A DNA stretch of 64,000 bases from Bolinopsis microptera. Its lineage: Eukaryota; Ctenophora; Tentaculata; Lobata; Bolinopsidae. Of this stretch, positions 1 to 64,000 are shown in pieces; position 1 is the first letter of the stretch; the number at the start of each line of letters is the position of its first letter. The stretch lies in NCBI RefSeq assembly GCF_026151205.1, contig NC_087082.1:17639401-17703400 (forward strand), read 5' to 3'. The translations under genes were made by a program, and so were the position numbers. Below the pieces are notes generated by a model, which ran no database searches, was not told where the DNA came from, and saw nothing but the letters and a program-made list of their open reading frames with translations.

Positions 1-623
1 AAGTATTTACACAAAGTATTTACACAAACCAATTCAAATCATGGCCCACTGCCAATCCAGCATTGTGTTTCCCTATTTCACTCAACATGAGTAATTCGCC
101 CAATTCGTTTTCCTACTTGAATCACCACATTTCACCCCACCCCAGGCTCATTGACCATGTCTGATGCTTCACTTCTCGACTACAAGATGTCGGATGGAGT
201 GTTAGTCGAGGCTCTCTCACTCACAGGTCTCTCAAATATTCTGTTAATCATGTTTTCTTCGCCTTGTGGGTGCTACCTCAGCTCGGCTGTACTTTCACAG
301 CATTCCGTACTATTGTCAGCACTTGAGGTCACTCAATAAATTTTGCAAGGGAATCTTGCCCGTCTTGTGAAACTGAGAGGTAGCACCCTTTCAGACGTTA
401 AAAATCACTTAGAATGTCTTCAATCATAACTTATTTAAAATTAAATTAAAACTGTTTTATACGACTGGGCTTTAATCCTAGATCAAATTCCGCCTGTCAT
501 TCCAAAGGAAGGCCTTTTCATTGAGCCGAGTAATATACCAGGTGCGTGTTTTCAGCCCTGAGATTGAAATCTTTTAATTTGAATCCACGATATTTAACCG
601 TGATTATATGTCCTGATTTCTAG
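1..623. other. Upstream region / 5' UTR of NACA
   Basis: No convincing coding sequence. A 62-codon open frame at 151-339 has no recognisable motifs or splice context. A polypyrimidine tract and AG (gatttctag) lie directly before the NACA start codon at 624, which suggests an intron in the 5' untranslated region whose first exon lies upstream. Confidence 0.5.
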
Positions 624-4082
<3,459 letters not shown>

Positions 4083-4538
4083 CGACGCCACATTGTGGCA
4101 CGATGGCGTCAGAGATGACGTTGTCATGGAGCTTCGTAGAGAAGTTCCAACGCGGACAGTTCCTAAATTATTTGAAATCGACTGGTATTTATTTGTACTG
4201 TTTAAGATTTTTATTTTTTAACAAACGTCAATTTAATGATTGTATTATTTCTGGTTCGAATCCTCAATGTTTCTAAAAATTAAATGCAACAGTCTACGAT
4301 TTTACATACTCAGCTTTAAAAAATCCTGTGATAAGAAGTAAATTTCACGGTATTACACACTTGACACTGCACTGCGAGTCTATTATTAGCTATTATTCGC
4401 GGTCTGATTTAGCTATGAAAGCCGGCGCGGCTTTCATATACAAATACTTTTAAATTTCAAAAGCCGTGCATTTTAATTTTGCACTAATAAGTGAAATATG
4501 AAACTAATACAAAGAAAATAAAATTATAACATTGTGTT

Positions 4539-4702
4539 AACGGGTGATACTCGTGACTTTGCTCTAACCAGAGCCCTGATCTCGCTTGCAGTAGCGCGCA
4601 ACAAGTGCGTCCGCGTCACGCAGTATGCGTATACACATGGCTATATTTGTTTCAAAGACTGTCGGCGAGTCCAACTCGGCGCGCGTCTTGGTAGGCTAAT
4701 AT
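4539..4702 (+). repeat. Dispersed repeat, copy 1 (core AGTCCAACTCGGCGCGCGT)
   Basis: Similar blocks recur at about 8505-8607 (same strand) and 56505-56603 (opposite strand). They share taacgggtgatactcgt-like sequence at one end and the GCGCGCGTCTTGGTAGG core at the other. Ends and class cannot be fixed from three diverged copies. Confidence 0.5.
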
Positions 4703-4790
4703 AATAATATAAAACTATGAACTACAAAGCATTGTGCTGTGTTTATTGAAGGATGTTACTCGTCTAAATTTCTTCGAAGTAGCGCGCGCC

Positions 4791-4876
4791 TTGTCATACG
4801 TTGTATGACCCGCCGCGCACGAAGTGCGCGGCTCCCCCTGTAGTGAAGCGACAGTGGGGGTCACCACGTGATACAA
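4791..4876 (+). mobile_element. 86-bp hairpin-rich micro-element, copy 1
   Basis: The element starts TTGTCATACGTTGTATGAC and ends GTCACCACGTGATACAA, an imperfect terminal inverted repeat. It is flanked by a perfect 8-bp duplication CGCGCGCC (4783-4790 and 4877-4884). Inside are a 9-bp-stem hairpin GCCGCGCAC-GAA-GTGCGCGGC and a CCCC/GGGG stem. It has no coding capacity. Related copies lie at 13160-13247, 54763-54885 (inverted) and, diverged, about 54617-54750. Confidence 0.8.
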
Positions 4877-5108
4877 CGCGCGCCGCTTTCTTCTCGAAAT
4901 GTTGGCCCGATGGCAAGTGCTAGGAAGTATCGCACGCCGGGCTAGACCATTAACAATGGTCAATATGTTTACAGTACACAGGTATATTTGGAATGAGCAG
5001 ACCTAATCTTAATCTAGTGCTAAATAGTAAATGCAATATCCGTCCAAGACAGCCTAGTACGTACAAGTATGATTAATAAAGCAACAGCGATTTCTTTAAA
5101 CAAATTTA

Positions 5109-8100
5109 CCCAGGAACCCTGACCGGATGGGGCTTAACTTTGAAAGTAAAAGAGTTGGAGACTTCCAGTTTTTTGTAACATGTTCCTCTTTTAAAAGTAA
5201 CGTTACCTCTCCAGGAGGAAAATTCAAGACAACGTAATTGTTGAGTTATATCAAAATCTCCAGAAAAGTCCCCTTTCGGGCCGATCAAAAGTTTGCAACT
5301 TTAACTTTGCGGATTCCTGTACTCTGGTTGGCTGAATTGTGTCACGTGGTAGCTGCCTGAACATTGGAATACGCCACGCGTGCAAATCATATTGCTTGTT
5401 GTCGCGCGCGAGGTCAAGCCGTCTGTTTAAATTAAACCAACTCTAGTACCACCACCAGCCGGTAACTTTTCATGGGTACAAAGTAACCAATTAGGGCTAT
5501 TAAATGCCGAACTCAAGGATATTTCGTATTCGGATCATATGCCTGCAGGCTGTCTGTCGCTTAAGACCATGGTCGCTCTTAACTGAGCGATAAGTGACGT
5601 TAAGTGAGACCGTGAGCACCACTTCTTGCCAATTTGCTTTTGAACTACGGCCCAATCATGAAGTTAAACAGTTCAAGTTGTGTTTTAACGGCAAAATACA
5701 GCGAATTCTAGCCCTTGAAAGTTGTAGGTTTGGAAGATCAATACGGCTGCTTTAATTCTTAAAAGTCTTAAGTTAGAACGGCCAAAAACACCCTATTCGG
5801 CGTCAGCCAGCTGCACCCAGGAACCCTGACCGGATGGGGCTTAACTTTGAAAGTAAAAGAGTTGGAGACTTCCGGTTTTTTGTAACATGTTCCTCTTTTA
5901 AAAGTAACGTTACCTCTCCAGGAGGAAAATTCAAGACAACGTAATTGTTGAGTTATATCAAAATCTCCAGAAAAGTCCCCTTTCGGGCCGATCAAAAGTT
6001 TGCAACTTTAACTTTGCGGATTCCTGTACTCTGGTTGGCTGAATTGTGTCACGTGGTAGCTGCCTGAACATTGGAATACGCCACGCGTGCAAATCATTGC
6101 TTGTTGTCGCGCGCGAGGTCAAGCCGTCTGTTTAAATTAAACCAACTCTAGTACCACCACCAGCCGGTAACTTTTCATGGGTACGAAGTAACCAATTAGG
6201 GCTATTAAATGCCGAACACAAGGATATTTCGTATTCGGATCATATGCCTGCAGGCTGTCTGTCGCTTAAGACCATGGTCGCTCTTAACTGAGCGATAAGT
6301 GACGTTAAGTGAGACCGTGAGCACCACTTCTTGCCAATTTGCTTTTGAACTACGGCCCAATCATGAAGTTAAACAGTTCAAGTTGTGTTTTAACGGCAAA
6401 ATACAGCGAATTCTAGCCCTTGAAAGTTGTAGGTTTGGAAGATCAATACGGCTGCTTTAATTCTTAAAAGTCTTAAGTTAGAACGGCCAAAAACACCCTA
6501 TTCGGCGTCAGCCAGCTGCACCCAGGAACCCTGACCGGATGGGGCTTAACTTTGAAAGTAAAAGAGTTGGAGACTTCCGGTTTTTTGTAACATGTTCCTC
6601 TTTTAAAAGTAACGTTACCTCTCCAGGAGGAAAATTCAAGACAACGTAATTGTTGAGTTATATCAAAATCTCCAGAAAAGTCCCCTTTCGGGCCGATCAA
6701 AAGTTTGCAACTTTAACTTTGCGGATTCCTGTACTCTGGTTGGCTGAATTGTGTCACGTGGTAGCTGCCTGAACATTGGAATACGCCACGCGTGCAAATC
6801 ATTGCTTGTTGTCGCGCGCGAGGTCAAGCCGTCTGTTTAAATTAAACCAACTCTAGTACCACCACCAGCCGGTAACTTTTCATGGGTACGAAGTAACCAA
6901 TTAGGGCTATTAAATGCCGAACACAAGGATATTTCGTATTCGGATCATATGCCTGCAGGCTGTCTGTCGCTTAAGACCATGGTCGCTCTTAACTGAGCGA
7001 TAAGTGACGTTAAGTGAGACCGTGAGCACCACTTCTTGCCAATTTGCTTTTGAACTACGGCCCAATCATGAAGTTAAACAGTTCAAGTTGTGTTTTAACG
7101 GCAAAATACAGCGAATTCTAGCCCTTGAAAGTTGTAGGTTTGGAAGATCAATACGGCTGCTTTAATTCTTAAAAGTCTTAAGTTAGAACGGCCAAAAACA
7201 CCCTATTCGGCGTCAGCCAGCTGCACCCAGGAACCCTGACCGGATGGGGCTTAACTTTGAAAGTAAAAGAGTTGGAGACTTCCGGTTTTTTGTAACATGT
7301 TCCTCTTTTAAAAGTAACGTTACCTCTCCAGGAGGAAAATTCAAGACAACGTAATTGTTGAGTTATATCAAAATCTCCAGAAAAGTCCCCTTTCGGGCCG
7401 ATCAAAAGTTTGCAACTTTAACTTTGCGGATTCCTGTACTCTGGTTGGCTGAATTGTGTCACGTGGTAGCTGCCTGAACATTGGAATACGCCACGCGTGC
7501 AAATCATTGCTTGTTGTCGCGCGCGAGGTCAAGCCGTCTGTTTAAATTAAACCAACTCTAGTACCACCACCAGCCGGTAACTTTTCCTGGGTACAAAGCA
7601 ACCAATTAGGGCTATTAAATGCCGAACACAAGGATATTTCGTATTCGGATCATATGCCTGCAGGCTGTCTGTCGCTTAAGACCATGGTCGCTCTTAACTG
7701 AGCGATAAGTGACGTTAAGTGAGACCGTGAGCACCACTTCTTGCCAATTTGCTTTTGAACTACGGCCCAATCATGAAGTTAAACAGTTCAAGTTGTGTTT
7801 TAACGGCAAAATACAGCGAATTCTAGCCCTTGAAAGTTGTAGGTTTGGAAGATCAATACGGCTGCTTTAATTCTTAAAAGTCTTAAGTTAGAACGGCCAA
7901 AATAAACACCCTATTCGGCGTCAGCCAGCTGCACCCAGGAACCCTGACCGGATGGGGCTTAACTTTGAAAGTAAAAGAGTTGGAGACTTCCGGTTTTTTG
8001 TAACATGTTCCTCTTTTAAAAGTAACGTTACCTCTCCAGGAGGAAAATTCAAGACAACGTAATTGTTGAGTTATATCAAAATCTCCAGAAAAGTCCCCTT

Positions 8101-8303
8101 TCGGGCCGATCAAAAGTTTGCAACTTTAACTTTGCGGATTCCTGTACTCTGGTTGGCTGAATTGTGTCACGTGGTAGCTGCCTGAACATTGGAATACGCC
8201 ACGCGTGCAAATCATATTGCTTGTTGTCGCGCGCGAGGTCCAGCCGTCTGTTTAAATTAAACCAACTCTAGTACCACCACCAGCCGGTAACTTTTCATGG
8301 GTA
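5109..8303 (+). repeat. Satellite array, about 705-bp unit, 4.5 copies
   Basis: The anchor GAACCCTGACCGG recurs at 5114, 5821, 6526, 7231 and 7939, giving periods of 707, 705, 705 and 708. Units are nearly identical apart from scattered substitutions and 2-3-base indels (for example atcatattgc against atcattgc). The array opens mid-unit at CCCAGGAACC and stops at CATGGGTA. A 75-codon minus-strand frame recurs in every unit, but it has no motif or splice context and probably follows from unit identity. Such uniformity implies recent amplification or homogenisation. Confidence 0.9.
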
Positions 8304-9608
8304 TTCCTTAAGTTCCTCAAGTCTTGATTATACAAAAATAAGTCAAAGCAGAAATTATAAACTACAACGAAAAAACGTTTCATAAATAGTTAATTGACAA
8401 TGTCAATTCATCGCAGCTTGGCGCGGTACATTAGCGCATTTTGCCGATCTAGCGAGAAGCCTTATTGAGTGCGCGGCGCAGCACAGTAACGCATCGCGCT
8501 ACTTAACAGGTGATATACGTAAAATATCTGTTCCATATATTAGGACCGTTGACGAGTCCAACTCGGTGCGCGTCCTGGTAGGTTGTAAACCTACAACGCG
8601 CTACAACATAAATAGCCAAACGATGTTCTGAAGCAACTCAAAAAAGGGAGCATCTTTATGATATACTACCTTGCCACTTAAATAACGTGGGTTCATTTTA
8701 AATAAACAAAAATGTTGACATGTGATCGCTTTACTAAAATACAAATAAAATGGTTGCGGTTAAAATAACGGATAAAATAACGAAATTCGTATATAATTTT
8801 ATTTACAAAAAGGGATTACAAATTGTCCAATAGGTGATTACTAAATGTGAACGACCCCTTATTATATTTGTTTATTATAGTAATTATAAAATTATTCAAA
8901 CCCCTTATTATATGCATACTAGTAGTGGTTGTCAAACAGAGAATGTCAAAATGCTCTAGAACTTGCAACAAAATGAAAGAATGTAGTAGTTGTACAGCTA
9001 TCAATACTAAGGTAATGGGACTACTATATATAGTATATATACTGCGGACCCTCTACCGGCCAAACCTTGTTAACAAAGCCGCAGTCAAGGTTTGGTGAAC
9101 GGTAGTTAAAAGCGCTTAATGGACATAAGTCAAAGTGGTAGAGCAACATCATGTAGCTTAGTGGACATCTTTAGAAATGAGTAATAGGTAGAATGTGAGG
9201 TTACTCCTTCATAAATCGTCATTTTCTCCGATAATAAATTGACATCAAGTCTTGAAAATTATTCGAGGAGAATCTCGAATAATTTAGTTAGAGAATAGTT
9301 AGATCTCTCTCAGGTGCCAATCCAAAAAATGTCGGTGTCCCAGGATAGAACTTCCCTCTGACTTATGCTATGATTTTATTGGCAGATGCAGTGCCGATTA
9401 TTACAAATGTTGCCCTAATTTCCTTACAGTCAATAGATAAAAACAAAATATAGTTTAATTAAAACTAATTACAACACTACAAATCTACTGCATTTATTGA
9501 GAATGTTACAGAGGGAATTTATTTAATGTAGAGTATATCATATACTCTTTTGATTTGCATTAAACATGAATACTTTTATGATATGTTAATATTTTAGGTG
9601 GATGTTAC
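8304..9608. other. Intergenic region between satellite and SUOX
   Basis: No gene seen. It contains the second copy of the dispersed repeat (8505-8607), one lone end of the GGGGTCGTTCAC MITE family (about 8846-8865), an imperfect hairpin at 9050-9111 (CTACCG..AAACCTTG / CAAGGTTT..CGGTAG) and a perfect 12-bp-stem palindrome at 9257-9286 (AAATTATTCGAG). The SUOX promoter should be here but shows no clear core element. Confidence 0.45.
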
Positions 9609-12600
9609 ATGGCAAGTGTATCCGTTCGTCTCTGTTTAGCCTGCACTACACGGGCCTTGCCTAGATACTTAGCATCTCATCGATTTAGCACCAGGGGCCA
9701 GTACTGCGTAAGAAATGAGACCTATAAAAGTGGCAACAACTCAAAAGAGGCAGGTGGTGGATCAAGAAAGATAAATATCCTCGCTGCAGCTGTAGGAGTA
9801 GCCATTATATCAAGTATGTGATGAACTGCAGTGAGTTTTCATGATGATTGATAATTCAAGAACTTTGTTTTATGTTTGGTTTTCTGTACATTCCTTCATA
9901 ATATTATATCTACTTTTTGAATAATTATTTAAGTAGTTTACTGACATTTGAAAATATTGTAGGTAATTCTGAAGAGGATAATGCTGGCAACTACATTGAG
10001 GGTTTACCTACATACACAGCTCAAGATGTAATGCTGCGTGATGGAAGTGATCATGAAAACAAAGATTCGATCCCGTCTAGAGTTTGGATTTCATATAAAG
10101 AAGGTGATTTATATAACCTTATTCTAATCCAGTAGTAAATAATATTACAGCAGACCTTATCTAGAAAATTTGCAAGGTAGTAATAATGGCAAATCTATGG
10201 AAGCAATATTGAAGAAATCTTGCAAACGTTGTATTTCAGGGGTTTATGATGTGACGGACTTTATAAGTCAGCATCCTGGTGGGGAGAAACTACTGATCGG
10301 TGCGGGAGGTCCTATTGAACCTTTCTGGGCTCTTTACGCTGTGCACAAGAAACCATATGTAGGTTTGATTCATTTTACCTGCTTTATTTTATAAATATCA
10401 TGAATCATCTTTTACTCTCTTAGGCAAGCCAGTGGTTCGAAAAACTTAATCCTAAACTTACCTTACTTTAAATAATGATCACTATTTGCTTTGCTCACTG
10501 TATAATATATTGTAATCAGGTGTACAAATTGCTTGCGGAGTACAGAATAGGTAACCTATCCAAAGCTGACATAGTTAAAGAGGATAGTGAAGACCCGTAT
10601 GCCAACGACCCAGTACGACACCCAGCCTTCAACATAAACAATGCTCGACCGTACAATGCGGAACCTCCTTTAAATATACTAGCTGATAACTTTATCACTC
10701 CCAAGTGAGTGTGGGGACAGTTAAACTCTGATTAACTCTGTTAGTTGAAATTAATTAAAGTGAACTGTTAAGTGAGACTATTTAATTAATATTTATAATT
10801 AAAACTCTGATCACTTTTCAGTGATCTGTTCTACGTGAGGAACCACCATCCAGTACCGGAAATTGAACCAGAGGATTACGAACTTCAGGTAACATTAAAG
10901 CTATTCCTGAGTTATCCATAATACAGATATATAAATTTAAATACGCAGGGGACACGCTAAATGTCATAAAATATGACTACAAGTGACTACAAGTAGTACT
11001 AGAAACATAGATAATGCGAGTAGTCATGATATAACTATAATTATTCATCTGTTAAATTCTTACATGCCTCAAGTTTCGAGTTAAAAAAGTTTGAGAATGT
11101 TTCGTTGAATTATGCTAGTTAGTCCTATTCGATCCTGACGTAACAATTGTTCTAGTGATGTTGAAATCTTGGGGATCTAGACGTTTTAAATTATGATCAC
11201 TCTCTGTCAGCAGATTTTACGCTAACAGCCGTATATAATTGTAACAGCTATCAGCTATCAGGAGCACTGACATGCCCTCCTCAGATAGAAGGAGTCGGAT
11301 TTGAGGAGCCAGTAAACCTGACCTTATCAGACTTACAGGAGATGGAGCAACACACAGTTACAGCTGCTATCCAGTGTGCTGGCAACAGGCGAGCTGACAT
11401 GTTGCAGGTGATCTGATATTATACTTCTTTGTGGTGTGATTTTACAAAAGTAGGCTAATCAAATCTGCAGTATCTTTTACAATGCTGTGGTTGCGGTTTT
11501 ATTTCTTGATAAACTGGTATTTCCTGTAACAATGGGTATTCAGTACAGTACAGATTATGAATATTAAGAATTAGAAGAGATATTGTGGTCAGTGATAAGG
11601 TTTTACTGTTTTAATCGGTTATTGTTCTCCTTTACAGACTTGGTATGTGGAACAGTAGGGCCTGTCGTGATATCATGGATCGCTTAGGTTCCACCAGGAT
11701 CTGGTAGTCCTCATAATTCTGCAGCCTCTATGTGTCGTCATCTCGCACAACTCCGAAAAACCGTTGTGAGTTTGGCATGTGAAAATTTCCAGACATCGAT
11801 TGGGTTAACGAGTTGTCGTACGTCACCTCAAGATCGGGTGACAGGGGGCTGAACAGGCCAGAACCCAATTGATTGGGTCTGAGGTCACGTGATTATGAGC
11901 CTGAGGTCACGTGACTATGACGTCACCAGAGCTCGTTCTCCGTTTCCCGCTCTTTGGACCAGGTCAGCTTGCATGCTTGTGAAAGTTGGTGTAAGTACAG
12001 CTGTACTGTAGTTACATCCAATTACCCCTAATAGAATGAAGATTTATTTTCTGACAGAAAGCTAGAAATTTACCAAAATATCGACTTAGTTCAAAATTTA
12101 TTTTGATGAACACTCCTGACCAAAAATTGCACGAGAAATCGATTAAACTTGGTTTCAGAACTCAACAATGCTTCCTTATGCCTTAAATTCCATTTTTATC
12201 GATACAATAAACATTTTGATCCTGTGGATTAATTAGTAACAGGTAACAAATGCACAAAAAAACCATCGCACTTACATTGCATTCTTAACGGGTCGATTTC
12301 GAGTGACCAATAATCGTCGTGATGATATTTATACGTCATGCGTTCCTGATCATCATCAGCAATCAAGAGACAGGAGCGGCGATTGCTTTAAATCAACGGT
12401 TTACGTTATTTTTGTGAATTCGACCCCTGTTTTAACGGTTATCACACTTTGTCATTGAATGTATTGAGGATAGCTTTACAAATAAGAGGACCAGTAAATA
12501 AAATTGTCACAAGTGTTTCTCTCATTCACTTTCGATAAGACACAATGAAAATTCTAAATTCTTACTTAACCATAAGATTCGGAATTTTTCAACATTTGAA

Positions 12601-15600
12601 GAATATCGGCATTTTATAAAATGTAAGTTCAATTTTTACAAAAAATCAACGAATCGTATGGTCGACAGGTTCAAGTCTACTAGCAGGAACCCGTCTAACC
12701 CATTTTGACAGGTCACGGGACCACCACGAATTGAATTATAAAGATCTATCCAAATTCCACGAAGACTACGGACCAAGTTTAAATACTTCATTATAGTTGG
12801 ATTCGGGAAGCAGTTCAATTGTGCTTTGCACGGAACAACTTATATCACGAGACCGCCATTTCTGTTGAACCGAGAGATTGCAAATCAAACTAGTTTCAAT
12901 TTCAGATCACCTTTTATGTGTTCATTTGTGGTGGACTGGTCAGTATACAAACGTGGCACGTGCGGGCATATTTCTCAGTTTGAGTTACGAATTGCTTCAT
13001 GCCTGAGTTAAGTAATTCTTTGTGGTCGACTTGCTTTCGATTAAAACTTCATTAAATGAAATCGCTTTACTTGCTGGACAACAAACGCAGCCACGTCGTA
13101 ATTCTCCCAATAACTGCTGTGTAGAAGAGCTGTGTTCATTTGTGGTGGACTGGTCAGTATTGTCATACGTTGTATGACCCGCCGCGCACGAAGTGCGCGG
13201 CTTCCCCACTATAGTGAAGCGACCGTGGGGGTCACCACGTGATAAAAGGTCAGTATACAAACGTGGCACGTGCGGGCATATTTCTCAGTTTGAGTTACGA
13301 ATTGCTTCATGCCTGAGTTAAGTAATTCTTTGTGGTCGACTTGCTTTCGATTAAAACTTCATTAAATGAAATCGCTTTAGGGACATGTGTCAAAACTTTA
13401 TTACTACCAACGCGCACCAATTAGACACTACCCTTGCAGTTGCTCTATGTAGTCGAGTTTTTCTCAGTCAGATTTGGTTGACTGTTATTTCTTTTTGAGG
13501 TCTCGACAATCAGCTGATCATACGGTAGGCGTCTCTCTCTCTCTCTCTGTTTTGGTCAACGGTTTCTGGCCTCCTAGTGAAGAGGGAGGCCTTCTCGCCG
13601 TGCCCACAGAGTGTGACTCCTGCTAGCCACACTCCAGGACTCCCTAAGTATATACAAAAACATAGAAAAATAGATATCAACGCAACAGACCTCTGGAGTC
13701 TCGAAGCTGTTACTACCTTGCTCAGAGCAAACCCACTTCATATGTTCTTCTTTGGCGGGCAGGCGAGGGACTTCCGAGCATGGTCCACACCTGAATATGT
13801 GTCACTATCTGGGATAGTCCTGTGTGGGTCTAGTGTATGATTGTTTATGAACCTTGGTGTATGTCCTAGATGCTTATCCAAATAGATCGTCTCTGTCAAA
13901 CCTTGTTGACTGTTCCACGAATTTGATAATGTGGTCGAGTTTACTATTGATGAGTTCCTCAATTGTTAGGATGGGTTTACCAAATATCCTCATTCTAGTT
14001 GTCATCAGCTGGATGCATTCACATAGGAAGTGTTGTGATGTTTCTGCTTCCCCTGGGCAGTGTTCACAGTCTTGTGTTTCGAAATTGGAGTTGTTTGCTA
14101 CCGTCTGGAAGTATGCTAGTGGGCTGTGTCCTGATAGTAGCCATGTTAGCCATCTGATGTGAGTGCCTGTGATGTTAATTTTCTTGTACCTGTTTTTGTT
14201 GAGGAAAAATGTTAGTGGGGTTTTTCCTTTATCACTGAGTGCCACCTGTTTATACTTCTTGATATGGAGATTGAAGAGGTAATCTTTTATTTGGGTGTTG
14301 ATTATAGTTCTTTACCGTATACTCCTTCATGTCCTGGAACAAAGTTCTACTCGATGCGAAAACCTAGCGAGTTGAGTTGGTCTGAGATGTTCAGAACGAA
14401 CCTGGAGTTAAAATTGGTGCTGTTAAGGGCTTTAAATGCAGCCTGCGAATCTGAGAGGAATTTATGATTGATTGAGATCCTAAGTTATCATTAGTCCAGA
14501 AACTTGCCATGTATAACGCAAATAGCGGGTACGATTTCCTCAATGAACCTGAAGAAGGAATATCTGTCCTGAATTGATACCATGTAACGTCGAGCTTAAA
14601 AATGAATCAAAAGTTCGAGTAAATCGTTAAACGTTGTATGTCCTATTTGCATCCCCTAAGCATTGCATTGATGTTTATTCCTGGTCCGGTTAGCTTTGCG
14701 TCTCAGAAATAAAGAGGTCCACTATGCTTAAAGAGCTAAGCTGTCCACCAGGGTACTGTAGATCTAAGGGTTCCCCGTGTAATGGGGCAGGCTGTGATAA
14801 AGCATCTTTGCAGGATGTCCGAGATGAACTGATTCGAGTGTTGAGAACTTCCGCTGTAGAAACTGAATACTTGAATAGAACCAGTAAGGATGTCAGTCAA
14901 ACTCTGCTGCTACTAGATGATTGTAGAGCGTCCAGTCACACTTCAATAAAGAGTGTGGCAAAGCTAACCCGGTCCCCTGAAAAGTGGTTACTGGAGGAAG
15001 AAGTTCCAGGAATTCTCGTTATCAGTGTGTTCTCGTAGTCAGAGTTGAAATCCCTAATTTTGTCTTATCACGAGCCTGTGTCTAGCGTGTGTCAGCCCTT
15101 ACGCATTAGCTGTCTTAACTGAAAAGACCTGAAAAGTGGTTACTGGAGGGAGGAAGTGCCAAGACTACTCATTATCAGTGTGTCCTTGTAGTCAGGATGA
15201 GCGAATTGGAATCCCTAGCTCTGTGGTGGGTGACTTCGATGGGACCTGAAAGCTGAAAGAGAATTTCCTGGTGATTTAATAGCTCTTAGAGCTAGGTATC
15301 TGTGTCTAACGTATCGTCATTTGTGTGTGTACTATCTTGTAACCTGATATCTGAAAGAGAAATTTCCTGGTGCTTGGTAGCTGTTATTGTTGACTTCCTG
15401 GTTCCCATGGGAACTTTGAGTTGGCAAGTCCCAACCTTAGTACTCAACAAGAGAGCACACCACCCGTTAGTGCCAACCAGGCCACACCACGTGGAGGTTC
15501 GGAGAGGATTTCGTGACCCATACGGTAGGCGTATGCGCGCTATATCTACGCCTTTGGCAAGATCATAGGACATAGAAGTTCAAGGATATTTAACAACCAT

Positions 15601-18600
15601 AACTTTAAACTTACTTGCTGGACAACAAACGCAGCCACGTCGTAATTCTCACAATAACTGCTGTGTAGAAGAGCTGGCAGGATGAGAGAAGGAAAAGAGC
15701 GCAGAGCTTCAGGATAGCTTTACAAATAAGAGGACCAGTAAATAAAATTGTCACAAGTGTTTCTCTCATTCACTTTCGATAAGACACAATGAAAATTCTT
15801 ACTTAACCATACGATTCGGAATTTTTCAACCGTTGAAGAATATCGGGCATTTTTCAGAATTTGGCCGCCAAATTTTGTTAAAGGCCTAACTTAAAATTCT
15901 AATACAAAACTTAAGGTCATGAGGCGATTCTACGTCGATTCTGAAAATTTCATGAAAAAATATTGAAACCCTATTGAGTTCTATTGTTTTGAGCGAAGTC
16001 AGTTTTGCAAATATCGCGAACTGATATATGGGCGATTTTGTTCATTTTTTGCAACTATTTGAACACAGAATCCACAGTTAGGTAGATATTGAGCTGATAA
16101 TCATAGAGAATGTGTAGTATAGGCTTACCTTCCATATAAAGTTGGTTTCATTCAAAAATATTGATATTTGACCAATTTATGGGCCAAAATCGATCAAATT
16201 TGGTGCGTATGCCCAAATATGGTCATATGGTTTTTGGCTCATAACTCAGTCATTTTTTGTCCAATCTTGATGAAAATTCATATACGAGTTCAGGGGACCA
16301 CTAGCTACAAAAAGAGCACCTAAAATTTGGGTTTTGGGCATGTTAAGGGTATTTGGCTAAATTGGGCCTGATTTGGACCAAATATGGGCGTGGCTGCCCC
16401 GCGGGCACCGTTTGGCGGTTGGGGTCCGGGACCCCCTCAAAAGTTCGGTCACCGGTCCTAGTTTGTTGGTTAACTGACTGCTATCTCGAAACTAAGTTTC
16501 ACAAAAAATCAGGGTGAACCCCCCCCCCCCCTTAAGGCATAAGGAAGCATTGTTGAGTTCTGAAACCAAGTTTAATCGATTTCTCGTGCAATTTTAGGTT
16601 AGGAGTGATCATCAAAATAAATTTTGAACAAAGTCGATATTTTGGTAAATTTCTAGCTTTCTGTCAGAAAATAAATCTTCATTCTATTAGGGGTAATTGG
16701 ATGTAACTACAGTACAGCTGTACTTACACCCACTTTCACAAGCATGCAAGCTCACCTGGTCCAAAGAGCGGGAAACGGAGAACGAGCTCTGGTGACGTCA
16801 TAGTCACGTGACCTCAGGCTCATAATCACGTGACCTCAGACCCAATCAATTGGGTTCTGGCCTGTTCAGCCCCCTGTCACCCGATCTTGAGGTGACGTAC
16901 GACAACTCGTTAACCCGATCGATGTCTGGAGGGCTGCAAATTTTCACATGCCAAACTCACAACGGTTTTTCGGAGTTGTGCGAGATGAAGACACATAGAG
17001 GCCGCAGAATTATGAGGACTACCAGATCCTGGTGGAACCTAAGCGATCCATGATATCACGACAGGCCCTAGTGGAACAGGAATGTAAAAACACGAGATTA
17101 GATCAGGAATATGAGTTAAGTTAGATTGGTAAGTCTCGGATACTTTCAAAGAAAAAGTATCATAGACTTAAAACGTATTATAGACTTAATTAAGTCACTG
17201 TGACGTTCGAGCACATAGATGTGATAGGTGCTTTGTTTTACACAGCGGAGAAAGATGTGTAGCATTATCTCGCCGAATATTTGCAGTTAATATAATTATT
17301 TTCTGAAATGTTTACAAATTTTTCAGGGGCATACCCAATACCCATTTACTCCACTGCCTTTTAGACTCTTAAAACACTTTGAGAAGTTGTTTGTAATTGA
17401 AATGTATTGAAACAAGAATCTTCAAATTCAAATATATATCCTAAGATTTACACACCTAAAATCCAAAAATGTATCCTTAACAAGAAACAATTACTATTTT
17501 TAATGGTCTTGCCCACTCTTAATTAAACTAGACGAAAATAATCTCATACTCAAACTTTAAAATTCCAGAAATACCAACATTCCAATGTCTCACAGCACAA
17601 GCCAGTACCAACATTCCAATATCTCACAGCACAAGCCAGTACGAGGTATGAACTGGGGAGGAGCTGCCATATCTAACGCTACCTGGTCAGGTCCCAAACT
17701 GTGTGACCTTCTCAACCACCTCGGCTGGGATGAGGAGAAGTACCCTGCTGTCAAACACGTCTGGGCTGACGGTTCGTACATTTAATTAGCTTTTAATTAG
17801 CTTTAATTAGCTTTTAACTAGCTTTTAAAATGTTTAGTTTCAATTTGACTTCATAGTATTTACACTTTTCAGTTTTGTGATATAGATATAGATTAATTTA
17901 TATTTCTGTTAAATATTAACTGCTGTTAATTAAATTTACGATCTTCATACGCCACTTTTGATGTGTAACAACAGTTTTAAAGTAAAAAAACGTCTAAGAC
18001 TTTCTCAAATCATAGGATTCCATAATTATAACGACATTCACAAAAATAACAACAACCAGTTAAGTGTCCACTTAAAACCAAATTATAAAAAGTGGCATTT
18101 TCTGTTTCATTTTAAATCATGTGAAATGCCTTCTGCCGAACAAGCAGTTTCTTAACTTCCTAAGAGTTCCTCTGATATACTTCATGTCTTATTTTTCACC
18201 TGAAATAACATACATAGATTCTTCATGATTGAACTAAAATATATCTTAAATGTTATTGGATTTTTACTCGGCAGAGTGAATAAAGCCCTCTCAGTAAAAA
18301 TTAAGTCCGTCCAAATTATAAATATAGAACAAAAATACCAAACTTACAAGACAAAACTCAATTTCTACCTACCTTATATTATAAGGAATCGATTAGCTGT
18401 AAATCTTTTTATCTGCCCCTCCAATTGTCTCCTCTTTGTATAGAGTATTCATCTGGAGTATCGTACAGACCCTCCACATCGTCATCCCAATCCTCTGTAT
18501 CCTTGTTACCCTCTTCAGCAACACTAGAAATGAGGTTCAGAGACGCCAGAGAGTGTAGCTGCAAGTGGTTGCTGTACGTTTTCTGGAGTTGGTTCTTCTG

Positions 18601-21600
18601 GGGTTGCAATTGAGTGCTGTACGTTTTCTCTAGTTTTTTCTTCTGAGGTTGGAGTTGAGTGCTGTATGTCATCTCTAGTTCTTTCTTATGGGGTTGGAGT
18701 TGAGTGCTGTAAGTCATCTCTAGTTCCTTCTTCTGGGGTTGGTTGTTAGCTAATTTATATATTGGAACATCCTCATCAGGTCCATTAGACTCAATTTGTA
18801 CAGAGAAGCGTTTGTTAAGCGCTGCTTTAAGTGCACCCGCATTTAAGTGAGTCTGCATTTTGGATAGGAGCTCCAAGTGAACACTCTTTCTCTTGTCACC
18901 TTGAGATAGGTTCTGTTCGGATGAAGAAGGTAGGTTGATTGGTTTGTTGTTACTTTGTCGCCTTTTTATGGGCTCCTCAGCTGTCACTAAGAACATTCTT
19001 CCTTGGAACTCTGTTATGTCATCATAGTGGCCTTGACTAAATCTCTCTTCTTCTTCTTCTTTATTTTGAGGTATGGGGATTTTATGCAGGAGAGAATAAG
19101 TCTCTTCCTCTTCTTCTTCATGGTTTCCTGACGAGCTGTTCTTTCTATCAACAGTATCATACATGGGTTCTAACTCTATCCGAGGGCGAGGGGTGACAGG
19201 GGGTTGTTTCTTCTTGTGACCACTACCAGTGCTGAAACGTCTATCCAGCCTAGCATAACTGTACTCAAACTCCTCGTCATCTTCTCTCTGGGTCTCTTCA
19301 TCACCTTCTCCCTGGCTCTCCTCGTCAATCTTGCTACCTTCATCAACTGACATGTTAATCTCGTCATAGAACGGATCAAGTCCGGGTGGTTCCTCTGAAG
19401 TAGACGGTGCAGACTCGCGAGGCTGTAGTCCCAGATGGAGGATCTCTGGTTTCTTCCGGACGGGTGCTTCCTCCGGGGGGATGTCTCCAGGGTTGGAGAG
19501 CAGTCTCTTCATCCGCTGGTAAGAGGATACTATCCCCTTTTTCATCGATAAGACGAACCCGAAACTGCTTAATAGATGCCTGTTCTTTTAATAGATGCGT
19601 TAGGACGGATTGTCTTTCTATCAAGTATGTTGCCTATCACCAGAAGCGATCATCCCAATAATACCTATCACTGTGATGGTTTGAAATCGCAAATAAAACA
19701 GAACGCTACTAATATGGCAACTCCACAATAAAATGTACAAAGAAAAGAACACGTGTACCTATACTACTGAAGATCAAGGGAAGGTACAGAGAAAGTACAA
19801 TCAGTCGGGATCAGGGTTTCATGTTATCTACTCAACGGATTATTTCGTAACATAACTTTGTTCTGATGCTGAGTGGCCGAGTGAATCATCAATACACCCT
19901 TCTAACTTCAAACACGTTACTTGTTGTCAAAAACAAAAGTTGTTATAGATATTATATAAAATGTGATTTGTATATAAAAAGATATTGTAAGTCTCGTGAA
20001 ACTGAAAGGTGAAGCAATCTGCAATTCTAATACAACCTTTCGTATCAGCTATATGTTTCCATAAATTCACTAGCCTTCAGTTTGATATAATATATTTGCT
20101 TATTGGCTGATTTAACATTGTACGACATGGTCCAAGTTTTAAATGTTAGATTATAATTTTTAAGATCCACCTTCTACGGCACACTGTGCCGGGCACAGTT
20201 CCACTTGGCCAGAATTAAAGATGTGATTTTTTGCAAATCGTTTTTCCTGTACAACCCAAAGTAATCAAAATTGATTATAGAAGGTTTTAAGAGGATAAAA
20301 CTTTCATCATCGGTTTTTTAGAATGTCACAACAAGTTACAAGCTTATTAATTTTCAAGAATTATTTTAACAAACAATAGATAACAATAATATGATGTACG
20401 ATACTTGTGACACTCATTAATAATCCAAATCTCAGATAACTAAGAATTAGTCATTTAAAAAAAAATCAAAAACAAAAAAGTCAAGCAGTCTCTCTAATTA
20501 ATGATTATTACAAAATTTCTTGCACGATTTGACGTAAAAAATATCGAAGAAATAAAATAATTAGCAGGCTCTAAAACTGATCAATATGTCTACTTTAATC
20601 TGTATGATTAATTAGATTAATTATTAGTATAATAGATATATTAGCATTAATATACGAAATTATCAAAAATAACGCTCAAACGTTCACTATTACTATATAA
20701 ACTCGAACATATCGTTTTTAGCCGTCAAATGTGTGTTTATTTATAAAGCTAAAACTTGTTACAGGAATAAACCATTACAGGAATAAACCATTACATATCA
20801 AAATCAGTAGTATAGGTAGCAAATCACAAAGATAAATGTTAGTTTGTAAAGGCTTCTTTCTTTCCGAAATTAAATCTGATATAAACCGTCCTTATCATCC
20901 GCATCTTCTTCTAAGATCTATCACTCCGTGTCAGATGGGTTCCTGGAATTATTATCGAAATTATGGAAATTATTCTTTCTGTTCATGACTCTTATAAGCT
21001 TCATACTTATGTCCAAAGACCAACATGTTTAATTGTAGTGAAGTTGTAAACATTAACAGTCCCCTAGTAAAAACATGCTAAATTTATAACCGCGATATTA
21101 TACAAGTCCTACCTCAGTCCCAAGTTCATCTTGAAGCAAATACCCCCATCCTCCCCTGCTTCAAGTTCCTTATCTACCAGTGCTGTTCCTCTTATCACCG
21201 TCAACTCATCTGGTATTTCGTACGGATCCTCCTCACTGCTTTCCTCCTCACTGCTTTCCTCCTCTGGAGTGTTGTCAGGACCTCCACTTCTGTTCAATAC
21301 AGAGTAGCAGTCTTCTTCAGATGGTGTTTTATCTGAACTGGAGTTGATGTGGTTTATCATATTGTACTCCTCATCAGCAGTATCCCTGAAATGTTACAGA
21401 GTTAAAGTTGTTGTTTAGGCTTTAGAACATTGACAATCCTGAATGGATCATCCAGATCTGACATCGCCGCATTAAAGTGATAATTCTACTAAATTTATAA
21501 AACTTAATTGATCTCCCACCTCAGTTCATCTGGAACTTCGTAGATCTTATCTTCACTCCTCAGTGTCTCTGTCTCCTCAGAGTCTCCAATCACAGCGAGC

Positions 21601-24600
21601 TCGTCTGGCACTTGGTACGGATCTTCAACATCCTCACTAACACTTAGCTCCAGAGGTTTGGTGATACGTTTTGATAGGGTCTCCAGCTCTAGATGGGTAC
21701 TATATCTTTGCAGGTTGGAGCAGGTATTCATTGTGGTGTGGTACCGTGGAGCATCTTCTCCTTGTGCAGTTAAACTGATACTTTTATTGTATGGGGGGTT
21801 TGTCAGGTTTTGAACTGATTGCTTGTTCTGGTTGAGCTCTAAAATGCAACTGTTCCGCTTTTTCGATGCCTCCCTTATGTTTCTTTTACGCAGATCTTCT
21901 TTTTCACTTGACATTTTGTTTCCGTGCAGCAGCGAATAATTATTTTCCTCGTTCTCCATGTCAATTATGGCTGCACCCTGGCTTTGCTCGATTGTACTGT
22001 ACTCCCCACTAATTTCAGTACTGGATTGCCCTACGAGAAACTTCAGATTATGAGAAGGTTGCTGGATCGAAGTCTGGTTCAACTGTAGTGTACAACTATA
22101 AGTGGAAAGATCTCCCAAAGATCTTTGTGTAGCCGGTTCAGGATTCCTCAACATTCCATCATCATTTCCAGCTCCACATTGTTTCACTTTGTGTACGACA
22201 ATGTTACTTTGTGCTGCATGAGAATTAATCATTCCTTTGAGCTCTGTCAGATCATCATAATGGCTGTCACTATCTTCATCATCAATCAGATTGCTTGGTT
22301 TAGTGTTCTGAAGAGTGTTCTGAAGAGTGATGACGTCTGAAAAGTTAGCATCCTCTGGGCATGGTGGTTCACTGATCCTAGTCTCAACAACACAGATTGT
22401 GTCGTACGTACCATCTGCTTCAAGATCAGTCTTTGGAGGTGCAGATGGCTCCGATCCCTTGCAACTGCTTGCTTTTTCTAGAATTGTGTCATGGTTAGCT
22501 GGTTTGTATTTATTGTACTGATTGTTTTGGTGCTTTGAAGGATTCTTTATACTAGCTATATCATCATACATATCGTCAGTTTCTGCGTCAGAATATGACT
22601 CAGCAGCTTTTTCTTTACTCTGAAAATGTACACTAATTTTCTTGTCATCTTCAGTGCAAGGAAACGTCTCTTTGACTGTGCAGCGTTTTTGTACTTTATT
22701 CTTTACGATTATAAGCACTATAACAGCAGCGACTAATGCAGATACCGATATTCCTATTACGATCTTCCATTTTTTGGGTCTTTTATCATCCTGGTGACTA
22801 GCATTAGCAATTAATGGATTTACCATATTATTTGATAAAGCCATGTCTGACGAAACTGCCCCTTTCGTATCTTTACCTGTCGTATTCTCTGCTGTTGTGC
22901 TCTTTTCTGTCGCATTTTCTGCTGTTGTGTTCTTTTCTGTCGCATTTTCTGCTGTTGTGCTCTTTTCTGTCGTATTCTCTGCTGTTGTGCTCTTTTCTGT
23001 CGTATTCTCTGCTGTAGTGCTCTTTTCTGTCGTATTCTCTGCTGTTGTGCTCTTTTCTGTCGTATTCTCTGCTGTTGTGCTCTTTTCTGTCGTATTCTCT
23101 GCTGTTGTGCTCTTTTCTGTCGTATTCTCTGCTGTTGTGCTCTTTTCTGTCGCATTTTCTGCTGTTGTGCTCTTTTCTGTCGCATTCCATGCTGTAGTGC
23201 TCTTTTCTGTCGTATTTTCTGCTGTTGCGATCCTATCTGTCGTATTATTTCCAATACATTCGAGTCGGTGATTTATCTCTTTACGGAGGTTCTGATAAAT
23301 GTTCCAATCTTCATTGTACACGTCCCACGCGTTCTTCTCATTTCTTTGCAATGCAATGATCGCACGATTCCCAAAGTCATAATTAGACTTGCACTTTTCA
23401 TCTGTTAGCTGAAGGAATGCCTGAACAAACTCCCTTTGTATTATCATCCAGTCTACCTGAACACCTATCATGGCTCTGATACTTCTGTCATTTGACGTTA
23501 CGTCCAGTTGTTGCAGATTTATTATTTTGTTTAATTCCTTTTCAAGCTGATCCGCCATTACGTTATCTGATAAGAGTGTTTCAACTTTCTTTACGATGTT
23601 CTTCTGATCTTCAATCATCTCATTTGCTCTCAACCTCAAAGTGTTCTTTCTGTCGGTAGCAATAACGAGCTGACCACTACCACCATCTTTTGATCCACCA
23701 TTATCTTTTCGTTCATAGCTCTCAGTCACTATTACTAAAACTAAAAACCACAAAAATGGACAACTCATACGAAACAAAATCAAAGCCCGGATAAAAATTA
23801 GCGCGCCTCGGCCTCAATTAACCTTGAAGGTAGAACTGCTTCCGTAAAAGAAAGACGTGTAAATGTGTAAAGGTACTTTACTACTGAACCTTTCCCTAGT
23901 ATTTCATTTATAAAAGTATTGAACATGTTGTACTTATCAACTCATCGTCAAATTTCGATCCTGCGAGTTAATATGTTACTTGTTACCAACTCCTCAACGT
24001 AAGTTCGATATATTATTATTATTAAAGCATTTGGCCCAGTCAAAAACGTTTCAGTTGTATATCTTTTACGGTTTTTGCGGAAAGTCGCGTTAAAGTTGAT
24101 GCCGTTGTGTCAGTAAAGGGGTACGGAACCCTCCATATTTATCGTCTCGCTTTATATATAGTAAGATAGTAAGATTATTAAATACCTTGTATAGAAAATA
24201 TAAAGTGTTCAGACTGTGAGTCTGTGGTTCAGTATTTGACTACTGAGTCAGGTTCATATTATTTGTTCTTTGTTCACAGATCTGAGAAGCGCAGTGATCC
24301 GAGACACACTGCTTTTGATAACTGCACTCAAAATAGGACAAAGGTATAAGAAGACTTTTTTTTTGAGAACAAAAGATGAGAATGAAATAATTTCTTTGAA
24401 ATAAAATGGCAATCACAAATTGTGATTCACAAATTGTGATTCACAATTATACAATCACCTCTAAAATAGTGGAAGACAATAGATATTCGTTGCACGAGCA
24501 GAGTTTCATTTTGAAAGTTCAGATAAAACATTCCCACACGACACATTAATAAACAATTAAAATGCTAATTCATACGTAATAATTCATATTTCCTGCCCTA

Positions 24601-27600
24601 ACTCAAATCAATAAAAGTGATCTAACAAAAAATTCTCTACATTGTCCCTTGTTACAGAAACATATTTCAACGTTCAACTTTACGTAAGTTGTTGAGAATG
24701 CAATGGAGTGCTGTTTGCTCACTTTTTTAGTGTAATAGATACACACTCACAGATTAGATTTCACCTGAAACATGATTATAATATTTCATTATTTTGTGAT
24801 TAAATCATATCCATTAGGCCGACGATTAATTACACAGATCTCACTCTGATATAAAAACCTAAGTTTAAAACATATTTCACAGCTGGGCAATTCGCGATTC
24901 CTCATTTGTATTGTCCTAACTTACCTCCAAGTTAAGTTTTAGCTCCCCCTAGCTTCTCAATTCTTCCTCTATTTGGTATTGATCTTCAGCACCCTCTCCT
25001 TCACCTAAAGCGTCACCGTTACCGTCTGTTGTATCCCAGTCTAGCCCTAACAATACTGTTGTCATCATGTTCCGAGTAGATTGTTTCGTCAGGGTCTGAT
25101 TCAAGTCCAGATTGCTGCTGTATATTGAAGATCCTTCTTTGGGTGGCGTGTCACTCTTTATCAGATTAATTTCCCCTCTTTCATCCAGGTCGGTATCTTT
25201 AGTTACAATCTTTTTCTTGTCTGAATCCTCAGTAACTGCCTCCTCGCTTAAATAAAGTTTATGATCTGGACTAGATGTGCTGCACTTTTCCTCCGATGTG
25301 CTGCACTTTTCCTCAGATGTGCTGCACTTTTCCTCAAATGTGCTGCACTTTTCCTCAGATGTGCTGCACTTTTCCTCAGATGTGCTGCACTTTTCCTCAG
25401 ATGTGCTGTTTTGGTGCTTTGAAGGATTCTTCATACTAGCTATGTCATCATATTCATACATATCAGACTCGGTTTCATCGTCAGAATATGACTCAGCAGC
25501 TTTTTCTTTACTTGGACAATGTACGTCTATTTTCTTGTCAGCTACGCTGATTGACATGCTTGTGATGTAATCGTTTCGGTTCTCTGACTTTTTCATGGAA
25601 TCGTCAATGGTTATTGGATCGCTCTTACTGTTTTTCGGATCTTCAGTGCAAGGCAACGTCTCTTTGACAGTGAAGCGTTTCTGTGTTTTAATCTTAACGA
25701 TTATAAACACTATAACAGCAGCAATTAATACAGATACCGATATTCCTATTACGATCTTCAATTTTTTGGACCTTCTTTCATCTTTAAGATCTTGACGACT
25801 AGCATTATTTATCACTTGCAGTGCATTTACGCTTCCCATCTCTGTCGGAGCCATATGTACTGTATCGTTTTCTGTTCTATCCATTCCTTGTAAATTCTCG
25901 ACATGTTTGCTATCCGGATATTGTTCTTTAACACAGTTATGGTTTAAACGATGTTTTATCTCTTTGCGAAGGTTCTGATAGATTTTCCATCTTTTTTCAT
26001 ACACGTTCCAAGGGTTCTCATTTGGCGATGAAATGAAATCTGTATTCTCAAAGTCATTAGACTTGCACTTTTCATCTGTTAGCTCAAGGAATGCCTGAAC
26101 AACCTCCCGTTGTATTATCATCCAGTCTACCTGAACACCTATCATGGCTCTGATACTTCTGTCATTTGACGTTATGTTCGGTTGGTGCAGATTCTTTATT
26201 TTGTCTAATTCCTTTTCAAGCTGATTTTCCATTACGTTATCTGATAAGAGTGTTTCAACTTTCTTTACGGTGTTCTTCTGATCTTCAATCATCTCATTTG
26301 CTCTCAACCTCAAAGTGTTCCTTTTAATATCGAGCTGACTACTAACATTATCTTTTCGTTCATAGCTCTCAGTCACTATTACTAAAGCAAAAAACCACAA
26401 AAGTGTTCTACTCATACGAAACGAAATCAAAGCTCGGATAAAAATTAGCGCTCCTCAATTTATGTTGAAGGTACAACTGCTTCCATAAAAGAAAGACGTG
26501 CAAATGTGTAAAGATTCGTTACTACTGAACCTTTACCTAGTATTTCATTTATAAAAGTATTGAACATGCTGTACTTATCGTTAAATTTCGATCTTGCGAG
26601 TTAATATGTTACTTGTTACTAAATTCTCAACGTAAGTTCGATATAATAACTTACCCATCTTAATTAGAAGCTCAGTAGATAGTGCTACATATGAGGGATC
26701 CTCTTGCGCAATATGAATTCCCCCTCAGCATGTTAGTGGCTTATTGCTACTATTAAGTAGTAATAGCACATTGTGTAGAAAATATAAAGTGTTCAGACTG
26801 TGAGTCTGTGGTTCAGTATTTAACTACTGAGTCAGGTTCATATTATTTGTTCTTTGTTCACAGAACTAAGGAGCGCAGTGATCCGAGACACACTGCTTTT
26901 GATAACTGCACTAAAGATAGGACAAAGGTATAAGAAGATTTGAGAACAAAAAATGAGAATGAAATAATTTCTTTGAAATAATAATGGCAATCATTACATA
27001 GAATCATCTCTAAAACAATTAAATGCTCTATGGATATTCGTTACACGAGCGGAGATAAATCGTTTCCATATTATAATCAACAATCTAATTTTTTCTTCAT
27101 ACTGCAAGTTTTTATATCTGCCCTGACGCAAATCGATAAATGTGATCCAACAAAAAATTCTTTACATTGTCCCTTGTTACAGAAACATATTTCAACGTTC
27201 AACTTTTCGTAAGTTGTTGAGAATGCAAAGGAGTGCTGTTTGCTCACTTCTTTATGGTAATAGATACACACAGAGATTACATGCTGATTTTGGCCTGAAA
27301 CATAGTTTTGACATTCATTATTTGTGATTAAATCATTATATCCATTAGGTCGACGATTAATTACACAGATCTCACTCTGATATAAAAACCTAAGTTTGAA
27401 ACGTAGTTCACAGCTCTGCAATTCGCAATTCCTCATTTGTATTGTCTTTACTTACCTCCAAGTGAAGTTTTAGCCTCCCCTAGCTTCTCAATTCTCCCTC
27501 GATTTGGTATTGATCTTCAGCACCCTCTCCTTCACCTAAATCGTCACGGTTACCGTCTGTTGTATCACAGTCTAGCCCAGAGTCTGTTTCTAACAATACT

Positions 27601-30600
27601 GTCGTCATCATGTTCCGAGTAGGTTGGTTCATCAGGGTCTGATTCAAGTCCAGATTGCAACTGTATCTTTTGCTGATCGGTCTCTCTTTAGGTGGTCTTT
27701 TTATCATAAGCGTGTTTAGTGCTCCTTTTTCTAGATCTTTCTCCGTGGATTTGCTGCTCCTGTTTAAGACAGTGTAGCTTCCCTCCGCATAGTCACCATT
27801 AGCTGCTGCTTCACTTGACTCTAGCTTTACTTTATCAATCGTGCTGTTATGGATAGAAGTCATGTTCCGAGTAGGTTGGTTCGTCAGGGTCTGATTCAAG
27901 TCCAGATTACTGCTGTATATTGAAGATCCTTCTTTGGGTGGCGTGTCACTCTTTATCAGATTAATTTCCCCTCTTCTATCCAGGTCAGTATCTTTAGGTA
28001 CAATCTTTTTCTTGTCTGACTCCTCAGTAACTGCTTCCTCGCTTAAATCAAGTTTATCTTGACTAGATGTGCTGCACTTTTCCTCAGATGTGCTGTACTT
28101 TTCCTCAAATGTGCTGCACTTTCCTTCAGATGTGCTGCACTTTTCCTCAGATGTGCTACACTTTTCCTCAGATGTGCTGCACTTTTCCTCAGATGTGCTG
28201 CACTTTTCCTCAGATGTGCTGCACTTTTCCTCAGATGTGCTGCACTTTTCCTCAGATGTGCTGCACTTTTCCTCAGATGTGCTGCACTTTTCCTCAGATG
28301 TGCTGTACTTTTCCTCAGATGTGCTGCACTTTTCCTCAGATGTGCTGCACTTTTCCTCAGATGTGCTGTACTTTTCCTCAGATGTGCTGCACTTTTCCTC
28401 AGATGTGCTGCACTTTTCCTCAGATGTGCTGCACTTTTCCTCAGATGTGCTGTACTTTTCGTCAGATGTGCTGTTTTGGTGCTTTGAAGGATTCTTCAAA
28501 CTAGCTATGTCATCATATTCATACATATCGGACTTGGTTTCATCGTCAGAATATGTTTCAGCAGCTTTTTCTTTACTCGGACAATGTACGTCTATTTTCT
28601 TGTCAGCTACGCTGATTGACATGCTCGTGATGTAATGGTTTCGGTTCTCTGACTTTTTCATGGATTCGTCTATGGTTACTGGATTTTCCCTACTATTTTT
28701 CGGATTTTCAGTGCAAGGAAACGTCTCTTTGACAGTGCAGCGTTTCTGCGCTTTAATCTTAACGATTATAAACACTATAACAGCAGCAATTAATGCAGAT
28801 ACCGATATTCCTATTACGATCTTCAATTTTTTGGACCTTCTTTCATCTTTAAGATCTTGACGACTAGCATTATTTATCACTTGCAGTGAATCTACGATTT
28901 CCATCTCTGTGGGAGCCATCTGTACTGTATCGTTTTCTGTTCTATCCATTCCTTGTAAATTCTCGACATGTTTGCTATCCGGATATTGTTCTTTAACACA
29001 TTTATAGTTTAAACGATGTTTTATCTCTTTGCGAAGGTTCTGATAGATTTTCCATCTTTTTTCATACACGTTCCAAGGGTTCTCATTTGGCGATGGAATG
29101 AAATCTATATTCTCAAAGTCATTAGACTTACACTCATCTGTTAGCTCAAGGAATGCCTGAACAACCTCCCTTTGTCTTATCATCCAGTCTACCTGAACAC
29201 CTATCATGGCTCTGATACTTCTGTCATTTGACGTTACGTCCAGTTGTTGCAGATTCTTTATTTTGTCTAATTCCTTTTCAAGCTGATTCGCCATTACGTT
29301 ATCTGATAAGAGTGTTTCAACTTTCGTTACAATGTTCTTCTGATCTCCAATCATCTCATTTGCTCTCAACCTCAAAGTGTTCCTTGCGATATCGAGCTGA
29401 CCACTACCATTATCTTCTCGTTCATAGCTCTCAGTCACTATTACTAAAGCAAAAAACCACAAAAGTGTACTACTCATACGAAACGAAATCAAAGCCCGGA
29501 TAAAAATTATCGTTCCTCAGTTAACGTTGAAGGTACAACTGCTTCCGTAAAATAAAGACGTGTAAATGTGTAAAGGTACGTTACTGCTGAACCTTTACCT
29601 AGTATTTCATTTATAAAAGTATTGAACATGCTGTACTTATCGTTAAATTTCGATCTTGCGAGTTAATATGTTACTTGTTACTAAATTCTCAAGGTAAGTT
29701 CGATATAATTAGTTACACATCTTAACTAGAAGCTCAGTAGATAGTGCTACATATGAGGGAGTCTCTTGCGCAATATGAATTCCCCAGCATGTTAGTGAAT
29801 AGTGGCTTATTACTACTATTAGAAAATACCTCGTGTAGAAAATGTAAATTGTTCAGACTGTCAGTCTGTGGTTCAGTATTTAACTACTGAGTAAGGTTTA
29901 TATTATTTGTATGTTCTTTGTTCACAGAACTGAGAAGCGCAGTGATCCGAGACACACTGCTTTTGATAACTGCACTCAAAATAGGACAAAGGTATAAGAC
30001 AATTTGAGAACAAAAAATGAGAATGAAATAATTTCTTTGAAATAATAATGGCAATCATAGAATCATCTCTAAAACAATTAAATACTCTATGGATATTCGT
30101 TACACGAGCGGAGATAAATCGTTCCCGTATTATAATCAACAATCTAATTTTTTCTTCATACTGCAAGTTTTTATTTCTGCCCTGACACAAATCGATAAAT
30201 GTGATCCAACAAAAATTTCTCTACATTGTCCCTTGTTACAGAAACATATTTCAACATTCAACTTTTCGTAAGTTGTTGAGAATGCAAAGGAGTGCTGTTT
30301 GCTCACTTCTTTATCGTAATAGATACACACAGAGATTACATGCTGATTTTTGCCTGAAACATGATTTTGACATTCATTATTTTGTGATTAAATCATTATA
30401 TCCATTAGGTCGACGATTATTTACACAGATCTCACTCTGATATAAAAACCTAAGTTTGAAACATATTTCACAGCTCTGCAATTCGCAATTCTTCATTTGT
30501 ATTGTCCTTACTTACCTCCAACTCTCCAAGTGAAGTTGTAGCCTCCCCCTAGCTTCTCAATTCTCCCTCTATTTGGTATTGATCTTCAGCACCCTCTCCT

Positions 30601-33600
30601 TCACCTAAAGCGTCACTGTTACTGTCTGTTGTATCATAGTCTAGTCCAGAGTCTGTTTCTAGCAAAACTGTCGTCATCATGTTCCGAGTAGGTTGGTTCG
30701 TCAGGGTCTGATTCAAGTCCAGATTGCAACTGTATCTTTTGCTGATCGGTCTCTCTTTAGGCGGTCGTTTTATCATAAGCGTGTTTAATACTCCTTTTTT
30801 TAGATCTTTCTCTGTGGATTTGCTGTTCCTGTTTAAGACAGTGTAGCTTCCCTCCGCACAGTCATCATTAGCTGCTGCTTCACTTGACTCTAGCTTTACT
30901 TTATCAATCGTGCTGTACTCTTCCACGAGGATCTCCTCGATAGAAGTCATGTTCCGAGTAGGTTGGTTCGTCAGGGTCTGATTCAAGTCCAGATTACTGC
31001 TGTATATTGAAGATCCTTCTTTGGGTGGCGTGTCACTCGTTATCAGATTCATTTCCCCTGTTTTATCCAGGTCGGTATCTTTAGGTACAATCCTGTTCTT
31101 GTCTGACTCCTCAGTAACTGCTTCCTCGCTTAAATCAAGTTTATCTTGACTAGATGTGCTGCACTTTTCCTCAGATGTGCTGCACTTTTCCTCAGATGTG
31201 CTGCACTTTTCCTCAGATGTGCTGCACTTTTCCTCAAATGTGCTGTACTTTTCCTCAGATGTGCTGCAATTTTCCTCAGATGTGCTGCACTTTTCCTCAG
31301 ATGTGCTGCACTTTTCCTCAAATGTGCTGCACTTTTCCTCAGATGTGTTGCACTTTTCCTCAAATGTGTTGTCATCTTTGTCTGCAACAGAGGTCTTTGT
31401 TGATCCCTGCTTAGGTTGTAATTTCACTATAGCTAGATGACAGCTGTATTGTGTTTCTAGCGGCCTCTCTTCCTCCCCTTTTAAGTCAGTATCTACTTTC
31501 GAATAATTTGTATCTTCTTTCTTTAGATCTTGATCTTTGTCAGCTTGTATTTTGTGTAGGTTCCTCTGATGTTCTAAGATTTTGAGAGGGGTTTTGGGAT
31601 AGATTTCATCGTAGAGAGGTTCTCCCTCCTCGTTATCTTCAGAAATCCAGACTTCATATTTTCTGAGAGGAGAAGTTGATGATTTTTTGTCTAGTCGCTG
31701 TATCAAGGTTTGGTTCAGATCTACATTGCAACTGTATTGTCTTTCCAGTCCGGGTCTTTCTTTTGATTGTCTGGTTAGGTCCAGTCTGGTTGTTGCAAAT
31801 GTCGAGTACCTTCCATCTTCTTCCTTATCAACTGATCCTAATGCGCCTCTTTGCTTGGCTTTACTAATTGTGTCATACTCACAGTTAGTTTCATCCGCTG
31901 GTACGACAGTATTTCTGTCCACGGGTATGACTGTTGTATAAGTGTAACTCACTTTACTGCTACATGGTTTGTGAAGGACACAACAGTTTCCTTCCTCATC
32001 TGTTGCCTGATCTTTGTTGGACAGAGTATTGCACTGTAAATCACTTCCATTTTTTCCGCCAGTTTTAGGAGGTTCTTTAATGTCTAGTTCTTCGTAGAGA
32101 GGACACTCTTCATCTTCTTTGGCATTTTGCTTTGCATTTTCAACAGACACTACATTTTTAAAGTTAACTTTCTTCGTTGGGGGTCTTTTGCCTTTGTTAC
32201 GGCTCCCAGACGACGCATCTCCTACTCCAGTAGGTTCTGCACTGGGTGCCGCTGATTTAGGTGGAACACTTTGATGACGAGAGGACCGTTTGACTATGTT
32301 TATGTGATACCTTGATCTCAGGATAAAGTAAAGAGCGAGAGACAATAATATGAAGATGGTCAATGTGGTCACTGAGGTTGCCATTATTATTGGTAATTTG
32401 TCTGTCGAAACTGAAGATGATGCGTTGTGATCCCTTTCTTCTGCCATGTTGCTTGCATCTCCATCACAGATGATCTCATTCAGTTTCAGCACGTTTGCTG
32501 TGAACTGAAGATAGAAGTTCCAACATTTCTCATAATCGGTCCATGGAAAATTCGGTGTATCATCTTTACAATCTTTGAAGTCACTGTCATTGAGGTAGTT
32601 CTGGCTGATATTGAGATAAAGAACATTTTCAACTGTACGATGTTGATAGATCATCCAGTCTACGTGCTTTTTCATCACAGCGACCAAATTTCTTTTGTCG
32701 GAATTTTTTATTGTCTGTATTTTTGCCCTCATTTCCTCCCTTTTATTTATTAAAATGCGCAAGGTGCTATTTTGCTCGTCTATCAAAGCTGCCCAAGCAA
32801 TTATCTTATTTTGGATGCCTAATATCTCTTCTGTCCTGTCGATGAGAGCACCTTTACCATTGTCTAAAGAAGAAGCAAAACTCACCAGCACCACTAAAAG
32901 CAAGGCCACAACAAACATTCGGTTACAATTACACATATTTACGAAACGTATACGGAGTAGCTCGAACTGCTTCCTCTGCCCCGACTGAGAGTTATGTTGT
33001 AATGTTGGTCACTCAGCTCATTATACAGTTTGACTTGCTGTACCCTGCTTAGTTCAACAGAGTTATACACATGAAGTGACATCATTATAGTGGTTTACTG
33101 GTATCCTACTCATTTACTACTAACTCTGTGATTCTGTAGTAAACTACGTGACGGTACGATGACACCCTGACTGCTGACATTAGCAGCTTTAGATTGTAGT
33201 GTGGTATTCTTCTGTTTCTGGATGTCACTGCGTTTACTATTGTTTAATAACAGCGAGAGGGTATAAACTGGGTGTAAAGTGAATTGTATGGAAATTGGAA
33301 ATCGGGATATTCAGAATACGGTATCAAAACTTGGCCAAAGAGTGTGATATATATTGAATTTTTAGTAAGAATCTCGTATGTCAATGACACTTGATAATTT
33401 GTAAAGTTCTAAGCTGAAAAAAGCTGAATAGTCAATTGTTATATTGATTGAGCCTGTCAATAGAATGCACGGAGTAAATTTTTGAATACCTATTTTAAAG
33501 AATTTTTAACAATTTAGGTAGTGTTCGTAATTTCCTTGTTATTTGTGATACTTTTATAGAAGAAATGATAGGAACAAAGTTAGGCAAAACTGTAAAAATC

Positions 33601-36600
33601 ATTTAAAAACATCCAAAATTCAATCCATTTAATTATTTATCACACAAGCGAAATAATACTATAATACGAAGTATGGCATCAGATTTATAAAAAGTAAGCA
33701 CACGATACTGTCTTTAATGATTGACATTCTCTATCAAATATCTGTTCCTATCTCAATCAAATCAAAAAAATATATGATTTACATCGTCCCTTTTTAATTA
33801 TGCATAGCAAAACTTCAATTTCCAAATTGTTGTAGGTTTATTGGGATTCAAATGAGTGCTGTTTGCTTTCTTCTGTATAGTAATCAACTCGCAGATCCGA
33901 TTTTGATATTCGCCTGAAACATGAACGGTTCATTACTATGTGATCAAATTTCAAACTTAAATTTCAACTGATTTATGAACTTATCTACTGAAGTTCCAAA
34001 CAAATTTTACACTCTAGTCTCCACTCAAACAATGTTGATGATTGTTACTGATTCAAATTATCCCTACTTACCTTCTGTTAAACTCTGACATAACTTCTGC
34101 TCAATTCGTCTGGTCTCCAGCACCCTCCTCCTCAATTAAAGCGTCACCGTCTGTTGTATCACAGTCTAGTCCGGTGTCTGTTTCTAGCAAAACTCTCGTT
34201 ATCATGTTCAAAGTAGGTTGGTTCGTCAGGGTCTGATTCAAGTCCAGATTGCAACTGTATCTTTTGCTGATCGGTCTCTCTTTAGGCGGTCGTGTTATCA
34301 TAAGCGTGTTAAGTACTCCTGTTTCTATATCTTTCTCTGTGGATTTACTGTTCCTGTTTAAGACTGCGTAGCTTCCCTCCGCATAGTCACCATTAGCTGC
34401 TGCTTCACTTGACTCTAGCTTTACTTTATCAATCGTGCTGTACTCTTCCACGAGGATCTCCTCTATAGAAGTCCTCATCAATTCTTGGTCAGGTTGCAGT
34501 TTCAAGGTGTGGTTCAGTGCTAGATTACAAGTGTATTGTGTTTCTAGTGGTTTCTTGTCTGCTATTAATATTCCAGTCTCGTTCATTAATGATAGACTAG
34601 ACTGTCCTACTTCTAATTCTCCCTTCTCATCCACAGCACTACCACCTTCTTCAGTCAGACAGAATGTGTCGTACTCTCCCTCAATCTCCCTCCCCTCTTC
34701 TGGTGCTACTTCTTCAGCCAGGCAGAACGTGTCGTACTCTCCCTCCTCCTCCTCTGCAGGCTGATCTTCGTGAGCTAGAGTGTTGTACACATTGCTCTGA
34801 TCTTGTTTGGGAGGTTCTTTGAGGCACATTTCGTCGTAGAGAGGATCCTCTTCTTGGTCATGGGTGTAATCAACTGTGTTGGTTAATGGTCCTGTCTTCT
34901 GACTTCCGCTCGCTATCCCTTCAACTCCAGTAGGTTCTGTTTCTCTTTTAGCAGAAAGACTTTTGAGCCGAAAAGATCGTCTGACTATGCGGTATCTTGA
35001 TCTCATGATGAGGTAGAGGGCGAGAGAGGCTATGAGGATGAGAAATACGGGAACGGAGATTCCCAGTATGATAACTAATGATTTATCAAATATATTATCT
35101 GTCGAATCATCTTCTGAGCTATCTTCGTCGTCCTCATCGTTTGAATCATTTTCATCGTCACTATCCTCTGTTTCACTGTCATCTGTTCCATTTTTATCAT
35201 TCATTTGCTCGAGTTGCGAGATACAGCAGCTCTGATAATAATCCCAATATGTAACGTATGTAGACCACATATCTTGGCTCCATTTCGATAAATCAGAGGG
35301 AAGTTCAGCCAAAACCTTCTGATAGCAAGTTGAAATATTGCTACTATGATTTTGTGAAAGATTTTCTATATGTTGGCACTGTTCTTTCATATATCCTTGG
35401 TGATCCAACATAATCTCTCCTGCCCTTCTTAGCTGCCTTATCTGGGTTCCACCTATGAGATATCCATTATCCAGATATATCTTTGTAGCCCCTATCTTAG
35501 TCCTTGATGTGTAGATTCCACTGTTCATGTCTTTTTCTTTTGTAAGGTAGATTAAATTGTCTTGTGCCAAAATCATCTCTTTTGAATTTATCTTTAATAC
35601 ATCTTTTGCATCATCAAAGGTTATTACTGCCGATCGACCGATAATTGTCTCAGCTGCAATTACCATAATTATAAACAAGAAGTTTATAAGCATTTCGTAA
35701 TACTAACACTGTAACCAGCAAACAAACAGAGAAAGTGCAATGTAACGTATTCCAACATGCTATCCTTTTTACTCATCTCACAGTTCAGTTTGGGATCACA
35801 TGGTGTCTACCTGGTTACTCCGACAACACTGCACCCTGATGTACTAACCCTGGTGTATTTATACTTCTCAATACATGACACGTTGTGTGGGCAGTATTGT
35901 TAGTGATTACTCACGTTGTTATGGTGATGTGTTACTCACTCACGTTGTTATGTAATCTACTTCAGCATTACTTCATCTGATTGCAGGTAACTGTGTTACG
36001 TGGGGTGTACACTGTTTTGTATTATGAACACTGATAGTAATTATTATATTTTTCGGTTGATTTGTAATTTAAGATGTACAGGTACCAAGCACTAAGTCGG
36101 AAATAAAACAGGCATTTTTCAAATTCAAATGTAATCAACCTACTGCTTGAGTATTCACAAATAAAATATTTCTCATCTAAATTGGGACGGGAAATATCGG
36201 GAATGTAAGATTTAAATTGGTCAGTGCTAATGTTGATTTGCCTTGCGTGCCCAGTTATAATGCAGTTATTAAATTGAAATTAGAATCGTTATTGATATCT
36301 AGAGAAACCGCAATATTTCATTATTGCTCCCTCAAATGTAATGTAAATTAATATAAATTGCTACAATCATGTATAAATAATAGGTACACAAAACAATCTT
36401 TTGGAATTTCATCAGTTCTTTTCATACGTAAATCAAGGAAAATTAAGAACTGTCTCTTGAACACATGATAATTTCTACATGAGAGTTAATACTCTAATAC
36501 TCTAATAATACTCTAATGTTTGTAGAGCTAAAAAGAGCTTCTTCTCGTATTATGTTGTTGATTTGCACTGATAGAGTGTTGCATCAGTCACAGCCGTTCA

Positions 36601-39600
36601 TCTGGAAGAAAGATCGTCTTACTACGCGATATCTTGATCTCATGATAAAGTAAAGAGTTAGAGACGTTACGAGGATGAAACATATCGGAACGGAGATTCC
36701 AAGTATCATTGATAATTTATCTGATTTTGGCCCTTTATCCGTATCACGGATATAATCTTTGAGCTCTGTTTCTTTGAAATGAAGATACAGATCCCAACTC
36801 TTATCATAGTTGATCCAGGTACCTTGCTCATCTGTTATCTTATCTCTGAAGTTCTGCCATTTCTCAGCATATCTCAGATACATATCCCTGTCCTGATCCC
36901 CTGATATGTTTTTGATGTGATCATTTTGATGTATCATCCAAAGTATTTGCTTCTTCATCGCGATTCTGATAAAGGAATTGTTGGTTCTATCGTTATTGGC
37001 TCCCTCAATCATCTTCGCCATTTCATCTCCCTTTGATCTTAGTTGGTTCAAATTGATCCTCGATGCATCCAACATTTTCTTTTGGATATCCAAGATTTCT
37101 TCCGTCCTGTTGACGAGTGTTTCTTTAGCATTTTCTAAAGAAATAGAACTAAAAACATATCTACAGACTGAAATTCTCGCCAGAACCACAAATAGAAAGC
37201 TTAGAACTAACATCCAGTTTCAACTAGTAGACACACATACAATACTCGAATACAATACGGTATAACAAGAACTACCCTATCTTTAGACTAAAGACTAATG
37301 ATGTAATCTTACTGTTATACAGTGTAACACCCCTGTTTTCAGTACTTTCAAATTAAATCACACCCAGGTTTAGATTACGGACCAGATGGAACTAGCTACG
37401 GTGCTTCAATCCTGATAGAAAAGGCCATGGATCCCAGACAAGATGTTATACTTGCTCTAAAAATGAACGGTGAGAACCTGTTAATGTACACTTAATACCC
37501 ATGTATACGAAGTAGTGGGTATAGTGTGAAGGTAGACTAATCCATATTCATATTTTACCAACACAGTTATGTAACCCAGGAAGATACAACGTGTCTATTT
37601 AGTATAATTACTAATCATATTTTAATTAACTAATTAATTGGTTTTACAGGAGAGGAGCTGCCACGAGACCACGGTTACCCAGTCAGACTGGTAGCCCCGG
37701 GAGTGGTGGGAGCTCGTAACGTGAAGTGGGTAGGCAGTATTACTCTGAGTGAGGTGGAGAGTTTTAGTCACTGGCAGAGGAGAGACTACAAGGGTGGGTA
37801 ATGAGTGTAGTGTTGGTAAAGGTGTAGTAAAGGTGTAGTAAAGGTGTAGTAAAGGTGTAGTAAAGGTGTAGTGTTGGTAAAGGTGTAGTAAAGGTGTAGT
37901 AAAGGTGTAGTGTTGGTAAAGGTGTAGTAAAGGTGTAGTAAAGGTGTAGTGTTGGTAAAGGTGTAGTAAAGGTGTAGTGTTGGTAAAGGTGTAGTAAAGG
38001 TAAAGGTGTAGTAAAGGTGTAGTAAAGGTGTAGTAAAGGTGTAGTAAAGGTGTAGTAAAGGTGTAGTAAAGGTGTAGTAAAGGTGTAGTAAAGGTGTAGT
38101 AAAGGTGTAGTGTTGGTAAAGGTGTAGTAAATGTGTAGTATTGGTAAAGGTGTAGTAAGGTGTAGTGTTGGTTAAGGTGTAGTAAAGGTGTAGTAAAGTG
38201 TAGTAAGGTGTAGTAAGGGTGTAGTAAAGGTGTAGTAAAGGTGTAGTAAAGGTGTAGTAAAGGTGTAGTAAAGGTGTAGTAAAGGTGTAGTGTTGGTAAA
38301 GGTGTAGTAAATGTGTAGTTTAGTAAGGTTGTAGTGTTGGTAAAGGTGTTTGTAGTAAGGTGTAGTGTTGGTAAAGGTGTAGTAAAGGTGTAGTAAAGGT
38401 GTAGTAAAGGTGTAGTGTTGGTAAAGGTGTAGTCAAGGTGTAGTAAAGGTGTAGTAAAGGTGTAGTAAAGGTGTAGTATTGGTAAAGGTGTAGTAAAGGT
38501 GTAGTAAAGGTGTAGTATTGGTAAAGGTGTAGTAAAGGTGTAGTAAAGGTGTAGTGTTGGTAAAGGTGTAGTAAAGGTGTAGTAAAGGTGTAGCATTGGT
38601 GTAGTATTGGTAAAGGTGTAGTAAAGGTGTAGTAAAGGTGTAGTGTTGGTAAAGGTGTAGTAAAGGTGTAGTAAAGGTGTAGCATTGGTTAAGGTGTAGT
38701 AAGGTGTAGTGTTGGTTAAGGTGTAGTAAAGGTGTAGTAAAGGTGTAGTAAAGGTGTAGTAAGGGTGTAGTAAAGGTGTAGTAAAGGTGTAGTATTGGTA
38801 AAGGTGTAGTAAGGTGTAGTGTTGGTTAAGGTGTAGTAAGTATTACATTGATAGACAGTTGTATACAGGTGTGTTACAATTGTAAAAACTGCAGCTGTGT
38901 GTTTGGTAAGGTTGAGTGCATTGTTGAGTTAAAGGTGTAGTCTATTTGGTAAATTCGTAATAGGTTGTATTTTCGTGTTAATTGTTGTATAAAGTGTTAT
39001 AAGTTTAGTAAGTTGTAGTAACATGTTAGTATTGGAAAGTGTAGTATAAAGGTTAATAGTATTGGTTAGTTATAATAGGTAGTAGTACAGGTTAAGTAAA
39101 AGTTGTAGTAAAAGGTTGTGTTATGTAAAGTGTAGTGAATGTTGTAGTTAAAGGTGTAGTATTGGTAAAGGAGTAGATGAAGTGTTAGTGATTGTTAAGG
39201 TGTTAGTAAAGGTGTAGTAAAGGTGTAGTAAGGTGTAGTAAAGGTGTAGTAAGGGTTGTAGTAAAGGTGTAGTAAGGGTGTAGTAAAGGTGTAGTAAAGG
39301 TGTAGTGTTGGTAAAGGTGTAGTGAATGTGTAGTAAAGGTGTAGTATTGGTAAAGGTGTAGTAAGGTGTAGTGTTGGTTAAGGTGTAGTAAAGGTGTAGT
39401 AAAGGTGTAGTAAAGGTGCAGTAAAGGTGTAGTAAAAGTGTAGTAAGGTGTAGTGTTGGTAAAGGTGTGTAGTAAAGGTGTGGAGTCTGGTGGGGAGGTG
39501 AGTCATATTGTTATTCTTGACACGTGATAGTGATTCTGGAGTTGATTGATTTATAGCTGTCACGTAAGTAATAATAATATACCTCATCTCTCCACCAGAA

Positions 39601-42600
39601 TCCACATCTTTAGTGCTTTTAATTATGTGATGTTCGTTGTTTTAAATCATCATATTGTTTTAAATCATTTATAAACTGAACAACACTTTAAGCGATTTTC
39701 GGATGTTTAGAAAGTTAGTAGCGTTGACTTGCAGAATTAATGGAATATTTAAACTTTCAAAGTGGGCCATTGAACATTTTTGAGTGAATTCAAGGAGTTT
39801 TGGAACGGCAATCCCACTCAAAACGTGATAAATATTAAAATTCTAAAGAATAGCATTGAAACATTGCCAAGGAGGCAAGTTTTTGACACGTAAATGTTAT
39901 AAAATATCCGGTGGTTAGCAAATTTATGCTATATTTCTGTAAATATTCCGTTCTTTGGGACTGCAAAGTTCAAAACTTTTTAATCTCATTCCAATTTCCA
40001 CACGTTGTTGCGGTCGGCTGGACTGGGAGTTTCAGACTTATTTGTGTTTGAAGCCAGCTTACCGCTGCAATTTCTCCAGAAGATGATAATTGGGCATATA
40101 ATAGTAACATCTCTATTTCCGCACGTTCGTTTCAGTTTTTTAATTTAATTTCTTGATTTATTTGAATGGTTCGAATATCAAGACTTCCTTTTCTCTAGAT
40201 TATATTAGTAACTTACATTTCACTCCGCCCAGTTTATCTCCACCATGAGATGCTGCTCAATCATTTAAAAACTGCAGCTAGTCCGCTAGTCTTTTCTGAT
40301 TTGCTCGGTTCATTCCCGTTGCGCTTAAAGTTAGTTCTATTTTCTAGAGACCCTCCAAAATTCCGTCAAATAATTTTGCTCATCTCTTCAGTTCGTTCAC
40401 TTAATATTATAGTTCACCCGGATTAATCATTCTGTTCAACTCTATATAATATTGTACTCCTTGTTGTTGAACCCAAGTTACTGATTAGACTGACTGACAG
40501 TCCTTGAGATATAAGAAACAGGTCTCCCTACCAAATCCCTCGCGAACCTCTGAAACCTCTTGTTAAAAACCAGGTAGATAACAGGGTTAAGGAACACATT
40601 AGCAGACAACAGGTACTGCTGTGTTATCTGAAATGTGTAGGATACAGGATACCCTGATATCACCAGTGCCAGCTTCACAAAGATCGGGATGTAGGAGAGG
40701 GTGAAGAGCCAGGAGACGACCATCAGAGAGACGATTGTTCTGGAGAAACCCTTCCCAGCTGATGACGCGCTGGCTCTGCACAGGATAAGGAGTATACCCA
40801 GGTTCAGCAGTATAAGCAGAGTTACAGGAGCTACCAGATACACTCCTACTACTATTAGAGAGGGAAGGGGGTAGTCTCGGTAGTTGCTTGAGGTGCACAG
40901 GAGAGTGTGAGGTGCGAAGAACACCCCGCACCCCAGCGCCATGTAGCACACAGAGGGAGCTGCTGCCAACACAAACAGTCCCGCTAACACCAACATTGTT
41001 ACTCTGTAACTCATCCTACCGTTCCTTCTAGCTACCTCACTTACCAGCCCTAATCTCCGTGCTGTAAGCAACACAGTCAGTAATATCTCGTAGAAGAAGA
41101 AGATACTGGAGGTGAAGGAGACAAAGTAACAGATCTCAGGACCAAGCACCCACCGGTGATGGAGTATTGTGGTGAGAGTGGGTAGGAATGTAGTGAGAAG
41201 GATGAGCACATCACACACCGCTATGTGCTCTATTATCAGTCTGGTTACTAACTCCACGTTGAGTGCTTTGTGAGCATTGGAGGCGTAGAGGAGAAGGGTG
41301 TTACCGGGGATACCGAGGAGGAGGAGGAGGAGGTTGTAGGTGAAGATCAGGTGACGGGAGGTGGGGGTTAGGTGCTGGAAGTCGGCTGTGTAGTTCACCA
41401 TCCTGGCTGGGAGGGTGGTGTTATGTACTGGGACTCAACTGGGGGCTTGGCAACAACTAGATACATAATATAAGGTAGATCAATAAAACATTCTACTATC
41501 CCTATGTTCTATGATATCTAGATTGCTAATGGTAAATTAAAAGAAGCAAGATATGAAACTCACAACATGCAACATGAACACCGAGAAATAAGGAAATGAT
41601 GGAACAAGTTAATTAGGGATCGTTCACATATTATAACGTAATCAGCTGAGGGGGGGGGGGGGTTCCAAATGATTACGCTAGTGCTCTAGTGTAATTTTGA
41701 CACAATAGCGATGTGTAAAACTGATTACGGAGGGGGGGGGGGATAAAAATGTTCCAAAAAATGATTACGTAATATGTGAACGACCCCTTAACGGCCCTTA
41801 ACGGCCCTTGTACGACCCCTTAACGGCCCTTGTACACAACTGGATGAAAAGTCTAGGGCGGGCCTGTAATTACCGTTACTACCAGGCACATTAGTACAGG
41901 AATATTCCAAGCACGTGTTCTATTGCTCTAGTTAAGTATATTTATTGCGAAATTAGGAATAAGTTTTAGCAGTTGTTGCTAACAACTATGAACGAGCACA
42001 ACTATATAATATATATTATATTAATATAAGAATATAGATAATGATTAGACTGGTATAGGTCTATTAATTAATAATTAATGATAGTAAAGCTGACTGCCCT
42101 TGACTGGAGGCTTTTGATTGGGCGACTCGGACTTGAGTCGTTGTCGGTCGAAAGTCATGTTAAGAGGCTTTTATGTGCCCAAAAATATGATATATACTGT
42201 TTTCGAAAATATCTGATTTTAACCTGTTTTAAGATTATTTGATAATCAATAGAACAATTTTGGTAACCAAGTCTTCGATAGCCAAAGCTAGGCAATACAC
42301 AGAACTTTCATGAGAGTAGAAGATCATGTCAGGGGAATCCTTCATACTCAGCACTCAAAATGGACATAGAATTAGTATGTTTTGACAATAAAACGAAGCT
42401 CAGACATATTTTCAATTCTTAAGGTTCGTCCTTTAGTCTTGAGAAGGCAGTTTTTATTTTGAAACCAAGCAGATTGAAGGTGTGTGTATTAAAGCGAGGT
42501 TGTTTTTGATATTATTGTCAGCAGTTTTTAGCACAGTACAGTAGGCACTGCACATTCCACAAACATTAATGCGAGCAGAAAATGTACCAAAGCAAAAGTT

Positions 42601-45600
42601 TGGAGAAATGTTTCATACCTAGCACAAAAAAAACAAGACTTGCTTTCCTCTCCTTTGCAGAAAACATACAAGATATGTTTGAACAATTAAACGGAACAAG
42701 CGAATACTCTGTATTTTGAAAGTGCGACATTTAGAGGCCATGACTTAATGTCTGAGAGAAGAGAAAGTATATCATATCACTATCTGCGTGACAGCTCGAC
42801 AGGGGTGATTTCTGCCGAACTTTAGTTATCGAACTAGGGTACGTGTCAAACTAGAGTAAGTGAATCTCTGTGCGCGTAACTTTGTAAAACTAGGTACACA
42901 AATAGTGTGTTATTAACGAATATCAATGTTGAATGGTGATCTAGAACGCTTTGATATATTATGCAAAGTGTAGTACAACGCATAATGAAACATCTGGTCA
43001 ACGTTTTTAACATCTGGTCAAGAGTCAGGTTTTTGGAAAAATACTGGTCAAGTGAAATCATACTGTCTTACTTGACACTTAAAATCATGACGTGACGGAT
43101 TGAAATGTCGTAATTTGAAAGGAAATTCGCAATTTTCCGCAAAAAACGAGACACCAAAAGATTAGCCACCGCACATTTCCTCAAAAACTTTCTGTCCCTG
43201 CTAGAAATCTGCCACAACACATAACGGTCATAGATCAGACAAGGCTGGTCGGTCGGAGGTCGGTCGGAGGTCGGTCGGGCGCCGGTCGGCGGTAGGTGAA
43301 CGCCGGTCGGAGGTCGGTCGGAGGTTGGTCGGAGGTTGGTCGGAGGTTGGTCGGAGGTCGGTCGGCGGTAGGTGAACGCCGGTCGGAGGTCGGCCGGTCG
43401 GAGGTCGGCCGGTCATAACATCATTGTACATACATGCTACATACATGCTCATAATTATATAATAAAAATATCTGCCCGTGCTTTAATTCATCTCCCGTTA
43501 ACAAAGGGACTTAGGTTGCGATTCACTTATTCAAAACGTAAGATAACTTTCATACCATTATATTACCAAATCTTGGAAAAGATAACGCGAGTCTACTTTC
43601 TACATGTACTAGCTTTGTGTAAATTTACGGAGCGGGGAAGGAGGGTTTGAAATGGCCAAAATCCAGCTGTTTCTTACCCACACAATATCTTTCTACTTCT
43701 TCGTCCTCCTTCCTCCTAATAGTCTTGTTAACAAAACTAACAAGACTATTATAGTATTATTAGTCAACAAAACTAACAAGACTATTATTAATCAACAAAA
43801 CTAACAAGACTATTATTAGTCAACAAAACTAACAAGACTATTATTAGTCAACAAAACTAACAAGACTATTATTAGTCAAAAAAACTAACAAGACTATTAT
43901 TAGTCAACAAAACTAACAAGACTATTATTAGTCAACAAAACTAACAAGACTATTATTAGTCAACAAAACTAACAAGACTATTATTAGTCAACAAAACTAA
44001 CAAGACTATATAGCTATAGCCAGTGATGATTGATTAACGCTCAATTACACCTTTGCATGTGTAAATACTATACACTATACAGTTCGTTTCTTCGGAACAT
44101 TCCAGAAACTACCAATCTCTGAAAGCTACCTTAGCTAGAATTAGAATTAGAATTACACGGCAATACAATAAGATTATTAGATAGCTTAAACAAGCAAAGT
44201 TCAGCTGCACCAGCACACCATCGGCGAGAAAATTGTTCTGAATGATCGTCACTAGATTTAAGTGCTACCTACGGTTAGTATTTAAAACTGGTGGGGACTA
44301 AAAGCTAGCATATTACAATACCTTTGAATGGGGGACCAGAAAATCTACTGGAATATTTTCAGTTTTCACTGATTTGTACTAGCATATGAACACCTGCTTG
44401 TAATTTTGGCAACCGATAAATGATAAAATTATCCCGTCGATTACTGATGATATTATGTGATTAGCATTTTTACCTTATCTAGTGCAGTCACAGTGCAGTC
44501 ACAGGTGAAACTGGACCAATGTTAAAACAATTATGATATGCCACTGGAAGACTCACATTAGTTTAAAATCTAGAAACAATATAACATAACCATAATATTT
44601 TTCTTTCCAGCCCCCGAATAAGCTTGATTCCGAAAGTGCTCAAATTATTTAATAGTTTCTATGGCAGATGTTAAGTCTTTTCTCAACATTGAATGTTATC
44701 GACTAGACTACTGGAACAAGGAAAATACTTTGTCGGGTTGTGATGGCTGTTGACTTGTTAAAATTTCGGTAATTTGAAGATTTTGTGGGCCTAATATTCC
44801 TGAACTGTGGACTAAATATTTATATGGGTAGTCTTTAAGTCTTTAGACATTTTATTTGGGATGATATATTATTTAATTGGGAGGGCCAGGGGGGGTCTAT
44901 TTATTCCTCAATGTTAGGTCAATTGGAATTTTGTTCACTCTAATTTAATGATCAATATCTTATTAAAGGGAAATGATTGTCAAGGCAAGGTTGCAAGTTG
45001 GTTCTAGGTAATTAAATATTTTAAACAACATAACATGGGATCAAAGCAAAATGGCTTTAAATACTGTACATTAAAATTTTAGAGCTCGTTCACGACAACG
45101 AAATCTTCAGAACCTTCAAAGGATTATTCAAGAACATCTGAATTTAAAAGCAGTTTTTTAAATTGAGACAAATGATGCTGAATAAAGTAAAGCTAAGGTA
45201 ACGAGGGAGTGAGCATTATAATGAACAAAATGTGTTCACTATAAAAATATGAATGAAACTAGTTAGTTAAATTACCTTTTACTGTGAGTTATTAACTATT
45301 TATGTAGATAAATGATTAAGTTAATAGTTACGGACTATGAAGGTGTCACAATCAGAAAATACTGGTTAATTAAATATTATCACTGCACCTTGTAATATAA
45401 TTTCAAGGGGACAACATGAACATTCGAAGTGAAAATAGCATATTAGCTGCCAAAAACAAGGGTGGATAGCACAAAAATAACCTTATTGTTAACATATAAT
45501 ACATGTAATAATACTAGATACATGTAATAATACTAGATCGATCAGACCATTTACTCCTCAATTATATCGCGACAATAGTTTTGTTGGTATACCAGCACCT

Positions 45601-48600
45601 GGCTCGCCAGATATGGTACATCTAGTATTGATATGGTGTATTATTGCACGAGCAATGAGCACTACTGATAGCTTGATAGTGATCCAACCTCATTACCTGT
45701 AATACAGCACCTTAATAGCTCCCATCAATGAAGAGTGTGGCCTTGTTTACCTCATTACCTGTAATACAGCACCTTAATAGCTCCCATCAATGAAGAGTGT
45801 GGCCTTGTTTACCTCATTACCTGTAATACAGCACCTTAATAGCTCTCAGCAATGAAGAGTGTGGCCTTGTTTGGAAAACGAGATTTAGGTGCTAAAACAG
45901 CAGACGTAACAATCGGTTAACCTTAGGGCTAATCTGGATGATTGTGATATAACATCGTAGGTACATCTTACTGTTTAAGGTAAACATGAGATAACTGTAC
46001 ATAATATTATCTTTTGCGGTGCAGATTGCAGATGTAAGAGCGGCTCTCCAATACATGACCATTATTGACCCCAAAAAACGTTCAGTTTGTTGCATTTGTA
46101 CAGTTGCTTTGCAAAGTGAAGTCATCTTTTCCTAGTCTTTACGATGACTGTCATTAAAGAGGGGGGGGGGGGGGGGCGAAAAATTCTCATAATGTTTGTC
46201 CGTTAATGTCCGTCAATGTCCGCTAATGTCCCAAAAAGCACGCCCGTTGTCTCATAGAATCCAAAAAGGACAGGACATAGGCGGACATGTCACACCCCCC
46301 ATAATTGTTTCTCCAAAACTCTGGACCGGGTTGTCAGGCTAGGATTGTTTTAAACTTTTAAAGGAATCTTTATTCAAACCACTTTGAAAGAGATTGGAAG
46401 AGAAAACTATTGAATATAATTTTGCAGGCAACTTAATCGCAGGTAAATTCTGTGATATGCATTAGTTTCTTATGATTAGTTTTACGATCCAATAAGTGCC
46501 ATCTTCATTAAAAAGTATAACCTCTTCCTCTTCAGGATTCAACCCAAGTATAGACTGGCACAATGTAGACTTTGACGACAAGTATGCAGTTTCCATACAG
46601 AATCAGCCAATCACCAGCATGGTAGGTTAAATATGTAAAATATGTAAAATATAGTGAAAATAGTATTCACTATTCATTCAATGAAAACAAATAGATCACG
46701 AAGACAATACGTAAATGTTCCAGAGATAAAATTCCAACCATCATCTCCAAATGTTTTACACTATGAAATTTCTTAAATTTATTTTTAAAAGGCCCAGGGG
46801 TAAATATAGGTTAAGCTACGCTTTTCTCAAGACAATCAGATTCAGTTAGCAAATCAAATCATTATCGATGAGACGAAATAATTATGCGCTGCCGCTAGAA
46901 ATTCAATATGAAAAATAAATACAAAATACAAAAATACAAAAATACAAAAATACAAAAATACAAAAATACAAAAATACAAAAATACAAAAATACAAATGAA
47001 AAATTAAATTTAAAACGATCATAATTAACAATCTCAGTTTGGCTGTATCAATTGTAATGCGAGTGCTCTTCAAAATGTTTCGTTTCTTTTCTAATCAACC
47101 CACCTGAAATAATGTATAATTCTCATATTAGTTTTCAGCTTGTTTCATCAGAAATGCCGCGTTCAATTTAGTTGGTAAATTATAAAATCAAATTGTTCAG
47201 TTTAAATCACATTTTTGTGGTTAATTAGAATTGATTCTAGTTCCAGTCATATATTACCCAAACTTACTAAGATACCTCCACCTTGGACTGCTATTCACTC
47301 AAAGAGCGTATCTTTTTTCCGATTCTCGATGAACACTTACCTTACATGTGATATGATTTAAGTTTTAACCAACCTTATCACGCCTTGTCACACCTTATCA
47401 CACCTTATCACACTGGGCACTCTAAAATGTTGCTGAACCCTGAATCTCATAATCTGAATCTATACAACCTTATAAATTATGATCATAAAATGGCATGACT
47501 CTGAGCTGCAACGTCAAAACTATACACTGGGAATTGTGGATATATCAAGTAAATATCAGTTTGTTAGTACTTTTTTGGGAATTAATAGTACTTTATAAAA
47601 TGTAGGTTTATTAAATGTAAGAATTGCTCCAACCATACCCTATATAGCTAGGAAAACAGTTCTTACATTTAATAATGTTGCAGTTGAATAAATAAAAACT
47701 AGTCTGAAATACACGTTACCTATGTTCGGGCAGGGTGATGATTCAATGGTCTGGCAACTAACTGAAATTGTTATGTTGTTTTAGGTTGAGTTTATGATTC
47801 CTAGTGGTAACACTTAGACCATTATATATCTGAATACGCAGTGAATAGCACAATATATTGATATCTAGGCGGCCTAGACTAGGCCTCACCACGACAATCA
47901 GGAGGTCCGTTTGTAGGAACAATAACTCCGTTCTGACAAGTTGCTCCATCACCTCCCTGGTTGGTGTGACCTGCATCACAGTTCAGGGTTACCTCCACTC
48001 CGGGGCCGACTGGTAGTTGTGGTCTCGTCACTACACTCTCCCATGTTGAGTCGAGTGTTGCGCAATCAACAGGTGCTGAAGTGATCAAGGGAGCAAGAGT
48101 TAGTTATTCCATCTGTAATATTACGTCTTTTAAGTGGCGTTATGGAAATTTGATTTTTTATCGATTTGAAGTTCAAATTGATTACACCCTTGAATTATTA
48201 AAGGTGTTTTAAATGTGAAATTTATAACTAGAAGGAAAGTAAAAGTAAAAGTTTATTGTATGAACAAAGCAATGTTTACCTTTTCTGCCGGTAATCACAA
48301 TCTCGTACACAGAAAACAATCCTGCGACATTACGCTTTATCTTAACCCTGTCTCCGTTTTTACAGCCGGAAAGAGTGTTGTGGGTAATTTCTCCCTCAGT
48401 GTACACTGTGGTAGTGTACTTTCCGCAGAAGGTGCCACCCTCACAGGTACTGCAGTCAGTCATAGAGCAGGTCCAGGTGGGGTAAGGATTATCAGTGCGT
48501 CCAATCCATATCACTTGTTCAACACAGTACACCTGGTCTAGAGTCAACTTTAACCAGACAGCACCGTCAGCACCACGCTTTGTCCGGGAATAAGTCTCCA

Positions 48601-51600
48601 GGTTCAGGTCTATAGAGCAGTAAGCACCGTATTTCTCCTCGTTATCTTGGAATGTGTGGGAGGTCTCAGCACTGACTGGGACTATCTCACCATCCAGTCT
48701 TTCTCTCTTAGCTGCGATTTCGAGGATAAGATTTATTGAAAATGTTATAGAGGACCAATGGTAGTAAGATCAGTTATTTTAGGCAAACCATTGAACAATT
48801 TGAGTGACTTTTGGAATGTCAAAAGTGATTAGGTTTTTACGTTAAAGAAATCGTTCTTCTCAACCGGTCCGAAAGTTTTAGAAGTTGAAAGTGCAAATAA
48901 AGTTTGTGGGTGGAAATTACAGTTACAAAATATAACTTACCGCATAGAGAAATTGAGATGACTTTCAGGAAAACCAATAAAAACATTGAGCTTGTTTCTG
49001 AAGGAGTGCAAGTGTAAGGTCAGATATTATATTTGCATTCTTTTGATTTAATTGCAATACTACAATTAATACAATCACGGTGACACTCATTATGATTATT
49101 TGGCACAGCCTTTTCAAAATTACTAGTGAGCGAAAGAAAGTCAATATTTACGGGTGGGTCTAAAGATTATGTCTTTAATCAGAAATAAGGGATACGACCT
49201 GCAGCTCTCAACTAACGAATAGGATTCCCACAGTGATGTTATTAAAGAGATAAGCCGGGAGAGTTTTTGGGCGCAATTCGAGGGCAATCTCAATAATCAT
49301 AGTGGTGAGGGACGTACAGACTACAGAGTCTAAAAGTTTCTTTTTGACGGCAAAGGAGCTCGTTCAATTATGGGACTTATTCATGCGTTAACTTACATCT
49401 TTAATGAAAGTCTTGCATTAAGGACTAGGATCTAAGGCTTAGTCAACCTAAATGCTAATTTTCAGGGCGTTAGAATAATAGATTGCAGTCAAGAAACCTA
49501 TCGTGGATGGAGCTTCTTTTATGAGATGGCCAGATGAATTTTAAAGATATGCTCATGTCCTTAGCTTGCCGTGCTGACCTAAATTTATGAAAGGATCATT
49601 TGAGCTGAGTGGTGTCAGTGGGAGCCAAGGAGCTGAAAAAGTTCCCACTGTTAAAATCCGGGTGGTGGTGGTTGTTGTTAAGCAGCTACATTGTACTGTT
49701 ACAGGGACGTAGCCAGGATTTTTCTTTGAGGGGGACTGTCGGCGAGCGAAGCGATCCGACGTGTCCAATCCAGCTGCGCAGCGAGGAAGCTGTGGCAGGG
49801 GTCTGGGGGCGCAGCCCCCATCGGGGTCCAGGGGCGGAGCCCCTTGGCGGGGGCTAGGGGGGCGCAGCCCCCCGGAAAATTTTTGCGAAACAGGGTGTTT
49901 TAGACGACATTTGGCATTAAAGAAATTTGTAGGACAGCGCAATAAACTGGGATTGAAAAGAATCAAGTACTCACGTAAATTTGGTAACTTCACAACAGCA
50001 ATCTGCATTCTCCAATCAGAATTTACGACTTACTCAGGCCTCATCGTCTTAAGATTTTTACATTTCCTACGGTCTAGGGGACACTATTGACTATTTATAG
50101 AAGTCTTCTAGAATGTTTGCTTGGATGTTATGACAGATATTTACTAATCCACAGTTCAAATCTTTGACTGACTGCAGTCATAAACACAGCCCCCCTAGCC
50201 CCCCCCCCCCCCCCCCTGTCTACGTGCCTGTACTGTTATAGCCTCATACCATCAAAGTAGAACAGTCGCATAAAGGAGCTGTAATGAGAAACCAAGTGTT
50301 ATCAGTTTTACACTTTCAGGTGTGTGATCCGCTTGATGGAGGAACTGTGGAGATTATTGATAACAAGATACATTTGAAGGGTTATGCGTTCAGTGGTGCG
50401 GGCGCTAAGGTAAATCTCCCCATTGCATTGCTGCTGATAATTAATGTGAATTATCTTTGAATCATTTACATATTGCACTCTTGTTAAAATATCTAACAAA
50501 TATGAAATGTGTTATCTTTATGCTCTACATTTACAGGTGATAAGGGTGGACGTTACATTAGACGACGGTGTTACGTGGCAGACTGCTGAGCTGGTACAAG
50601 ACGACAGTCCTCTTAACCGGTGTTGGTCTTGGTCGCTCTGGGAGGTTCGTATGTTATTCTGATTGCCGAAATTCCTAGCCTTATTACGGAATCTCGGTCT
50701 AAGAAGCCCTAATGATCTAGTCCCAAAAGTTGTCCAGAGTTTATTCGACGGTTATGTATGGCGTCGCGACCAATAAAGAACCAAATAATGAAATCTTCCT
50801 AACAATTACCGCGCGCGCGTCCGATAATTGCTGATTGGAATGAAATATAATTTTCCACATGTTAGTGTCGTGAAGTAAACAAGAAATGCGGCCACTTTTC
50901 TTTTGTGGATGGCCCGCTCAATTTCCCGGTCTGTGATGGCGTATTTTATCATATTCCATACACACTCAAACCTGGGGAGTGGCACAGTGGGCTACCATGC
51001 TAGCATAGGCCTAAAATCGACTTTCTTAAATTACTTTGAAAATAAGCTTTCCTTATTGTAAAACGCTAGCCCGATTTCATGCAAAAAACCGTAATTAAAA
51101 ACTTCGCAAGATGCCAAAATGGCGTCGCGTGAAAAAATAGCATTTTTCACTGTCAAGAAATTTTGCCTTTTTTAGCCAAAAATTGCCTAATATTTATTAT
51201 TTTGGGCTAAAATGCCTGATCAAGGCAGTTTTTAATAATTGAAATACAGTATAGTACTTAAGAATACTCAGCCATCTAAAAAAAACTGTGTGACTTTAAC
51301 ATTTTCACCTGATTTTTGACCGCGCCTTTTTTATGGCGTGTATTTTAGGCAATTTTTGGGGTATTTAACGACAGAAATCGTTGTTGGTTTGCAATAGTTC
51401 GGTATAATGCATGGTATCATCAGAAAGCTTAGACAATTCCCTATCAGATGCAATAAGAATCACTTTGGGAACTTTTGGGGGAATTCTGTTTACAAAATTA
51501 AGAAACTCAAAAATTGGGTAAAATTTGCTGCATTTTTAGATAATTTATGAGCTCAATTTTGCTATTAAATTGACATATTTTAGTTATTCTCCATGTTTGT

Positions 51601-52913
51601 GGCATTTTTTGCATCCTAGACCAGATGCATATGGATGAAAAATCAAAATATCACAATTATTATAGTTAAAATTAATAAAAATCCAAAAAAATCGTGATTT
51701 TAAACGAAATTTTTGAAAATAACAGGAACAATTTTGGCGTTTCAGAAAATTTTGGTCATACAAATGGGCACAACTTTTGTTCTGATCTATATTTTTTCAT
51801 AATTCAAAAAGATTTGAGTTCCTAAGATAGCTGTCCTTCGTTTACAGTTCATAAAAGAGCTTTAAAATTGATTAAACCTCTAAAAAAACAACTTTTTCTG
51901 GGATCAGCCTCCTATTTTTGGACGACAAGATTGCTCAAAATCGGCCCAAAAATTTTTTTCTGGGACATTTTCGGCCCTGTAAATGATTGGAATCGTATTT
52001 TTGTACCCAAATTACCTTAAAAACAAAGTTAGGGGCATGTGTGATGGTCTAAAATACCCTATGCTAGCATGACCCCCACTCACAGCCCACTGTGAGTGGG
52101 GACCCCAGGCTTTACTGTTTATACTTTATAAGCATGCAGATTGACACACGCTGCAACCCCTTTTGATCGCGCCGGCTGGTGTGCAACGAGAGGTGTGCAA
52201 CGTGAAGCAACATGCAGATATGGCGGAGTGATAGGCCGAGCGCCGCCCAGTTAATTCCATATTAAATTTCAAAATACATTTCTATGTAACACTAACCTGA
52301 ACCATATGTTTATTGTTTATGCAACCTGATATGACACGGATCTGTGCAAAATTGTAATACTATAATACTAACTCGAAATAATATGCTATCAATTAGTGCC
52401 TAGCTAGTTGGATACGTACATGGTGAGATTAACGATTATCTTGATCGGTTCAGCGTCGCGCGCCGATACCAATTTAATTCAGATTTCAGAATATTGCGCA
52501 AAATAACTTTGCGGAGTGACAAACTCCGCAAAGTTATAACTAATATGGCACGTACGTTCGCTCGCAGGCACGCTCGCACGACGTCGCAAAGCTACCATAT
52601 ACAAAAAAAACCTCGTTCGCTAACCCTGGCCTTGTCATTGACTCTTTTGTGCCTTCGGCACTTTGAGTCATGGATCTGGAAAAAATAGTTTCGTAAATCT
52701 AAACTACGTGATGCATGCAGGTACTAACGTCCAGGACTATTTTAGGGTGATATTGAGTTACCGGAGGGATCAAAACCTGGAGACGAGGTGAAGGTGACGT
52801 GTTGTGCTGTGGACTCCAACTACAACAGACAGCCGGAAAAAGTGAAGAATATCTGGAATTTAAGGGGATGTCTCAGCAACTCCTGGCATTTCATTAGTGT
52901 CAAACTGAAGTAA
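9609..52913 (+). CDS. SUOX: Sulfite oxidase, mitochondrial (13 exons over 43 kb)
   Basis: Oxidises sulfite to sulfate in the mitochondrial intermembrane space with molybdopterin and a cytochrome b5 heme. Exons: 9609-9813, 9963-10103, 10240-10358, 10520-10704, 10822-10888, 11285-11407, 17630-17771, 37368-37469, 37650-37793, 46536-46621, 50320-50409, 50537-50644, 52746-52913. All junctions are GT-AG and keep phase, giving 559 aa (human about 545). Residues 1-68 look like a presequence plus a hydrophobic stretch. The b5 domain shows HPGG (127-130) and a second heme His in YAVHKK (151). The molybdenum-binding Cys is in IQCAGNRR (about 270). The dimerisation domain is present ([41 protein letters not shown]). 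Introns 7, 9 and 10 carry complete genes on the other strand. The gene looks intact. Confidence 0.95.
12916..13378 (+). repeat. Direct duplication inside the MULE
   Basis: The segment beginning tgtgttcatttgtggtggac and ending gaaatcgcttta occurs at 12916-13069 and again at 13131-13378. The second copy is interrupted by the micro-element at 13160-13247. A 63-bp spacer (cttgctggacaacaaacg...) at 13071-13132 recurs at 15612-15676. Confidence 0.75.
13160..13247 (+). mobile_element. Hairpin-rich micro-element, copy 2 (with empty-site counterpart)
   Basis: It starts TTGTCATACGTTGTATGAC and ends GTCACCACGTGATAAAA, with 8-bp duplications GGTCAGTA at 13152-13159 and 13248-13255. The duplicated host segment at 12916-13069 carries the uninterrupted sequence GGTCAGTATACAAACG, which is the predicted pre-insertion site. 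Confidence 0.85.
13860..14480 (-). pseudogene. Broken non-LTR retrotransposon fragment (RNase H and zinc-knuckle tail)
   Basis: Read on the minus strand, the fragment gives a degraded RNase H domain: [10 protein letters not shown] around the first catalytic Asp, then [13 protein letters not shown], which matches the late VPGHxGxxGNE motif. It is followed by [18 protein letters not shown], the C-x2-C-H-C-type knuckle region seen after RNase H in many non-LTR retrotransposon polyproteins. At least two in-frame stops break it. No reverse transcriptase core is recognisable upstream, so it is a short 3' remnant. It lies inside the MULE, either captured by it or inserted into it. Confidence 0.7.
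17571..17640 (+). repeat. 34-bp tandem duplication covering a SUOX splice acceptor
   Basis: The segment TACCAACATTCCAAT..TCTCACAGCACAAGCCAG occurs twice in tandem with a period of 34 and ends in SUOX exon 7. Each copy holds a CACAG acceptor; only the second (exon start 17630) keeps the reading frame VRGMNWGG. Confidence 0.8.
17772..18408. other. SUOX intron 7, 5' part
   Basis: AT-rich sequence. It starts with a short tandem repeat (cttttaattag, about 17785-17825). No gene seen. Confidence 0.5.
18409..19545 (-). CDS. Receptor-cluster gene A: long tyrosine-motif tail without ectodomain
   Basis: A 378-aa frame made of the kind of disordered cytoplasmic tail seen in its neighbours, without signal peptide or membrane span. 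Candidate phosphotyrosine motifs include YDEI, YDTV, YSLL, YDDI and YDTPDEY. Four tandem units carry TYSTQLQ or TYSNHLQ flanked by Lys/Gln (QPQKKELEM-like). HLELLSK resembles the xLxLN motif of the family. The methionine at 19545 may not be the real start: the frame stays open for 13 codons upstream and an acceptor-like aagaacag lies there, so an upstream exon may supply the membrane part. A short hydrophobic stretch ([12 protein letters not shown]) is readable around 19625-19665 in another frame. It is either a partly mapped receptor, an ectodomain-less paralogue or a decaying copy. Function unknown. Confidence 0.55.
   Translation of the reverse strand: MKKGIVSSYQRMKRLLSNPGDIPPEEAPVRKKPEILHLGLQPRESAPSTSEEPPGLDPFYDEINMSVDEGSKIDEESQGEGDEETQREDDEEFEYSYARLDRRFSTGSGHKKKQPPVTPRPRIELEPMYDTVDRKNSSSGNHEEEEEETYSLLHKIPIPQNKEEEEERFSQGHYDDITEFQGRMFLVTAEEPIKRRQSNNKPINLPSSSEQNLSQGDKRKSVHLELLSKMQTHLNAGALKAALNKRFSVQIESNGPDEDVPIYKLANNQPQKKELEMTYSTQLQPHKKELEMTYSTQLQPQKKKLEKTYSTQLQPQKNQLQKTYSNHLQLHSLASLNLISSVAEEGNKDTEDWDDDVEGLYDTPDEYSIQRGDNWRGR
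19546..21108. other. Spacer between receptor genes A and C
   Basis: AT-rich and without a recognised gene. A small GC-rich palindrome (ggcacactgtgcc) lies near 20174, and the 17-bp unit ttacaggaataaaccat is repeated at 20759-20793. Confidence 0.45.
21109..23783 (-). CDS. Receptor-cluster gene C: single-pass receptor-like protein with mucin-like stalk
   Basis: The main frame (21504-23783, 759 aa) has a signal peptide (1-22), a helical ectodomain with [14 protein letters not shown] and [14 protein letters not shown], then about 12 tandem 10-residue units of type [10 protein letters not shown] (about 187-303), each with an N-glycosylation sequon. A membrane span (about 339-362, [20 protein letters not shown]) follows. 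The tail carries YDDI, YDTI, YDDL, YSTI, YSLL, YQVPDEL, YEVPDEL and two copies of the family motif ([22 protein letters not shown]). At DELR there is a donor (AG|gtggga at 21520/21519) in phase with an acceptor at 21386-21388, so splicing to exon 21109-21385 replaces the last residues by about 90 aa with YNMI, YSVL and YEIPDEL. Role in recognition or signalling is inference. Confidence 0.75.
22870..23230 (-). repeat. 30-bp minisatellite encoding the [10 protein letters not shown] stalk of gene C
   Basis: About 12 coding copies with unit tgctgttgtgctcttttctgtcgtattctc on the plus strand. Long open frames in other phases and on the other strand are shadows of this repeat. Confidence 0.85.
23784..24948. 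promoter_or_regulatory. Promoter region of gene C and start of segmental duplication
   Basis: On the minus strand CTTTTATAAATGAAATAC (TATA-like at 23907-23912) lies about 125 bp upstream of the gene C start. The same block occurs upstream of D (26548-26553) and E (29610-29615). Sequence at about 24200-24350 (ttcagactgtgagtctgtgg...gatccgagacacactgc) recurs at about 26780-26930 and 29840-29995, marking tandem segmental duplication. No other gene seen. Confidence 0.55.
24949..26430 (-). CDS. Receptor-cluster gene D: single-pass receptor-like protein
   Basis: 493 aa: signal peptide (1-22, [15 protein letters not shown]), helical ectodomain with [18 protein letters not shown] and [18 protein letters not shown], membrane span about 224-247, and a tail with YEYDDIAS, six copies of a Cys-ending heptad (STSEEKC or STFEEKC), one [11 protein letters not shown] and a C-terminal YQIEEELRS. 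The ectodomain is closely similar to those of C and E. The stop is followed 24 nt later by a strong donor (GGAG|gtaagt), also present in E and F, so a 3' UTR intron is likely. A paralogue produced by tandem duplication; ligand and function unknown. Confidence 0.75.
   Translation of the reverse strand: MISFRMSRTLLWFFALVIVTESYERKDNVSSQLDIKRNTLRLRANEMIEDQKNTVKKVETLLSDNVMENQLEKELDKIKNLHQPNITSNDRSIRAMIGVQVDWMIIQREVVQAFLELTDEKCKSNDFENTDFISSPNENPWNVYEKRWKIYQNLRKEIKHRLNHNCVKEQYPDSKHVENLQGMDRTENDTVHMAPTEMGSVNALQVINNASRQDLKDERRSKKLKIVIGISVSVLIAAVIVFIIVKIKTQKRFTVKETLPCTEDPKNSKSDPITIDDSMKKSENRNDYITSMSISVADKKIDVHCPSKEKAAESYSDDETESDMYEYDDIASMKNPSKHQNSTSEEKCSTSEEKCSTSEEKCSTFEEKCSTSEEKCSTSEEKCSTSSPDHKLYLSEEAVTEDSDKKKIVTKDTDLDERGEINLIKSDTPPKEGSSIYSSNLDLNQTLTKQSTRNMMTTVLLGLDWDTTDGNGDALGEGEGAEDQYQIEEELRS
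26431..27479. promoter_or_regulatory. Spacer and promoter region of gene D
   Basis: Holds the shared TATA-like block of gene D (26548-26553) and a duplicated segment (26780-27440) nearly identical to 24220-24930 and 29840-30520. Short open frames here are unlikely to be coding. Confidence 0.5.
27480..29492 (-). CDS. Receptor-cluster gene E: single-pass receptor-like protein with expanded heptad repeats
   Basis: 670 aa with the same plan as D: signal peptide (1-22), helical ectodomain ([36 protein letters not shown]), membrane span about 222-246, then a tail with YEYDDIAS and about 20 copies of a seven-residue Cys/Tyr-ending unit ([14 protein letters not shown]). It continues with [46 protein letters not shown] and [10 protein letters not shown] 3' UTR donor follows the stop as in D. 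The EEYSTI motif found in F and G is changed here to HNSTI, which loses the tyrosine. Function unknown. Confidence 0.75.
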   Translation of the reverse strand: MISFRMSSTLLWFFALVIVTESYEREDNGSGQLDIARNTLRLRANEMIGDQKNIVTKVETLLSDNVMANQLEKELDKIKNLQQLDVTSNDRSIRAMIGVQVDWMIRQREVVQAFLELTDECKSNDFENIDFIPSPNENPWNVYEKRWKIYQNLRKEIKHRLNYKCVKEQYPDSKHVENLQGMDRTENDTVQMAPTEMEIVDSLQVINNASRQDLKDERRSKKLKIVIGISVSALIAAVIVFIIVKIKAQKRCTVKETFPCTENPKNSRENPVTIDESMKKSENRNHYITSMSISVADKKIDVHCPSKEKAAETYSDDETKSDMYEYDDIASLKNPSKHQNSTSDEKYSTSEEKCSTSEEKCSTSEEKCSTSEEKYSTSEEKCSTSEEKCSTSEEKYSTSEEKCSTSEEKCSTSEEKCSTSEEKCSTSEEKCSTSEEKCSTSEEKCSTSEEKCSTSEGKCSTFEEKYSTSEEKCSTSSQDKLDLSEEAVTEESDKKKIVPKDTDLDRRGEINLIKSDTPPKEGSSIYSSNLDLNQTLTNQPTRNMTSIHNSTIDKVKLESSEAAANGDYAEGSYTVLNRSSKSTEKDLEKGALNTLMIKRPPKERPISKRYSCNLDLNQTLMNQPTRNMMTTVLLETDSGLDCDTTDGNRDDLGEGEGAEDQYQIEGELRS
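28065..28475 (-). repeat. 21-bp minisatellite encoding Cys-heptads in gene E (about 20 copies)
   Basis: The plus-strand unit is gtgctgcacttttcctcagat. Homologous but shorter arrays lie in D (about 25277-25406, 6 copies) and F (about 31154-31370, 10 copies). All frames in this region look open because the unit length is a multiple of three. Confidence 0.9.
29493..30548. promoter_or_regulatory. Spacer and promoter region of gene E; third copy of duplicated segment
   Basis: Carries the shared TATA-like block (29610-29615) about 120 bp upstream of the gene E start. From about 29840 to 30520 it repeats the segment seen at 24220 and 26780. Confidence 0.5.
30549..32936 (-). CDS. Receptor-cluster gene F: single-pass receptor-like protein, chimeric tail
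   Basis: 795 aa: signal peptide (about 1-23), ectodomain with [18 protein letters not shown] and [14 protein letters not shown], membrane span about 181-207 ending in ILRSRYH, as in G and H. The first half of the tail is its own ([51 protein letters not shown]). The second half has ten Cys-heptads and a block nearly identical to gene E ([52 protein letters not shown]). It therefore joins a G/H-type ectodomain and membrane part to an E-type tail, pointing to unequal crossing-over or gene conversion. Function unknown. Confidence 0.75.
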   Translation of the reverse strand: MCNCNRMFVVALLLVVLVSFASSLDNGKGALIDRTEEILGIQNKIIAWAALIDEQNSTLRILINKREEMRAKIQTIKNSDKRNLVAVMKKHVDWMIYQHRTVENVLYLNISQNYLNDSDFKDCKDDTPNFPWTDYEKCWNFYLQFTANVLKLNEIICDGDASNMAEERDHNASSSVSTDKLPIIMATSVTTLTIFILLSLALYFILRSRYHINIVKRSSRHQSVPPKSAAPSAEPTGVGDASSGSRNKGKRPPTKKVNFKNVVSVENAKQNAKEDEECPLYEELDIKEPPKTGGKNGSDLQCNTLSNKDQATDEEGNCCVLHKPCSSKVSYTYTTVIPVDRNTVVPADETNCEYDTISKAKQRGALGSVDKEEDGRYSTFATTRLDLTRQSKERPGLERQYSCNVDLNQTLIQRLDKKSSTSPLRKYEVWISEDNEEGEPLYDEIYPKTPLKILEHQRNLHKIQADKDQDLKKEDTNYSKVDTDLKGEEERPLETQYSCHLAIVKLQPKQGSTKTSVADKDDNTFEEKCNTSEEKCSTFEEKCSTSEEKCSTSEENCSTSEEKYSTFEEKCSTSEEKCSTSEEKCSTSEEKCSTSSQDKLDLSEEAVTEESDKNRIVPKDTDLDKTGEMNLITSDTPPKEGSSIYSSNLDLNQTLTNQPTRNMTSIEEILVEEYSTIDKVKLESSEAAANDDCAEGSYTVLNRNSKSTEKDLKKGVLNTLMIKRPPKERPISKRYSCNLDLNQTLTNQPTRNMMTTVLLETDSGLDYDTTDSNSDALGEGEGAEDQYQIEGELRS
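32937..34100. other. Spacer between genes F and G
   Basis: AT-rich and without a recognised gene. A donor (GAAG|gtaagtag) lies just past the gene G stop at about 34070, matching the post-stop donors of D-F. Confidence 0.45.
34101..35693 (-). CDS. Receptor-cluster gene G: single-pass receptor-like protein with acidic stalk
   Basis: 530 aa: signal peptide (about 1-19), a more divergent ectodomain ([15 protein letters not shown] retains the W-Y-W-Y pattern), a very acidic Asp/Glu/Ser stalk (about 168-200), a membrane span about 206-230 and a basic [11 protein letters not shown] stop-transfer shared with H. The tail has [14 protein letters not shown], two near-repeats [40 protein letters not shown] and [12 protein letters not shown]. 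The last 150 residues are almost identical to those of E and F although the ectodomain is very different. Ligand unknown. Confidence 0.75.
   Translation of the reverse strand: MLINFLFIIMVIAAETIIGRSAVITFDDAKDVLKINSKEMILAQDNLIYLTKEKDMNSGIYTSRTKIGATKIYLDNGYLIGGTQIRQLRRAGEIMLDHQGYMKEQCQHIENLSQNHSSNISTCYQKVLAELPSDLSKWSQDMWSTYVTYWDYYQSCCISQLEQMNDKNGTDDSETEDSDDENDSNDEDDEDSSEDDSTDNIFDKSLVIILGISVPVFLILIASLALYLIMRSRYRIVRRSFRLKSLSAKRETEPTGVEGIASGSQKTGPLTNTVDYTHDQEEDPLYDEMCLKEPPKQDQSNVYNTLAHEDQPAEEEEGEYDTFCLAEEVAPEEGREIEGEYDTFCLTEEGGSAVDEKGELEVGQSSLSLMNETGILIADKKPLETQYTCNLALNHTLKLQPDQELMRTSIEEILVEEYSTIDKVKLESSEAAANGDYAEGSYAVLNRNSKSTEKDIETGVLNTLMITRPPKERPISKRYSCNLDLNQTLTNQPTLNMITRVLLETDTGLDCDTTDGDALIEEEGAGDQTN
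35694..36583. other. Spacer between genes G and H
   Basis: AT-rich, no recognised gene. A tandem duplication of ttactcactcacgttgttatg-type sequence lies around 35900-35955. Confidence 0.4.
36584..37213 (-). CDS. Receptor-cluster gene H: short-tailed receptor-like protein
   Basis: 209 aa: signal peptide (about 1-18), helical ectodomain with [14 protein letters not shown] and [14 protein letters not shown], and a membrane span about 167-191 ([20 protein letters not shown]) closely like that of G, then [18 protein letters not shown] and a stop. The tail is about 18 residues, with no tyrosine signalling motif beyond RSRYR. It looks like a decoy, co-receptor or adaptor-dependent form, or a truncated gene. 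No splice donor is obvious at the end of the tail. Confidence 0.7.
   Translation of the reverse strand: MLVLSFLFVVLARISVCRYVFSSISLENAKETLVNRTEEILDIQKKMLDASRINLNQLRSKGDEMAKMIEGANNDRTNNSFIRIAMKKQILWMIHQNDHIKNISGDQDRDMYLRYAEKWQNFRDKITDEQGTWINYDKSWDLYLHFKETELKDYIRDTDKGPKSDKLSMILGISVPICFILVTSLTLYFIMRSRYRVVRRSFFQMNGCD
37795..39490 (+). repeat. Minisatellite, unit AAGGTGTAGT with GTGTTGGTA variants, 1.7 kb
   Basis: It starts directly after the SUOX exon 9 donor (37793). The main array ends near 38845; a degenerate part follows to about 39160 and a second cleaner part to 39490. The long minus-strand open frames rich in [10 protein letters not shown] are translations of the repeat and not genes. Confidence 0.9.
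39491..40477. other. SUOX intron 9, between minisatellite and GPCR
   Basis: No gene or repeat recognised. Confidence 0.4.
40478..41401 (-). CDS. Rhodopsin-like (class A) G-protein-coupled receptor, orphan
   Basis: 307-aa single-exon seven-helix receptor. N-glycosylation site NYT at 3; TM1 18-40 with GN (N34); TM2 52-75 with D64; C91 before TM3 pairs with C169 in loop 2; TM4 134-157; TM5 181-208; TM6 221-246; TM7 258-280 ending in NPVIY (272-276). The DRY position at the end of TM3 reads A-R-R (114-116) and TM6 lacks the CWxP motif (it has [10 protein letters not shown]). The C-tail is short. It lies antisense inside SUOX intron 9. Such intronless receptors are common in cnidarian and placozoan lineage expansions; the ligand cannot be assigned. 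Confidence 0.9.
   Translation of the reverse strand: MVNYTADFQHLTPTSRHLIFTYNLLLLLLGIPGNTLLLYASNAHKALNVELVTRLIIEHIAVCDVLILLTTFLPTLTTILHHRWVLGPEICYFVSFTSSIFFFYEILLTVLLTARRLGLVSEVARRNGRMSYRVTMLVLAGLFVLAAAPSVCYMALGCGVFFAPHTLLCTSSNYRDYPLPSLIVVGVYLVAPVTLLILLNLGILLILCRASASSAGKGFSRTIVSLMVVSWLFTLSYIPIFVKLALVISGYPVSYTFQITQQYLLSANVFLNPVIYLVFNKRFQRFARDLVGRPVSYISRTVSQSNQ
41402..41613. promoter_or_regulatory. Upstream region of the GPCR gene
   Basis: Short AT-rich stretch, no clear core promoter. Confidence 0.3.
41614..41790. mobile_element. MITE with GGGGTCGTTCACATATTACGTAA ends, copy 1
   Basis: It is palindromic: the left end TAGGGATCGTTCACATATTA and right end TAATATGTGAACGACCCCTTA are inverted repeats. 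Inner arms (taatcagctga...) and two poly-G tracts are also mirrored. A second copy lies at 53545-53729 and a lone end near 8846. Confidence 0.8.
41791..43229. other. SUOX intron 9, middle part
   Basis: A short local duplication (ccccttaacggcccttgtac) follows the MITE at 41785-41835. No gene recognised. Confidence 0.4.
43240..43415 (+). repeat. Minisatellite, unit GGTCGGAGGTC (about 11 bp)
   Basis: Repeats of ggtcggaggtcggtcgg with a variant gcgccggtcggcggtaggtgaac that itself occurs twice. Open frames rich in RPPT are shadows. Confidence 0.8.
43713..44008 (+). repeat. 28-bp tandem repeat (ACTATTATTAGTCAACAAAACTAACAAG), about 10 copies
   Basis: Near-perfect copies. The first is preceded by an inverted half (aatagtcttgtta), which makes a 13-bp-stem hairpin with the first unit. 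Confidence 0.9.
44009..45687. other. SUOX intron 9, 3' part
   Basis: AT-rich, no gene seen. Confidence 0.4.
45688..45872 (+). repeat. 62-bp tandem repeat, 3 copies
   Basis: The unit CCTCATTACCTGTAATACAG...GTGTGGCCTTGTTTA starts at 45688, 45750 and 45812. The third copy has minor changes. Confidence 0.9.
46622..47878. other. SUOX intron 10, 5' part
   Basis: An octamer microsatellite (acaaaaat)n lies at about 46920-46995 and a short (accttatcac)n at 47383-47412. No gene seen. Confidence 0.5.
47879..48986 (-). CDS. Secreted galactose-binding-like (F-type lectin-like) plus sushi domain protein
   Basis: Three exons: 48941-48986 (signal peptide [15 protein letters not shown]), 48280-48711 and 47879-48075; donors and acceptors keep phase, giving 224 aa. 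Exon 2 encodes a domain with [21 protein letters not shown] and [12 protein letters not shown] at its ends, the strand pattern of F5/8-type or fucolectin-like galactose-binding folds, with many Cys between. Exon 3 is one CCP/sushi module ([27 protein letters not shown]). The mature protein would be secreted and could bind glycans or act in immune recognition, which is inference from the folds. Antisense inside SUOX intron 10. Confidence 0.8.
48987..49693. other. SUOX intron 10, upstream of the sushi gene
   Basis: Presumed promoter region of the sushi-domain gene; no clear core motif or further gene seen. Confidence 0.35.
49702..50230. mobile_element. hAT-like non-autonomous element, 529 bp
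   Basis: Ends CAGGGACGTAGCC... and ...CTACGTGCCTG form short inverted repeats, and a perfect 8-bp duplication TACTGTTA flanks it (49694-49701, 50231-50238). CAGGG-type ends plus an 8-bp duplication fit hAT. The interior has GGGGGCGCAGCCCCC-type palindromes and a poly-C tract. No transposase. Confidence 0.85.
50983..52094. mobile_element. TIR element in SUOX intron 12, about 1.1 kb, non-autonomous
   Basis: The left end CACAGTGGGCTACCATGCTAGCATAGG and the right end (reverse complement CACAGTGGGC...CATGCTAGCATAGGG) are inverted repeats; AGTGG flanks both sides. The interior is AT-rich and non-coding. Class not certain. Confidence 0.6.
52209..52745. repeat. SUOX intron 12, 3' part with repeat fragments and hairpin
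   Basis: The fragment gcggagtgataggccgagcgccgcccagt (52214-52254) resembles 56157-56186. A perfect 14-bp-stem hairpin TAACTTTGCGGAGT / ACTCCGCAAAGTTA lies at 52504-52536. Confidence 0.5.
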
Positions 52914-52997
52914 ATTATTATAAGGTTTAGAAAAGTTAAAGCAGCGAATTACGCTAATTTAAAAAGACTTCGGTTTTAAATGTATGCATCCGTACGG

Positions 52998-53380
52998 ATG
53001 ATGATTAATCACTCTACACTCGACTGTCACTTGACTTTTTCAACCCGTTCTCTAGCTGGCCGGGCCAGCCTGGTCCTGAACGACTATTCGAAACCCTAAC
53101 CCTCTAATCTGATCCCATCCCTAACCCTACCCCAATCCCTGACGAAAGCATATGCCGAAACCCTAAACCCAACGAGAAATTAGACCAACTTCCTTATACG
53201 GTCATATCACGTGATCGAAACAGTTTTTCGCCAATATCTCGGTAGGGGATCATTTTAACCCTATAGATTAGTATTACTTATGTCATGGGGGTGATTAGGA
53301 ATCAGCGTCCGAAAATACATCGATTTTTAAAAGAAAAATCTCGAAGGTCGAGTGTAAAGTGATTTAGCACGCTCGCATCG
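52998..53380 (+). mobile_element. About 390-bp repeat element, copy 1
   Basis: Ends share AATCACT(C/T)TACACTCGA as inverted repeats. The interior has telomere-like aaccctaaccct runs and ggtcatatcacgtgatcga. An inverted copy lies at 55078-55470. Confidence 0.7.
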
Positions 53381-53544
53381 GTACTGCATGGTTACCGTTT
53401 TTTGCCGATTTTTACTTACTCATTATGTTAATACATAGTAAAACTGATTAGATTTAAATTTTGGGACCTAGTAAACTTTAAGTAATTAGAATTAACTTAT
53501 CGCATTTTTGTAATTGGTTACAGTTTGTATCATGTTCTTACTTC

Positions 53545-53729
53545 ATAAGGGGTCGTTCACATATTACGTAATCAATTTTTGAACAGTTTTTACCCCCCCC
53601 CCCCCCCCTCCGTAATCAGTTTTACACATAGCTATTATGTCAAAATTACACTAGCGTAATCATTTGGAAACCCCCCTCCCCCCTCGGCTGATTACGTAAT
53701 ACTAATATGTGAATTGTGAACGACCCCTA
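53545..53729. mobile_element. MITE with GGGGTCGTTCACATATTACGTAA ends, copy 2
   Basis: TAAGGGGTCGTTCACATATTACGTAATCA at the left and TGTGAACGACCCCTAA at the right, with poly-C tracts inside; closely related to 41614-41790. Confidence 0.8.
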
Positions 53730-54616
53730 ATGCTGTATAAAATATAGTTTTCGGTAATCTATATTAAATTAAGCCCTTCGATTTAATCTTTAACGTATGT
53801 TGCGAGACAAAAAGCCATATGTTCTCATCCACACTTGACACTAGATAACTGAGGTTTCGGCTGTGGTTAAATTTAAATTATTGATATTTGGCTGTTTAGT
53901 TAACGCTCGCTTACAACATTTTAACTCTTATTCTAAACTTAGCACTAACACAGGCCCTATCCAATCTATAGAAGGTAACGTATAAGGGTGGGGAGAAAAC
54001 TTGTGTTTATTATTTTCACTCTGTCCAATAATTTATGATGTTAGATTTACCGCAAACTCCGATTTACCATTTTATTTCCCACACTCCGCAGTAAATCGGG
54101 GTTTTACTAACTAATTTGTGTAATACATAAGTGTGATACATAAGTGCTAGCCTATTTTGTAACAGTGTTACTGTTCAATGTTGATATAATTTATAGTTAT
54201 TTTATCTGTATGTACACATACAGCATAGGCAAATTAATTAAAAATTACGATTTTTAAACCGTGTGTTTTATTTTAAAAATAACTGTATCATTTATTTTGT
54301 AGCCTTGGCAACGCGAGCTGCGTTTTAATTTTATATGTTTCGTGCGCGGCGCGGCCCAGAATGCATGTGACATGAACATTAAACAATTAAATTTAAAGGA
54401 CACTCCTGAATCCCACAAATCAAAACACAAAATGTATTTAAAATTTATGTGCTGCGCCCCCGCTAATTTTTTAATGTCTTCTTCATTCTTAAAATTCACA
54501 ATTCTGAATTCAGGTTTCCTTTTTCGCCACCCCTACTATGCAGTTTTCCCACTCTATTACTATACACTATAGCAATCCGAAATATTTTTTTCCCGTCAGC
54601 CGTCTGATCTAGTCAC

Positions 54617-54750
54617 TTGTCACACGATGTAGACCTACCGCGCACGAGTGCACGGCTGTATCGTGGCTTTCGCCACAATACTACTACTAGTGTGTAGTGA
54701 ACTTAAAGTTAATGAAACGACAATGGGCCTGGGGGTCACGACGTGATACA
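54617..54750 (+). mobile_element. Diverged micro-element copy
   Basis: TTGTCACACGATGTAGACC at the left and GGGGGTCACGACGTGATACA at the right match the micro-element ends, with a degraded CCGCGCACGAGTGCACGG hairpin and an internal insertion. No clear target duplication. Confidence 0.55.
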
Positions 54751-54762
54751 TAAGTGCTAGCC

Positions 54763-54885
54763 TTGTATCACGTTGCGACCCCCACGGTCGTTTCACTATA
54801 GTGAACTATAGTCCCCCTTTATCGTCCTGACGATACAGGGGGAGCCGCGCACTTCGTGCGCGGCGGGTCAAACAACGTATGACAA
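54763..54885 (-). mobile_element. Hairpin-rich micro-element, copy 3 (inverted, 123 bp)
   Basis: It reads TTGTATCACGTTGCGACCCCC...GCGCACTTCGTGCGCGG...ACGTATGACAA, the reverse of copies 1 and 2 with an extra internal palindrome. Perfect 8-bp duplication TGCTAGCC at 54755-54762 and 54886-54893. An uninterrupted copy of the host sequence (gatacataagTGCTAGCCtattttgtaa) lies at about 54135-54163. Confidence 0.85.
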
Positions 54886-55077
54886 TGCTAGCCTATTTTG
54901 TAATTGTTGCTCGCTCCTCAAAAATACGTCGAAAAGAATCCAGGGTGATGCAGGATAGGAGAGTGCAGACCATAAAGTTTACGCACCCACCCTTGCCTCC
55001 TGAATTCTTGGTTGGATAGACAATTATGCAAAATTTGTCGTTTATACTCCAAGTCCCTTTGTTAATAGAAGTAGTCG

Positions 55078-55470
55078 AGCGTGCTAAATCACTCTACAGT
55101 CGATCTTCGAGATTGTTCTAAAAGGGCCCCCCGACAGTTGAAACCAACTACAATTGATGTATTTTTGGGCGCTGATTCCGAATCACCCCCCATAGCATAG
55201 GGTTAAAATGCTCCCCTGACGAGATATTGGCGAAAAATTGTCTCGATCACGTGATATGACCGTATAAGGAAGTTAGTCTAATTTCTCGTTAGAGTTAGGG
55301 TTTCAGCATATGGTTTTGTTAAGGATTGGGTTAGGTTTAGGGTTGGGATCAGATTATAGGGTTAAAGTTTCGAATAGTCGTTCAGGACCAGCTAGACTTA
55401 GTGCTTAGAGAACGGGTTGAAAAAGTCACGTGACAGTTGTATTTGAGTGTAAAGTGATTAATTATCATCC
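55078..55470 (-). mobile_element. About 390-bp repeat element, copy 2 (inverted)
   Basis: Inverted relative to 52998-53380, moderately diverged; shares the same end sequence and the gatcacgtgatatgaccgtataaggaagtt core. Confidence 0.7.
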
Positions 55471-56107
55471 AGAAGTAGTATTATTTATGTCTGGAGTTAG
55501 CTTCATTCAATAATAACAATATCAATATATATAATCAATATCAATATCAATATCAGACTAAACTATCAAATAAATAAATTATCAAATATAAATTATTAAT
55601 TCACTCTGATTAAAAAGTTATAAATTAGGATATTTAATATTTAAGAATTACAACTACAAGTGGTTAAAAACGCCCAAACTCGATCTGAGAGATTTTCAGT
55701 CTATACTAGTACAATAATGAAAGCAATTGGCAATAGTTTAAATTATGTGCCACTGCAATTAGATTGAATTACTGTTACTTAAAATTGTTTGGAGTCCAAG
55801 TATCTTTTAAGTCAGTTATATCATATATCAATATGCGAAGAGCTAGAAAAGCTCGAAAAGATCGCCGTGCATTGTTCATTGTAATTGCATTGCATTGTTA
55901 TGGGACTGGCGTGCCAGGTAAACAAATCGAACGTTATATTTATAAAAAACAAACCCAAAATTAAATTCGTGAAAATTGAAAATGCCGCCCGCCCTGCATA
56001 CATCATAGCGAGTGTATCGAGGGCAGTCGTTTCGCCACTGAGTTAAGCATTATCAATTATAATATATGTAAGGGTAGAAGAACTTTTAAACGAGCAGGTT
56101 GCAAATG

Positions 56108-56894
56108 TTACCTGGGGCTGGGGACCCAAGCTATTATGCTCATAAATAGAGATTCGGCAGAATGACAGGCTGAGCGCCGCCCAGTAAAGCAGGTAATACT
56201 GCGAATGTTCAACACGACGGGAAATGCAATGGGCTCTTACTAATTCGCTCGCCCAAAAATCACGTAATTGGAGGACTTCGCCGCTTCGACGCGCCGCGCG
56301 AACTAGCATTCTTGCTTCGCATCGAAGCAACGTCGAAGCAACGTCGAAGCAACGTCGAAGCAACGTCGAAGCAACGTCGAAGCAACGTCGAAGCAACGTC
56401 GAAGCAACGTCGAAGCAACGTCGAAGCAACGTCGATCGTTGCTCTGCTTCGCAGAGCAACGATCTCGATGGGTTGACATCGTCAACCAAATCACGTAACT
56501 GTGGTTATAGGTTTATAACCTACCAAGTGCCAACTGCCAAGACGCGCGCCGACGGTCTTATATTTTGTATTTGAAATTGAAACAAATATTTTACGAGTAT
56601 CACCCGTTAAGATTTTGGTTTTTATGGTTGAAATGGCTTTGCAGCCAAACAAAACGGTTTTACATAAACCCTAAATCTAATTCCAATCATAACCCCGAAG
56701 CTATTCATAACCCTAATTCTAAATAAAACAATAAAATTCGTGTTTTACTAGTCCATAGCCTGTCACGTGACCAAAACAGGTGTTTGCCCATAACTCCCTA
56801 GAGAAGCATTTGTACTCTACGCACTACGCCTGTCATTCCGCCGAATGACAGGCTATTATGTTTATGAACATAATATCCTGGGATCCCCAGGTAA
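56108..56894. mobile_element. Putative fold-back element with TTACCTGGGG ends
   Basis: Left TTACCTGGGG...AAGCTATTATGCTCATAAA and right (reverse complement) TTACCTGGGGATCCC...ATATTATGTTCATAAA are inverted repeats of about 60 bp. The interior carries the 11-bp tandem array and nested hairpins. No target duplication could be fixed. Confidence 0.55.
56323..56464 (+). repeat. 11-bp tandem repeat (CGAAGCAACGT)n followed by a perfect hairpin
   Basis: About 10 exact units to 56435, then GATCGTTGCTCTGC-TTC-GCAGAGCAACGATC, a 14-bp perfect stem with a 3-base loop (56434-56464). Because 11 is not a multiple of 3, open frames here cycle through all phases. Confidence 0.9.
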
Positions 56895-57122
56895 GGCCAA
56901 CAGTAGTATATATAGTTAATAGTGAACCGACGACTCTACAATCGCGCGCATTGTCACGTGTGTGATATATTATGCCAGTGGATTGCACAATAACTTTGCA
57001 GAGGGTCGGATGCAGGTTTAACTAGCAGATACATGTGTAGTACGATAGTTATTCCATTCCGTGATTTTACTTTCGCTTTTCTTTAATTTCTGCAATTTCT
57101 TGCAACAAGACACTAAAATAAC

Positions 57123-58214
57123 AAGTGAGTTTTGAAAATTGAATCATAATTGTTTTGCAGTTGAACAACAAGACTTATCAGATTTTGGACGAAAGCTAAC
57201 AGTGTTTACTGTTTATCAATATATCAACCGATACCAATTGATTTATTGGAACTTTCAAATTAATTAGAAATCATCATATTCCTTTCCTATACTTGGTGTG
57301 TCAGAAGCCATTATTTCAGATCTGAAAATATGGCAGAAGAGGGACTTCAATCTCCAAAACCTGGCTGGTACGTCTACGAGAAGCCTTATGGCTGGGAGGA
57401 AGAGGGCGATCTTACAAAAATAGAAAAGGATTTCAGGAAGGAGATGGGTAGAATGAATCCCGAGGACTACGACTATTCGGAAGATCCAGTTTTAAAGGCG
57501 ATGAGGCTGGAAGCTGAGGCCGAACACGCAAAAAAGAATTTCCAGACTGGACGCAAACATGCTAAGATGATCAAAGACCACATCGTTGCATCAAGGAAAC
57601 TTAACTTTGAAAGGAGATCGTCAAAAGCCTCCGTCAGTTCTTATGATACCGAAGACTTCATGAGCCAGCCCGATGAAAGGATTTGGGACGAACAGGGCGA
57701 AAAAGCTTGGATGGCAGCTTACAAAAGTAAGGCAAAGAGAAACAAGAAATTGAGGAAAATGCTCGCCAGTGCTCCTGGTCATTCTCCCGTAAAAGCAAAG
57801 GTACCATCACCAATAAAAATAGCACAAGCATACGCACAACAAAGCCCCGCTGTGCAAAAAGCTGTAGCAGCAGTACTTGCTGCCAGCCCTCCCCCACCTA
57901 TCAGCCCCAAGAAGTTTGGAGACATTAACTTAGACAGCAGCGATGATGAGGTTCCTATGCCAACAAACTTCGCCAAAAAGATGTCCATGGCGGGCAAGAA
58001 ATCTTTCTTTGCTTCTCCATCGAAAGGCAAATCTCCAAGCCCTTACAAGCCATTGCCTCCTGCCATCAAAAAAGCCTTCTTTGCACCACCTGATCTTGAT
58101 TCAGACTCAGACTCTGATGACATAGATATACCCGGATTCTCGAAAGTTCCTAGCCCCACCAAAAAGTTTAGTGTCAGTAAGAAAGCTTTCTTTGATAGTC
58201 CCTCAAAGCAGTAA
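57123..58214 (+). CDS. Unrecognised disordered protein with KxFFxSPSK repeats
   Basis: The coding frame is 57330-58214 (294 aa, one exon); a likely 5' UTR intron runs from gtgagt at about 57124 to ttatttcag just before 57320. I do not recognise the family. The N-terminal third is ordered-looking and aromatic/charged (GWYVYEKPYGWEEEG, DFRKEMGRMNPEDYDYSEDP) followed by a Lys/Glu-rich probable helix. The rest is disordered: SP/TP sites, acidic clusters (SSDDE, DSDSDSDD) and three KK-S/A-FF-x-S/P-P units (KKSFFASPSKGK, KKAFFAPPD, KKAFFDSPSKQ at the C-terminus). A polyadenylation signal AATAAA lies at 58342. Basic and acidic blocks with many SP sites suggest a phosphorylated nuclear or cytoskeletal protein, but that is a guess. 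Confidence 0.75.
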
Positions 58215-58696
58215 TTGATGGATTAAACGACACCCAAACTGATGTGATTTTAAATTTTTTTAGAGACATAATTATATTACCGATGATGCATTATTGAATT
58301 TGACCTTTGATACTTAAAACACTCTTTTATTCTTTCCGTTCAATAAATCATAAATCAATACTATAAGTTTCCAAAGTAAAGTTACTATTTACAACATCAC
58401 AAAATACATTTTCTTAATATATAAAGTTGAAAGCTTGTCATGAGCACTTAACGATATTCCATAAATTAACGAAATTATAACAAACTTAAAGTTAAACTTA
58501 AATGTTAGAGCGTATAACTATATTTATACTAAAACTTCAAAACTCAACGCAACGTATAAAGTTCAGATATACGCATTACTGTTACTATACGTAACGAGGA
58601 GGTTGTGGACTTAACTAATAAGTTTAACAGAGGTACCCTCTGCCCCAGTCGATGGTGATACATCAGCGTCAGAGATCAACGGTTTCTTTATAGGTC
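58215..58696. other. Convergent 3' region of two genes
   Basis: Holds the polyadenylation signal (58342-58347) of the upstream gene and the 3' UTR of the minus-strand headpiece gene. No further gene seen. Confidence 0.5.
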
Positions 58697-61600
58697 CTAG
58701 TAAAGTGAAACATTTTTCTTCAATGTAGCTTGTTTCCAAGGTGCTAGCTTGTTGAATTCCTCCTTAGGCATTTTAAGCACGTCCACGAATTCTGTGTCAC
58801 TCAGGTATTTCTGAAAGCGCAATGATTGTCAGTAACAATTTATTTCGAAGGATCACATCAAAATTGAAGTGTTTATAAATTGTGAACTTGTTCTTACAGA
58901 TAGATTTACCAAAATTCTGCAAATAATGAGATATTTAAGGCCTAAACATTCCCAGTGCAGACTAGACGAATAACTTAAGTGCCGATATATAGATAATTTG
59001 ATAATTTGTAATGAACAGTTAACAAGAGCTCAATCGGCTATTTCGGTACGGGAGCATTATCTCGAATGCTCTTTACAAATTAGGTCACAATGCCTCGCTG
59101 TACAGTTTGATTAAAAACTAGTTTAGTCCTTATATTGATTGCCGTGGAATCATATGGTGTTCAATCGATGCAATGGTTTGTATAGATAAAATATAACAAA
59201 ACAACCATATAAAATTGTTATTATCGTCTAAAAAGTTCGCCATTTTAGTGGAACACCAATTTGTAATGAACGAGACCTAACAGTCATTACGTTTCCAATC
59301 TACAAATAGAGGGTCTGTAACTGACCTGAAGTTGCAACTTGTCTACATGAGCCGGCAACTTGTTTCTGGGGCACCTGACCAAGTCTTGGTAAGAGATAAC
59401 TTGCGCGTCTTTCAGCTTCTCCTGCAGTTTTAACACTTCTCTGTAAGTCGCGGTCGCTTTTTTGGCCTTCATTGGTTGACCAACTCCTGGAATGGTTAAT
59501 AATAATAGTTAATTGTTGAAGTAATTTGGTACATAATTTCAAGATTTTAATTATATTAAATACAGGATTGACAATAATTATAAAGAGAATGCCCGGAAGA
59601 TGATCAGGCCTTATAGTCAGATGGCTTCGAAGGTATATTTCATTGAATACCCAGTCAAACAGATAATCAAATCAAAAGTCTATCATAGTTTTTTAAATGT
59701 GCTGTACCCTGAAAGTATGCCATAAATGAGAATCGAGTAAAAATGCCGCCGAATAAATAAGACGCATGCGACGTTCTTTAGAGTTCAATGCAGGGTTCCG
59801 TCGTACCGTCCTCCGCTTCAGTTTCTTTCACCGCAGCATCCTCTGCCTGGCCATTCTCTGCTGGGGTGTCATCAGCTGTACTGTCCTCGACTGTAGCCTC
59901 GTCTACTGTACTGTCGACCGCCGCAGTGTCTTCCAGTTCCACTGAAGTGTCCTCCACCGTAGTGTCCTCCACCGCGTCCATGAATGTACTAATACCGAAA
60001 ACAAAAATAATAATAACTATCAATTATGTAGATTTCTATTCATCATTTTTAAGATAATGCTAACGCTATCGAATTTATACAGAGAGATTAGGAAATAATT
60101 TGAACTTAAAAACTGTTCTCGCGGAAAAAAAGAAGAAAAAAGAATTAAACTGCGAGTCTTACCATGAGCAATTACATCACCCCCTCATTCTATATTCACG
60201 TTTAAATTAAAATGGTGAAATGATGATATAGCATGTTTAAAATTATAATTGGAAAATTTAATTCTTATTTTGATGAATTTAAACAAAGTGGAAAACTAAT
60301 GTAAATTGATTAGGTTCATTAGGCAATGCACGTTTGCAATTAAGTCTGCAATTACGAGATGAATATATCTTCTATAGAGCCACAACAAACTTGAAAATAA
60401 GGTCGAGAAAAGAGGGACAGATGTCTCAAAATAAATTAAATCAATAGAAAACGCGCCGTGCTGTCTTACTCAGGAACTGAACCAATAATAGCAAATTCAC
60501 AGTATCGAATTGTGCCAACAAAATAGAGCTTTGAACATTCAGTTCGACAGCTGTAAGAATGCACGCAAATTAACTGATTGGGTGGACAATAATGATATGC
60601 GCGTGCGTCCTCAGCATGGATATTAATCCAGCGGTTAGTGACCAATAGAGCAACATCTCAGACTATGATGAAGGGCAGAAGTCTGGGTAGTTTGTCAAAA
60701 ATGAGCCGTAGATTCGCGATATAGCTCGCTGAGTAATGTACTGTGGTGATGATAAAGTTGACAGCCAGCTAATAGCTCAATAGAATTAATTATCGATCTG
60801 ACGAAATAGGGCTAACTTGACTCACTGTTTTCGGGAGTTGTCCTAAGCCTTATACCAGTGGAGGTGTTGCTCCGGTTAAAGTAGATGGGACGAGACGACC
60901 GCTTCGCTTCCGAGTTGTGGATCACGTCAATGCCAGAGTTGACAGATCGGCTTCGTGTTAGATTTACCCCCTACAAAAAGTAAGACGTTACAGAAATATG
61001 TGTGTTTACCGTGCATGCAGCTCTATTATGCGAAGAATGCAATCAGCTATCCTAGAAAACGGGGAACCGGGCAAAAATATGGATCAGTGTGGCACCAAGT
61101 TGATATAAGGATTCACGAGCAAGGTCCGTCGTATGGGCACAACTTGATCATCCTCAATTACTGGGAAGTTTTGGAGCTTCCCAAGAGAAACTTAGATAGC
61201 GGGATAGCAATTAAACATGCTCAAAAAATCCCGAATATGGGAATAAACGTCAACGTACGCAAGATGTGACGTCGCTTTGACTGTTGCTCAGCGATTTGCA
61301 AACTTGGCTGATCTTTGCGGCGGTTCCGGCCAAGTCGAAGTTAGGATCGCCTCCGTTAGGAAATGTACTTGCCATCACTGAAAATGGGGTGAAATTCAAC
61401 ATTCTGTCTAGTAATTTAACTGAAATTGAAGTTTAAAACTTACTAAAACACAGACGCCAAAACACTGTCACACTCTCTATTAGTGGAATGAAGCTATACC
61501 AGGGACAAAGGGAACATTCCGCTGAGAACAAATAACTAGTAGTAATCTCTAGAGACGAATGAGTTTAAACATGAGCTAGAGAGCCGGTAGCACAGCCCTA

Positions 61601-63706
61601 GTCTTATGTGTGCTAAACGGGGCTAACACAGATACCTTATACACTAGTAGTAGATCTCTGTGAACATGTTATATTACTAACATGAGCTGAAATCTCCAGG
61701 CTGCACAAAACTCAATAATGTAAGAGATTACGACCACATAATACACACAACTTTCCCAACTTTGTAGATAAGTCGTATAAATACTGACTTGAAAGCTTAG
61801 TGAACTGTACATTGTACATACACAACGATAAGGCCGTATCCCATCCATGAAGAAATGGTGAACTGTTGCGTTGTGAAAATACAGTGATTGTCAAAGAAAC
61901 TATACAATGATGAATTTTATGCGGAAACTGATAATTGCTACATTGGTTTACCCGCTTGGTTCACTACTCACTAGTCATTATAAGTATAAAGATCTCTACG
62001 ATACGGATTAGCAACACCATTCGTACAAATGACTGACAGAGTTGTCAAATTGAGCGAAAATAGTAGACATAACCAGACAGGTTTTAAATGATTATAAATA
62101 TAGGTCTGCAACCAGAGATTGTCATTAAATAGACAAAACATGAAGTTCACTAATCGGTCTTTGCTATCCAAGAGCATTACTTTCCCTTCTCTAATAGCTC
62201 AGATTGGACACAAATTTGACTGACAGTATCTATAAACTGACCGCTTACATTTTAGTTTTTAACTAATTAATTACAACAGTAAAAATCTATTACATTTATG
62301 GAGTATTATGTATCGTGATGGAAACGTTTTATGCGGGTAAAATCCAGCCTAAACCCTGGTTCCATAACATGAAGGCCTAGTTTTAATTTGAAAAGCATAC
62401 TGACCGACAGCAAGGCTGGCAGCTGATCCGGATCTAGCAAGTCTGTCCACGTGGGTATTAGTCTGGGAACCAATGCTGCTCTGAACCATCTTATTCTCTC
62501 TGTTACTGTCACTGCTTAGGTTCCTCGCTCTGCTTGGGTGTCTGGAGATTGAGAGGTGGGGATCAGAGAATTTACAGGACTAGACGGTGTTGGGGACAAT
62601 ATTTGGAAACTGTCATGGTGAACACGCGAGTTTGACATTCGGGTTCGGAAGATTCTCAGAATTCAGATGTATTTTGAGACTTCAATTTATAAAGATATTT
62701 GTGGGCCAATTACCTGACACTGTCGGGCACGTGGTTGTCCACGTAGTTTCCATTGACTCCGAATGCGGCCTCACTGAAGGACTGACAGTAGGGGGAGGTG
62801 GAGCGTGGACGGTCTTCCACTGGGTCGGGGGAGGTCTTCTTCCACGTTGGCTGGAACATTTCTGGGGTTTTTCTTGCACTCACTGTAGAATGTAGATGGT
62901 ATTAAGTTACACGCGGTTTTCCCTCTACTTGTCTCTAGCAGTTCTATCACATATGTTAAAACTAGAAAAATGGTTTTTAAACCACCCCTCCCACCCTCTG
63001 ACGTTAAGATCGTTAATCCTGTCAAAACTTCCCAGTCTAATCACGATATGGAGTACCAGCACCCTTCAAACAGCCGCCGACATTTGCCTTAAATTAAATT
63101 ATCGACAGTTTCTTTGAGATCATTTTAATTTCCGATGAACTTGTAAACCTGGTTTGAGAGTTCCATCATACAGGCCAGAATCTGTTGAAACCCAACTTCT
63201 GCTCTGTTTTGTTAGTTTGCCAGGGTGAGTTGCACACTCGCAGTCATGGCTGAAATATATTGTTTCAAGTTCCCGCACATCAAGTAGTTAGTGTTTAGTG
63301 GCTGGAAAGTGGACGTTTATGAGTATGATTGTAAATATATTCGGGCATGTTCCTGTAGAAATAACAAAACAATTCTAGTAGTTACAGAACTGCCGGAATT
63401 AAGAGATTTAGCAACAACTCAGTCGAACAGAAATGAAGAACGTATGTTAATGAGTAATGGTTAAAGCCAAAGAGAATGGACATTGGACAGCAGGACAGGG
63501 AGGACGCTGTGTAAGCCAGTATATGGAACGAAGTGTGTGTTATATATACAAACAAAGCTAACAGACCAGGTAGCCGGCCCCCCTATAGAGATTCTAATTA
63601 ACCAGTCTAATTTATTACCTTTCTCCTCCTGGATCAGCTAGATTCTCTACACTCCCTAGGTACTTTGACTCAGGTCCCGGAGAGATGGGTCTTCTTCTGC
63701 TGTCAA
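58697..63706 (-). CDS. Dematin/abLIM-like villin-headpiece protein (3' part, 5' end not resolved)
   Basis: Actin-binding protein C-terminus. Exons, 5' to 3': 63619-63706, 62714-62882, 62405-62511, a coding exon from about 61382 down to about 61270, one from about 60968 down to about 60830, 59326-59486 and 58697-58810 with the stop. The last two encode a villin headpiece: ISYQDLVRCPRNKLPAHVDK, then KYLSDTEFVDVLKMPKEEFN and KLAPWKQATLKK ending LKKNVSLY. LP-xx-VD-xx-L and the F/W/KK core match dematin and abLIM. Upstream exons are Ser/Pro-rich linker (MFQPTWKKTSPDPVEDRPR, SSIGSQTNTHVDRLARSGSA). Phases agree from 62882 to the stop; the most 5' exon needs one more exon between, which I could not find. 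LIM domains, if any, lie beyond the window edge. Confidence 0.75.
59778..59988 (-). CDS. Alternative acidic exon within the headpiece gene
   Basis: After an acceptor (ggtattag) the frame reads MDAVEDTTVEDTS... to EPCIEL and a stop: about 67 residues, very rich in Glu, Asp, Thr and Ala. A donor-like site (GACG|gtacga, exon end 59807) would join it in phase to the first headpiece exon. It could be an alternative first coding exon or, with its own stop, an alternative ending. Not certain to be coding. Confidence 0.4.
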
Positions 63707-64000
63707 CTGAAATGATACCAGGGTTACGGAATGCGAGTCTTGGCGGGCAGCTCTTTGGTCATAACTCTAGTGAGAGTTTTTCGGCAAAACTATAAATCGT
63801 AGATTGCACATGCCAGTCTTAGTATGTGTCATGGTAAATTGTAAGTTATGCATGTCAACAGTTTCAAATGTCGCAGTTAATTGCTAGGCGCAAAAATAAC
63901 TCTAACTTATAAGATTTAATATTTATGGGTATCGATCACTTAGTACTCAATTTTATGAATTATGCATTAAGGGTGGCACATTGAATTGATTAATATTTAC
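63707..64000. other. Window edge, intron of the headpiece gene
   Basis: No feature recognised; the gene probably continues beyond position 64000. Confidence 0.4.

What the first reader, a model, noticed from the sequence alone, without database searches (positions are those of the whole stretch)
18409..37213. Previously unrecognised receptor-like gene cluster nested in one SUOX intron
Six tandem antisense genes (C, D, E, F, G, H) in a single 19.6-kb intron share signal peptide, small helical ectodomain with WMIxQ and WxxYxxxW landmarks, one membrane span and (except H) a long tail rich in YxxI/L motifs. Gene A adds a related tail without an ectodomain. I know no named family with this ectodomain. 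Tandem array, divergent ectodomains and a tail-less member resemble immune or allorecognition receptor loci. Architecture is seen in sequence; function is inference.
Basis: partly seen in the sequence, partly recalled or inferred. Interest (0 to 1): 0.88.

Follow-up and report, generated by a model that had tools for sequence, protein, structure and literature searches.

The report
Comb-jelly receptor cluster inside another gene
On the opposite strand inside one intron of a metabolic gene of a comb jelly lies a small cluster of receptor-like genes whose inner tails have been copied between members while their outer parts diverged, and none of the libraries searched recognises the family.

Summary
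The intron is window 17772-37367 (19,596 bp) of SUOX, and the antisense ORFs are real and mostly related. The genome is a ctenophore, probably Bolinopsis microptera (inferred; Mnemiopsis not excluded). No Pfam, NCBIfam or PDB-sequence family fits. The ectodomain is predicted helical, at low confidence. Single-sequence searches found no convincing second locus.

C-G would then lie inside its 17.1-kb intron, itself inside SUOX. (2) Tails are copied between members while ectodomains are saturated: F/E tail dS 0.08, ectodomain not estimable. A 3-kb tandem duplication ends in a 21-bp coding tail repeat, and a ~360-bp tail island links G and F. (3) Frames are conserved: 9 of 9 coding gaps are multiples of 3, against 4 of 22 intergenic.

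Most likely these are single-pass receptors signalling through tyrosine-phosphorylated tails. An immune or self-recognition role is plausible but unproven: ectodomain omega is below 1, no ITAM was found, no transcripts were available, and G's ectodomain is not demonstrably related.

The parts
17772..37367 (+). Host intron of SUOX (sulfite oxidase), 19,596 bp
   Evidence: PF00174 exon matches at 17588-17776 and 37373-37501, splice sites read; later SUOX exons with PF03404 at 50534 and 52782
36584..37213 (-). H: leader, ectodomain, TM; proposed exon 1 (37213-36623) of a two-exon gene H-A, donor at 36622
18409..19587 (-). A: long tyrosine-motif tail; proposed exon 2 (from 19515) of H-A; donor at 18372 after its stop
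   Evidence: tail related to C+B (0 of 300 shuffles reach the score)
19516..36622 (-). Proposed 17,107-bp intron of H-A in which G, F, E, D and C lie (same strand)
   Evidence: model, not shown by transcripts
34101..35693 (-). G: leader, ectodomain (family membership weak), acidic stalk, TM, long tail
30549..32936 (-). F: leader, ectodomain closest to H, TM, longest tail, with 21-bp repeat array
27480..29477 (-). E: leader, ectodomain, TM, tail with the longest 21-bp repeat array
24949..26415 (-). D: closest paralogue of E (ectodomain 89% identical), short tail
21504..23768 (-). C: leader, ectodomain, 12-copy N-glycosylation/Thr-rich stalk, TM, tail; donor 21519
21113..21385 (-). B: proposed second coding exon of C (134-bp intron, phase 2); adds YNMI, YSVL and YEIPDEL
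   Evidence: acceptor 21385 7.6 bits, donor 21519 7.3 bits; joined frame open
31152..31368 (-). 21-bp repeat (EEKCSTS heptads), 10.3 copies, in F tail
28065..28473 (-). 21-bp repeat, 19.5 copies, in E tail
25273..25408 (-). 21-bp repeat, 6.5 copies, in D tail
28338..31371 (-). Tandem duplication block, copy 1: F tail from its repeat, intergenic, E up to its repeat
   Evidence: 93.2% over 3,051 columns to 25273-28284
25273..28284 (-). Tandem duplication block, copy 2: E tail from its repeat, intergenic, D up to its repeat
34111..34473 (-). G tail island shared with F (30580-30948), 91% identical
   Evidence: per-50-column flanks 40-64% upstream, 43-57% just downstream, 66-80% further down
22877..23246 (-). 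30-bp repeat coding the [10 protein letters not shown] stalk of C, 12.3 copies

Best explanation
A small family of type I single-pass cell-surface receptors (six genes by my model: H-A, G, F, E, D, C-B). Shown in sequence: hydrophobic leader, ectodomain, TM and long tail; tail pieces shared between members; ectodomains diverged far beyond those tail pieces; a tandem duplication with both ends in the tail repeat and a conversion-like tail island. Inferred: the ectodomain (predicted mostly helical, low confidence) meets a partner at the cell surface; clustering exposes the tails to a tyrosine kinase; phosphorylated Y-D-x-I/L, Y-S-x-L/I and Y-x-[VIT]-P-D-E sites then dock SH2 adaptors. Recombination in the array keeps one signalling tail common while ectodomains change, the logic of a recognition-receptor array. 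H and A are most likely exons of one gene in whose intron the others lie, so the array would be doubly nested.
For: Architecture. Real coding: 9 of 9 gaps in four coding comparisons are multiples of 3, against 4 of 22 in two intergenic ones; summed omega 0.62, P 0.007. Family. Tail/ectodomain decoupling: F/E tail dS 0.078, TM dS 2.6, ectodomain dS not estimable; G/F tail dS 0.078. Duplication block; G/F island. Yxx[ILVMF] above shuffled tails in A, C+B, F, G (P 0.038, 0.029, 0.006, 0.0008). A and C+B tails related (z 6.0, 0 of 300 shuffles). SH2 readers exist in the genome (33 exon-level matches, some on contigs that look like duplicates of each other). H-A: donor 36622 and acceptor 19515 both phase 0, product 565 aa; sites of this strength have densities 0.0029 and 0.0031 per base of the intron; no donor over 4 bits in about 100 bases after H's stop, whereas D, E, F, G and A have one of 10.0-12.6 bits 24-36 nt after theirs (C has none after its stop either, only its internal one).
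Against: No transcripts, so neither expression nor any splice is shown. Yxx[ILVMF] is not enriched in D (P 0.74), E (0.46) or C without B (0.12). A's tail is only weakly related to G (4 of 300 shuffles reach the score) and F (1 of 300). No ITAM spacing in any ORF. Ectodomain omega below 1 in all three comparable pairs (core 0.55-0.77, whole 0.64-0.78). Tail sharing is not uniform: G/E dS 0.20, F/D C-terminus 0.24. G's ectodomain is not demonstrably related. H's donor is poor at positions -3 to -1 (4.9 bits), and stronger acceptors lie upstream of A (8.7 bits). Fold models are poor: pLDDT 63 and 50.
Confidence: 0.6

Rival explanations
1. Innate immune or self/non-self recognition receptors: ectodomains bind microbial or conspecific ligands, tails signal through SH2 proteins. 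(A more specific form of the best explanation.)
For: Clustered paralogues with divergent ectodomains and shared tails; relaxed but sub-neutral omega 0.55-0.77 in C/D/E cores. A published survey of ctenophore immune receptors was limited to 20 Pfam domains (PMC11797021, part 1 of 2 of section 6), so it could not have seen a family without one.
Against: No ITAM spacing; no positive selection detected; only six genes; no polymorphism data. I recall a report that fused Mnemiopsis individuals integrate readily, arguing against strong allorecognition; my search for it found nothing, and the papers listed for ctenophore plus allorecognition (20 held, 15 listed; 5) were not read.
Confidence: 0.35
2. 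Gamete-surface recognition or adhesion proteins: fast-diverging helical ectodomains act at fertilisation.
For: Helical ectodomain prediction (low confidence) and strong ectodomain divergence.
Against: Long tails with conserved tyrosine motifs point to signalling rather than simple adhesion; no direct evidence.
Confidence: 0.12
3. H is a genuine tail-less paired receptor and A an independent cytosolic protein carrying the same kind of docking tail.
For: Both ORFs are open with an in-frame ATG each; better-scoring acceptors (8.7 bits) lie upstream of A at 19766 and 20001, which could serve a separate first exon or a trans-spliced leader (leaders are on 56% of Hormiphora Iso-Seq reads, PMC8527503, passages).
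Against: H has a phase-matched donor that C, D, E and G lack at the homologous place (F has one of 4.0 bits in phase 2), and none over 4 bits after its stop; A has a phase-matched acceptor.
Confidence: 0.3
4. Protocadherin-like cluster: first exons C-H are each spliced to shared downstream exons B and A.
For: Donors at or near the ends of all members; same-strand array with the tail exon last.
Against: D, E, F and G stop 24-33 nt before their donors, so A would be untranslated; B's donor joined to A's acceptor at 19515 meets a stop after two residues.
Confidence: 0.08

Closest known systems
Hydractinia Alr allorecognition complex
   Same: Clustered, diverse receptor family in an early-branching animal (41 members in the complex; passages of the review PMC11999971)
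   Different: [quoted passage not shown] here no Ig or other Pfam domain, six genes by my model, one intron
Vertebrate paired receptors with ITIM/ITAM tails (KIR, LILR type; recalled)
   Same: Homologous ectodomains, tails with tyrosine motifs, exchange of sequence within arrays
   Different: No Ig or C-type lectin domain, no ITAM spacing; the apparent tail-less member is probably an exon
Nested intronic genes of ctenophores
   Same: Hormiphora has 2,357 nested genes in 1,654 hosts, 484 of them doubly nested (PMC8527503, passages)
   Different: The passages I saw do not describe a paralogous receptor array filling one intron
Clustered protocadherins (recalled)
   Same: Tandem large exons with ectodomain and TM, tails kept alike
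   Different: D-G each carry their own stop codon before their donor

Membership tests
ITAM/ITIM immunoreceptors | Ig-like or C-type lectin ectodomain | tested here: not met
   No family over its cut-off in Pfam for 7 full ORFs; none for the first of 6 ectodomains and only weak families (best E 0.028) among the 6
ITAM/ITIM immunoreceptors | ITAM spacing YxxI/L(6-12)YxxI/L | tested here: not met
   0 of 8 ORFs
ITAM/ITIM immunoreceptors | Strict ITIM [SIVL]xYxx[ILV] in the tail | tested here: inconclusive
   One distal site in C (SHYDDL) and membrane-proximal SRYR[IV]V in G and H; matches in E and F lie in the ectodomain; none in A, B, D
Hydractinia-type Alr | V-set/I-set Ig domains | tested here: not met
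Allorecognition locus | High population polymorphism that predicts fusion or rejection | not testable with these tools
   One genome; no second haplotype copy of the cluster among the matches
Type I phosphotyrosine-signalling receptor | Leader, ectodomain, single TM, long tail | tested here: met
   C-G each by hydropathy; H-A only under the two-exon model
Type I phosphotyrosine-signalling receptor | Tyrosine docking motifs more frequent than composition predicts | tested here: inconclusive
   A, C+B, F, G yes; D, E, and C without B no for Yxx[ILVMF]; uncorrected
Clustered protocadherin-type constant exons | Variable exons spliced in frame to shared constant exons | tested here: not met
   Stops 24-33 nt before the donors of D, E, F, G; splicing itself not observed
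Known helical-bundle families in PDB | Significant fold match | tested here: inconclusive
   Foldseek 0 hits at E<=0.001; best Z 11.6 (gp41-5 complex), within what the tool calls common for helical bundles; model pLDDT 63
Nested intronic genes | Whole gene within one intron of a host gene | tested here: met
   ORFs inside 17772-37367; transcript ends not observed

The most novel reading that the evidence does not exclude
A recognition system built on a new helical ectodomain: a receptor array nested inside an intron of its own founder gene (H-A), itself inside SUOX. [quoted passage not shown]
Probability: 0.22. Interest if true: 0.85.

Novelty: new variant of a known kind. Interest (0 to 1): 0.6.

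Why it matters
Surveys of early-animal immunity tend to look for known domains; the ctenophore survey I read in part used 20 Pfam domains (PMC11797021). A signalling receptor array with an unlisted ectodomain would be invisible to such a survey. If confirmed, it would give a concrete candidate for cell-surface recognition in ctenophores, a clean case of tail/ectodomain decoupling driven by a coding repeat, and an extreme case of genes nested in genes.

Tried and rejected
Pfam and NCBIfam scans of full ORFs: only weak or low-complexity matches, none over cut-off. PDB by sequence: one match, E 0.62. Fold search: Foldseek best E 0.24; the VIA-align rows are gp41-5 complexes, designed bundles, BAR domains and the like, so no fold is named. 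A second model led by H was worse, pLDDT 50, and was not searched. Genome search with full-length E gave 107 matches; those listed outside the cluster all fall at query 289-519, in or across the repeat part, so I discounted them as low complexity. G's TM and tail matched C1:23982111-23982254 (E 0.009); I fetched it. Neighbouring ORFs look Ig-like by eye and the similarity is confined to the TM region, so I took it as chance. Its ORF weakly matches the Pfam model Psg1 (E 0.0013, below cut-off), as H does (E 0.064), both over the TM; I took this as a TM effect. G's ectodomain matched C3:16622245 at E 1.7, not followed. Positive selection: no ectodomain pair has omega over 1; the D/E TM stretch gives 1.23 from 5 changes. 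Rfam at gathering score: nothing. Spliced leader: the few TTGAGGT-type strings in the window told nothing. Papers: no paper in the library held ctenophore with ITAM and SH2, ctenophore with immunoreceptor tyrosine or fused ctenophores with Mnemiopsis; the 10 of 17 papers listed show no such cluster by title. The listings were not read further. Of papers I saw: abstract, part 1 of 2 of section 6 and passages of PMC11797021; passages of PMC8527503, PMC10232365 and PMC11999971.
Full report
WHERE IT IS. The window lies in a 264.65-Mb genome of 232 contigs. A glutamate-receptor domain taken from it (L001) matches Mnemiopsis ML032222a at 116.6 bits and 4zdm (which I recall as Pleurobrachia) at 103 bits, but kainate receptor 2 at only 49.8 bits. 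So this is a ctenophore. The matches listed all lie on contigs C1-C13, and C1 is 26.2 Mb; higher-numbered contigs appear only with coordinates under 33 kb. I have not seen all contig lengths. The published Bolinopsis microptera assembly has 13 chromosome-scale scaffolds holding 97.23% of bases and a k-mer size of about 254 Mb (PMC10232365, passages); Mnemiopsis leidyi has 13 chromosomes and 247.97 Mb (PMC11797021, abstract). Bolinopsis is my inference and Mnemiopsis is not excluded.

THE HOST. SUOX exons on the + strand match PF00174 at window 11285-11407, 17588-17776, 37373-37501 and 37640-37774, and PF03404 at 50534-50653 and 52782-52904.

THE ANTISENSE GENES. Seven long ORFs and one short one lie on the - strand. 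C-H have a hydrophobic leader and one TM by hydropathy. The ectodomains of C and D are 77% and 89% identical to E; F, G and H are 23%, 16% and 23%. F against H gives E 5e-12 over the whole genome, F against E 9e-6, and profile C/D/E against F/H gives 97.2%. G is the weak case: 6.3% and 4.6%, and its ectodomain alone finds no other cluster member. It belongs by TM (70% identical to H, dS 0.51) and tail. Searches with single proteins found no convincing second locus; but G shows that such searches miss distant members, so 'single locus' is only as good as that.

ARE THEY REAL GENES. In four coding comparisons all 9 gaps are multiples of three, against 4 of 22 in two intergenic comparisons (by my arithmetic about 3.5e-5 by Fisher). 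Summed omega over the four comparisons is 0.62, P 0.007; singly only C/E is below 0.05 (0.025; D/E 0.13, F/E 0.14, G/F 0.49). Ectodomain cores: D/E 0.68, C/D 0.77, C/E 0.55. This is relaxed purifying selection, not positive selection.

GENE MODELS. D, E, F, G and A have a donor of 10.0-12.6 bits 24-36 nt after the stop (distances by my arithmetic). On the - strand of the whole intron 5 donors reach 10 bits, and 4 of them are those of D, E, F and G (A's falls just under); the fifth is in F's leader; the + strand has 1. So each of these genes appears to be one long coding exon plus a short intron and an untranslated exon. C has a donor at 21519 and an acceptor at 21385, in frame, adding exon B. 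H has no donor over 4 bits in about 100 bases after its stop, but one in its membrane-proximal tail (36622, 4.9 bits, phase 0), which C, D, E and G lack at that place (F has one of 4.0 bits in another phase). A has an acceptor near its start (19515, 5.4 bits, phase 0). Joined, they give a 565-aa receptor whose tail starts [14 protein letters not shown]. From the site densities, finding both in phase by chance is about 1 to 2% (my arithmetic, after the fact). The SUOX sites of the host intron itself score lower, 2.5 and 2.9 bits, so the weight tables, human-like and from memory, are rough. Against the model, stronger acceptors lie upstream of A (8.7 bits). If right, the 'tail-less' and 'ectodomain-less' members disappear as such and C-G lie inside the 17.1-kb H-A intron. 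Doubly nested genes are known in ctenophores: 484 in Hormiphora (PMC8527503, passages).

HOW THE ARRAY CHANGES. A 3,051-column block at 93.2% identity runs from F's tail repeat to E's tail repeat and matches E's repeat to D's repeat. Both ends are in the 21-bp repeat (F 10.3, E 19.5, D 6.5 copies). The intergenic parts agree: F-E against E-D 94.1%, E-D against D-C 82.6%. So part of the array grew by duplication with ends in the coding repeat, which joins a tail to whatever ectodomain lies upstream. Accordingly F and E share a tail at dS 0.078 while their TM has dS 2.6 and their ectodomains are saturated. G and F share a stretch at window 34473-34111 (91%) whose flanks drop to 40-64% upstream and 43-57% just downstream, rising to 66-80% in the proposed terminal exon; dS in it is 0.078, so this is not mere constraint on protein. 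I read it as gene conversion. Other tail pairs are less close: G/E dS 0.20, F/D C-terminus 0.24 over 35 codons.

THE TAILS. Yxx[ILVMF] against 5,000 shuffles per tail, with most heptad repeats cut out beforehand (this shortened D, E and F): A 6 against 2.7 (P 0.038), C+B 7 against 3.3 (0.029), F 8 against 3.2 (0.006), G 7 against 2.3 (0.0008), C without B 0.12, D 0.74, E 0.46. Yxx[IL] in the same order: 0.087, 0.0024, 0.039, 0.20, 0.023, 0.57, 0.27. Seven tails and two patterns were tested without correction. Tail relations by shuffled scores (shuffles reaching the score, of 300): A/C+B 0, C+B/G 0, C+B/F 1, A/F 1, A/G 4. A and C+B share YDT[IV], HYDD[IL]TE, YSLLH and YxxPDE sites. No ITAM spacing was found. 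I recall Y-D/E-x-I as a Src-type SH2 site and Y-x-x-P as a Crk-type site. The genome has 33 SH2 matches.

THE ECTODOMAIN. No Pfam family over cut-off, no PDB sequence. AlphaFold2 on six sequences gives four main helices after the leader at pLDDT 63, pTM 0.57; led by H, pLDDT 50, pTM 0.33. Fold matches are generic helical bundles. I make no claim of a new fold.

WHAT IT DOES. Shown: the architecture, family relations except for G's ectodomain, frame conservation, tail sharing. Inferred: surface location, phosphorylation, SH2 docking. Guessed: the ligand. The immune survey of ctenophores that I read in part (PMC11797021) used 20 Pfam domains and so could not have found a family without one. Recognition is my leading guess for the role (0.35), well short of shown.

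Noticed in passing
window 40478-41434, - strand: Single-exon rhodopsin-type GPCR ORF (PF00001, E 2.3e-13), also antisense and inside the next SUOX intron (the following SUOX exon, [13 protein letters not shown] by eye, lies near 46556). SUOX seems to host more than one nested receptor gene.
   Followed up: partly
window 37816-39454: About 1.6 kb of degenerate 11/39-bp tandem repeats (GTAAAGGTGTA) with strong GC skew just after a SUOX exon.
   Followed up: no
window 32885, - strand: A strong donor-like site (10 bits or more) inside F's leader-coding region; possibly chance, possibly an alternative first exon.
   Followed up: no
window 23769-24019, 26416-26666 and 29478-29728: The 250 bp upstream of C and of E are 90.3% and 93.2% identical to that of D, about as alike as the coding parts: perhaps shared promoters or untranslated leaders.
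   Followed up: partly
L005 3757-4491 (C1 of the same genome): A TM and tail next to ORFs that look like Ig domains by eye; its TM resembles that of G at E 0.009. Probably an unrelated Ig receptor.
   Followed up: partly
window 1-3300: Looks by eye like a NAC-alpha gene with a 33-bp Pro/Glu-rich coding repeat.
   Followed up: no
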